Origin: Saururus chinensis
Lineage: Eukaryota > Streptophyta > Magnoliopsida > Piperales > Saururaceae
Assembly (NCBI GenBank): GCA_035235625.1
Contig: CP141140.1
Coordinates: 16,388,685 to 16,452,684 of the forward strand
Direction: 5' to 3'
Length of the DNA stretch: 64,000 nucleotides
In this document: positions 1 to 64,000 of the stretch, piece by piece
Layout: every line of letters starts with the position of its first letter
How positions within the stretch are numbered: the stretch's first letter is position 1
Translations under genes and position numbers: made by a program
The notes under the pieces: model-generated
What the model saw: the letters and a program-made list of their open reading frames with translations, nothing else
Told to the model about the DNA's origin: nothing
The model's database searches: none

Positions 1-849
1 TTGAAATGAAATTTTATTCGATTTTCACCTGGAAACAATTACAATTTTGAGATTAACTCCGAATCCACAGACTTCTCCCGAATCCACGAGAGTTAAAGGT
101 CGCACAGAATCCATAGTGCAAGAACTCGAATGCACGAGTGGATTTTTCTGTTTCTTCTTTGGACAACAAAGGCCATCTCATCTTAGGAGTGTTGGGCTTG
201 TTAATTACACTCATTTTGGGCTTTCAAAATTACCTTAGTAATGGGCTTGAATCAAAATATCTATTAAACTCTAATATTAGCGACAAATTTAAGACTGTTG
301 GCTGACTTCTAGATAGAGGGTCAGGATTCTAGGATTTTTAATAATGATATCCTAATTTAGTTATAAATATATTATTAGTCATTCTAATACAATGCCTTAA
401 GAGAGAATAACTCTCAATTAAGTTCTAAACTAAAAATACAAAGTGAAATTTATAAAAACTTAGTATAGAAAAGTTTTATCAAAAGGGATTAAACTTTGTT
501 CATGCTATAATAGCTACAAATATGCCTAATCTTATTAATTTTTATTCTATCAAGGAGACCTTGATATCTACAAAACGAGAGTAGAGTATAAAGAATCAGC
601 CATAACACAGCTTTTAGCTCCCGTGATGTGGAAAATTAAGTACATGAAAAATAATAAGTGCCAAGTTAGCTAAAAATATCAGCTGACTGTTTACTGATCG
701 CATCAGTGAACGAAGCAATATGCTATGGGGGGGTAACATTTCTCGATAATAGAGTAATGAGCACAACCGAATGCCCTTGAAGAATATTGTTAGAAAGATG
801 AAAGAAACCAAATAAAGACCTTGGAGACAGGCCGATGGTTAAGTAAATA

Positions 850-975
850 ACGCATTTGGAGTAACAATCATGGCCGCAATAGCGCAATAAAGTGGAAAAT
901 AGAATCCTGAATAATAACACACATCGCCGCTTGCAAGGAAGAGCCTCGAAATGACCCGTCAAAATTGATCATGAC
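850..975 (-). mobile_element. possible retroelement RNase H remnant
   Basis: Read on the minus strand, this patch gives INFDGSFRGSSLQAA followed by VIIQD. That resembles the start of the plant retroelement RNase H domain (NFDGS, then V-I-R/Q-D). The frame soon runs into stops, so this would be a dead fragment. The match is short and made by eye; chance similarity is possible. Confidence 0.25.
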
Positions 976-1338
976 CGGATGGGGCAAGGCAGGCTATCAG
1001 GAGATCAACAACCCCTTCCAACAACTTAAGCCAAGCTAAAATAGCGCAACTGATGCTCCGTGAAAAGTGTGGTAATATTAAAGTACCTAAAAAATAATGA
1101 AAGCATTTTCTATGTTATAACTGAGCCTCGCCTAAAGAATTCATGTCAGAAGTTAGAAATTTGAAATCAACGGTACATATATGTTAGTGCACATTGACCT
1201 TGATTTTAATGTACCCTAATGTCCGCTCGCTTGCGTGTCGTTGATTTTTTTTCTGGATGGATGGCTCTCATACGTTTTTTTACGTTAGGCTCAATGTCAC
1301 TGGAGAGCACTAAAAATGCTTCAAAAAATAATTATATA

Positions 1339-1499
1339 CTCCCTTTGTCCTAAATTAACAGCTTTATTTGGCAAAAAATGATTGGGTACTTAAAAAATAG
1401 TATCATGATCTTATTTTCCTTTTTCTTAGATGTGAGTTTCACTATTTAACAAAAATAATTATTTTTTCAAATATAGCTACTAATATAAGACTAAGGGAG
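1339..1499. mobile_element. Stowaway-like MITE
   Basis: The element starts CTCCCTTTGTCC and ends with the inverted form ...GGGAG, and it is flanked by TA on both sides (1337-1338 and 1500-1501). TA duplication, about 160 bp, AT-rich interior and CTCCCT ends are the hallmarks of Stowaway (Tc1/mariner-type) MITEs. Related copies lie near 9.2, 13.7, 14.9, 24.1, 24.4, 53.9 and 55.1 kb. Confidence 0.8.
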
Positions 1500-4263
1500 T
1501 ATGTTTGAAGTAAAAAAATGTTATGTAGGGTAACACTTGTCAATGCAATATAACAATTACGAAAATATTTTCCTGGCCAATTTTCCTAATTTTGTGACAT
1601 GTTTATATAGGGCTTTGAACATGGTATATGATAAGGTTGTACATAACTTCTTTGGTTAGGCGTAATCGGAAAATGGATCGTTACATTTGTTTTCTTGAAG
1701 GCCGTTAGGAAACATCATGGATTGCTTGGCCATTAGTAAACATCTTGGCCTTGAGATACTAGTGGAAATCTCAATATGAGACTAATACCCACTAGCCTTA
1801 GGCAACCAACTTACCACAAAATGATAATGTTAGGCGAGACTATCTGACTAACAACATGTTGGCAATCAGTTGGTGGCACATCATCATTTCTAATAGATTA
1901 ATCATGTGTTTAAATACTATCCTTTTAAACCTATCCCTCACTTCCCCAATCAAAAATGTTTCCAAGTCTTTGAACTTGGATGTCATCCATTGGCAATCTA
2001 CGTTTCCAATATGTCCAACAATTACGAATCCATCCTTATAATTTCATTAATAAATACACAATTGCATATGTTGTTATGTTGTACTAATTAAGTTGTAATG
2101 TACGTTGCGATGACAGTTACGATGCACATTGAGATACTATGATGACGCACATTGCGATGCACTTCAAATTTCAATTACGATGCAAATGAGTGTAATTGTG
2201 TTGGCCATCATAATTGAGATGGCCCATGCAATTAATTGTGATGCCCATTTCAATGCCAGCACTAACCCATCGTTACAAGCCCGTCGCAACCCATCGCAAC
2301 CCATCACAAGTACACATCTGTCATCGAAAACACATCTAACGCTATATTTATAACATACATAATTGCAAAAATATTGCATATCACAAAATGATAACATACA
2401 AAATCATAAAAAAAACATTTGAAAGGGTTTAGTGGCCTTACTTTAGTAACTCCTAGACATTTTTTTATGCCAGATGAGGTATCCCCTGATGAATATATAA
2501 ATGTCTCCCCTGCTCCCTCACAAAACTATGTAGAATCACAAACAGCTGCCTGACGTTTAGCCGGCTTTGCCAAGAGGCAAATTTCCCTTTTCTCCGTATG
2601 CTTACAAAGATATTTCAAAAATGTGTGTTTACCTTTTCTCTACCTGGAATATGATTGTCTTCAACTGCTAATGACTGTCGAAGAAGAAAAGTGGACAAAG
2701 ACGAATGGGTTGTGACTGGTGTGTCTATTCACTTTTGAAACATATCTCTACCTCTTCTGGTTGGCGGTGAAGGTTCGTCTCTTCCTCTTATTGTCATCTG
2801 CCTCTTTGTCTCTTTCTCTTACTAGTAGGGAGGGAGTGTGATGTTCACCTTGTGATGGGACAGAGCAGGTACTTTGGTGCCAATTCCCCTCCGCGGGGTG
2901 AAATAAGAAGAGCGTGGTATTTTCTCACGTGTGGTCTGAAGTTCGTGGGTGCCATATCAAAATGAATTTTTCCAATGGCACCCACAACCTGATTTGGGAT
3001 TAATTCACACATAGTGACCTATTTTGGCAAAATTTCCCCTCTACCTTACTAAAAAGAAATTTCCCCTTTTATTATTTACACATTTTTTGTGTGTTCTCCG
3101 CAATTAGAAAACTCGATTAAGATGTTTCATGAAGGTTGATGTCGTTCGAGCTTCATCTATGAACTTTGCTTATATGGCACGTGTAAAGGCACTTGTTTGT
3201 ACTCATTTTGTCTCTCCCTAATTAATAATTTTTGGTATAATAATTTTTGTAGTATGATCTTAATCTTGATCTCCAACTCGGGTCTTAGGTTCATTATTTG
3301 TCAAATAGAGAAAGCTATTATTTGATTAAGCGTTTTGTTGGCCATTTATAACTAAATATTAGTGAGAATATTTGTTCTATTATTAAATATTAGAAAGAAG
3401 AAATTTGTTAAATATTATTTTTTATGATATGTAATGAGTAGTTTCAAGATTAATGTTCATTCTCTTTGTATTGAATTTAACTTAAATGTACCCCTCAACT
3501 TTGATTTATTTTTCAGTGCATTTCCCTATCTATTTTACTACGAATATTTAACTTTTGAAGTTTGTAAAAATTACAAATTCATGAGCTAAAGTTTAATTTT
3601 TTTCAAAAGGGAATTTATCGAATGGACCAGATTCACCACACGATTGGTGAATTGATCTATTCATATTTTGACATGCATGTTGAGATGTGCCAAAACATGA
3701 TACCAATTATATTTAGACTAGTTGAACGCATTACAACGCAATATTAAATTGTAAGTTAAACTATCTCCTAGCTACCTAAAATTAGATAATTCAAATAAAA
3801 TGAGTAAAGTGCATGCATTCTTACTAGTGAATCAAAAAAGGGAAAGTTAGAAGGCCACCAACAACGATACTTTCGTAGTAACTTGCTACTTGCCCACGTC
3901 TAACTTGACCGTGACTCCATGGACAAAAACTAAGACCTTGCCACATATGTGTCTAGCATAGTACATAGAGGTAAACACACCTCTATGTATTATATTAGGA
4001 GTCATGTGTAACATAGTCACGATTTTTGTCACGAAATGTGGTTAAGAAAATATTTTATTTCTTGATAGTTTTTTTTAAAATTAATATTCCTACTAACTTT
4101 CTCTATGTAAAAAACATACTCTAGCCTTTATTAGATTAAATAAAGTGAATCTCCATATTATTATCACATATGTTCACCTTTTCTGTCCAACATAGGTTCA
4201 AAACTAGCATAAGCTTTTTGCTTGGAGAAAATAGACTAAGAATATCAAATTTTTAGTTTTTTA

Positions 4264-5805
4264 TATGGGTGTTAACTAGCCGAGTATTAGGCTTTTACAG
4301 CTCAAGCTCGAATTGTTGAAGCTTGGCTCGAAGCTCGAACTCGAACTTGAATAAATGAATCATGAGCCTAGGCTAGAACTGGGCTCAAACTTAAAAAATA
4401 AAAATAATCTATATGTAAATCTAAAATATATGAAATATCATATATATTAATATGTTTTTAGTATTAAATATTAATAAATATACTTCAACAAGTACTATGA
4501 CTACACCATGAACATCTGACGATTAGTCACTATGAAAGAAGAAAACTATGACAAATAAGTTTGTTACATATGCTCAAAAAATGCAGCACTATTATTTTCC
4601 TCTCTTTATGTACATATAATAATTAAAAAATATGCAAAAAATAAAAACTCATTTAGGCAACAATGTCATCTACTTCTTTGTGTTTTCTTTTCTTTACATG
4701 CTTATAAAATCACTAATAAAAGAACTATTCTTTAGCCTTAGTATGCCTTTAAAAAATTCTAAAGTACATGTAGAAAAATATATATTTTGTAAGATGAGGA
4801 AGGTCTCAGTGTTATGCTTCAACTTTTAAAAAAATATTTAATCATTCTTTTCTAGACTAAGGTTTGTCCCCTAATGTCATGCTTCTTTTAGAATTATTTT
4901 TAAGTATATTAATGTGATATCATGTTGACCTTATATCATATACTTATAGTTCCATTTGGTTTTTTAATTTAATTAATTTTAATTCATCTTTAAAAATCAA
5001 ATAGAGCTATTAATTTGGGACAAAAGGAGTATATTAATGTTTATGTCTCCAATATTTTTTTTTTATAAAATATATATTATATGTAAAAATTATATATCTA
5101 TTATAATTTAACGAGGATATTTATCATGAAAAAAATTTATATAAATTTAGGCTCATGTACGTCAGCGTGAGCCAAGGCATGACGGGCCATTAGATTGAGA
5201 TCAAAATGGCGCAAAAAGACATAAACTAATTTGTCTCCTAAGTTATGTGTGTTGTTGGATTGTAATATAAGGATGCATGACATCGATGCTTACTGTCATG
5301 GGGTAGCGGAGCGGACTCGTTCCCCGGGCGACCCCGTGACATTACGCAGTTGTGAGTGAACCTTGGCTCATACAAACGGGTCTCATATATCATATATAAT
5401 ACATAATATTGGTATATATGTGTGTGATTATATGTCATTCTATATATCCCATATGTCCTATATTAATAGCTCCATTAGATTTTTCAAAATGAACTAATTA
5501 AATAGAGTTATTAATCTAGAATAGAGGGAATATGTCATAAATATATATTTAAATTAATAATTATATTTATATAAAATATATATATATTATTTATTATTTA
5601 TATTATTTATATATAATTTTAAAATTATATTCGAGTTTGAGCCGAGTAGCATCGAGTTCGAGTTTTATTTGAGTCGAGTTAAATCGAGTAGAGGTGTGCT
5701 CAAACTCAATTAGAACTTATTTAAGTTCGAATCGAGTTCGAGTCAAGCTGTGCTGAGCTTAATTCGAGCCAGGCCCGCTCAACAAGTAGCTCGTTAACAT
5801 CCTTA
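4264..5805. mobile_element. non-autonomous hAT-type element, copy 1
   Basis: The ends are inverted: TATGGGTGTTAAC at the left and GTTAACATCCTTA at the right. Each is followed inward by AGC/GAGC-rich repeats of the 'gctcgaactcgaac' kind. The flanks GTTTTTTA (4256-4263) and ATTTTTTA (5806-5813) match at 7 of 8 bases, as an aged 8-bp hAT target duplication would. There is no transposase frame. The interior aligns, in inverse orientation, with 20316-21662: both share the block that reads 'caacaagtactatgactacacc' here, and both carry nested Stowaway-like segments. Confidence 0.75.
5445..5534. repeat. Stowaway-like segment inside hAT copy 1
   Basis: A short palindromic Stowaway-like piece ('attaatagctccatt' opposed by 'agagttattaatctag', then GAGGGAAT). 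Its counterpart sits at the matching place in the other hAT copy (20603-20686), so it was part of the element before the two copies separated. Confidence 0.5.
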
Positions 5806-6338
5806 ATTTTTTATATAAAAAATAATATTTTTATTCTACCTTTTTTAATATAAAACCTATTATGAGGTAAGTCTTATGTCTATCATCTTAATTAGACAAT
5901 ATATACTGATAATTACACAATAAAAATACCCATAAAAACTCTGATATCAAATTTAGTTGAAAACTTACGTGAGAGATATTGTTAGGTGTTTTGGTTAAAA
6001 ACTCAAGTGGGAATTAGTGTAGACTGACATGTCTGATTATGATAGCTGGGTCAGCTCAGATCATAACAAAGCTAAGCCATTTGCCAGGCCAGACTGTCTC
6101 CCCTCATTTATGCATCGACTGACATCATTCAAATACGTAAAGCAGTAACATAAATTTAGCTGGCTAGCTTGTCCAAATGGAAATTTGTGAAACAGCTGAT
6201 GAAAGTGTAATGTGACATTATTGATGTCAGAGCTCAAGAGCAGTTACGGCGGATACAATAAAGGTCATGGGCGGAAAGCAGTCAAAGCAGGTAGCATCCA
6301 TTCCTCATCTTGATAGACGTCGGTATTACAAATAATTC
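5806..6338. other. intergenic, no feature seen
   Basis: AT-rich spacer between the hAT-type element and the foldback element. I see no gene, RNA or repeat in it. Confidence 0.5.
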
Positions 6339-7922
6339 TTGAGCGATTTGTGAAAATGGTCTTAGGATATAATATATTATATAAAAAATTATTAAATATA
6401 TAAAATAACTTTATGTACATACAAATTTCTACACATTATATAAAATATATATTTCTTATTTTTTTCCTTATTATTTTACCAACTTATTGTAGCTTATTTT
6501 AATTAAATTTAATTTCAATTTGGCCACCTTTGTCACTAGTGTTGCTTTTATTATAGACTTCACCACCTTTGTCATTGACTGTTTTTTACTTCGTTGTCTT
6601 TATCACCTGCTTAGTTTTATATAACTTCATCTATACCTCCTCCTCCGTTATCATTTTCGCCTCCTCCCTTCTTCTACCACCACTACCTCGTCCTCCTCTT
6701 CTCCTTCATCTCTATCTTTATCTGTCACCTTTTTTCTTTCTTCTTAAAATTTAATAAGATCAACCACAAAACTAGGCAACAATGCTCTTAAAAACTCATT
6801 TTTTCTCTACAATTTTAAATATTAAAAAGTAAATTCACAAACATATTAAATTACTTAAAATTAAGAGTAATTTTTATTTTAACTTGTTTTTGAGCTTTTT
6901 TTAATGCTAAACAACCTCATAGTAACATTCGATACTTGTTAGCTGATAGTCGATAATTAAATATACTGTAATAAAAGGGATATAAGAACATTATTAGAGA
7001 CAATATCTCATGAAGTACTTAAATAAATTGTCTTAATAAATTTATTAAATAAAATAAAAAGTAAACTAAATTTTAAATATGCGATTGTCAACTGTCGGTT
7101 GTCTTGACTATCTTAATGTCTTGTGTTTGAAACCACCTTCTTATTTGGTGGTGGTAGTGAGAATATTCTTTTCAAACATCGATAACCTTTTACTGATGCA
7201 TGATAGTAAAGAGTTGGGACATTCGATAACCATCTGCCAATAGTCGCATATTTAAATTTTACTTTATTTATATAATTTATTAAGGTAGTTTATTTAAATA
7301 CTTAAGAAGATATTGTCACTTATAATATTGTCTTATTTCTTATTTATTGTAATAAATTTAATTATTGACTGTCAATTGGTAACTGTCATTATACAATTTT
7401 GTTTAACGTTAAAAAATGTTTAGAATCAAGTAAAAATAAAACTTACATTTAATCTTAAATATTTTAATATATTTATAAGTTTATTTTTTAAAATATAAGA
7501 TTGTAGAGAAAAAAATAAAATTTTAATAATTTTGACAACTAGTTTTGTGACTCATATTTTTAAATTTTAAGAGGAAGGAAGGGGAGGTGATCAAGGAGGA
7601 AAATAAAGATGAAGGGTAGAAGGAAATGAAGCGGAGAACTAAAATAAATAAGAAGAAGAAGAATGAGAGAAAACGGTATCACTAAAGGAAGAGGTAAAAA
7701 TAAAGTTAAATAAAGTGGAGTCAGTGGCATAGATGACAAAATTACCGATTGTTGACCGTGGAGGTAATGGAACTAATAGCGAAGTCAAAGTTGAAGCTGC
7801 TAAAAATAAGGGGTTGTAAGTTTGGGAAGATTATAATAAAGAAACATTGAATAAGGTGTTTTAGATAATATATGCTGCATAATGCATTATATCCTATTGT
7901 CATTTTGACAAACTACTCATAT
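6339..7922. mobile_element. long-arm foldback element (MULE-like)
   Basis: The two halves are imperfect inverted copies of each other across the whole 1.6 kb. The outer ends (left GAGCGATTTGTGAAAATGG; right, read in reverse, GAGTAGTTTGTCAAAATGA) both lead into AGGATATAAT. Inner matching stretches include TTTTTTCTCTACAAT, CCACAAAACTAG/TCACAAAACTAG and a CTTCTTCCTCC-rich block. The centre is near 7130-7160 (CCACC...GGTGG). Long terminal inverted repeats with no coding capacity suit a non-autonomous Mutator-like foldback element. I could not find a clean 9-bp target duplication, so the superfamily is uncertain. Confidence 0.65.
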
Positions 7923-8829
7923 TATTTCGGACTTATCTGCAGGTCTGAGTCAGAAATGCTTCCACCTCGCTGATTGCCAACTTCGGAAACACTTAGTTCG
8001 CCAAAAACGAAAAAAGACAAAGCCAAACAGTAATTGATTAGCAATTCATTCCTTAGATCTTATGATACAAAATAAAGGATTAAAGGTTTTAAGATAAAAA
8101 ATAAAAATTCTTCTTTTTTATCTTATAATAATTATTATATTTTAAAAAATAATAATTCGATAGGAAAATAAGCTTAAAATACTTTTTCAAGTACCTGACT
8201 GGTAAGAATAAAATTACTATTATAGAATAAGTTTTTTTCGTTGAGTAGAACTATTAATTTAAGTTAAAGAGAGTTTAAGATTTGGCGTAATTCGTTCCAA
8301 AAGTATATCAAGCGGAAAAGAATATGAAAGATCAAAACCAGGCTTCCATTCTCCTCTGCAGTTTCTACCTGGCAGAGTGAAGGATCTGAGGCCAGTCGGC
8401 TCAGAGACTTTTTTGACAAGTCTGGCAGCTTTGACATACGAGGCCATCCACAAGTGTCTAAGTCAAAGAAACCGGCAAAATTAAAGTTCACTGACGTCAT
8501 TGTGTTGGGCGTTTTGTCTGATCTCGGAAGTCCTGTATCTGAGAGTTATGAACAAGGGATGTGGGCAGGCCTGTGTGAGTACGACCCTGCTACCTTGTCG
8601 ACAATTCAACTTAAGTTTATGATAATGGAGAATTGACTCAGGGCTATCACCTACAAACGCAGCTCAATCTCCTCGTCCCATCTCATTAGTCACTAATTCT
8701 TACATAATCAGACAGCTATTACAACTAAAGTATTTTTTATACGATACACCCAGTAAAGTTGATATGCATAAAAAATTAAATTTTAATATTATGTTATGAC
8801 AAGGAGGTTAGCATTCATTTTTTAGATAG

Positions 8830-8830
<1 letters not shown>

Positions 8831-8871
<41 letters not shown>

Positions 8872-8880
8872 ATTTATATA
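8831..8880. repeat. AT dinucleotide microsatellite
   Basis: About 50 bases of almost uninterrupted (AT)n. Confidence 0.9.
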
Positions 8881-9204
8881 CACTAAGGATGTTAAAAATA
8901 AATGTTCCATATGCTTTTTACTTATGCTCATAGTGACTAAAGAATATAAAAACTCTTCTAAATTTTAGTGGTATGCAATTTTCCCATATGGTGGTAGGTG
9001 ATGAAGTTCGTTTGTTTGACGGCTTCATATTGTTAATTATCACAAAATTGACTAGTTCAATTGTGATTGTAATCTACTAATTAGAAAGCTTCATAATCAA
9101 CTTGCATATTATTAATTGAAGCTATTGCCCGTGGCTTCACTTCTAAACTGGAGGCCGTATTTGTTATACTAAATTTTATTTTAGTTACAACTAGTTGTTA
9201 GGTA

Positions 9205-9390
9205 CTCCGTCCTAAATTAATAACTATATTTGAAACAAAATTTATTTTATATTAATAACTTTATTTTTATTTAATTTAAGTAATTAATACTTAAAAAATA
9301 GTATTATAACTTTATTTTGACTCTCTTAGATATAAGTTTAACTATTTAATAAAAATTATTATTTTTTAAAAATAGCTATTAATATATATT
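9205..9390. mobile_element. degenerate Stowaway-like MITE
   Basis: The left end CTCCGTCCTAAATTAATA follows a TA. The interior shares 'taagtttaactatttaataaaaatt' type sequence with the copies at 1339 and 24119. The right end has decayed after 'aatagctattaatat', so the boundary is approximate. Confidence 0.55.
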
Positions 9391-10897
9391 TGAACATCAA
9401 GAAGAAAGTCGCGTGGTTTTTCCTCTTTTTTTTTCCCAACATCGAGAGCTATGTTTACCTATTTCTCACTCGTGCTCTTAATGGCATTTAATAAAAAATA
9501 AGTTGACGTTTCCACTTTAGCGCAGGCCTAAGATAAGACGGGCCGACAGGGCGAGCTGGGTCATGTCAGTAATTCGACGCCCCTCCGACTATTATTGCAT
9601 GTGTACTTTAACATTCGATCTTGAAATTAATTTGATAGAAGATTTGTTGAAAACAAAGCAATATTACCAGGAGGTAATTGACTGTGAATCACTAGTTTAT
9701 TTCTGATAAATAGATGGTAATTGATGTTATTAGCTTCGTTTTGGCAATGGCAATTTCATTTAAGTAAAACAAAGCAATGCACCTCTTCCTCTAGGCCAAA
9801 ACGTAATCCAAATCTCTTATAGCTGGGAAATCAAACAAATAAACAGTAGGACACAGCCATACTGACAGCTTCAGATCAACAAGCTCAATTGTTGTTTAAG
9901 ATATAGAATCTCCCTTTTACACCAATCCAATGAGAAGAGCCATGCCCATGCGCGCGTAGCATGGATTGAATGATGAAGGCATGTTCCTCCAAAATCTTCT
10001 TTTGTCACAGCTCATTTGACGTTCTCATTTCATTTTTTCTCCCTGCCGACCATACATGATTGCACATTGTGCCAATGGGGCGCACTTGAGCAGTCTCTCT
10101 TCCCAATAGGAGGATGATCATGTGGGCTTACTGTATTTGACAAAACCTGCCTTGAGAGGCCTCGCATTGCATGGCTGGCCTCTCCTTTCCCCTACATAAA
10201 GTGGGGATCTAGTGATTCTAGTCCTAGTGGGGTTTCAAATGCCATCATTAACTTTGTAATGATTCTTTCATTCAAAAGTATCCCTCTTTGCAATTTGACA
10301 TTGCAAACCATTTTCTGCTCTCTCAGTTGTGGGAGGATAGAATGATTAGCAAACGCAATTTTTTTTAAAATCAAGTCAAGTTTTAAATACGCATGTTTCA
10401 TATTTTTTCTTGTCCAAAGTTTTACTATATGGACAAAGTAACGCACTCCATGATCATCCTCTACAAAAAAAAAGTGGAACATGATAATTGTCATGTATCA
10501 TCATGCACGCCCTTGCATTAAAATGTGCAGCAAGCGGAGCCGATCATAACAAATTATACTGAATTGAAACAACAAATCAGACCAGTGCATGAGCCTGGAA
10601 TTCTCACGTAGCAAAAGAACAGGGTTCCTCTGTTGCCAATAGTAAAACATTAAGCCTGCAAATCAGTTCGAGTAAAATTGAAAAGGAAGCCATGTTCAAA
10701 AGATGGTTGTAATTTGTAACAAGATTTCAATATATAGACAATGCACATTGTCCAACAAAATTTTGAAAGATAACTCTGAATAGACAGTGAAGCATGCTTT
10801 CCTTCACAAACACAAAACTTTACAGGCCATACTTGCATAAATTCACAGTGACAAACACTCCAAATAAACACCCACGCCAAAATTCAACCGACAACAA

Positions 10898-12043
10898 TCA
10901 GGAATTACGTGTGACAGATTGGAAACCCTGAGCCAACCCATGAACCGTTGGGTTGAACCCCAAGCACCCTAGCAAACCCTGCCTGTAGGGCAGGAAAGTT
11001 TTTTTCCTCAGCTCTTCCGATACGGCCCGGTTCGCCGTGTAGTGCAGCTCGTGGGCCGAGGTCGGCCCCTTCCGACCTCTCTGGGAACCAGAGACCGAAC
11101 CGGAGACCGAGCTTTCTGTGGACCGGAAGCTTGAGTTTCGCACGTCATCCGCCTTGGCCTTGGCCAGCGACGAGTATTTCCTCAGCGGATCTTTCCCGGT
11201 CGTTGCTCTTCCCTCTGACGCACTTCTGAAGAGCAGAAAGTCCTTCAGCTTCCACTTCTTGGCGCCGGTTCTGAATGACCAAGAGAAAGTCGATGACGAC
11301 GAAGAAGATGTCGACGACGATGAATTTGTTTTGGAAGATGACGGTTTGGCAGAATGGTCGGGCTCGGTATCGGTCCACAGGATGTCGGAGATACGGAATG
11401 GGGAGAGGGATCTGGTCGCTCGCCGGGCCGGGCCCTGGCGGTCGGACGGGGGCGCCCTCTCCCTCCCCCGCTCCCTCACGGAACCTTTCCGGGCCTTCTC
11501 GATTGCCGCCTCAAATGGGTCGACGTCCTTCTTGGCCCTGGGGGAGAAGGCATCTCTAAACATTCGTTTTGGGGACTTTGGCGATTTTGGTGACCTGGGT
11601 GATGGCAGCTCCTCCACCTGCAGCCTGGGCGGCGGCTTCAGAGGCCGGATTTTGCCTTCCTCGAAGAGCTCTTCCGCCGCTGTAAGGTATGAGGGATCCA
11701 ACTGGCCGCTGAAGTCAAAGGCGAAGTCATCTTCCTCCTCGTGGTCGTGGTCGTGGCCGTCGCCTCGGGTGGCCGCTGCTTGGGAGGATTTAGGGGTGCC
11801 GGGCTTCTCCTCCCAGCGGAAGGGAACGCGGGAGGAGGAGGAAGACGATCCGGGGTCTTCGTCGAGGGAGAGGCGGTTGAAGTCGTGGTAGATGCCCGCG
11901 GCACGGGAGGGGCTGGTAGGGGCGCTGAAGTAGCGGAAGTCGCCCCCGAAGCGTTTGGGGCTGGAGGGGGCGCTGATGTAGGGGGAGGAGCAGGCGCTGT
12001 CGAAGTTGAACTCGGTAGCGGAGACTGGAACCACCACTTCCAT
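10898..12043 (-). CDS. DUF1645 family protein (single exon)
   Basis: A complete intronless frame of 381 residues. The family is plant-specific and poorly characterised. Published members, such as rice SGL, are linked to stress tolerance and growth, so a nuclear or regulatory role is inferred, not shown. Visible family blocks, in order: the N-terminal CSSPYISAPSSPKRFG (about 18-33) with a second SAPTSP; VPFRWEEKPGTPKS (73-86); FAFDFSGQL and LTAAEELFEEGKIRPLKPP (about 107-138); an SPR/SPK run (148-159); a Ser run (about 235-251); WSFRTGAKKWKLKDFLLFRSAS (about 255-276, basic); and a C-terminal block with ELRKKTFLPYRQGLLGCLGF (344-363). The start is the first ATG and lies just before the conserved N-terminal block. 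The coding region is GC-rich against AT-rich flanks. Its nearest neighbour, the MYB-like gene, is divergent and 5.3 kb away. Confidence 0.9.
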   Translation of the reverse strand: MEVVVPVSATEFNFDSACSSPYISAPSSPKRFGGDFRYFSAPTSPSRAAGIYHDFNRLSLDEDPGSSSSSSRVPFRWEEKPGTPKSSQAAATRGDGHDHDHEEEDDFAFDFSGQLDPSYLTAAEELFEEGKIRPLKPPPRLQVEELPSPRSPKSPKSPKRMFRDAFSPRAKKDVDPFEAAIEKARKGSVRERGRERAPPSDRQGPARRATRSLSPFRISDILWTDTEPDHSAKPSSSKTNSSSSTSSSSSSTFSWSFRTGAKKWKLKDFLLFRSASEGRATTGKDPLRKYSSLAKAKADDVRNSSFRSTESSVSGSVSGSQRGRKGPTSAHELHYTANRAVSEELRKKTFLPYRQGLLGCLGFNPTVHGLAQGFQSVTRNS

Positions 12044-12187
12044 ACCGATCGTGCGGCAGCAGCTTCTAATTATCGTCTCCTTAATATGAACCTATGATCA
12101 TGGGACGGGCTGCCTGTCTGAATTTTTAAGCTGAGGGATACTACAGTGCGTGATTCAGACCTGGGTCAAGATATGAGATTCTGGGCT

Positions 12188-12197
12188 CTATATAAGG
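12188..12197 (-). promoter_or_regulatory. possible TATA box of the DUF1645 gene
   Basis: On the minus strand this reads CCTTATATAG, about 145 bases before the start codon. That would give a 5' leader of roughly 110 bases. The site is nearly palindromic and also reads TATATAAGG on the plus strand, so its direction is not certain. Confidence 0.35.
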
Positions 12198-13696
12198 GAG
12201 AGAGGATGAGGAGGAAGGAGGAGAGAAACAGCAGGGAAGCTTGACCACGGCCATGTGTGGGGGATGGGGGAGGAGCAGCCGCCTTTTAATACCGTCAGCC
12301 AGGGTTCAATCATGGATTTTCTGCGGACTGTTTGACTTTGTGTATTTGAAAATGTAATGTTAGCTCGCGTCTCCGTCTGCTCACTTCAGGCGCGCTAGGA
12401 TTCTCGGGCCCAAGTAGGTGTATGTGGCTATCGTTGCTAACCTGTAGCGAGCATAAGGCATCAACCGTAATTAGTATGATTAACTGAAGAAGATTTTTTA
12501 CAGCAAAATTATGGTGTTAAAGTAAGAATTATAATATTAAAGTAAGTTCTAAAGGTCGACTCCGCTTGCGTTACGTTCGCGAACTAGAAGACCGTCAAAC
12601 TAAATTCAAATATACTTATATTTAGTTTAGCTTAAAGTTTGAAAAAAATTAAATTTATATTATATTCCCTTTTTTATATTATTAGTTATAATAATAATAA
12701 TTTTTAAAAAATGATGAAACTCACGTCTTTAGAAATTAAGTCTATGATATTTTTTAAAATATTTAATTATTTAAATTGAATAAAATAGAATTATTAATAT
12801 ATATATATATATATATTATTAAATAAAGCCAATAATTTGGCACACTATCAAAGTTTCAACTCTTATTTAATATATAATTTTTATTTTTTTTATGTACAAC
12901 TACTTCGATCTTTTTTATTATAGAAGATACTCCTATATATTATATCTTATAAGAACTAGAATTATTTTTTATAGAACTTTACTCCCTCATCGTGTAGTTT
13001 AAATTAAGAAATTAAAATTGAATATAATTATTTAATTTAATTTTATAATCTTAATTTATTAGACTATTTTTTATATTAGTAATTATTTTCTTTAAATACC
13101 TCTAGGCTACCATTTAAAAAACAAGCAATGATCGCCAATAAAAATAATTTAAATTTGAAATTAAAATTTCAAACTCAAGTACAAACGGTATATAGTTTAA
13201 CAATACTTAACTCATTAACACCCCTAAGTAAAATATTAACCACTAAAATTAAATTATTTTATTAAAATTAAATTAAAAAAAGTTTATAACAATTACACTT
13301 GAAGAACTATAATCTAACTAAGTGAACTTTGTGGAAGGCCATGCGTTCTGTCTATTTTACCATACTTATATTTAAAGCGTACAACGAGCTTAGTTTATAA
13401 GTGACCCAATAACCAATTCTGACAGTTGGGCAATGGCCTCTTGAAGGCTCTCTTTGGGTAAAGTCTCGAAGGCTTGAATGACAGATATCATTTCCTTCAA
13501 TTTCACAAGTTCGTCCTAACATCTGCTACAGAGATAATGACTTGACGAGCTGCAAAAGGTGGTTTTGCCTCTTCTGCTTCACCCTTTACCAAAAAACAAA
13601 AAATCTATAATCGAAACACCACTATTTATGATATAAACACCTTATTCCCCATACATATTTGCCTCGCTAAAGATAGCCTCAATAAAGTTTATTATG

Positions 13697-13898
13697 CACC
13701 CCCCTTATAAATTAATAGCTTTATTTAAATAAAAACTTTATTTTATATAAATATTTTTGTTTTGTTAAATTTAAGTGGCAAGGTATTCAAGAATAAGTGT
13801 TATAATTTTATTTTTTCTTCTCTTGGATAAAAGTTTTATTATTTTATAAAAATTATTATTTTTTTAAATATAGATATTAATATAAGACGGAGAAAGTA
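13697..13898. mobile_element. degenerate Stowaway-like MITE
   Basis: Starts near CCCCCTTATAAATTAATAGC, carries the family interior ('aaattattatttttttaaatatag') and ends ...AAGACGGAGAAAGTA. Both ends have diverged from CTCCCT/AGGGAG, so the boundaries are approximate. Confidence 0.5.
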
Positions 13899-14897
13899 AA
13901 TAGGAATCAACAAAAAAGTTGTGTGAAACATTTGGCCCCCATGTTATCTTATGCTTCCATGCAAAAAATTTCATATTAGTGAGGCGCATGTTACCACGTA
14001 GGCTCATGCCCACATGTGGGCCATATCATTTTTTGGTAGGTTTGTATGGCCAACTAGGGTCAAACATATACTTTCACCCTCAAGCATTTTTTATGCTTCC
14101 CTTTGATCATGAGCTTGGCGTAAGTTATACATGGGAGCTATTAATATTTTAAATTGATGGTGTATATATTAGCACACATTAGCATAAGTGATATTGAGTC
14201 AAATGTGCTCTAGCATGCGTGTTGTCAATCTAAAATATTAGTGACTCACGGTGGGCTAATTATCAGTGAGAAACATAAAAAACTCTTTTTTCTAAATAAA
14301 GTCTTTGTTGTAACATATCTTGCAAAGCATGTCTTAGTACATCACATATTGTCGTATCTTAATATGATGGCACATGGGTAGGTGTATTTGAATCATTTTT
14401 TGCCTATATTTTATATGTCAGGCCTACGTGTGAATGCGAGAGCCCAAACATTGCGTGCTATTGGATATTAATTTGACAACACACATAATTCAAGGGGCAA
14501 ATTAGTTTCTACCCCTTGCGCATCCGCATCCGAATCTCAATCCATTGGCCATGATGCATAGGCTCACGCTAACGTGTGTGAGCCCACGCTCATATATACC
14601 TTTTCCTCTATATTTTGTATGAATTGTTAGATTATAGTTTGATGGCTCGCAATGTGCTCAATGTACGTGTCCTCTTGATGCACATGAAACATCTTAACTA
14701 ATCTCTTCTAAACAATGAATATGATTTTTTCACTATTATGGTTGAGTAATCTTTCGGTTAATATTTCATTAACTATATGTGTTGAAGTGACTCTACTTGT
14801 GACATTTTTATGCAAAGGCATGAGCGAAGGTCCATTCATTAACCACTAAAAATATACATTATGATCTCACTATGTTCAGTGTGGTTGTGAAAATTTT

Positions 14898-15094
14898 TCT
14901 TCCATCCCATATTAATAGCTACATTTAGAAAAATAATAGTTTTTATTGGATGGTGAAGCTCACATCTAAAATAAGGGATAATAAGCTTATAATACTTTTT
15001 TTAAGTACCCAACTACTTAAATATAACATAATAGACCTATTAGTATGGAAAAAAAAAATTGTCAAATGGAGCTATTAATTTAGGATGGAGGGAG
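14898..15094. mobile_element. Stowaway-like MITE
   Basis: The left end (TTCTTCCATCCCATATTAAT) and right end (ATTTAGGATGGAGGGAG) are inverted copies, with TA just after the right end. The size (about 197 bp) and sequence match the other copies in this window. Confidence 0.7.
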
Positions 15095-15642
15095 TACATA
15101 CTTCTCCACAAGCTAGTGATGCTTCACAAGACAATATGAAAAACATATTCACACTGAAAGTACAATAATCATAGCAAGAATCAAATAAATTAAACTCTCA
15201 TATATATGGCAAATACAAGAACACATTCGCTGAAGAGGACCTCAAACTCTATTCTCACAAGCAAGCAAAGTCCAAATGATTTGCTAAAAGCTAATTTGGC
15301 AAGCAGGCTCTAGCCACCAGCAACAAACACCAAGGGAAGGGCAAAACACCAACCAACATGTTCTTGATCCACGGCCTCCGGTGAAGAGCCACTTACAACT
15401 CCAACAAACTGCACAAGCCACTCTAAATGTAGGAGCGCACACCCACCACAATTGAAAACAAAAATCATAAAACCCTCGTACCTCTACTAATTAACTCAAG
15501 GAGCATATACATGGTGCATGCCCATAGGGAGATTAGCCACTACGACTTTATCATTACCGGCAATAGAATTGTCCCATCCAAATAGAGGTGAGAAACTAAC
15601 ACATGACCGGAATAAGAGTAATGTTATTATGACATTAAAAAA

Positions 15643-15753
15643 GATACGTCAAAAAGCAACTTCATCTTCCCAAAATCATTGATGAGTGGGACTCATAAAA
15701 ATGTGTCCACTCATCAATGATTTTGGGAAGATGAAGTAACATTTTGACGTATC
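15643..15753. repeat. near-perfect hairpin (small foldback element)
   Basis: The arms 15659-15689 and 15707-15737 are perfect 31-bp inverted copies separated by a 17-base loop. After a short mismatch the pairing resumes with GATACGTC/GACGTATC at the outer edges. Weaker similarity (AGTAATGTT against AGTGATGTT in reverse) suggests the whole element runs from about 15617 to 15768. It is probably a young MITE. A transcript across it would fold into a long double-stranded stem. Confidence 0.75.
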
Positions 15754-17309
15754 ATTCTCAACATCACTTAAGCATTTTCCCCATAATAAGGGTGGGTATA
15801 AGGATTTGGTGGAGAGGGGAGGCCGAGAAGATGAAAAGAAAAAAAAGAAAGGGGGCAGAGGTAGAGAATGGGCAAATATAGAAGGCAATGGCAAGGATAT
15901 AGAATGAGGGCAATCAAAATTTAATACCATGTTTTAATTGAAAAGAGAAAACAAGTCTCACAGGGAGATCCACCTTACACTAAGTTTTGATTGAGCATAA
16001 ACTAGTATAAGAAAATCATTATCCAGCATAAAATAGGTATCTCATACCTTTTCAATGAAAATTTATTTACCAAGTCATTTACCTTCTCAACTTCCCATCT
16101 TCCCATATTCTTCAACTAACAACCCTAATGATCTTCTCCAACAACCAACTCAATGGGAAGAGGACTCCAATCAATTTTCTTTTTCACAATAAAGACAAAA
16201 TGGTGATGTTGGGTATAAGTGCCACAAAATGTAAGGTGACTAGTTTAAAAATACCCTAGAATATCCTTTCTCATGTGAGGTAAACATAAAAAATACTGCG
16301 TCTTAGAAATCAAATGGAGCTATTCTATATAAGAAAATATATCTTAGTTCTCCATTAGAGTACATGTATTCTAATGGATAACTTGTTTTCCAGTACACAA
16401 GAAAATATGCTCCAAAATAAAATACACAATAATAGTTAGCAAAAATAATTGAAAATGATCCATAAGTACCAATTATTGTCAAAATTGGCATCATGTTTTA
16501 AAAATGCAAAAACAACTTCTATATTTTCTAATGAAACAACATATGCTTCTTAATGAATTGTTATAGAACTTTCAAATATTTTTTAATAAGAAAACTGGGT
16601 TGTCCCACAGGTCCATTATTACAGGCCAAACTTGGGTCTTATATATTTACACTAGAAAAATCTTCTTTCATATGTAGGGGTATTTCAAATGCTATTCCAA
16701 TGGTATTTCAAAAAATTTCGTCGTTTTAAACATATGTTTATAGCATGAGATGTGTCATGACACGGTCAAGCAAATGTTTCCGTTTTCCCCTATTTTTTTA
16801 CCAACACGATTATTAGATTTGTAAGTCTATAGCAAGGTGTACCACACAATACTAATTTGAGAGTAATGCTATAAAACATGTAACCATGACCAAGTGATTT
16901 AAGGTTGTTTGGGAACGATAACCTTTTGAGGGTCACTGAAATTGTTATATCCTTCGTCCATCAAGGTCTTGTCCGTAAACAGAGTTAGTTGAATCGGACA
17001 AGGCCTCGGACACTTTTGAGACGGGCTTGCGAAACGGCCAATCCATTCCACCCCCTAACCCAATCGCAAGATCTCATACAGTTGACTGTTGAGCTAGTGG
17101 ACTCGAATCACGGTTGGGAGTTGGGTTCAGCGGTTTGGTCCAGGGAGTTGCAAGAAAAGGTGGGCTTTCATTGCGAACGTTCAAATGTTTGATGTTAGGC
17201 CCATGATCGGCCATTTAGCTGCTCTGCTATTCGCTACTGTGTCTGAAAGTCCCACCTCTACAACGTCTGGTGTTTGAATGCCGCAGTCTGGTTTCTTTCC
17301 TGAAATGCA

Positions 17310-19169
17310 ATGATGAACTCGGTGAATGACGGGAAGGAGATGAGGGAGAAGGAAGGTCAAGAAACGTCTGATTCTGAGTTGGACAACGGAGTGAAGAATT
17401 TCCTGGAATCTCTTCCGTCAAATGGCAAATTAGAGGAAGACGGGAAATCAGACATGCAAGAAGCATCAGCAATGCCATACACCATGGAAGCCGAGGGTGA
17501 AACAGAGAAGGAGAAGATGGTTGAAGGCGGAATATCATTCTCTGATCAAGACTCTCCAAAACCTGAGTCCGCGGAAACAATGCGGATTGAAAAGGAGGAG
17601 AAACGGGAGGGAGGCGGAGAACACGGCAAGAACGACGATGCAGCAAGGATCGACCACCCGGCGGGCTCTCCTCTGCCAGGCACTATGGCCGCCACAGAAG
17701 ACATAGAAGGAGGGAAGAAGGAAGAACAAGGACCAGGTTCAGGCCAAAGCCTCAAATCAAGAAAGGGATCGGCGCGGGCCGCTGTGATCAAGTCGGAGAA
17801 GAAACAAAAAAGAAAGCGGTGGACAAGAGAAGAAGAGGACTACCTTCAGGCCGCAGCTAAAAAACACCGGTACCACCAAGGAGAAGTAGACTGGTGGAGT
17901 ATTGATTTACCAGGAAGAACCGTTTCCGCGATGCAGAGTAAGCTGGAGGCATTACGGAGGAGGTCTGCCAGAGTGAATCCCGCCGCCGGTGGAGGTGGCC
18001 CAGTTTCCGTCCCGGCTCCAGAGCCCATTATGCGCTCGTGCCCTGTCTCAGGATCTGCTCCTGGAGGCGGTGATCTCGTTTCAAATTTGGCGTCTCCGGC
18101 AGGGCCGGGCACACCTGCCGCCTCCATACTCTTACGTAATAATCATCAACTTTCTCCACAACCCATCTTTCGCTCGCGCCAGGTCTCCGAAGCTGCTCTC
18201 GTTTCAAATTTGGAGCCACCGGTGGGGTTGCGCTCACTTCCCGCCGCCACATTCTTGCCTAAAGTCTGTCCTCGTGCTCCGTTCCATTGCGCGCCACCGG
18301 CCGAGTTGGGCTCGCTTGCCGCCCCTGCATTTCATCATCTTGCACATATAAATAGGACGCCACCGGAAGGCATGGACTCAAATTTTGCGCCACCGGAAGG
18401 TATGGGCGCAAATTTGGCTCCACCGGCCGGGCCGGGCACACTTGCCGCCTCCACACTCTTGCGTACTTGTCATCGTCTTGCTCCACAGTCCGACTTTCGC
18501 TCGAACCCGGTCTCTGAATCTGCTCTCATTTCAAATTTGGAGCCACCGGCAGGGCTACGTTCACTTCCCGCCGCCACATCCTTGCCTAAAGTCTGTCATC
18601 GTGCTCCGGTCAATTGCGCGCCACCGGCCGAGTGGGGCTCACTTGCCGCCCCTGCACGTCACCATCTTGCATGCGTCAACAGGGCGCCAGGCGGACCACC
18701 GGCAGGCATGGGTTCAAATTTGGCGCCACCGACCGGACTGTGCTCATTTCCTGCCTCCACACTAATGCCTACAGGCGCTCATCTTGCTCCGGTCAATTGC
18801 ACGCCACCGGAAGATCTGGGTTCACTTCCGGCCTCTGCGATCTTGTCTGATGTCAATAATCCTGCTCCGGTCAGTTTGACTACATCGCGCAAGTTGAGCT
18901 CGCTTCCGGTGACTGCACTTTCGCCTGATTACCCTGAGCTGGCTCATATAGATTGGGAGCCGAGCTCACCAGCTGCCTCTGTACTTTTGGGGGATGACAA
19001 CGGTTTTGCTACCATTAGTTGGTCACCGGACCCATTTCTGGTCTTCAACTCCCCGCCCTCCGCAAGCAACCACCGGGGTGAAGAGGCAGAGCAGCAACCG
19101 TCGGCCAGAGCAAGTGGCCGTTCTGGACTGAAATCAGCGAAACTCTCACATGATCATCCACCTGGGTGA
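17310..19169 (+). CDS. MYB/SANT-like protein with Ala/Pro-rich repeat tail
   Basis: A complete intronless frame of 619 residues starting at ATGATG; the sequence does not decide which of the two ATGs is used. Residues 1-160 are acidic and charged. Residues about 165-220 form one MYB/SANT-like domain: a basic lead KKQKRKRW, then TREEEDYL, a DWWSIDLPGRT segment and SAMQSKLEALRRR. Tryptophans at MYB-like spacing and the GRT turn support a DNA-binding or chromatin role, but a single repeat can also bind protein. From about 220 to 590 the protein is built of degenerate units such as APPAGLGSL-PAS-LL and APVNCAPPAE. A block of 109 codons is duplicated in frame, 327 bases apart (from 18102 and from 18429). 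The tail is probably disordered. The gene is GC-rich in AT-rich surroundings. I do not recognise a named orthologue. A lineage-specific gene or a decaying family member are both possible; the long intact frame favours a real gene. Confidence 0.7.
   Translation: MMNSVNDGKEMREKEGQETSDSELDNGVKNFLESLPSNGKLEEDGKSDMQEASAMPYTMEAEGETEKEKMVEGGISFSDQDSPKPESAETMRIEKEEKREGGGEHGKNDDAARIDHPAGSPLPGTMAATEDIEGGKKEEQGPGSGQSLKSRKGSARAAVIKSEKKQKRKRWTREEEDYLQAAAKKHRYHQGEVDWWSIDLPGRTVSAMQSKLEALRRRSARVNPAAGGGGPVSVPAPEPIMRSCPVSGSAPGGGDLVSNLASPAGPGTPAASILLRNNHQLSPQPIFRSRQVSEAALVSNLEPPVGLRSLPAATFLPKVCPRAPFHCAPPAELGSLAAPAFHHLAHINRTPPEGMDSNFAPPEGMGANLAPPAGPGTLAASTLLRTCHRLAPQSDFRSNPVSESALISNLEPPAGLRSLPAATSLPKVCHRAPVNCAPPAEWGSLAAPARHHLACVNRAPGGPPAGMGSNLAPPTGLCSFPASTLMPTGAHLAPVNCTPPEDLGSLPASAILSDVNNPAPVSLTTSRKLSSLPVTALSPDYPELAHIDWEPSSPAASVLLGDDNGFATISWSPDPFLVFNSPPSASNHRGEEAEQQPSARASGRSGLKSAKLSHDHPPG
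18060..18770 (+). repeat. in-frame tandem repeats in the MYB-like gene
   Basis: GC-rich coding repeats built on 'gcgccaccgg...ttggcgcc' and 'tcacttcccgccgccac'. The stretch from 18102 (GGGCCGGGCACA) recurs from 18429 at an offset of exactly 327 bases, so the reading frame is kept. The two blocks differ at scattered sites, so the duplication is not recent. Confidence 0.8.
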
Positions 19170-20315
19170 CTGTTCAACATCGATTACAGTTGGTCATGGT
19201 AGCCTCCCCACTCCCATCTTCTTCAATTTGCAAATGCATGCATTACTATTACCTTGTGAGACAAGTAGAGCTGTGTGTATAATTTGTTCAGTGTCGGCAA
19301 GTTGTGCTCCTGGTTCATTTCATTTGAATCATTTAGAACGGTAGAAACGTCCGAAGTCATATTGGCGGGAAATCAATTTTCTTTTAAAACATTATGATAT
19401 GAAGATTTAATTGATATATCTCTTTCTTAATTCAACTTTCAATCTTGTGGTATGCCTTTTTAATCATATTTTTAGCTTTCTTTGAATGCACTTCGGATAT
19501 GGTCATTCAATTAGGGTTGGTCCTAGGTTAAGTAGCTGGTGGGCAATTTGTGCCTCTTTTGTCATTATCTATAAACATAGCCTCTTGGTCTTGGGTAATT
19601 GGATGAAGGCTGAACCAGTTGGAGTTGGAGTTGGAGTTGGAGAGAATGAAAGAGGTGTTAGACAACTTTAGCATATAATAAAAGTAGATATATATATTAT
19701 TTTCTTTATTTGTAGTAAAATTATTAAATAAATTAATTTATTTTAAAAAGCTAAATAGAGCGACTAATGTGGGCATAAGGAATATTTAGTAATTAACTTT
19801 AAAGGACTCGAATGTAACATTGTCATGGTTGTATTTAAATTGTTAAGAATTTAAGTAAAAGAAAATGATGCGTAAGAATAGTTTTAGAGAAATAAAAATC
19901 ATCATTTATATAATGAATGCAAATTGCATTTAAAAGTTAACTAGAGCTCTGATAAATAGCTAGATGAGGTCTTTGTCCGTGGTCGTATTCAGAAATTGGT
20001 AGATAAAAGAATTTGGCAAAATGTACTTACAGTCACCTCAAACACATACGCCCGGACTTTAGACGATAGACATCCATGACCACCCTTATTCTCAAAGCTC
20101 AGAATGTCATCTTCATTTCTGTTGTATTGCGGATTAGTTCGAACAAGGTCTTAGACACATTGTTCCCCTCTCTCCCTCGTGCGCACTCATTACCTTGACT
20201 AATGATTGTTGTCTTTGTGGCTGTTGAAATTTTGTATCCTACATTGGCTTCATACCATTTCCAAATTAAACTGTGATTTTCTAATATATTTTTTAATATT
20301 TTTGTTCCAAAAAAC
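19170..20315. other. intergenic region after the MYB-like gene
   Basis: Presumably begins with the 3' untranslated region of the MYB-like gene. It contains a short GTTGGA run ('gttggagttggagttgga', near 19618-19640). Nothing else is supported. Confidence 0.5.
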
Positions 20316-20602
20316 TAGGCTGGATAACGAGCCGAGCAGGCTTGGCTCGGCTTGGCTTGAATTAGGCTTGACTCGATTCGGGCTCAGCTCGAACTCAATT
20401 CGAGCTTAAATAGGCTCAAGCCGAGTTCGAGCAGACCCCTACTCGACTCGGCTCAAATAAAACTCAAACTCGACGCTACTCGGCTCAAACTCGAATATAA
20501 TTTTAAAATTATATATAAATAATATATAAAAAATAAATAATACGTGTATATGCATATTTTATATAAACATAATTATTAATTTAAATATATATTTATGACA
20601 TG

Positions 20603-20683
20603 CTCCCTTCGTTCTAGATTAATAGCTCCATTTGTTTAGTTTATTTTGAAAAATCAAATGGAGCTATTAATCTTGGATGAATG

Positions 20684-20686
<3 letters not shown>
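20603..20686. repeat. short Stowaway-like palindrome nested in hAT copy 2
   Basis: The arms 'attaatagctccatttg' and 'caaatggagctattaat' are inverted copies around a short centre. The left end CTCCCTTCGTTC is of the Stowaway type. Confidence 0.7.

Positions 20687-20715
<29 letters not shown>
20687..20715. repeat. AT microsatellite
   Basis: Uninterrupted (AT)n beside the nested Stowaway-like palindrome, inside the hAT-type element. Confidence 0.85.
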
Positions 20716-20716
<1 letters not shown>

Positions 20717-22779
20717 AATACTATGTATCATATATATATACACTGACGTATGTGAGCCCAAACTCATATAAATTTTTTTCATGATATATATCCTTGTGAA
20801 ATTATAATAAATATATAATTTTTATATATAATATATATTTTTTAAAAATAAAAATATTGGAGACACAAAAACTTTGGTTTTTGAAGATTAACTAAAATTA
20901 GTTCAATTGAAAAACCAAATGGAAGTATAAGTATATGATAGAAGCTCAACATGATATCATACTAATATACTTAAAAATACTTCTAAAAGAAGCATGACAT
21001 TATGGGGGACCAACCTTAGTTTATAAAAGATTGATTAGATATTCTTTTAAAAGTTGAAGCATGACATTGAGACCATCTTTAGCTTACAAAATGTATATTT
21101 TATTACATGTACTTTGGAATTTTTTAGAGGCATACTAAGGTTATAGAACAATTCTTTTATAAGTGATTTATTTGCATGTAAAGAAAATAAAATATGAAGA
21201 AGTGAATGGTAATATTGCCTAAGTGAGTTTTTATTTTATGCATTCTTTTTAGTGATTATATGCACATAAAGAGAGGAAAATAACAATGTTGCCTTTTTTG
21301 AGCATATGTAACTAAAACTTAATTGACATAGTTTTCTTATTTCCTAGTGACTATAGTTAGATGTTCAAGGTGTAGTTGTAATACTTGTTTAAATATATTT
21401 ATTAATATTTAATATTAAAAGCATATTTGTATGTGTGATACTTCATATTTATATATATTATTTTTATTTTTTTAGTTCAAGCCTAGGCTCATGATTTACT
21501 TATTTCAGTTCGAGCTTGAGCTAGAGCCAAGCTTTGGATTTCCAATTTAAGCTGAGCTCGAGCTAAAAATTTAGAGCTTATTCGAGCTTCGAGCCGAGCT
21601 CTAGCTTTAGCAGTTCGAGCTCAAGTCATAAAAGCCCAATACTTGGCTCGTTAACACCCTTACCAAAAACAACAATGATTTGCACACATAAAGCACATAT
21701 TAGAAAATTTTAAAAATGAGCACAATAGTAATTAATGATAATAAAAATAAAGCAATTAATTGCATCCAATAATTGTCAAAGAAAAAAAAATGTTATTCAC
21801 CTTCCCCATTCTCATTCTCGAGTGGGCTTGCGTTCAAACCTACCAATTTATCAAGGGCAAACATCTCGATATAAATGGGCTAAAGTAACATTAGGAATTA
21901 TTGGGCTTAATCCAATTGAGTTTGGGTTGAACTCGAGTCGAGTCAAGTTGTTTTACCTTGTGATTATTGCTTAGTTTTATAATTAGTTGCCCATAGGTAT
22001 TTAAGAAAATCAGTAATACAAAAAAGGTCAAAAAGTTGTCTAATGTGCTAGAATTGGAAAACCAAATGAAGTAATTTGAGTTGATTTTGATTTTCTAATT
22101 TATGCAATTAATACATGACAGAGGGAGTAAAATTTTATAAAAACTGGTTTTAATTCTCATGAATGAGATTATGAGATATTATCTACTTCCTTTAATGAAA
22201 GCCTAGAGGTAGTTGTACATAAAAAAGTGAAAATGATATATTGATGGAAGAAGTTGAAACTTGGGAGATATGAAATCTATATGAGGATGTCTAGCCAGAG
22301 TTGCAGCTCACTATAGTTGTGGCTCTTTAACATCATATCACGGTTACTGACGGCCAGAGAGTCAAAGAGTTATAATGAGCTACAACTTTGGTTAGTTGTT
22401 TCCAACCTATATATAGTGTGTAATATATATGTATATATATTTGAAAGAATAATACACATAATGTGAGTTTTAGCTTTTATTGAGATTTGAGCCAACTCGA
22501 GCCTAATATAAGTATGTTTCAGCTTGGTTTGACTAATTTCAAGTTCAAGCTCAAACACGAGTTGAGCTAATTTGAACGCTAGCCATGTCAAGCTTTCGAG
22601 CTTACTTTACAAATACCCCTATTAACTAGTCTTTACAAACAAGAGTGCCACCATATATGAAGCTTGAAAAACAATGGATGGCTTAAAGGTTAGATATCAT
22701 TACACAAAAATGTGTTTTATAATAACTCAAAGGTTTGGGACCTGCCCACGTAGGGCTCTAAACATGGTACAAAAAAGGC

Positions 22780-22965
22780 CGAAAGAGAGAGGAGAGAGAG
22801 TGAATAGAGAGAAGAGAGGAAAAGAGGAGAGAGAAAGTGAAGAGAGAGAATAAAGAGAGTAAATAGAGTGACAAAAGAGAGAAAAAAGGAGAGATAATAA
22901 ATAGAGAGAAAATAGAGAAAGAGGAGAGAGTAAATAGAGAGAGAGAGCAAGTGAAGAGAGGCCAA
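22780..22965. repeat. GA-rich low-complexity tract
   Basis: About 185 bases of near-pure purine (gagagaggagagagagtga and variants). Open frames across it, including a Ser/Leu-rich one on the minus strand, are composition artefacts. Confidence 0.85.
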
Positions 22966-24118
22966 GTCAGTCATTGTACTGATTTCATTCTTCACAAGGA
23001 TGAAATCACAACTTTTTTTAAAAAAAGCCACATAGGCGCTAGCGCTTTGTTGGCACCTACGTGGCCAAAGGAAGGTCTTGTTGTTGCACTGCTCACATTC
23101 ATTTCATTTTTCTCGTTAATATAAGGCTACAACCCTTTGGAGCCGACCTAGTGTGGGTTTTTAGTGATAATTACCTAGAGATGGTGATGACTACCATGTC
23201 GTTGTGTTGGGGTGGATTAATGTCATTGACCACCCAAAATCTTCTGCCTTTGAATAATGCAAATTTTCACATATTTGCAAATAATGACATCAATCATCTT
23301 ACTTCTCTAATCTCCCATCTTCGCACTCGTTCTTCCCTGCCCCCATCCTCCATCGTCAGCCACGTTGTTGCTAAGGTCAACGAAAACTCCATTGTCTCTT
23401 GTGGATCCTCTCTTCCCTTTCAAAAATGTTCCCTAAACATGTATGTATAAACTAATGGGAATTAGACTTCATAATCCTATTAGGGTTTGGGCCAAAATAG
23501 ACCCATTTGGTAGCCTAATTAACCCCTTTAAATCCAATTTATGACACAAATTAACGAAGTCCGTAGTAAATGACCCAATAATATGTATAATTCAAACAAA
23601 CGAGCCTTACACGTCATGTCTAACTTTAAACGGCCACATCTCCCTCATCAAAACATCAATTTACATATTATTAGTAGCATTTTAAAACTCTTTTTGTCTA
23701 TTTTTCATCCAGCTAAAATTCTTTTATTTGAATGTTATTCTATTGAGAAGCATAAAAAGTCAAAATTATGATTTTTCATGTGGTAGAGTTTGAACAGTTA
23801 AAAAATTCCAAAATGTTACATATTCGAGACAAGTTGCTTGATTTAAGAGAGAATAGTCCATAATTGAATACTTACAACGAAACTTGTGCAAGAACTTAGA
23901 AGAAACAAAATTTATGCGAACAACAAGCCATAATGTATGCACCTGAACCTAAAAATAGAGATGTAGACAAAAGAGATTGCTGAAATCGAACTCCAAAAGT
24001 AATGGTGAGATTGATGCAGCGAAAAAATTGGATCTGAGGTGCTTGAGGGTCATAGCACCCATGGTGTTTCATACCATGTGGAAAGTTTAGGACACAATGT
24101 GTTTCATTCCCAGTTATA

Positions 24119-24314
24119 CTCCCTTCAGTCTAAATTAATGGCTTTAGTTGGCAAAATAGTTGGTTCTATATTAATATTTTTATTTTGTTGAATTTAAGTA
24201 GTTTTCAAAAATAGTATGATAAACTTACTTTTCATTCTCTTAGATGTGGGTTTTTAGTATTTAATAAAAATTACTATTTTTCCAAGTGCAGCTATTAATA
24301 TGGAACAAATATAA
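24119..24314. mobile_element. Stowaway-like MITE
   Basis: TA followed by CTCCCTTCAGTCTAAATTAA, with the family interior 'gttgaatttaagtag' and 'tagatgtgggttttt', then 'gctattaatatgg' at the right side. The right end has diverged. Confidence 0.65.
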
Positions 24315-24414
24315 TAGTAAATATAGACCATACATAGTTACATGGCTATATATAGTCAAATGATTTTATATACTAAGAAGAGAGTATTATACTATATACT
24401 ATACTTGTATAATA

Positions 24415-24660
24415 TTCCCTCCATCTTAAAATAATTGTCTCATTTAAATAATTAATTTATTTTGAAACAAGTGTCTTATTTGCTTAGTTATTACTCACTT
24501 TCTCCCCTTTTATGTTATTTTTTGTATATTTATTCTAAAATCCTCTTTATCAACTTTTTTTTTGTATTAATAAAAAAAAGACAATTCTCAAAATTTTTAA
24601 GTAATATAAGGTAACTTAAATATTTGATTTTTTCTAAATAGAACACTTATTTTAGAGTAT
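24415..24660. mobile_element. second type of Stowaway-like MITE
   Basis: Starts TTCCCTCCATCTTAAAATAA followed by TTGTCTCATTT, and ends with the opposed 'gaacacttattttagagtat'. It is a different subfamily from the 'taatagct' copies. The right boundary is approximate. Confidence 0.5.
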
Positions 24661-24797
24661 ACTTAAAATATTAAAGAGTAAATAATAAAAATACTCCATT
24701 AAAGAGAAAAAAAAACAAATTAACACGTGTTTTACTTTTTGACTAGTTGCCTTAGTGACATAAACCTGAGGGCGATTCAACTAATGAAGGCTAGGTG

Positions 24798-25099
24798 TAG
24801 GGATATCATCGGGTAGGGTTTTGTCAAACCTAAACTTGATGCTATTTAAGAAATCATAAACTCGACTCCGATTGAAATAGCCATTCGGGTTGAGTTTAGA
24901 AAGTTAAGCTGACACATTAAGGTCGGGTTGGGTTTTATCAAAGTACAAAAAATTGTTAAAAATATATATTTGTAACTATAGTCTAATGAGGTTGAATTGG
25001 ATCACATAAAGTCCGAACCTGACCTGAATACTATTCAAGTTGAGCCCGTTAAAGTTGGGTTTGGTTTTACCATATATACCCACTCAAGTGACATCATGT
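24798..25099. mobile_element. hAT-like MITE, 'tagggatatcatc' family
   Basis: The left end TAGGGATATCATCGGGTAGG is opposed by a right end containing CAAGTGACATCATGTA. The interior has GGGTTGGGTTT-type repeats in both orientations. A related element lies in intron 7 of TWD40-1 (35213-35583). No clean target duplication was found. Confidence 0.5.
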
Positions 25100-25166
25100 A
25101 ATAATGTTTCGTGAGGGATCCGGTTCATGTTTATTCAAATTTCGAAACCGCCTCCTTGACGTGGAG

Positions 25167-25863
25167 TAGGGTGTTCATGGACATCTATTGTCCGTATATT
25201 TGTCCGCGTTTCCATCCGTTTTTATATAGAATAGACAGTTTTTTTGGTCTGTGTTGGACACTGACAAAGTTTTTTGTTTGCATTAATAGGGAGCTACGGA
25301 CACGGACATACCCTTGTCTGTGTCTGTAGACATCCGTGTTCACCACTCTTACTTAATATTCCCTTAAATATAGTAGTAATTATTACTAATTATTAGAAAA
25401 AAATAGAATTTAGTTCATACGTAGCATCTTAGGACAGTCCTAATATGCTACATAGGAACTTGACTACTTAGAACATAAATCTAGTACTTATGTATTATGT
25501 TAGAACAGTTCTAACATGCTACATAGGTAATAGATAATTTAAAAATATAAATTCATAACTTATATAAACATGTTAGGATCATCTTAATCTTAATATACTA
25601 CATATGTATTAAATAATTTGAAAACATAAATTTAATACCTATATAATATGTTAAAATAACTTTTATATACTATAAGAGTGTTAAAAAATTTAAATTAGGA
25701 TAAAAATTTAAGTATTGAAATATTTATCCGTGTCTGTAGCGGACGAATTTAGATAAAATATAATAAGAATTAAAACAAATACAGACATAAATAAAAATTA
25801 TTCAAATAATAAACAAAAAGACAGAAACCTGTGTCCGTATCCGTTTCCGTCCGTAAACACCCA
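25167..25863. mobile_element. hAT-like MITE with 'tccgt' subterminal repeats
   Basis: Starts TAGGGTGTTCATGGACA and ends CCGTCCGTAAACACCC, which are inverted counterparts. Both ends hold several GTCCGT/ACGGAC motifs. No coding frame. Target duplication not clear. Confidence 0.55.
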
Positions 25864-26304
25864 AGGAGAATGCATGGTGAAAAGTGCAAACGGCAAAACC
25901 CCCCACGAAACTGATGTCCGGAAAGCAAACGAACGCAAGTCAGGGAAAATGATATATTTTCCCTTCCCAGTTTCCATTTTTTACAGGCATTTTAGTTTCC
26001 AAAGTCCAAACCGAATAAACGCCTCCCCCCTCAGCACCAGATCTCTCTCTCGCTCTGGACTCGAGCGAGTTAGGGAGGCCGGGGACTGGCCCTAAAATCC
26101 CTCTGCCTTGGGATCTGATTCGATCAGAATTGCCATCTTTGAATGATTATCTGCAGCTGATCTTCCCTTCTCCTGTCTGTCTGTTCGCCCTTCTGACAGC
26201 TGCGGTGGGCTGAGTTTTCGTTTTGTTCTCTCCGATTTGGCTTCATTCTTTCTTCGGCAGGACTGAGTAGCGTGGTGGAGAGCGCGCAGGGGGGAGGTGC
26301 GGCG

Positions 26305-29300
26305 ATGGAGTGGGTCACGGTTCAGCATCTGGACCTCCGCCATGTGGATCGAGGCCTTAAGCCCCTGCAGCCGCACGCCGCGGCCTTTCACCCCACTCAG
26401 GCGATTATGGCTGCTGCCATTGGGAGCTACATTATTGGTACGTTCTCTTTCCTCATTCAGATGTTGAATGTCGATTAGTTTAGTTTGTTTCATTCAGTCA
26501 GCGGTAGACAAGCTAGGTAGAGATTCTCTGGTGCTTCTCGAAAATTAGTTAGACAACCTGCAGACCAACAAATTATTTAGCTGCTGTAAGTATTTCACAT
26601 AGATTTATACAAATTGAACTGGGCATCAATGGAAAGATTTTTGAGGAAACTGGTAAGAAGGCTGATGGGAAGTTGTCAACAAGATGGTTGTGCTGGTTGC
26701 TACGTAGCTCATTTAAGCTCTTTTTTCTATTGATCCTGAAAACGTACATGTAACAGGCCGAAGCAGGAGAAGAACTGGCCGTGACAGTAGGTCATATCTC
26801 TCATGACTGATCTGGCCTAAATACGTAGCATAGGACTTTTGCTTTCGAGTACCTTTCTTTTCACTTTCATTTTCTTAAATATGCATACTATAGGGTATTT
26901 GTTTCCCACGTTGTCTTGAATTTTTCTCATACTGTTTCTCATTTCTTCTATCTAAGAAGACTCTTCTTTCCCTTCTACTATCGTGAATATTGCTCTCATG
27001 ATCCCCTTGAATATTTTACTCTTAACCGTTATAGTATTTCCCTCTAACCATTTGGCCTACGAGTAAGTTCCTTTTCGGAACATTCTCGAGGGGCAGTTAC
27101 AGATTCCATGAAATTCCTACTATGTTGGCTGGTACAGCATTCAATCAAAATGTAGCTGGTTTTTATCTTCTTATAGCTAGTCAAAGAAAGAACCGAAGAA
27201 CAGTCGGAAGTTTATTTTTATTATTATTAAGAAATTTGCTATTTTTAACCAGGCGTCTTGTAGCATATTGGTGCATGATCCTGAATTTAAGTCACCTACA
27301 AAGCCATGGAAAGAGAAATACGTCTTTCATGCTATTCTTTAGGTGGAATTCGTTTATTTTGAATGTCATCAATAACTAACTTGATTCCGCATGGATATTA
27401 TTTGTTTAGAAAGATTTAGAGATGCCAAGTTGGTGGAAGCGTCTTTTAGACCAAACAGCTGTAGTCACTAATTACCAGTCCACATCTGGGAGGATTTACC
27501 TTCTTAGGAACATGTATGAAGTTAAGTTTTAAGCAAGTTGTTGATCGAGCTGTTACTGTACTAAGAAGGTGGCAGGGGCACATCACCTGATGATTTTTAA
27601 TTAGTCACTTTAGTGACATGAAACCTGAAGTTTTTATATTTTATCATTGTCTGAAGTTTTATTTCTTCCTTTGAATAGAATACATTGTGAAAAGTATCTT
27701 GTTTATGACACTCTGATTATTTATTAAAAGTGTTTTGGTGCCTGGAAACACCTGTCAAAAACAATTTATTGTCTGAGTGGTGATCTTCCAAAGGAATTTT
27801 ACCAGTCACTGGGGAAGTAGCTATAGGTGCCTACATAGGCAGATGAGACAATGAGCTACAAAATGTAAAATGATCTGGGGTATGATTTCAATCTGGAGTG
27901 CCATGGTTTTCTCAAATCTTTTACAGTTATTATCCGTATAGAAATTTCAATTAATTAATGGGCGGCTGACAATAATCTTCCCTCGTATGAAGGCTGTAAA
28001 TGGAGTCTACGCATTGGTAAAAATTGTCTATTAGATTGCTACGCACAAGGTTTCAATAGGAGCTAGGCACCAGTTAAATGTAGGAGTTTCAGTAGGGCCA
28101 TGGAAAAACCTGCCTACTTGTTAGAAGTGGTTTAAAATTTTCTCCCAAAAAGCGCCACAAAAGGATGATAGGCCATATGCATTAACGTATATTATATCTC
28201 AATTCTTCAATCAAAGTATTTGATGCTCAAGAATGCAAAGTATCAACATTTTTATGCCCTAAACATGTTTTAGGGACATTCAAGTTTAAATTTACTTTAG
28301 TAATAGAGATAATGGACATTAAATTCTAAATTGTGGATGTTCAACAAACTTTATAATGCAAGAGACATGCCAACTTCAATTTTTATTAATTATGGTGCTG
28401 CCATCAGCCCGTTATGACTTGTTCCTAGTGGCATCAAACTCATTGCATGAAGGAAACTTACATTACCAAATGGATAAAATACCATAATCTTGGCTTATGA
28501 AAAACAGGATTTTTTCAAGAAGTAACCGTGATTGCATTAACTATGTTAGGAACCACTTATTGTAAAAGCTTAAACTGTGTAGGAACTAACACCTACACAG
28601 TGTTAGGAACCATTTAACATTGTCATCTACATGCAAGCACACAGCTGGGCGTACACATACACAGAACACTGCGTCTGAACTTAAAACTTATGGCTATGAT
28701 ACCATGTTAAGAACCAGTTCTGCTAAAAGCTTAATCTTCAGGGAAGGACAAAATTTTGACATAAACAATGCTTATACTCCTGTTCATGTGTAGGCTCACT
28801 TACTCTCTGCGTGTGAACACAATCATTAAGGATACATTCTAAGAAATTTTGGTTGTGTAGGGGAACGGACCAAGAACCTCTTGCTCTCATACCAAGTCAA
28901 TTATTTTGCCTAATAGCTTAAGTTTTTAGTGAGGGGACTAACTATGTATACTAATCTCTATGCTCACAACAGAAAACACTGCTTTCCCCAGGATTGGAGC
29001 CCTCAAAACTTTTGGCTTCAATATAATGTTAGGATCTACATCTTGATTGACTAATGGTTGTGAAAATGAGTGCCCATCATCTTTTGATTTGTTAAATAAG
29101 TTAATGCTATTACTTGACTTAGAAGTATGTAGGTTTCAAGATTTAGATATTTTTAAGTCTTTCCAGTAACTGTATTTTGGAAATCACAAATTTAATTCTG
29201 CATTTTTGCGCTGTTGAATTTTCAGAACTGGAACATCCGTTTGTTTAAAACAGCACAAAAACGTCAAGCCTGTTTTATAGATTCGTTTATCCATAGTAGA

Positions 29301-32300
29301 ACTCTCCTTTTATTGGGTAGATGTAAAGAATGTCTTTTGAGTGGTTAAGTGAGAGATTTAAACACAGGTTTAAATGTGGGTGCTAAGCGTTCTTCCACTG
29401 TACTAAAAAGTTTAATGAATTATGGATGGGTTAACTCCACATAACCAAGATAGGATTCCATGTTGTATGCTTTTTGCAGATGATGTAGTTTGATGAGACT
29501 CAATTAGAGTTTGTAAATGCAAAGCTAGAAATGTGGAGGGAAACCTTGGAAACAAAAGCGCTTTAGAATAAGTATAATTAAGATGGAGTATATGGGATTC
29601 AACTTTAGGTAAGGTAGAACCATGATTGGACCCCTAGTTGAAATAGATGGGTAAGAAAAACAAAGATGTGAGAAATTCCACTATATGGACTCCATTATCC
29701 ATGAAGGGGGAGATCTAGATGGTGGTGAAGTGCTTAGGACAAATGCTGGGAGGGGGGGGGGGGGGCAAAGTGGAGAGTTGCATTAGGAGCATTGTGTGAT
29801 AGTTGATAGGTTTGTCCAAATAGGCTTGTAGGAAATTTTTTTAGGACAATAGTTAGATCACCAATACTCTATGGAGCAGAGCGTTGTGCCCCAAAGAAAT
29901 GTCATAAAGATAAATTAAATCTAGCAGAATTGAAGATGCTAAGGTGGATGTGTGGGATAAGTGGCAACTCGGAGAGGCCCGATTAGAAATGAATATATTT
30001 GCGTGAACTAACATAGCAACTTAGAGAGTGTAGGTTGCATTGGTATGGGCATATACAACCAATGGATGCGCTACTTCAGTAAAAAGGTTGGAGGGGATAT
30101 AATGTAAGTAGAAAGGCCAAAAGAGAAGGAGAGAGACCTGAGAAAAATTGGATGGAGATGATAATATATGATATAACATGCTATCTTTTTCAATAGAGGT
30201 GACACAAAACATGCTAGAGCTGAGGTATAAGATCCTTGCCGCAGACCTCAAATTGTTGGGAAAAGGTGCTTCTTGATGTTGTTATGATTATGGTTAAGTA
30301 GTAGATCTAAACATGGGTCTTAAATATGGCTGCTAAGCATTTTTCCACTATGCCAAAGATATAAATCAATTGTCTTTTGCCATTTTATGTGTTTTTTTAA
30401 CCTAGTCATTGCATCTGCAGATGTCAGAGACAATATATTTGTCTTTTGTTGTATGTTAATTCTGGCTCGTTTAAATTTTCTCACATCTGATTGAATTTAA
30501 TCTCTTGCTGTGCAGAATTTGATGCGCTTAATGGCAGCAAAATTTCTTCCATAAATATTGGAGCACCAGTTGTTCGTATGGCTTATAGCCCTACCAGTGG
30601 GCACTCTGTGATTGCTGTTCTTGAAGTTGGTCCCCATTCTGAGACTTATGATTTATAGTAGTTCTTATGTTTCTGGACAAATTTAGTGTCGGCGCTTGTT
30701 GTCTCATCACAGATTGTTGGTTTGCTTGATTTACGGGTAGAAAGACATTGTTTCATTGGATGATATTGTAGAAAAAATTGCTTGGAACTGCACGAGAAAT
30801 CAATCTGAACATGCATCTTGCACCAGATTATAGGTCATGTCTTGTATTGGGGAATTAGAATTTTCTAGGAGTAATAATTTTTGACTCTTGCAATAAATAC
30901 ACTTTGACAATCTCTATACAGGGCCAAATTTCCTTATACTATTTGAAAGTGGAAGATACTTTTGGAAATAATCAGGGAGAAATTTTATTGGCCTCTCACA
31001 AAAATGCTTTTTGTTTGTGTGGATAATTTGTATCTGTTTTCTGCCTCACAGTGCGAATATAGAAAAAATTAATTTGGGCGTAAAAAATATTGACTTATCA
31101 ATTTGTTGAAATTGGCATTTTGATTGTTCTTCTTTCCACTCATGGTAAAGAGGAGAGCTTTGCAGTTGAAATGTTGAAGATATATTTGTGACGAAATATA
31201 ATATCCTTGAAATACTTTTGGACTATTGTTTTATATATATAGGTGAACAAATTTCATATCCTTGATTGGGTACAAAAGGACTAATTTTGAGAGATTTTTA
31301 GTATGACTTTACTGAAAGTTTCTTTTGCTGCTACGTGGTTTGCTCTACAATAAAGATCAAAATTATTATGCAGAGAACTTTGCTGCATGTCTTTTTGCCT
31401 TTTTTATTACTTATAGATTCTTCTATTCTCATATCGCAAGTCAATGTTGATTTTTTGTTTTTAAATGAGTCTGTTTTTATTTGTATGCCTATCATGAAGT
31501 TGTAGCAGTTTCTCTTCTCTGTTGCGATGGTCATTGTAATCAGCTACTGTTTCTTTTTCCTTTTAAATTTTAGGATTGTACAATTCGCTCGTGTGATTTT
31601 GACACTGAGCAGACATCTGTGCTACATTCACCTGAAAAGAGGAGTGACCATATATCGTCAGATGCAGAAGTTCATCTTGCGCTGACTCCTTTGCAACCTG
31701 TTGTCTTTTTTGGTTTCCATCGTAGAATGAGTGTGACAGGTTCATTTTTTAGAAATTTTTTAATGATTTGTGCTGTTCCAATTGTGGCCACATCTGAATT
31801 TTGACTTGTTACATTGGCTGCATGCAGTTGTTGGGACAGTTGAAGGTGGAAGAGCACCTACAAAAATAAAAACCGACCTTAAGAAGCCCATAGTGAATCT
31901 TGCATGTCACCCACGTCTTCCTGTCCTGGTAACATAATACAACTTTGGTTGTCCTTTTTTTCCTATTCATTTGTGTCTTCCTATTTTTCTTTTCATGGAT
32001 CATGAGTTTCAGCATAGTACAATATGGGTTGTTAGTATCACATACAAATATGATAAGTCCTTGTTCCTGGTTTCAGTATGTTGCTTATGCTGATGGCTTG
32101 ATTCGAGCATACAACATTCAGAGTTATGCTGTTCTATATACACTGCAACGTAAGATCAGCTTAGCTATACAATGTTTAATATGTGATCACCTATGTCATA
32201 ATATCCTTTTGAACATTTTTATATATTGACAGCTGGGATTTTACCTGTACTCTCTCTTTCCCCCCTTTCCCCCCTTGAATATTATACTTGCAGTTGATAA

Positions 32301-35300
32301 TACAATTAAGCTCATTGGTGCTGGGGCTTTTGCCTTTCATCCAACCTTGGAGTGGTTTTTTGTTGGTGATAGAAGAGGTACACTTTTGGCCTGGGATGTA
32401 TCAACTGAGAGACCAAATATGATTGGAATGTAAGTTTCATTTTGAACTCTTTTGGTGTTTGCTTTCTTCTTTAATTGGGACTTCCGATGAGAAATTTTCT
32501 TACATTCAAACTGGATAGTTGAAATGTCTCTGCTAGTGACATGCTACATTTACACTAAAAGCTTTTTGTTACTAAATGAGAATGAAATGCATGAGGAGAA
32601 GGATTAAAGTGGAAACAGCTACGTGAATGACAATTTAGGAGTAGCCGTAATTGATGAAATTAAAAAAGTTTTAGGGGCTCTATTAATTGATAAAGTTGTC
32701 ATCAAATTCATTTATAAGAATATAGAAAAATGCTACGGAACTGGTTGCACCTGTATGTCTAAATAAATCTCAGGTAAGATAATTTATGATACTTTTGATG
32801 ATTAGTGATGGCCACTAATCTGCCTCTGGCAGCCAGCAGGTTAAGGCAGTTGCTTCATTATGCAGCATGAAGTTAGTAGTTGCTTTGTTTCATGGTATCT
32901 CTTATATGTTGTACCGCGTAGGTGGGAGTTGGTTTATCCACTGTTTGTGCGTCTGCTGTTATCAGATGTAGTTTTTGCGTTATATTTCTCTTACTACTGA
33001 GGTGGGAGTCAGTTTGTCTACTGTTTGTGTGTCTGCTGTTATCAGATGTAGTTTGTGCATTGTATTTTCCAAACAGAATAGAATTAACATTATGTTCTTC
33101 TGAATCCTTGCATTTGATGCTTGGTAATTGCATTTTTTATCAAACAATATTTTGTTATCATACTTGCCTTTTTCTGTTTGTAAATAACATTCATGATGTG
33201 GACAGTGAATGACAGCAGACTGTAAACAGAAATGGGTTATAGATTTAGGTACAGTGGTCTATAAATATCTTATAGTTCATTTGCAATTAAAGCACCTTTC
33301 TTGAGGCTATGTTTATATGCCATTTATGTCAATTAAAGTTCAAAGGAAAGTAAATGTATATTTGCTGTATGAATTCTGAATATAACTAAGTGCCGTGCAG
33401 TTTGTTTATTTAACAATTTTTGCACATACTGCAATTTCCTTTTCTTTTTTTGTTTTGTTAATATCTCATGTTGATTAAATATTTTCCTGTTGGTTAAATT
33501 TTTCATGATTTTACTTTTTGTCTCATTTTCAGCACACAGGTGGGATCCCAGCCAATTACATGTCTTTCTTGGATACCTTTGCTTCATGTTCTTGTCACTG
33601 TTTCAAAGGATGGGGTTCTTCAAGCCTGGAAAACGCGTGTGTCTACTAATTCAAATAGGCAGCCTATGCAAGCAAATTTTTTTGAGCCTGCTGGTTAGCT
33701 GACACTTATCTTTCTTTCAGTGATTTTACATGCATCTATATTTCCCCACTCCTCACATGTGCAGAGTGACAATTTCGAGTGAGATGACTGATACTCAACT
33801 TTACAACAGAAGCTTGCAATCTGGTGTCTCTGTTGCAGTAGTTTTGTGCCTGTATGACCTTTGAGTTGTCATTAATTTGTGGCTACTTGGCCAAGGGAAT
33901 GGAAGAGTCTTCAATAGTGCATCATTTTTACCTCACTTTTATGTGTGATATGATAGAATAACAAAAACTAGGGTTTTTGAGGAGGAGAATAATGTCTGTT
34001 ACTAGAGAATAACGTAAAAGACAATTTGTATGAGTTTAGCTATCAAGCCTCTTATAGAAGAGGAAGCCGCAAATAAGAGACAATTTGTATGTAATAAGAG
34101 ACAATAATACCCTTGCTTGAGTGAAGGATAAACCTAGAGGTGGCAAAGGGCTGGGTTGGGCCTGGCCTGGCCCCCGGTCCTTCGGAAGACCACATGCCGA
34201 TCCTCATCTCCAAAGGGAGGCCCGGCACGGCCCTAGGGCCTGATGTGCTGGGCCAGCTCTTAGGCCCGCCCAATTGTTTTTTTTTAAATATTTGCCTATG
34301 TTGCGTTATGGACCATGCCCATAAGGCTGCCAAGGCTGATCAACGGTTGTAAAGCCAATCAATCAGCATACAGGCCCGAGGGCCGGGCCTGCGGGTCTCC
34401 ACCAGGCCAGGTCCATTTAGACCCAGGGATTTAAACCCTGCGCCCAGCCCTTTGCCACCTCTAGATAAACCAATAGAAAAATAAGCTTAAACTGAATAGA
34501 TTAAACTACCCCTTATTAATACAAACACACTACTAAACACAAACAAATAATGCGAGCAATACTACTCTAACATGATATTCCCCTTGCAATCTTATTACTT
34601 GAACAACTAAACAATTAAATGAAGTTGGGAGTTCAAGTATGTAGATTTATTTGGATCCATTCCAGTTTGATTTGAAAATGTGGGCTATGGATAATTGAAT
34701 GATGAGAATCTGGGTTTTAGGTTAGGGTGTCAGGTTGGCTCAAATCTATAGGTTAACTTTTATTTTGGGCTTGAACCAATTTTAGGTTTTAGTTAGAGGA
34801 AAGGGACTTGAGGGATATATATAAGAAGAGAGTTGGCTGTAGGGTTTAACAGGTGGTGATCTAAAGCAGGAACTAAGAGCTGTTATTTGTGGTTGTTTTG
34901 GTAAAAGAAGATAATGTGTTTTAAAGAGAGGATGAACAAAGGAAGAACACAGAAAAGAGATGAAAAGACTGGAAGAAGAAGGTTCTCAGAAAGAGAAGAG
35001 GAAGAAAATTGAAGCAGCAGAGAGGAGAGAGGGAAGGAGTGTTAAAGGGAGAGTGATCATAAGAAATGGCGAGATGGGAGTTGAAGAAGGGGAAAGAGAT
35101 GAAGTGGAAATGCAGACAAAAGGAGGAAGAAATAACATTAAGAAGATGAAGAATTAAGATGATGATGGGAAAAGAGAGAGAGTGGATAAAGCATAAATAA
35201 GAGTGAAGTGCGTAGGGATGCCATGCAGGTCGAGTATATGGGAAAACCCTACCCGATTCGACCCTAATAGGTCGGGTTTGGGTTTCTAAATTGAACTGAA

Positions 35301-38300
35301 AGAACTCTTCGGGTTGGGTGGGCAATCCAACCTGAAAAATTTAAAATTTTATTTTTTTCTTTGAATTTTGATATTAGCTATTAATTTTTTTTTTGATGGG
35401 TAAGAGATAAAATCAAATAATTATTTAAAATTTTGTTTTATTTCATGATTATGTTTTTTTAATTCTAAATAGGTTGGGTTCAGGTTTGACATATTCAGGT
35501 CGGGTCATGTTTGGATTACCATTTCTTAAATGGTAACATGTTTAGGTTTGGCAAAACCCGACCTGAACCCGACGACATCACTAAAAATGTGGGACAAAAT
35601 AGTGTAGAAACTCTCTTTATGCATCAACATTGTAAGAGTATATTTTCTCATATCTTTGTGTTTGGTTGTCTTTAGTAGCGTAGTTCTATGTATAAGGGGT
35701 AGATTAATCTTTCATTGTTATTCTTATTATATAAGTGGTCACCCCTTCATTTAAGTGATGGCAATAGTGTCTTTTTCTTTAATTGGCAACCCTGAGACTA
35801 CTTAGAGGCTGTCTGATCCATTTTTCTTCATTAATTCAATTCAAGGGAAGCTCTTTCTTCTCTCCTAAAAACCTAGTCTTCAATGATTCTATCAAACATT
35901 AAACTCCTGTGCCCAATGGGGCCATGCTGATTAATTACTCTCAATTAGTCTAAATTCTTAATCTAGCTATGATTTCTAATGTAGCTCTCCACTGAAAGTC
36001 ACACTTCCCTGCAAACTATGATTTCATTGCTCCAATAAACCATACATAAGCCACTCTCCAACCATTCAAAATTACACGAAACAGAAATATCTCACTTATA
36101 AGCTATGAATTGCCCTTAGATCCAAAATTATGGAAATACCCTTGTGCTAAGATTGTTTACTACAAAGGCCCCCATGTAAATCGTACATTTTTCATTCCCC
36201 TGTTATGGTGGTGATGAGTAATATTAATGGGTGCTTTCATTACTGAACTGCAAGAAATATCTCTCTATCTCTCTCTATGTGTGTGTGTGTGTTTTCTAAT
36301 TACACAGCTAGAGAAGATGCATGTTTTTTTATTAAAAAAGTACCTGTGACTTCTTTAAATTTGCAGAAGCATAATGTCTTTAGTATTCTCTCTATTTATC
36401 CTATTTTTTGTAGAAATATGGTGGCTTTGTTATTTTTCTAATTTATGCTAGTTAAACTTTCAAGGTGCTAATTGAGAGCTTGAGAGTTGTATTGAACAAG
36501 AAGATGAATAAATGTTATAGCAAGTTTTGGTTTTCCTCTTTCCTTCTGGAAAAATTTTCTATAAGGAGCTCTGTTCACTAATGTTACTTCCCATTTCGTG
36601 GTTTATCTGTTGATTTGACAGCAATTGAATCAATAGATATCACCAGCATATTATCTCTGCAGGATGGAGAAGCTGTGTATCCCTTACCAAAAATAAGAAG
36701 TTTTATAGCTCACTCAAAACTAAATTTGGCTGCGTTGATATTTGCAGTTAAGTCAGTAGTATTTTTGTTATGAAGCTTGGAATTGCTTTAGTGATGTATA
36801 TATTTGTTATAAAATTTAAATAAAAATCTGGTTTGTTTGACGCAGAATCTGCTAGGAGACAGATCAAATAACAGAGCAGCATACACAAGAGAAGGAAGAA
36901 AACAGCTATTTACTGTTCTACAAAATGCTAGAGGATCCACAGGTACCTTTGCTGTATATCTTGTCATTAAGAGGAAACACATTATTTTTTCAAGAGTGCT
37001 TATGCAGCAAACATTGATGGCTCTGCATTTCATTTCCATTCTAAAAATGAAATGTTACACTTGAACTGGAAGTTCCTGCTTGGTATTGTCACGAGTTGCT
37101 TTTACTTTAATGTTCACGACTTGGGATTGCCTATCATCTTTTGGCTCATACTCTATGGTACTCTTTTTTTGAAATAAGTAATTGTTCTCTGTTGTTTTTG
37201 GGTAAATGTTCCCACATCTTTTTCAAGCAAGGTTTGTGCAGGATTTCAGCTAAAAAATGCCTGACTCTTTTAAAATGATTTGATTGTTTTATCTTAATTT
37301 TTACTTTCCTTGCAGCTGCAATTTTGAAGGAAAAACTCTCAGCTTTAGGTTCATCCGGAATTTTAGCTGATCATCAATTTCAAACACAACTGCAAGAACA
37401 TCACTCAAAGGGGTGAGGTGCAATGGCCATTATTTCTTCATTGTTTTACCATAATACAAAAACAAGCCAATTTCTTTCTTTCTTTCTTTCTGTCTGTCTT
37501 TTTTTTAAAAAAAAATGAAGCAGAGGATTGTGCACCATGTAATATTGTGTTCAATCTTTTTAGCTAATGAGGAGCATTTATAAACAACCGCTAACTGTTT
37601 GCTGTCTTGTGCTTATACATCTATTTTGTATGATCTTGTAAAATAATGTCTTTCTGTTATCTGTTTGAGCATTACTGTCAAGCTGTTCATAGCAGTAGTT
37701 AAACATCTTGTACCCTTTAGCGGTATTATAATTTCCTCTTTCTTTAGTGACAAGCTGGTTTCTTTTCTGCTATCAGTCCAAGTCAGCTCACGATGTCAGA
37801 TATTGCTCGGAAGGCTTTTCTTAACAGTGTATGTCTTTTGATTCTTGCTGATGAAATACTGAATGAGAATACTCGATTTCCATCATTCTTCTTTACTGAT
37901 TATTCATGAAGCTGATGAAGATTATAAGTATTTGCTTGTTTGCTCTCTTTACTAATTTCTGTGAATATGCTTCAAAAAACTCAAATCTTAAATTTCTCAT
38001 TTTGTTAGATTGAATAAATGAGTCCTAGAATTTCAATGAATCAATGATGGAAATCAGTAAAGGATGTGGGGTAAATAATTTAACTCTTGGTTTGGCAAAT
38101 GATACAGTTGGATTTACACAATAGAGTCAATGTTGCCAAACCCTAATAGTTGAAATATTTTGACGATAATGATGAAACCTGTAAGATTCTTAAAAAACAA
38201 CCATTTTTAAAGGATTATAACTTCATAAGATTTCTAGTGTCAACTTTACTTCAATTTTTGATGTGCAATGTGGTCTTCCTGGCTCCATCATATATGGGAT

Positions 38301-41300
38301 TACTTGATGATTTGTCTGAGTAAGATCTGCAATGGCCAATCTGTAGAGGAGATATTTAAATACACAAGCTCACACAGATAAATCATGATCATGATCAACA
38401 CCTTATCCATCCAGTTGTATGGATTTGGCAAAGCAGATAAAAAGAAAATTTTTCTGTAATTTTTTAGTGAACTGTCAGTTTGTGATGAATTAAAACCATA
38501 TAACTTCTCTCAAAAGCCATATGTCAAGCTTCTCGGGAAGACTATATGCACATTATTCTTCAATTATGTGTTAAAGGATTAAATGCAGTAGCCGAGCCTG
38601 GATTTTCCTTTTTTTTTCTTTTGGCAAGTGTATGCACAGTCCAAGCAGCAACCTGTGATTATTGTCACAATTGATTAGTGTGTTCTATTAAGAAACTGTC
38701 TTTCTAAAAATTCTGGTCAAATTTGAAACTTGATGGACTTGTACTTTTCTTTTTTGTCAATTTTATTTGAAACATTATTGCTTGAGTTTTGCTAAATGTG
38801 GATCTACCAATTTGAAAATTAAATGTTTTACTATGAAAAGTGTGTTTACATTAGTTTGCAACATTGTCAAATATAAGGGCCAATATGTAAAGACGGAATA
38901 TAGATTTATGGATTGCAGCAATAGCTCTTCCACTACATGGATGTTTTTCTTCACCAATATTTTTTAAGATGGAGCCAATTACATATAAGCTAGCATTTTG
39001 ACCTTTATCTTTTCCTTTTTCACCTACTATCTATTACTTAGCGCTTTATTGCAAATGTGGATATTATGCTAATTTTTATTTATGTGGTACAATAGCATTT
39101 CATGGAAGGACATGCTAAAAGTGGTCCAATTTCCAGAATCCCTCTGATCACTATATCAGATGTTAGCCATCATCTAAGGGATATTCCAGTTTGCCAGGTT
39201 GTTCTTTAACATTGCTTGTCGTTAAACTTTGAGTTATAACTTTTATGAAGTAATTTTTAATCCTATTTGTGCCAGGCATTTCACTTGGAGCTGAATTTTT
39301 TTAATAAAGAGAACCGGGTCCTTCATTATCCAGTTAGAGCGTTTTATATTGATGGTGTCAACCTCATGGCTTACAATTTGTGCTCTGGTGTTGATAACAT
39401 ATACAAGAAGCTATATTCAGCGGTAATGGTGAATGTGTTTAGCTCTTTCTTTTTTCCACAAGTAAATTGTTGTGACGAAATTGCTTTCAAATGCATGATA
39501 TTTATAGCAGCAATTGCACATATCTTGTGCCCAATTTATATTTATCCAAATCCGTTTCAGATTCCTGGAAATGTTGAATGCCAGCCTAAGAGGATGATGT
39601 ACAGTTCAAAGCAAAATCTATTTCTTGTAGTTTTTGGTTTTGGACCAACTTACAATGAAGTTGTTCTTTATCGGGAACAAACAGATGCACAGATTGTCAG
39701 CAATAAAGGAAACACCATCAAAGGTTTCCTCCTATATGTTGTTCATAACATTTAGATAGACCTACCTAATACGAGTCATTACACCTCTCAGTGTGTTTGT
39801 TGTGCAGGTCGAGATGCAGCATTCATAGGCCCTAATGAAAATCAATATGCCATTCTTGATGATGATAAAACAAACATTACTCTGCATATTTTGCTGACTA
39901 AGGCCCCTCAAGAAGCTGTTGAAAACAACGGAGCTTTGGATCCTAATTCATTTTCTGAGACAAAAGTAGCTTCAGATGGCAGCGTTTTGGCATTTACCTT
40001 TGAGACTGAAGTTGATCGCATATTTTCTTCTCCTCTAGGTAGTTCTCGAGAAATAGGCAAATTATTACTTTGAAGCAATGAAGTAAAGGAAAATACTAAC
40101 TCATATGGGCTGTTATCCACGGGATAGCCCATGGGCTGAAAATCCTACAAATCATTCCGATTGATCCACTGTTGAGAGAAACCTGTAGCTTTGGCTCATG
40201 GATAGATCAATGTAGGATTAGCATTTTTCTGAAATAAATATTTGATTTTCTTTTTCTTTTGAAGTAAATATATGTAAATATACTTGGTTAAATAAGAATA
40301 TAAACACTTTATTTGGTGGTTTTGGCTTTCTATTCTTGTAGAATCAACAATACTCTATGCTTGCCATGGCAATCATATTGGACAGGCTAAGTTGATTCAA
40401 GGATATCGACTTTCAAGCAGTGATGGTCAATATTTATCAACAAAAACTGAGGGAAAGAAATCCATCAAACTGAAAGTGAATGAAATAGTTCTTCAGGTTG
40501 TAATTGTGTTCTATTCTTGAACAAATATTTTAGTAGCACATAAAGTTCAGATTCTTATTCTTCTTACGGTCTCTAATATGATCAAACCTTTTCACAGGTC
40601 CAGTGGCAAGAAACTTTGAGAGGCCATGTAGCAGGAATATTGACTAGCCACCGGGTGCTAATCATTTCTGCAGATTTGGATATTTTGTCTAGCAGCTCCA
40701 CCAAAATTGACAAAGGGCTGCCTTCCATATCCTTAAATATACGTGCAAGTCTACTATTGCTTTGCCAAAGTTAAAATGGTTATGGGTGTTTGTCTTCTTT
40801 GCATATGTGGTGTGGTCCTTGATTAGTTTTTTCAAGTGTATTCTTAACATTTCAATACTATAGATCCCTTTTGTGGGTAGGGCCTGCCCTTTTATTTTCA
40901 AGTTCAACTGCAGTGAGTATGCTTGGATGGGACAGCAAAGTTCGAACCATTCTTTCGATTAGCATGCCAAGTGCTGGTAAGCGTGTAATAGTTGTCTTGA
41001 AAAGTTCTTTAACTTTTGAGGATCTCAGTCACCTATGATAATTTTGTTTCGAGAAAGTGACAAATTATTGTCTTTATTTCGTGAACATTCATAACTTAAT
41101 TCTTCTGCATGGGTGTCGTATGGAAGTATCTCCTCTTTTCTCCTGCATCTGAAACTTCTCGTCTGTAGTCTTCTTCCGCTCTTCATTCATTGAATCTATT
41201 AATTTTTCCTCCTAAAACAATCAAAATCCACTGATTTGTGACCCAGAAACAGCCGCCATCAACTGATATCAACTTCCACATCCCTGTCTTGATCATCACC

Positions 41301-44300
41301 GACCAGAAATCCTTACCAGAAAAAGTATGATTCTGTTATTTCCCACCTTTTCCTCTTTAGACCTTTATTAGCTATACTCCTTATGTCCTAATCCCAAATT
41401 GAACCCTTAATCCTGTCTAACAGAACCAGCACAAATTTTAATTAAATTCTCGTTTTTTAACTATAACCAATCCCTTAAAAACTTCCGTCTAGATTAGAAT
41501 TATCGTGGTCCCTTGTAGTGAAAAATCAATTTTATCCCCCCCGACCTGTCTGTTCAACGATATGAGCATGCACATCATGAGCCTACATCACTTGATTCAG
41601 TCTACGTTTTGCCTGAAAATCAATTTATTTATTCCATTGGTTATCAAAGCACAACATTAACATTATTGTGCAAAAAAAGTACAGCATTAACTCAAAATAT
41701 TTTTTGTGTGAAACACTTTATAATGTGCTATTCATACTTTAATAATGTTTGTTTTTTGCCAGATCTCATGTGCATATGTTTTATGAAATTTACAGTGCAA
41801 TTGGAAAATCTTAGTCATGTTTAATTTTATGTGGATTCTTACATATTAACTCAGAAGTTATACTGGAAGTAGTCCTATTATTTAATACGATTAGTTTATC
41901 TATATATAAACTTTCTACCTCTCTAGTTAACATGGTTTTGATTTTATTTCATGCAGTTCTGGTCGGCATTTTAAATGATAGGATACTGCTTGCCAATCCA
42001 ACTGATATAAACCCTAGGCAAAAGAAAGGAGTTGAGATTAGAAGCTGTCTTGTAGGGCTTCTTGAGCCACTTCTCATTGGGTTTGCTACAATGCAACAAC
42101 ATTTTGAGCAGAAAATTGATCTCTCAGAGACTCTTTATCAGATAACATCAAGGTGTGTTTACTTTACAACAGATAGTGATATTATCACATGCTTATACAA
42201 TGAGTTGCATAGCAACATAAGGGGGTATTTTTCACGTAGTTAGGGAGATAGAAAAGTGCCAAATATTAATTTTCATGCACACATATTGGACTGATATTGA
42301 CACACAGTTATATTTTCCTTCTTCCCCATTTTATCTTGTTCCCAACCTTTAATTCTACAAATGTTGATAAAGTTGTCCATGGCAGGCAATAGTTTCAGGA
42401 TGTACTAGACAATTGAATATTGCTTTGCGAAGAAAATGGCTTAGCCTAGAATTTTAATCTTCGTTTACGATCCCGTTAATTAGCTCATCAGTTGCTGTAG
42501 GAATGTCATTTTAGAACTTTTTTGTCTTTGAAGGTTTGACAGTTTGCGCATCACTCCAAGGTCACTTGACATTCTTGCAAATGGTTCTCCCGTTTGTGGG
42601 GACCTAGCTGTATCATTATCCCAAGCTGGGCCACAATTTACACAGGTGACAATTATAGTTCTCATTGGCCTTTTTTTTTCGTTTTTATTTTTGGTTCATA
42701 ATTTTTTCCCCAAATCATTATAGGTAATGCGATGCATATATGCAATCAAAGCCCTCCGATTCTCAACAGCTTTGTCAGTATTGAAGGATGAGTTTCTTCG
42801 CTCTAGAGACTATCCCCAGTGCCCTCCTACATCTCTATTGTTTCATCGTTTCCGCCAGTTGGGATATGCTTGTATAAAGTATGTACTTATTTTTTGAAAT
42901 AACTTATTATATATTTCTATAGTATATAACATCAAACCTTAAGCAGAAATTGAAAGTTTATATTATATGAGTAATCGACCAGGTCAAGTTGTACTGCATA
43001 TGCTTATACTCGGCAGTTCAAAATTTTCTTGATACAATTTTTGCGTAATACTTCAGCATATTGCTATAGTGACTTGATTGGTGATACAAATGTTACTCTG
43101 TAGAATAGAAACATAAAGGAACGGAGTCTGAAAAAATTCAAAGAACTACCACATGGAAAATATTTGAGCTTCAGTTACTTTTGTAACAAAAAATGAAAAT
43201 TTTTTAATATCGACATTGGTCTTTTTACTTGTTATTAGTTACAAAGTTCTAAAGAAAAACTAATGAAGCACTCTTATCTTGTTGTTTTTGTCTGACTCCT
43301 TCCACTAATCTGAGTATATAGTATGATAACATTATGACTTCAGATTTTGATTTAGTACAAACCTTTTACCTGCTTCCGTGCTAGTTATGTTTACCGGAGA
43401 TTGTAGAGATTTTCCTTTATTCTTTGTTTTGTCCCCTTGTACTTAAACTGTATAATAATTTTTTTGTTTTTTCTTTTTACAATTAAGATGATATTTTTTC
43501 TGGGTTTGAAATAAATTTACTCTATATGTATAAATTCTCATGATTTTAATTCGCACATCAGGTTTCTCTCGAGTCCTTTTAGATTATTAAAATTGCTGTT
43601 TCTATATCTTGGTGTAATTCTGAAATGAAAGTCTTATGGCTGTGGTGGTTCAGTTTCGGAGTCATCAGCTTGCATGTAGTAAATATCAATTGGTTCATTT
43701 TTGTCTTCCTGATTATATGACATCAATGTCTGTTAATAAAGCTCTATGCCATATACGCTATCTTTGTTGTATAATCATATCTTTAGTTCTTTACTATTGT
43801 ATGCGTCCAATATTGGAGGCTGTGACATGAATTCCATTATGCCATTTGAACCAGTATTCTAAAAGTTAAATTAGAATCCATGGTGAGATATGTTGGAAAA
43901 CTTTTTTTTTTCTATGCTGGATGTTGTTTCTGAAAAACAACCTTTTGATGATGGATACAATAGCTATGATCTGATGTTTGAGAAGGAAATTTTGCCTGGT
44001 CATCTTTCTGCAACAGGCTGTGATAGAAGTGATTGATGACCAGTGTATGTAAAGAAGAATATATAATTTGATAAAAATGTTTGGTTGTATTGATTTTGAT
44101 AGCTTGTACCTTTATGATAAAAATGTTTGGTTGTATCAATTTTAATAGCTTATACCTTTTATGATCAAAATGTTTGGTTGTATTGATTTTGATAGCTTAT
44201 ACCTTTATCCTTTCCTTGAGATTCTATCTTGATTAGTTGACTAAAGAGATCTCACATGATGTTCACCGAGGTGGAATTCATTGTTCTGCCTAATTTGCTG

Positions 44301-47300
44301 TAGGTCCTCTTATGGTTGAGGACCCCTAGGTTCTGGTGTTTTCTTTTTCATCCTCTCATTCAGAACTAATTCTTTTTGACTTTCAGGTATGGCCAATTTG
44401 ACAGTGCAAAAGAAACATTTGAAGTTATTGCAGATTTTGAAAGCATGCTTGATTTATTCATCTGCCACCTTAACCCTAGTGCCATGCGGCGTCTAGCTCA
44501 GAAACTAGAAGATGCTGCTATTGATTCTGAAATGAGGAGATACTGTGAAAGGATTCTCAGGGTTCGGTCTACTGGGTGGACACAAGGCATTTTTGCCAAC
44601 TTCGCCGCCGAAAGTATGGTCCCTAAAGGACCTGAATGGGGTGGTGGGAACTGGGATATAAAAACACCTATTGACTTGAAGAATATACCTAAATGGGAAT
44701 TAGCAGGAGAGGTTATGCCATATATGAAGACTAGTGAGGGAAGTATACCATCTCTTGTCACAGACCACATTGGTGTATATCTTGGCGCAATCAAAGGGAG
44801 GGGGAACATAATTGAAGTAAGAGAAGGCAGTTTAGTGAAGGCAATTACCAGTGAAAACAAGTCAAGTGGGTTAGCAACGTCTTTGCCAAAGGTTAATGGA
44901 GTAGCTGGTGGTGATTCACAAATTGACTTGAGTATGAGCATGGATACCTTATCTAAACCAAGTGTAGGAAAATCTTCCGTAGATGAACAGGCAAAGGCTG
45001 AAGAAGAATTCAAGAAATCTCTTTATGGTGAAGTTGATGCTAGCAGCAGTGAAGAAGAGGAAGGAACAGTAAAAACCAAAAAGATCCGCATAAGAATTCG
45101 TGACAAACCCGTCTCATCTGCTACAGTTGATGTCAATAAGATTAAAGAGGCTACCAAACAATTTAAACTGGGGGATGGGTTGGGTCCTCCAATGCGAACC
45201 AAATCTTTTTCTGGCGAAAGTCAAGATCTCTCTGTTTTAGCCCTACCAGCCCCTGCTACAACTGTGACTACCACAGCCACACCTGTTCCTGCTGCTGATT
45301 TGTTTGGAACTGATTCCTCAACTGTTCCACCCAACACACAATCTCCTCCAATGGTTATTGGTGCAGGAGTCACTGCAGGGCCCATCCCAGAAGACTTTTT
45401 CCAGAACACTATATCATCTCTTCAGGTTGCAGCTGCTTTGCCTCCTCCTGGAACTCTTTTGAGCAGATCAGGTCCAACTTCCCAAGGGAGCAATGGTAAC
45501 CGGATGTCTTCCAACAAGACAAATGCTGTAAAAGAAATAGGTTTCTCCGATGGTGGGGTCCCTCCTCAAGTTTTAAAGCAGCCGACTGTATCTCTTGAAT
45601 CAATTGGACTGCCAGATGGTGGGGTTCCTCCACAGACCCCTGGTCTGGCTGCTCAGACCCTACAACAGGCCGTTCAAGTTTCAGCCACTTCAAAACCCAT
45701 GGACCTCGCTGTGCTCGAAACTCTGGTACCCAGTGCTGGGGCTGATGCCACCAAACCGACAGCATCCCTTCCAGCGGCTGTGCGCCCAGGCCAAGTAAAT
45801 TTAGTTGTGACTATAGTGGTTCTTAAGCTTGCACATTTCATTATGCTGATATATAAAACATAAATGGCTGGATGAGGGTTGCAACTTGAGAACCAAGTTG
45901 GGCTGCTGATATTATTATTTGTTTCTTATGTCATAGTGGAAAATGGAATTTATCTCGGCTTCTGCACCTTTTTCAGTGTGAAATTCCTAGTGTTTATTTT
46001 TATTACTTTTTCAGGTTCCTCGTGGAGCTGCTGCATCCGTATGCTTCAAAACTGCCCTTGCGCATCTTGAGCAGAACCAACTCACTGATGCATTATCCTG
46101 TTTGGATGAATCCTTCCTAGCATTGGCTAAGGATCAATCTCGAGGAGCTGATGTCAGAGCTCAAGCCACTATATGTGCCCAGTACAAAATTGCTGTTGCT
46201 CTGCTTCAGGTACATATCGTTTTAAACTTCTCAATTTTAGTGCATTTTAGGGGTTTTAATCTACTTATTGCAGGCAAGTGAAAAAGATGCATCTGATGGT
46301 ATGCCAGTGGGTGCTTGCTTATCAGTCTTGTTTTATTAATCAATTCTGCTTATATCTTTTTCTTTGTATTGCCTCCATACCTATTTTATGGTGTTGTTAC
46401 AGGGATTATGGTTTGCCACTTAAATCTTGTATTTCAATAGTCCTCCTAGGCTGCAAGGGCAGCAGCATATGTTTTCTGCAGTTGAGTCATCCCGGATGTT
46501 GGATTTTAATCTGACGGGCAGCAGCCCCTTCTCCCCATCTTGTCTCCATCCTGCTCTGCCTGATCTGCTGTGGCCTTCTCGCAGTCCATTGGGGCAGTTG
46601 TACCCAAGTTTCCAACCAGCACTGTGCCAGCCTCCGCTGCTCTGCGCCCTGGCATCCATCATTGGGCAAGCTGTGCATAAAATAGGGAAAGGAGTTTCTA
46701 CCCCACTCCACCTCGACTCCTTCGTGTGTCACCTGCAGAAAGAGTTGTGGGGCTATGCACAGAATACTTTTTCCATATTTTGTAGTATTTTCTTACTAGT
46801 TTCTTCATAGTTTTACCTTGATTTTCTACCTGCTTCTAGGATCTCTGCAAGCCAATGATCATCTCTCCTACAAGTTCTGTTGGTTGTTCCCTTTGCACGA
46901 GGCTAAACAATCTCAATCGACTGTCTCAACTCATCACTGATTAGAAACTAACCCCTCCTAATGTGTCTGTTTTTCTTAGTTTTTATTTCTCATCCATCTG
47001 TGTTCTTGTCTATGCTCTTATTTTCTTATGCATTTCTGAGTGGCACATCTTTATTACCTGTACAAGATTGCTGGCCTCATTGCTATCCTACAACATTTCT
47101 TATGTAGTCTTACTTCTGCTCTGCATATTCCTCTCAATATGTGGAATTCAGTAAGCACCAAGATCTTTAATACTACAACAAAATCAAGTAACTCTATCCT
47201 ATCCTGTTTTTCTCCCCTTATCAATTGTTGAAATTTTTGTCACGAGTTCGCTCAGCTAGCTTCACTAATGGGCTTTTCTATTGCTTTTGAACCTAGTTGT

Positions 47301-48340
47301 TGCTAATTATATCCGTTTCTGTCCTCTTAAATGTCTTGAGGCACAAATTGTCCTGTTGATTCTTTTTATTGGCAAACAATGGGAATTTAAACTACATGTG
47401 GTGTATTTAAAATCAATTGCCTTGATCACTTGGGTGTATATGAGTGGTCTGGTCTCCCCTTTATTCACATGGTACATCCCCATTTGTACTACTTTCAATG
47501 AGGTCACTTACCAGCGATTCGGCCATAGAGCTGTCAGATAAAAAGATCTGAGAGCCTTAGGCCTTCTTCTCAAACGCCCCCCACTTTACTACCACAGGAA
47601 AGGCTTCCTACACAGAAAGGGGGGAGGTGTTGCTTGTCATCGGTGGCTGGGTCGCTGTGCCTTGCTGCCACCTTTTGCTCGGTGTGGTGTTGAGCACGGG
47701 CAAAGTTCCGAGTAGTTTTTCCTTTTCCAATATAATATTTTTTTTGTAAATGAATTAAAATAGTTATTGTTTCTACTTTCACTCATTGTTGAGTGACATA
47801 CCCTCATTGATAATTGAGTGTAAATAATAATAATTCCTAATATAAACTATCGATTTTTCTGTATTACAGGAGATTGGTCGCCTTCAGAGAGTACAAGGGC
47901 CTAGTGCAGTCAGTGCAAAGGATGAAATGGCAAGATTGGCACGTCATCTGGGTTCCTTGCCTCTTCAAGCAAAGCACCGCATGAGCTGTATACGAACTGC
48001 TATAAAACGCAACATGGAAGTCCAAAACTATGCCTATACCAAGCAGATGCTTGATCTTCTTCTCTCTAAAGCTCCTCCAAATAAACAAGATGAATTAAGA
48101 AGCTTGAGTGACATGTGTGTACAAAGAGGCCTGACTAACAAATCTATTGACCCGATGGAAGATCCCTCCCAGTTCTGTGCTGCTACCTTGAGCCGCTTAT
48201 CGACTATTGGGCATGACGTCTGTGACCTCTGTGGGGCAAAATTCTCTGCAGTTACTACACCTGGATGCAGTATCTGTGGGATGGGAAGTATTAAAAGATC
48301 TGATGCGCTTGCTGGTCCTGTTGCATCGCCATTCGGTTGA
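26305..48340 (+). CDS. TWD40-1: TPLATE complex subunit TWD40-1, 24 exons
   Basis: Strong resemblance to Arabidopsis TWD40-1 (AT3G50590), a WD40 subunit of the TPLATE adaptor complex, which acts at the plasma membrane in clathrin-mediated endocytosis. The joined frame is 1610 residues, about the family length. Coding exons: 26305-26437, 30516-30625, 31574-31739, 31828-31928, 32077-32149, 32294-32429, 33533-33693, 36622-36746, 36846-36942, 37316-37412, 37777-37828, 39096-39197, 39276-39422, 39561-39723, 39808-40038, 40342-40496, 40598-40726, 40859-40976, 41957-42152, 42534-42645, 42724-42878, 44387-45794, 46015-46209, 47870-48340. All phases agree and no stop interrupts. The protein starts MEWVTVQHLDLRHV. 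It has WD40-type repeats in about the first 330 residues, a helical middle with YGQFDSAKETFEVIADFESM, a Ser/Pro-rich linker in exon 22, and two CxxC pairs (1572-1575, 1587-1590) before the end SPFG. Intron 17 is AT-AC. Intron 1 (4.1 kb) holds a LINE relic and intron 7 two hAT-like MITEs. Confidence 0.95.
29343..29400 (+). repeat. left copy of a direct repeat flanking the LINE relic
   Basis: Reads TGGTTAAGTGAGAGATTTAA and continues to TTCTTCCACTGTAC. It matches 30292-30350 with scattered differences and in the same direction. Confidence 0.6.
29430..30290 (+). mobile_element. degenerate RTE-type LINE (3' part of reverse transcriptase)
   Basis: Broken frames carry reverse-transcriptase signatures: CMLFADDVV with the catalytic DD (near 29470-29490), then KLEMWRETLE in another frame, and further on LYGAERCAPKKCHKDKLNLA followed by ELKMLRWMCGISG. 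That order (FADD, KLE.WR.TLE, LYG.E.W, MLRWM.G) is typical of plant RTE-like LINEs. Frameshifts and stops show it is dead. A run of 14 G lies inside (29752-29765). Confidence 0.8.
30292..30350 (+). repeat. right copy of the direct repeat flanking the LINE relic
   Basis: Reads TGGTTAAGTAGTAGATCTAA and continues to TTTTTCCACTATGCC. Imperfect copy of 29343-29400. It is longer than an ordinary LINE target duplication, so it may be an older repeat or part of the element. Confidence 0.6.
32921..33068 (+). repeat. two tandem copies of an 80-bp unit in intron 6
   Basis: The copies start GGTGGGAGTTGG (32921) and GGTGGGAGTCAG (33001). Both continue with 'ctactgtttgtg.gtctgctgttatcagatgtagttt'-like sequence. 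The second copy is incomplete. Confidence 0.85.
34135..34463. mobile_element. hAT MITE in TWD40-1 intron 7
   Basis: A 329-bp element with near-perfect terminal inverted repeats: left TAGAGGTGGCAAAGGGCTGG, right CCAGCCCTTTGCCACCTCTA. It is flanked by a perfect 8-bp target duplication, GATAAACC (34127-34134 and 34464-34471). The interior is GC-rich with GGGCC/GGCCC motifs, in contrast to the AT-rich intron. No coding capacity. Intact ends and an exact duplication suggest a fairly recent insertion. Confidence 0.95.
34925..35180. repeat. GA-rich tract in intron 7
   Basis: Purine-rich low-complexity sequence (GAAGAAGG, AGAGAGGAGAGAGGG and similar). Open frames on either strand here are artefacts of composition. 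Confidence 0.75.
35213..35583. mobile_element. hAT-like MITE, 'tagggatgycat' family, in intron 7
   Basis: The left end TAGGGATGCCATGCAGGTCG is opposed by a right end CCCGACGACATCACTA. The interior carries GGTCGGGTTTGGGTTT and its reverse. It is related to the element at 24798-25099. No exact target duplication seen. Confidence 0.6.
40727..40858 (+). other. U12-type AT-AC intron (TWD40-1 intron 17)
   Basis: This 132-bp intron begins ATATCCTTAA, the textbook U12 donor. It has TTCTTAAC (40841-40848) as branch-site match and ends in AC, about 10-12 bases after the branch adenosine. Splicing here joins ...GLPS to YRSLLWVGPALLF, as the family requires, in phase 0 after codon 726. No GT-AG choice nearby restores this conserved segment. 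Confidence 0.9.
44070..44208 (+). repeat. three tandem copies of a 46-47 bp unit in intron 21
   Basis: Copies begin at 44070, 44116 and 44163 with GATAAAAATGTTTGG or GATCAAAATGTTTGG, followed by TTGTAT and 'agcttataccttt'. A few bases differ between copies. Confidence 0.9.
46440..46760. other. GC-richer patch in intron 23
   Basis: This part of the 1.66-kb intron is distinctly richer in GC and keeps open frames on both strands, including one on the plus strand with LTGSSPFSPSCLHPALPDLL. I see no domain and no terminal repeats. It may be an inserted fragment of unknown origin. It is not part of the TWD40-1 coding sequence, whose exons 23 and 24 join directly. Confidence 0.4.
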
Positions 48341-48584
48341 GCTAGTAGTGGGTTGGGTTTGTTTAACAGATGTTGATTGAGAGTTTTTTCGCTAGGTGAT
48401 GATGCATGGATATATTTCGCTGAGGGAAGCTGTTCCAGTTGGGAATAGTGGTTTTTGTTGCTGTTGTATATTTGTGTTTGTTTATAGCCTACTATATTTT
48501 TTTTATTATCTTGAGGTCATATTTTTTTCCATCTTTTGTGCGAATGGATTTTGTCGAGTATACTACACGGGTATTTCAAATGGA

Positions 48585-48590
48585 AATAAA
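48585..48590 (+). terminator. possible poly(A) signal of TWD40-1
   Basis: AATAAA about 245 bases after the stop codon. Plant poly(A) signals are loose, so this is only a candidate. Confidence 0.35.
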
Positions 48591-48795
48591 TACATGTTAA
48601 AATTGGTGCACGCTTGCATACACTTACTATATATATATATACATATACACGTCCTTTGAGCATCTTGTGTTCTCGCTTTCCAGAAATGTATTAAATTGGA
48701 ATTACATGCAAGCGTTTTGGTAGTTGTGAGAAACTTAGGACGGGGAATATTAGAAATTCATGCAAACGGCAACATTGCCCTTTGCAAAACAAAAG

Positions 48796-50399
48796 CAGTG
48801 TTTTAAAACCTAGCCTGGTCCAACTCACCTTGGTCAACAATCCTGGCTAAATTATTCGGTAGAATTAGTAACCCGAACGACCAAGCCTATCTGCGTTTTG
48901 GAGGAGTTTTTTTAAATTGATCCACTTCTCATCTCCTTATTGGGGCTGAGGTCATGGCCGGGTCGGGCCACCATAGAGGAGAGGGGGAGGAGAGGGAGGG
49001 GAAGCTAGAGTGCTATGGGGTTGAGGTTGTGGTCAAGATGTTGGGGAGGGGGTGATTTGGATATGTCTAGCTTTTGCTTGTTGGGGAGGGGAGGGGGAGG
49101 GGAGGGGGAGGGGGAGGGGGAAAAGTGACGAGGGAAGAAGAAATGCGTATGGCTAGCCTTTGGGGTCATGACAGGGCAACTGGGGAGGAGAGAGAGGAGA
49201 AGGGGAAGGAGGGGGGACTAGTGTAAGATCTCTAATTTATTTTCTTTTAATTGTGTGAATTTATTTGTTTGTCGGTGATTTGATTTTTTTGCGGTAATGA
49301 GTTAAGTTATTTATAATTTTTTTAATCTTATTTTAGTTTAGAATATTAGTGATAGCCTTAATTTACTAAAAAATTTACCTATTTAAATGAATTTTTTATT
49401 TTGCCTTGGTCAAAGGAGTAGGCCCCACTATGGGACCTACATATGTGTGGGATGGTTTACCACCTATTCTGGCCTCTAACCTTCTATTAATTTGTCTAAG
49501 TGTATTTAGGTATAATTAAATTTATTTTTGAGTCAAAAGTGCACTTGAATGGTTATTTAGGGTATTTCACATATTTTCTAGCTCAACAATTTAATTTTTA
49601 GCTTATAAGCCTTACTATAAAAAGAGAAACCCTTGCTATTTGTCAAATAGGGAAGGGCATAGAATAAAATGGAGGCTAAGTTCTACCTCTATTTTCCAAA
49701 GGAGAAACCATTTTTAATGTAAGATTTCCCCTTAATCACCTCCTAATTTTCTTTTCCTGATTTTTGACTTAATCATCTCTATCTTCACTTCTGCTATTTG
49801 GATTCTTAATTTCTTCCATCAAGCTCATGTTTTTAATTTTGATTTTGAATCCTAATTAGGTTGTTTTTGTTTTTAACTTAAGGTTGTTGCAGCCTCAGGG
49901 CTTAAGACTATGTTCATTATAGATTTTGTAGGTGTTGTGCTTAGACTAAGATGGTTAATTAATCTTTTTTACCTTATGTTATTTACTTTTACACAAATGA
50001 TATATATTATGTACTTTGATGAGAACCCAGGATGGATTAGTTTTCCACATTATCTCATTGTCTCTCACCTTCTTAGATTGGGTTAGGGTCAAGGGGTGTG
50101 TGGTAGGGCATGACAATTAGGGACTTGAGACAATTGCCATCGGGAGCCACTTTTGGGAGTCGCTTCTGCCTTCCAATTGCTGCTTCATCTAGGATTGGGA
50201 CTAGGTCATTGGGCAGCTTGGGAATGGGATTTGGGGAGTAGAGCAGTGGAGTTGAGGCTATAATAGGTTCATTACGGTTAGGAACTTAGGATCAAGGACG
50301 GTTATTTCAATCGGGTTTAACTGGGGTTGGGTTAACCCCTGATTGAACAAGCTAGGCTACCCATATGGGTTAATATCCGGGCCTAGTTTTAAAACATTG
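48796..50399. mobile_element. possible hAT-like element with 'cagtgttttaaaac' ends
   Basis: The left end CAGTGTTTTAAAACCTAGCC and the right end GGCCTAGTTTTAAAACATTG are inverted with a few mismatches. CAGTGTTTTAAAA-type ends are known from plant hAT elements. No transposase frame and no convincing target duplication, so the call rests on the ends only. Confidence 0.4.
49083..49120 (+). repeat. G-rich tract with quadruplex potential
   Basis: Runs of four or five G separated by single A: more than four G-runs within 40 bases. It lies inside a wider GA-rich stretch (about 48960-49220). Confidence 0.8.
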
Positions 50400-51339
50400 T
50401 ACCAAACACAATATTTGCAGGGTACACACTCAGATGTATGACTCCATGTGGGCCCAGGCATGGAGCTTGTCAATTGCATTTTCAAAGACAGTATTAAAAT
50501 GCCACATAGGCATGCGGTCAACTCGTGGGCTTTGGCTCTTGTATGGGTATGGACTACATTTTTTTTGGGTCCCATAAGACTGGCCTAGCATTTTGGGTAT
50601 TATTATTTTTGCTGACATTGATGCGACCATATTGACAATTTGGTGAAAATTATTGAAATTGCTAATTTTATGACATTTTGCCAAATTTGTAAAAATATAT
50701 TGTATTTTTAAGTGAAAAATCACCATTTTGGTACGATCTAGCATTTTTTTGGCATGATTTTGGGCAGGTTTATTTAGTTTTGTTGGGTTTTGTGGTTTAT
50801 CATGTTGGGCAAAAAATTCAAACAAAAGTATTAAATTTTCTCCCTCTCGATTGTTTCTGTTCCTTTGTAGTCCTAATTGCTTCCTCTCTCTACACTTGCC
50901 GGTGATAGAAATTGCAATTTACTCCTCTCTCTACACTTATGAATATATATTTTTTTTGTTTTTGAGCTTTCTTGAATATAATTGAAATGCCCATTGTGAA
51001 TTGAAGCTAAATTACAGATTTGTCACTATAAATATATCTGCAACGACAAGAAAAATCTAAAAGAAATTAGCAGGTCGTCCCTGGCATGAGCTGCATCTTT
51101 GTTATTGTAATTTAGAGACAAGTGAAATTTAAATAAAGTTTCCAAGTCTAAAGTTGTAAAAGATTTAGATAGGCATTTTGGTAAATTCAAAGATGAGGAA
51201 AAATTGGATGTGTTTTTTTACTCCTAATTTACCTCATGGGTACCCATGGTGAAATAGAACCATAAAATAAAAGAAAAAAAATCTAAGAAAAACCGAAGAC
51301 TCCCCCTCCCTCCCCCCTAAAGGGCCTGAGATCAGGTTA

Positions 51340-51356
51340 GACCTTTGCCACCTCTA
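51340..51356. repeat. lone hAT-type terminal repeat
   Basis: GACCTTTGCCACCTCTA matches the right end of the intronic hAT MITE at 34135-34463. I found no matching left end nearby, so it is probably the remnant of a deleted copy. Confidence 0.45.
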
Positions 51357-53890
51357 CCCCCTCTTAATTTGATGTGAATGAGAAATCATCTCTATGTAAA
51401 AATTGACGTGTCTTATCTAAAGAGTAATAACCCATTCGAATGAATAAAACCTATGTGGACTGACCGCAAGGTCTTCTATTTATAAATTAATGTTGGTGGA
51501 TTTCGGTAGTTCCTTACGCACAAGTCAATAAAATAGATCGGACAATCCTTCCTTACAAGAGATAGAGAAGAACTTTTTTTATGTGGAATGACCTTTTCTT
51601 GATTAATCAAGACTACTCTTTATAATTTGAAGTGAGTAGTGGTGATTAATCAACTTTCGAAACCCTTCGATTAGATGACAAAAATGAAAGAAACAACTTG
51701 GAATTTATTAAAATAGAAAAGAAATTACCAGGAGAAGTAGCTACAACTTTCCAGTTTAAAAAAAAAAGAAAAGAATAAACAAAAAAAATTATTCTGGAAG
51801 AATAAAAACTCCCTACTCTTTAAAGGTTAAGGCTTTTTTGAAATTCGGTGTGTCTTTTGGTGTGTGATGGACTTCTGAATTTCTTTTTGGAGGTTTCGTA
51901 GACTTAAAATCCAAAAACCCCTTCTCATAAAAACGAAAGGGTATTTATAGCATTGGAGTTGTACGGTTAAACAAAGTAGTAGGGGTGAGTCGGAAGGGTA
52001 GTTCGTGGGAAGTGGAGAGTAAGTTAGTGGGATATAGAAAATGGGTTAATTGGAGATGGAGAATGGGTTAGTGGGGTGGTTGGTAAGAACCAAATTGATT
52101 AGTGGGGAGTATTAAAGAAGTCTGGGCATCATACTTTTGACTTGGTCTTCTCATTCTCCATATGGGCCCATGAGATTTTTCTCATAACCTTTTTTTTTCC
52201 TTCGAATTTTGGGTTCTTTGAAACTTAACTTTTTGTATTTTTAGCCATTTTGGTCTTTTATGACTATTTTGTTTTACAAAACTTATCGTGGGGTCCACGA
52301 GTGTCACTTAGCCACTTGGTTTTATGACTATTTTGGTATGAGATTTATGAGGTTTCACACAACACTTTGTAATTTAAATTTTTTATTTTGATGTGGCTAC
52401 ATGAGGCTTATAAAGTCTCTCTTAATCATTTTAAATTTTGTTGCTAACTTTGAGTGTAAGGAGGCCTCACGAGGTCCTCACATAATAATTTTTTGCTAAA
52501 AGCCTTAATCCATTCCTACATGTATAGGATTAGATTTTCCTTTTTTTTTACTTTGTCTATTTTAAAAATTTGGTCTCATTCAAAGCTAGTAAGTTTTGAA
52601 ATCTTGGCATTTAAATTTTAATTTTTTTATCATATTCTTACATGTGTAGTATTAGATTTTTTTTTGTTTTAGACTTTGTCCACTTTTAAAACTTTGTCTA
52701 TCTCCGAACTCTTTGCATTTAAATTTTGATTTTTTTATGTCAACAATTAAAACTAATTAGTAAACAAATAATATTCATAGGGGAATACATTTTAAACATA
52801 TGAATTAAGTAAAGCTATAATGACAACCTAATTTAGTTAAGTGGAGATGTCAAGATATAGGCTAATTCAAAGACTTTGGTCACATATTTAGTTTGGGCAA
52901 TCATATAAAGTTTTGACGTATTTTGGGTTTGTGATTTGAATTGAAAAAGACTTATAGGAGGAAAAGGATAAAATAAGCCAATCTTTGTTGGTCTCCACTT
53001 TTAAAATCTAATTTCGGTTGCATTTTTCTTTGGCTTTTGTGAGAGATGTTATATACTTTCTGTCTTTTGTAAGGAGAGAAAATTACAAATTTTTCTTTCT
53101 TTTATTTTGTTAGGTTCTTGTGAGTTTTAATTATAACTTTGATATTACTTAAGTTCCTCTTGTATGCTTTGGAAGAGTGTTAATAAGTGTTTTGGGGCTT
53201 TGCTTGTAAGTTCTTGTAATTTTCTTTTAAAATAAAGTAAAATTTACTTGGTGACACATGTGATTGGCCAAACTACGTTAAAACTCATGTGTTTTACTGT
53301 ATTTACTTAATTACCTGAACTTAGATATTTTTCTATCTCCATATCATCATCACTTACTTAGGTTGGGGATTATGACTTGTTATTTTTAACTTGATTTTGG
53401 ACCCACTATTTGTACTTTAATTCCTAACAATGGTAAGTCACAAAATGAGCAGACATACAAAGTCGAAATTAGCACCTAATTCTACTAACACAAAATTGAT
53501 TGCACTAAGAAGATGAATAATAAAACTAATAGTTGAACCAATCAAACGAATTGTACAAAAAGAGTTCAAATAAACAAATTATTGACCGCTTGTAACCATT
53601 CACCCCATTTAGTCGAACAACTTAACCAAGTCAAACTCAATAGATTAAGTTAACTCACAAAAAACTAGACGAGCTAACAAGGCAAAAAATAAAAGTGTTG
53701 AAGATTTTAGACGAAATGTAAATTATGCAAACTGCCGACTCACATACAAATGTTCACCTTATTAAGTCAAGCAACTACTACTTAGTTATATTTAACATAT
53801 GATGCCGACTTATACAAAGTTCTTGTCGTAAAAAGGCCATAAACATTACAAAGAGTCAAAAAAATTAGATGAAGCACACAAAAAGATATT

Positions 53891-53998
53891 CTTTCCGTCC
53901 TACGTTAATAACTACTCTATATTTGATCTTTCAAACAGAAAAAAAAACTTAATTTATTTAAAGAAAATAAATGAGCTATTAATGTGAGACAAAGGGTA
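53891..53998. mobile_element. Stowaway-like MITE
   Basis: Left CTTTCCGTCCTACGTTAATA and right 'gagctattaatgtgagacaaaggg' are inverted counterparts of the window's Stowaway family. The interior has a poly-A stretch. Confidence 0.6.
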
Positions 53999-54688
53999 TA
54001 CAAATATGTAAAGAAAAATACTTTAACGACGTGAAAATACCCACGTGAAAACACTACTTCATCACGTGAGAATCTTCACGTGAGAATAGCATTACTCATA
54101 TGTAAAATGTCTACTCACATCCTCCATCTCTTTCCTCATCCTTTGCGTGAGGAAGTGTAGGGATAGTGTGGAGGAGGACGGAGAAGAAGGAAGCGAAGGT
54201 TAAGAGTTCAAGAATGAAGAGGAATGAGGTTGGAATAAGAGAAGAAGGAAGAAGCACGGGGGGAGTTCGAGATGGAAGTGTGAAATAGAAGAAGAATGAG
54301 GAAGCAGAGGACACGGGGAGGTGTTCCAGAAGGAAGTGTGGAATAGAAGAAGCATGATGGAGCCAAGGGCTCTTTAGGCTTTAAATTTCCAAAATCGTTG
54401 TCGATTGTCTTGCGGATAGTTTTTGAAAAATTAGTGTCTGATCAGTTAGATTGGTAGAAATGTGCTTTCCCATATATATTACTAACAGTCAGCTCTATCA
54501 ATGAAGGTTACTGAGATGTGAGAAGTCCCTCACTAAAATAGGTCCTTGTCAAAATGAGAAATTATCTTTTTAAGGTAAAGAAACCCTTTTACTCACCGAA
54601 GAAACAGATTTCCCCGTAGGATTTAATTACCTGGTGACACTAATGTATGTTTACTTCTCTTCTTATCAAATAAACGAACAAAAATCGT

Positions 54689-55106
54689 TTACCTCTCATC
54701 TCTGTTCGATCCCGGAGGTGGTTGGCACAGGTACAAGGATAGTGCTCTATACCGCAATGCCATCAGGATCATAAGGTTGCCCTTTAAGTTTCTGCGTCTG
54801 CATTTCCCATGTTCGTGCCCTCTACGTTTGGTGAAAACACTGAAAACATCAGCTCTGTTCATCAACATCTCCTGCCACTTTAAGCATGGTAGTTGTTGGC
54901 ATTGATGGATAAGATATACAGAATGTGTTACAAGTGGATAGACTACACAGTCCTTTTCTTTTCCAAATCCCAAACATATACCTGATGCTACGTTCGCTCA
55001 CGCTCTTATCTCCTCGCAGCAAGAACAGATAATCTTCAAGTTTATAGGCTTTAGCCTCCATGATCCTTTGTTTTTTCCGGTCCTTTTTTGCAGAGGCGAG
55101 GTTCAC
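54689..55106 (-). other. coding-like patch of unknown origin
   Basis: Overlapping minus-strand frames here look more protein-like than the surroundings: one has AKKDRKKQRIMEAKAYKLED then YLFLLRGDKSVSERSIR, another has VFSVFTKRRGHEHGKCRRRN. A donor-like AG|GTATAT follows the first. I cannot join them into one gene and do not recognise a family. It could be a gene fragment or pseudogene downstream of the MIP1/DUF547 gene, or chance. Confidence 0.3.
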
Positions 55107-55112
55107 AAAATA

Positions 55113-55204
55113 CTCCCTCCATGCGGTAATAAGTGTTTGAATTCTAAAATAAATTTAAAATTAGTTCATTTTTGTTTTTTAATAGACACTTGGGACAGAG
55201 AGAG
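55113..55204. mobile_element. short Stowaway MITE with intact TA duplication
   Basis: Starts CTCCCTCCATGCGGTAATAA, has inverted 'aagtgtttgaattcta' and 'aatagacacttggga' arms, and ends ...CAGAGAGAG. TA flanks both ends (55111-55112 and 55205-55206). Length 92 bp. Confidence 0.75.
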
Positions 55205-55675
55205 TAATTACTTTATTTCAATCAGATGAGAGCTGAATTTAACTTAGTTTAAGTACTAAAAGATCCATTGAGGTCTTATAGAAGTCATATGAGGCCGAGA
55301 AAGAATGGAGGACCACTCTGACGAAGGATACATCAGCAGCATGCGGGCAAATACTTATCTATTGCGCTCTATGTTGGACATCAAGCTAAACGTTCAAGTG
55401 ATTCGAATGAGGCTTAAAAGTAACCATGCCCTCTTTTCCTCCATCCAGAAAGGCATTAATTAAAAACTAGTACGAAAATGGCAGCAATTTAGACCGCAAT
55501 GCTTCCTCTAGTTGCACGCAAGGAAGAAGAGATTGGCCACAAGAGACTGCTACTACCATTTTACCCACAATTACATACAAATCAATAAAAGATAATTTAT
55601 AAACAGCATTTTCTATAGATGTGTACAAGCCCTCTCCAGAGATCTTCACTTACGTGGATGAGAATCAGAAGCTTC

Positions 55676-56594
55676 TCAGGGCACTAAAAGATATCTGAAA
55701 CAAAACTCATAAGGAATTACTTGTACCCATTGTGAAATTTTCTCTTTTCTTCCTCCTTCAACACACTTGATTGCGTCTTTTCTCGTTTCGCCTGGTAGTT
55801 GAAGGCAGATCCAATCTAGTAACGACTCGATGTCTTTTGCAAAATCAAGAAGATACCAATCTAGCAGCTTCGGGATGGCTACTTTTTTCGACGAGATTCC
55901 AACTGCTGCTTGTAAATAATCCCTTTTCGCCATTTCTAATTCATTCTCCACATGAGTTGGAGAGTAAACTCGCACCTACATCAATATAACGGCAGTTGCT
56001 GCCCAAATAAGTATTGGATTGGATATTTTTTATTGAAGTAGTTGCATTTTAAATTTTATCTTTGGACCATTAATTAGAAATGTCCTCTACAGCTGCATTA
56101 AAGAAAGCATGCACATAAAATACACCGAGCATGTTTACTGTGTCAATTTTAACTATTGAAAAAATAATTAGTAAACCCAATTTGATAAAAAAAATTCCTT
56201 TCATAAATAGATTGAGATATAAAATTGTTGACATGATACCAAACGCGCTAAGCAGAAACTTACAGCAGGCGAGGACCAACTACCACATGAGAGAGCAAAC
56301 GTAACCAATGGCTCAGGCCAATCCAGAGCGAATATACTCCTCATCACTGCATCATCATTCTTCACACCTTTTGGGCTGGTCTGATAGAAATAAGATGTCA
56401 TACGTGTCAACATAACCACTACCTACAGATTTTACCAGAAATATAGAAAAATGCTTACATATTTCGAGTAAGGCAGTCTCAAGATGAAGTGCTCAATCGT
56501 CATTGAATTAAGCAAGTGCCCGGATACATTTATCATTGCCTGTAAAGTTTTTATTTAGTTGGGTACGAAGGTTCCTTAGAATATAGTAATGATT

Positions 56595-56629
<35 letters not shown>

Positions 56630-59010
56630 TAAAAAAAACGAAAAAACTACCTTTTGTATCAGTGCAACAACCATTTGAGGGCTTCCAGGTATACCATTCT
56701 CCAGATATGCCTGACATAAATAATTGATACATTAAATCCTCATAACTTGATGCAAGCAATTCTCACATCATATAACATTTTGAAACAAAGAAGGCCCCAT
56801 ATTCAGAAAGAGGAATGGAGGTGGACAGGTAAAGAGCACATAGCATGGATTGTGGAATTGAACATTCTATAAGATATTGCACTGTTTTACACGTGAATCC
56901 CAATTTGAAGGCAAAGGGGATGGGGTAGATATAAAAGTTTCCAACGTCATTTTAATCTGGTTCATATTCAAGAACGTACATTCATCATGCAAGAGTTGTA
57001 TACGTTGATCCAGAATGCAAGCTTTTGTTGATGGGTAAGTCCCCGTAAATCCACGGAGGCAAGCTTACCTAGGAGGCACCTGATTTTAAACACGAAAACA
57101 AGAATTCACTTGTTCAAACCTTAATAAGCATCCACTATAAAAGAAGACCACCAATACGATATAAAATGACTCACTTTAATCTTTGAATTAGAAACGAAGA
57201 ACTTGTGATCCGATCCGGAATCATGGAGCTTGCTTCAATCGCATGCAGATGCTTATATGGACCAATATCTCTTTCTCCGCATTCGAAAGATATCCCATAT
57301 GGGTCCCGAAATTCTGTTGCTTCTGAACCCTCACAAGAAGTAAACCTTGAAGAAGAAAAAGAAGAGAGCGTTTCTGACTTCACTATAGTGGCTTTTGGTG
57401 CACTCATTCTTGAAAAAATACTTATTAGGCACTTTAATACATCTTCTGCTATTTTATTTGGACTCTCTTGTTTCGATACAAATATGCTTATACCACTAGC
57501 AGGGCTATCTTCAGCTCCTTCTTGAGCCAGAGCTCTGTTTTCTAGCTGGCATTCAGGAAACCAATACCAAATTTAGTTGAACGTTCCCATCATTCAAAAT
57601 TGAGTAAATGATCCATTACCTGTATAGGCTCAGAGGTCTTCTCTGTGGCGTTGGATTCCACATGATGTTTTTTTGCTGAGGCACTATTTCTCGTTGGTTT
57701 CTGTAGAGATGTTTGCCTGAACTTTATTGTTGAATTAGCATTTGATTGGTTTTCCTTTCCTTCAATGAAAGCAGAGGGCGAATTATTTTTCTTCAAATTC
57801 TTTTTCCCATTTCCAGCTGGAGATGATGAATGCACAATTCGTTCAATCGGAAGGTTTGCGGGGTCGTCAATAAGTGAATGCAGAGGTCGTGATACTTCTG
57901 CTGTGTCCAGGTCCGGAACTTGAGAAGAAGATTTAGATTGTTGGAGCTTGAAACTGTTAGTCGAGTGTTCAAAGGACTCGCTCGTGCTCTCGATGCTTCT
58001 TTTAGAAGATGAAACGTACAAGGCCTCCTGATAAAGCCCTTGCCGGAAGTTCACGACCTGTTCTTCCAGACGGACGACTTCCTCTTCCAAAACAGCTACT
58101 TCTGCAAGCAGCTCCAACGTCTACAAAAAACCGCAAGGCAGAGAGAATTAGCCATGAGAATCGACTAATCTCACTTAAAAAACACTTTGCAACAGTGAAT
58201 TCATTGATCAACGGTTGGCAATTCCCTTCGCCATGAATTGTAAAAATCATATTTATAACTACTGAATTTCGCATTTTTGGCGTCTGTAGAAATCAGGTGA
58301 ATGGAAACAGAAGCCAAGTGAAGTGAAATTTGGTGAATGTGAACGCACGTGAGGGGGTAGATAAGGAGGAAGACGAGGCAGAGCTCCCAAAGGTCTTGTG
58401 AAAGCCCTCTCCAGTGCCCTGTGTACATTCTCCTCGTGTCTAAGCTTCTTCTTTAGCTTGTCGACCTGAAAAATTACACTACAACATCAACATTCTAACA
58501 GAGAGAAAGACTTCATTTCTTATTTAACTCGATAGAGATGCCTACATCTTGCTGTAACGCCTTTTTCCTTTCTCTGCATGAGGGTCGCGGATTAATGGAC
58601 CTCTCGGAATTTGATAATCGATTCAACAGCAATTCCTGCTTCTCCTTCACCTTCAGGAATTTAAAAAATAGAGACGAATGAAAAGGAAGTTCTTATCTCA
58701 AACTTTAGTTATGCATCTGAATAAAAAAACATACATTTTTACGTTGAGAAGGAGATTTTGCAACCTGAAATGGAGAAAAAACAGATTTTAAGCACCAATT
58801 CTCCAATATAACAAACAAACCACTTCAGAATTTTCCACCACGACAGAAAAGAATTAATTGTTTTTCCTGAATTCTGATAAGATTCATAAAATAGTTTCAG
58901 AATATCATGAAGTTCTATTCTTTAAGGTTAAAAGCAAAGCACCCTACTTTATGATCATGCTTCGCTGGAGCCTTCATGGTCTGCACCGTCGTCCTCACTC
59001 TTGTATTCAT
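55676..59010 (-). CDS. MIP1-type leucine-zipper / DUF547 protein, 11 exons
   Basis: A plant protein with an N-terminal coiled coil ('ternary complex factor MIP1' type, named after a MADS-box-interacting protein) and a C-terminal DUF547 domain. The molecular role is unknown; partner binding through the coiled coil is inferred. Coding exons in gene order: 59010-58948, 58764-58735, 58650-58546, 58465-58349, 58120-57620, 57545-57175, 57079-56980, 56710-56651, 56539-56459, 56380-56264, 55975-55676. All join in phase to 614 residues. The start [15 protein letters not shown] is chosen because an in-frame stop lies just upstream and this N-terminus is typical of the family. The coiled coil spans about 32-130, with [20 protein letters not shown] and [23 protein letters not shown]547 (about 400-530) shows [31 protein letters not shown] and [19 protein letters not shown]. 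The C-terminus has [20 protein letters not shown]. The gene faces TWD40-1 tail to tail. Confidence 0.93.
56597..56626. repeat. AT microsatellite inside a MIP1/DUF547 intron
   Basis: About 30 bases of (AT)n occupy a quarter of the 111-base intron 56540-56650. Confidence 0.85.
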
Positions 59011-59600
59011 CTCTGCTCACTGAAAACTAAAAAGAAAAAAAAGGCAAAAAGCAAGAAAAGCCTCAAAAACCACCCCAAGCCTTCAGCAACCACAACGAAG
59101 TCCAACCAAGAAGCAAAAACAAAAATAATACCCAGAAGAACAAAAGTGAGCAGAACGTCTCAGGGTGCGCCTCAAATCAATCTCAATTCAACCAATAACA
59201 GGCGTCAAAGAGAAGAGAAAGAGAGAGTTGCAGATAAGAAAGAGCTGGAGATAAAAGAGGCCCAACCCTTTTTTGGCTGGTCTTTCCTCCCACCACCTCA
59301 GCGCGGGAAACTTGAAAACGAGGGGAAAACACAAAAATCCGGATGCCTCGATCGGAGGGTAAGAAACAACAAATATGGCAGGGGAAGAAGACGACGAAAG
59401 TCAGGCATACGACTCATTGAAGAACGAGAAAAGACGGTACCGATTAAGAAGAGGAAGAAGAAGAAGCAGCAGCAGCAGCAGCAGCAGGTGAATCCGGACG
59501 TAGAAGAAGAACCCAGTCAGACCCACAGAGAGATCAGATTATCAGCAACGAGGAGAAGATAAAGTAAATGATCAAACAAAATCAAACAACAAAGACAGAG
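59011..59600 (-). promoter_or_regulatory. 5' leader and promoter side of the MIP1/DUF547 gene
   Basis: On the minus strand this is pyrimidine-rich (CTTCTT-type) with a (CTG)n run (59467-59487), typical of plant 5' leaders. TTTTCAG|TGAGCAGAG just before the start codon could be the acceptor of a leader intron. A long plus-strand frame across this region (Lys/Gln-rich) is the antisense shadow of this composition. Confidence 0.5.
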
Positions 59601-62060
59601 AATGAAGGGAGAGCATGGAAGGAAGAGGACTGAGGAGAGAGGTGGTGGCTCTTGCACACTACTCGACTATGGCAGCCAGCGCTGCCAGCCATTGTCGTGA
59701 AAACAACGGTTCCTTTTTCCGGAAACTATGTAAAATGACATCCGCACCCCCCTGCGTCGCTAAAAAGTGTTCTACTCGCGCGTCTAGTACCAGCTGAAAG
59801 GTCTTCTGCAAATGTCCCTTCATTTTAATGTCCTTTTATTTTTTTCCGGAAATGGATACCCTTGAAAATAATTTAATCAAATTAATAAATAGTACCTGTC
59901 CATTGTAGTTGTCTTTTTCCTCAAATGCTAATGACATCCCTTAATTATTCTGGTTGGTAAACATAATTATTATGTTTTCTTTTGTAATTTCTTATTAACT
60001 GTTTTTTTACTAATAAAAGGGTTTTTTTATCAACTTTTGTTTATAAACAATGTTTGGGTAAAATATTGGACAGTGATATATATCAACGAATATGTCCAAA
60101 AAAAAACTCTGTAACGAGTTTTGGTTGGATCTTATACTTGTATGGTTTTATCTAACAAAAATTTAATTAAATAATAATAATTTTTTAAAAATATAATATA
60201 TATAAAATATATAAAATGTGATTATCTTTTAGAATATGGTTATTTAGACCTCACTTTTTTATATGTGTCCTCATTTCTCTCTTACCCACTATTTTTTATT
60301 AAAATCTTCTATATCTTCTATTTTTACCCTACTTTTTTTTTTCCTGTGATAGCACTAATACCGGCGACCTATTATCGCTAGCCACGATGGCTAACCAGTA
60401 GCCAAAGCGGCCAAATTTAGCTACAAGCCGCAGCTTATACCAGTGGTCGCAATCAAGAGGCCAAATTTAGCTGGCCGCTGTCAGTTAGATTAGGCAGTCG
60501 AACATGGTTAACTGCGGCCGAAACTAGTGCCAAAATCGTAGTTAATAGAGGGAAAGAAGGTTAAATTTATGTTATAGGGAAGTATAGGTAAAAGAAATAG
60601 GAAAGATAGAGAAAAAGAAGTAAAAAAAAATTCATAAAAAATAGGGTCTGAATATCCATATCTATCTTTAGATCGGCCAACATATGAATACAATTTTACA
60701 ATATTATTTTTTAAAAAAAATTATATTTCTATAATTCCTCTAGTGATCAAAGCTACAAGCTATTAATGATCAAGAAAATACATAGCTTAATTATTCTAGG
60801 TCCAGCACTGATGTCGCGGTGGTGTACAGGTGTAGACACTGAATTTAATTTATTTTCACGTGACATTAAAATGGGAATGAAATGGATGAGCCATTAAGCT
60901 GACTTGCTACGTAGTTGACTTATCAGAGAAAGAACCAAAACTGCCAGCCATGCATTGCCTAAATCTGCTCGCTACCACCCAAACACCAGCCCAGCAAAGC
61001 GAGCAGCCGAGCATCGCCAACGACCGCTAGACGCGCGCGTTTGGCAATCCAAATGGGCATAACTGGCAGTTTAGAACTTCTACGCCTGAGTAATAAAAAA
61101 GGAGGGGGCCACGTGCTCGGTCCCCCCCGCCACTGTACACATATAGTATTTGATTATAATAAGTTGAGTGCCAGAACGTCTCCTTTTGCAAAAGCGAACT
61201 AAAAAAAAGGCTGAAACGGGTTTGTTGGAGTAAACACATATTAAAGATAAATTCCCTGTTTTGCCCTCGCTACGTGGGATGTTTTTATCTTTTTTAAATG
61301 CCTAGCGGTAGGGACACGCCACTCACCGTACTTTCAATATCTCCCGCCACGTGAGCCACTGCCGGCCACGGTGTCATTATCATAATCACCTTAGTTAATA
61401 GCTAATTAATGCTTATAAAATAACGTGCTAGTAGCATGTTTGACGCACGACGTTATTATGCCTCATTTGACCGTCAGAATGGTGGATTTGGAATGGCCTC
61501 ACTATTTTAGGCTGGGAATCATTTCCAAATCTACGTTAATATTCATACGGGATAGTTACGGGCTTATGCAGATCTTGTATGGGGCCCATTAAAGTTACGA
61601 TCATTATTTTGTAGTAAAGCATGCATGCTTATCCCCTTGCTATAAGCATGTAAAAAGAAGCATTTTCCTCGAGCAGGCTGTGCTTGGCATGCCTGAGATG
61701 GGCACCTGGTTACAGTTAACCTACGCAACGCTCTTCTATTTGATTAATTGTTACAGTTTTATTAAATTTGATAAACTAATACTATATTATATATGGTGAT
61801 AGGGTCATTAGTGCTTATTTTATAGTATCATTATATTCAAAGATGGTCAATCGATGCTTCTTGGACATGGGAACATGGACAACCGACAACAATCTTGTTG
61901 AAAGAATAATCACCTCAACAAGCCCAAGAGTCAAAAAATTCTCTTAATTATAGATATGGGGTAATCAAAATTGGCTTAACCCGATACTCTTTCTTACGAT
62001 TTTTGTAATATAAAAACCAAAAGGTTAGCATGATAGGGCTTCGTGATCAGATCCCTATGA

Positions 62061-62160
62061 CCATGTTACATAGGGTTTTGAACATTGTACACAGAGGACA
62101 ACTTGTCATCTATGTACAATTGTCCCCTATATACCATGTTTAAAGTCTTATGTGACATGG
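62061..62160. repeat. imperfect inverted repeat, small MITE
   Basis: The arms 62061-62101 (CCATGTTACATAGGG...) and 62120-62160 (...TTATGTGACATGG) pair with scattered mismatches around an 18-base loop. Part of the same sequence, 'gacatg..tatagggctttgaacatgg', occurs at 1594-1629. Confidence 0.6.
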
Positions 62161-62976
62161 CTGCAAGGCTACGATATAGATAACATTTTTTAAATTGAAA
62201 TAAGTTTAAACTTTTTGGCTATGCTCCTTAATAAAAAGGTTCCCAACATAAAAAAATTGTATGGGAGCCGTTAAAATTTGAAATCAATGGCGTATATGCT
62301 AACACACGTTAACTTTTATAAGGCGCTATCATATGCTAACTTATATGCTATCGATTTTCAAGAGAAAATACTCTCATATATTTCTTATTTTTGTGAGTCA
62401 TGAACATAAAAAATGCTTCTCATTGAGAGATGGTGCTTTGGACTCGCTGCTGTATAAGAGAACTTTAAAGCTGGAGATTGGGATAGTGAGAATAATGGAG
62501 TATGATGATGTGGTCCAAACTCAAATCGACCGTAACGGTCCCCATGTATTTGAGTTAAAATGTGGGGAGTGTGAGTGAGGTTTGAGTACAACGCTGGCAT
62601 GACATAGCAGCAGGGGAAAGATGGTGGCATCGCTCAGTAAAGTATGTTATCTTTCTGTCTTCTTCTTTTCGTGTGGTACTTCTCGTCCTGCTCCCTTCTC
62701 CTCTCATGGCTGGTATCTGAAACCATTCATACTTAGCATTTTTAATACAAATTAGTGTTCACTACTCATTCCTTATAAATAATCAGTACCCTGAAGGAGG
62801 AATACAATGAAATGTGAGTGCATTCTGGCCGTGCAATTGTTCATCTGGTGCTCTCAAGAGGAAAGTAGTCTGATTCGATTAATTGTCTATAACCGTACAT
62901 GGCAGCGAGATTTGTTTTTCCCTTTTTTGGGGGACATGTAGCAGAGAGAGAGATTGGATTGATTAACAAAAGTGGA

Positions 62977-63021
62977 GAAAATTTGGCACAGAAAGTAGGG
63001 AAAATTTGGCACAGAAAGTAG
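62977..63021. repeat. 22-bp tandem duplication
   Basis: GAAAATTTGGCACAGAAAGT with its trailing AGG occurs twice in direct succession. Confidence 0.85.
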
Positions 63022-64000
63022 GGAATATGAATGCTGGCGCAAGGGTGGATTTTACAAGTGGGCATAATGGAGATGGGACTTGCTAACAACCCATGAGCTA
63101 CCACTAATAAGAGCCTCATCTGCTATTAATTGTGGGATTAGGTGGAAAAGGTCCCCCCCGTCACCTCATGTAGGGTCCAGTCCCATAATACATTCATAAT
63201 TGCGTGTTGCACAACATTAGCCTTAAAATCACTTAAGCATTATTGCTACTAAAGAGTGTTAGTTGGCTATTTTTGTTTTGTTTTTCATGAGAAAAGACAT
63301 TAATCAGTATCATGGACGACAAGTTGGGCTTTCTAATCACCATGAATAGCACACTAGTTTCAATGGTCTTGAAGGGCAAGATCTGCCCACTATTAAATTG
63401 GGTCCCGCCAGCCAGCCAACGGAGCCCAGAGTTCAAGTTCCAAAGCCTAACAAAATAGCCTGTTTTAATTAAATAGCTTATATAATGGCGAATATCATAC
63501 TCCAAAGGTTACCAGGGTCCGGGGATACATTTTTTACAACCAAGCAAAGCTGCATAAACCCACCCACGAGTGATGGAACTCAGAGGGAAAGAGAGTGCCC
63601 TTGAGTACAATCATGATCTTCGAGTGCGTCTCTCGTGTAAAGCAATCTTGTCCTTTGGTCCCTCACCCTTCATCCTCAATGTCAGTGTAAAAAGAAGGTC
63701 CCAAATCCCTATTTGCTTCCCACGCACTAGAGACTAGATATATAGGAGAAGACGCGTCTTGAGGTCTACCATGGCTAGAAGTGCCACAAATCCAAGGTGG
63801 GTCTCTCCATATAATGCTAATTAAGTTCACCAAGCATGGTGCCTATACAAACTGTTTGGGAGTCCTTCTCTTCCATTTAGTTTTTAGCCTAGGTACTTAA
63901 CTCCCTCATTCTATTTGTACCTAAGACTTCAGTCATTTGGTTAAGAGAATGGTGCTTCCTATTTGAGTTTTTCCGTGGCGATCAAGGGGAAGAGTATGAA

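Follow-up and report, generated by a model that had tools for sequence, protein, structure and literature searches.

A very probable U12-type AT-AC intron in a TWD40-1-like gene of Saururus chinensis

In the stretch of Saururus chinensis DNA analysed here (the window, 64,000 nucleotides long and numbered from its first letter), a TWD40-1-like gene is interrupted by an interval that begins with AT and ends with AC. This raises the question of whether the interval is an intron of the U12 type, removed by the minor spliceosome, or whether the gene is spliced in this region at a conventional GT-AG pair, and what either arrangement would mean for the output of the gene. The features on which the answer depends are listed below; the U12-type assignments among them are putative.

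26305..48340, plus strand: TWD40-1-like gene from its start codon to its stop codon, with 24 exons encoding 1610 aa (manual model)
40598..40726, plus strand: exon 17, 43 codons, ending in ...GLPS
40727..40858, plus strand: intron 17, AT-AC, very probably U12-type, phase 0, 132 nt, 67% A+T
40727..40734, plus strand: putative U12-type 5' splice site ATATCCTT, donor core matching at 7/7 positions
40772..40774, plus strand: TAA that would be in frame if intron 17 were retained, giving a product of 741 of 1610 aa
40840..40848, plus strand: putative U12-type branch site ATTCTTAAC, matching TTCCTTAAC at 7/9 positions
40857..40858, plus strand: AC 3' splice site, read from the letters and the gene model
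40859..40976, plus strand: exon 18, starting with YRSLLWVG

The gene and its surroundings

To build the gene model, a provisional version of an Arabidopsis TWD40-1-like protein served as the guide, and the final exon boundaries were set by hand from the alignment ends and the splice dinucleotides. The reading frame of the model is intact throughout and ends in a single terminal stop codon; 22 of its 23 introns are of the GT-AG kind, intron 17 being the one with AT-AC ends. Identity to the guide, which is provisional and which also shaped the model, amounts to 71.2% over 1631 alignment columns. Of the gene context given in the original prediction, a TWD40-1-like identity is supported. By its sequence, the gene resembles TWD40-1 of Arabidopsis, a part of the endocytosis machinery. 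TWD40-1 (At3g50590) and TWD40-2 (At5g24710; PMC6853982) are both counted among the additional TPLATE complex subunits (PMC8144573).

Independent evidence for the family was weak. Domain searches with the protein returned 20 Pfam matches, all of them below the curated cut-offs and most of them to beta-propeller families, including matches at about residues 152–285 (best E-value 1.3e-7) and a match to COPI_C, the C-terminal domain of COPI alpha, at residues 1430–1595 (21.7 bits vs a cut-off of 25). PDB matches of the whole protein were likewise weak, at best WDR33 (E 0.0026) and alpha-COP (E 0.012), and with a query spanning the greater part of exon 22 one PDB match was obtained, at chance level (E 1.4). 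When the protein encoded by exons 17 and 18 was compared to the plant's own genome (516.46 Mb in 11 contigs), no paralogue was found; both of the two matches corresponded to the exons of the TWD40-1-like gene itself. Since the query matches only this one place, the gene is apparently single-copy at that sensitivity. Searches with the 370 residues encoded from exon 17 on yielded 27 pattern-matched stretches in bacterial and archaeal genomes and three pattern matches in viral contigs, none of which was confirmed, as expected for a plant gene.

Elsewhere in the window, the minus strand contains an intact 381-aa frame with a DUF1645 domain (10898-12043, 168 bits) and, at 57590-58117, a frame with a sub-cut-off match to the MIP1 leucine zipper (27.9 bits vs 32.2), which may be one exon of a larger gene. 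Short broken frames at 29655-29983, within intron 1 of the TWD40-1-like gene, had no Pfam match; we take them to resemble the remains of a LINE-type reverse transcriptase. An Rfam scan of the 64-kb window at gathering cut-offs gave no matches, and a tRNA scan gave none.

Splice signals of intron 17 and alternative joins

The donor-core and branch consensus strings used for scoring were the textbook ones for U12 introns. Intron 17 runs from ATATCCTTAA at 40727 to TGTATTCTTAACATTTCAATAC at 40858 (in a longer read of its ends, ATATCCTTAAATATACG ... GTGTATTCTTAACATTTCAATAC), in exact agreement with the coordinates and letters of the original prediction. Compared with the U12 5' splice site RTATCCTT, its donor ATATCCTT matches the core at 7/7 positions, while no more than 5/7 positions match in any of its 22 GT-AG neighbours in the gene. 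The branch consensus is matched at 7/9 positions in intron 17 and at 6/9 or fewer in the other 22. Within the branch region, TTCTTAAC occupies 40841-40848, and its second A, the presumed branch A, is 11 nt away from the final base of the intron, which is consistent with the predicted distance of about 10–12 bases and falls within the optimum of 11–13 nt described for U12 introns (PMC3584512). The site ATTCTTAAC differs from the consensus, published as TTCCTTRAY (PMC5932401), at two positions; the duplex predicted with the core of the U12 RNA encoded in the same genome has a free energy of -4.0 kcal/mol, vs -8.3 kcal/mol for the consensus. A feature of the U12 class is the lack of a distinct polypyrimidine tract; at 64%, the share of pyrimidines ahead of the 3' end of intron 17 falls among the values of the 22 GT-AG introns of the gene (52-82%) and does not distinguish it from them. 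The first AG after the AC ends at 40863; a splice from ATATCCTT to this AG would span 137 nt, would be out of frame, and would belong to the AT-AG kind, which is disfavoured (PMC3584512). Joining 40726 to 40859, in contrast, keeps the frame in phase 0 and gives ...STKIDKGLPS-YRSLLWVGPALLFSS....

With a complete donor core, a 7/9 branch site and suitable spacing, the assignment to the minor-spliceosome class made in the original prediction stands, and 40727-40858 is very probably a U12-type AT-AC intron. As established for this class, U11 and subsequently U6atac would pair with ATATCCTT, U12 would pair around ATTCTTAAC at the branch site, and the 3' end would be the AC that follows the branch A at a distance of 11 nt, so that exon 17 would be joined to exon 18 in phase 0. 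The splice is presumably used in vivo, and the AT-AC form is likely to be the usual (constitutive) one; its splicing is presumably slower than that of the neighbouring GT-AG introns.

Among 127,984 positions on the two strands of the window, 16 had a donor core with 7/7 matches, the site of intron 17 counted; a branch match of at least 7/9 in range was found at 144 of 6,240 AC ends. From window frequencies, the chance of finding donor, branch and AC together at one fixed pair is approximately 1.4e-7; allowing for 13 offsets and 23 introns raises it to about 4e-5. Genome-wide, the motif pair ATATCCTT/TTCTTAAC was not enriched (7 matches vs 15 for the reversed control), and a looser U12-like pair, probably due to chance, occurs on the minus strand at 28694-28835 inside intron 1. 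The evidence thus lies in the position of the signals at the exon junction and not in the motif alone.

To assess alternative joins, 727 pairs of donor and acceptor sites, belonging to five dinucleotide classes, were enumerated from the start of exon 17 to the end of exon 18. An open frame was kept by 125 of them (23 AT-AC, 17 GT-AG, 44 GC-AG, 34 AT-AG and 7 GT-AC), so the claim that only this splice restores the segment in frame does not hold with respect to the frame. In the stricter sense of exact restoration it may be right: of the 14 joins listed, the proposed one alone yields GLPS-YRSLLWVG with no residue inserted or replaced. The proposed join also had the highest alignment score (314), followed by two AT-AC joins with extra residues (300). 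Conservation of GLPS-YRSLLWVG was judged against the provisional Arabidopsis sequence; the conservation argument for the junction leans on this guide, whereas the U12 signals do not. An automatic spliced alignment freely picked the AT-AC join in the segment 40598-40975; this alignment was only partly usable, with spurious joins, some of them AT-AC, in several segments with badly placed ends.

Two other readings of the junction have to be considered. If the region were spliced as a U2-type GT-AG intron, the protein would differ here from those of related species, for example by 16-18 extra residues or by loss of YRSLLWV. The 17 GT-AG pairs that keep an open frame would permit such a splice, and the best summed site scores among GT-AG pairs, 9.4 for 40770-40880 and 8.4 for 40749-40880, fall between the lowest and highest scores of the gene's own 22 GT-AG introns (-5.2 to 21.4). 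However, both of these stronger pairs delete YRSLLWV, and the best-aligning GT-AG join, 40743-40826, reaches a score of only 288, compared to 314 for the AT-AC join, adds 16 residues, and scores weakly at its splice sites (sum -0.3). A GT-AG splice would moreover leave unexplained why the exact junction carries a complete U12 donor and, at a suitable distance, a U12 branch site, and we consider it very improbable. As the original prediction had anticipated, a gene model limited to GT-AG pairs would misplace this junction, the 16 added residues of the 40743-40826 join being an example. Even more remote is the idea that the AT-AC intron is real, yet spliced out by the major (U2) machinery. The class is not defined by AT-AC ends alone, and intron 21 of SCN4A, which has such ends, is described as requiring a major-type spliceosome (PMC2831892); the 7/7 donor core and the well-spaced U12 branch site of intron 17 nevertheless argue against it, as does the rarity of AT-AC ends among U2-type introns, reported as 0.01-0.05% in Arabidopsis, rice and maize and as zero in soybean (PMC7367187). 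Removal of intron 17 as a U12-type AT-AC intron is the reading adopted below.

Minor-spliceosome RNAs and further AT-AC candidates in the genome

The RNAs U12 and U6atac of the minor spliceosome are encoded in this genome, with matching pairing sequences. The U12 snRNA gene scored 91.9 bits, over the Rfam cut-off, and carries GTAAGGAA. For U6atac, nine matches exceeded the Rfam cut-off, the best two with 94 bits; pseudogenes may be among them. The sequence AAGGA, complementary to the donor UCCUU, was recognized by eye in four of the five U6atac loci viewed (L005 to L008), and was absent from L009.

Of the six further genomic loci with the motif pair, L014 contains an AT-AC intron with ATATCCTT and TTCTTAAC (starting at 1501 of the locus, G000:C3:7943755-7943877) in an HSBP1 gene. 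After joining of its flanks, Pfam HSBP1 was matched across the junction with 50.9 bits (cut-off 28.6), the match comprising residues 1-31 of the 42-residue joined peptide, and PDB likewise returned HSBP1 (E 4.8e-5). This is convincing as a second AT-AC U12-type intron in the genome. It shares its AT-AC ends and the ATATCCTT / TTCTTAAC pair with intron 17 of the TWD40-1-like gene, but is in phase 1 instead of phase 0, and a Pfam match extends across its junction. L016 (from 1501, G000:C4:20301041-20301170) appears coding on both sides and may represent a further AT-AC intron; it had no Pfam or PDB match, and we presume it to be CWF19L1-like. L015, L017, L018 and L019 were not convincing as AT-AC introns, since their flanks did not look clearly coding by eye. 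L015 and L017 are alike around the motif match, and may therefore be copies of a repeat.

Relation to known plant U12 introns and possible effects of retention

The original prediction had stressed the rarity of the AT-AC class. AT-AC introns are indeed a minority of plant U12 introns, but they are not exceptional, with shares of 26% in Arabidopsis, 23% in soybean, 22% in rice and 13% in maize (PMC7367187). Counts for Arabidopsis depend on the source: 269 U12 introns, 26% of them AT-AC, are given for one database (PMC7367187), 216 in another count (PMC2831892), and 2069 with 4.8% AT-AC in a transcriptome-based count (quoted in PMC5932401). Phase 0, in which intron 17 lies, is reported to be less common than expected in the U12 class, although in soybean, rice and maize the deficit is not significant (PMC7367187). 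With the plant U12 AT-AC introns catalogued in U12DB, ERISdb and IAOD, intron 17 has in common the ATATCCTT donor, a TTCCTTRAY-like branch site, and a short distance from branch to AC; its phase 0 and its two branch mismatches do not amount to a difference in kind. A close parallel is intron 4 of CBP20 in land plants, which is also a U12-type AT-AC intron in a broadly used gene, and which in Arabidopsis is of similar length (134 nt vs 132 nt). For the CBP20 intron, presence in ten plant species and poor splicing from a minigene have been documented (PMC5932401).

Among the papers searched, none mentions both U12 and TWD40-1; the Arabidopsis counterpart may already be contained in U12 catalogues or supplements. 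Publications retrieved with At3g50590 and "intron" had no title or opening abstract about minor splicing, and a search combining U12 intron, endocytosis, Arabidopsis and intron retention found none. Intron 17 is a newly described, ordinary case of a well-known class.

Retention of intron 17 would lead to translation of 15 intron codons before the in-frame TAA, so that an unspliced message would give no full-length protein. The intron might accordingly act as a brake, its slow removal setting the amount of TWD40-1 and limiting assembly of the TPLATE complex. This idea draws on the stop at 40772, on a branch site weaker than the consensus, and on the Arabidopsis CBP20 AT-AC intron, only 4.77% of which was spliced from a minigene in tobacco protoplasts, whereas for two U2 introns in the same study the figures were 79.66% (42.61% with correct site use) and 94.4% (PMC5932401). 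However, minigene figures from another gene do not transfer to TWD40-1, and we regard a brake of this kind as unlikely. In Arabidopsis mutants of the minor spliceosome, splicing of U12 introns is impaired; in u11/u12-65k this was reported for every U12 intron analysed, whereas several showed no change in u11/u12-31k and u11-48k (PMC4892727). Taken together, the poor splicing of the CBP20 intron, the stop encountered upon retention, and the mutant effects make a brake on TWD40-1 possible, and control of TWD40-1 output by the splicing of intron 17, as had been suggested, is a plausible hypothesis. That minor-spliceosome activity tunes endocytosis in plants, with retention of intron 17 as a regulated valve for TWD40-1 and thereby for TPLATE assembly, is a bolder proposal and a distinctly doubtful one.

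For the gene itself, the AT-AC junction corrects a model in which a pipeline restricted to GT-AG introns would misplace the boundary between exons 17 and 18. For the biology of the plant, it names a plausible link between minor-spliceosome mutants and endocytosis.
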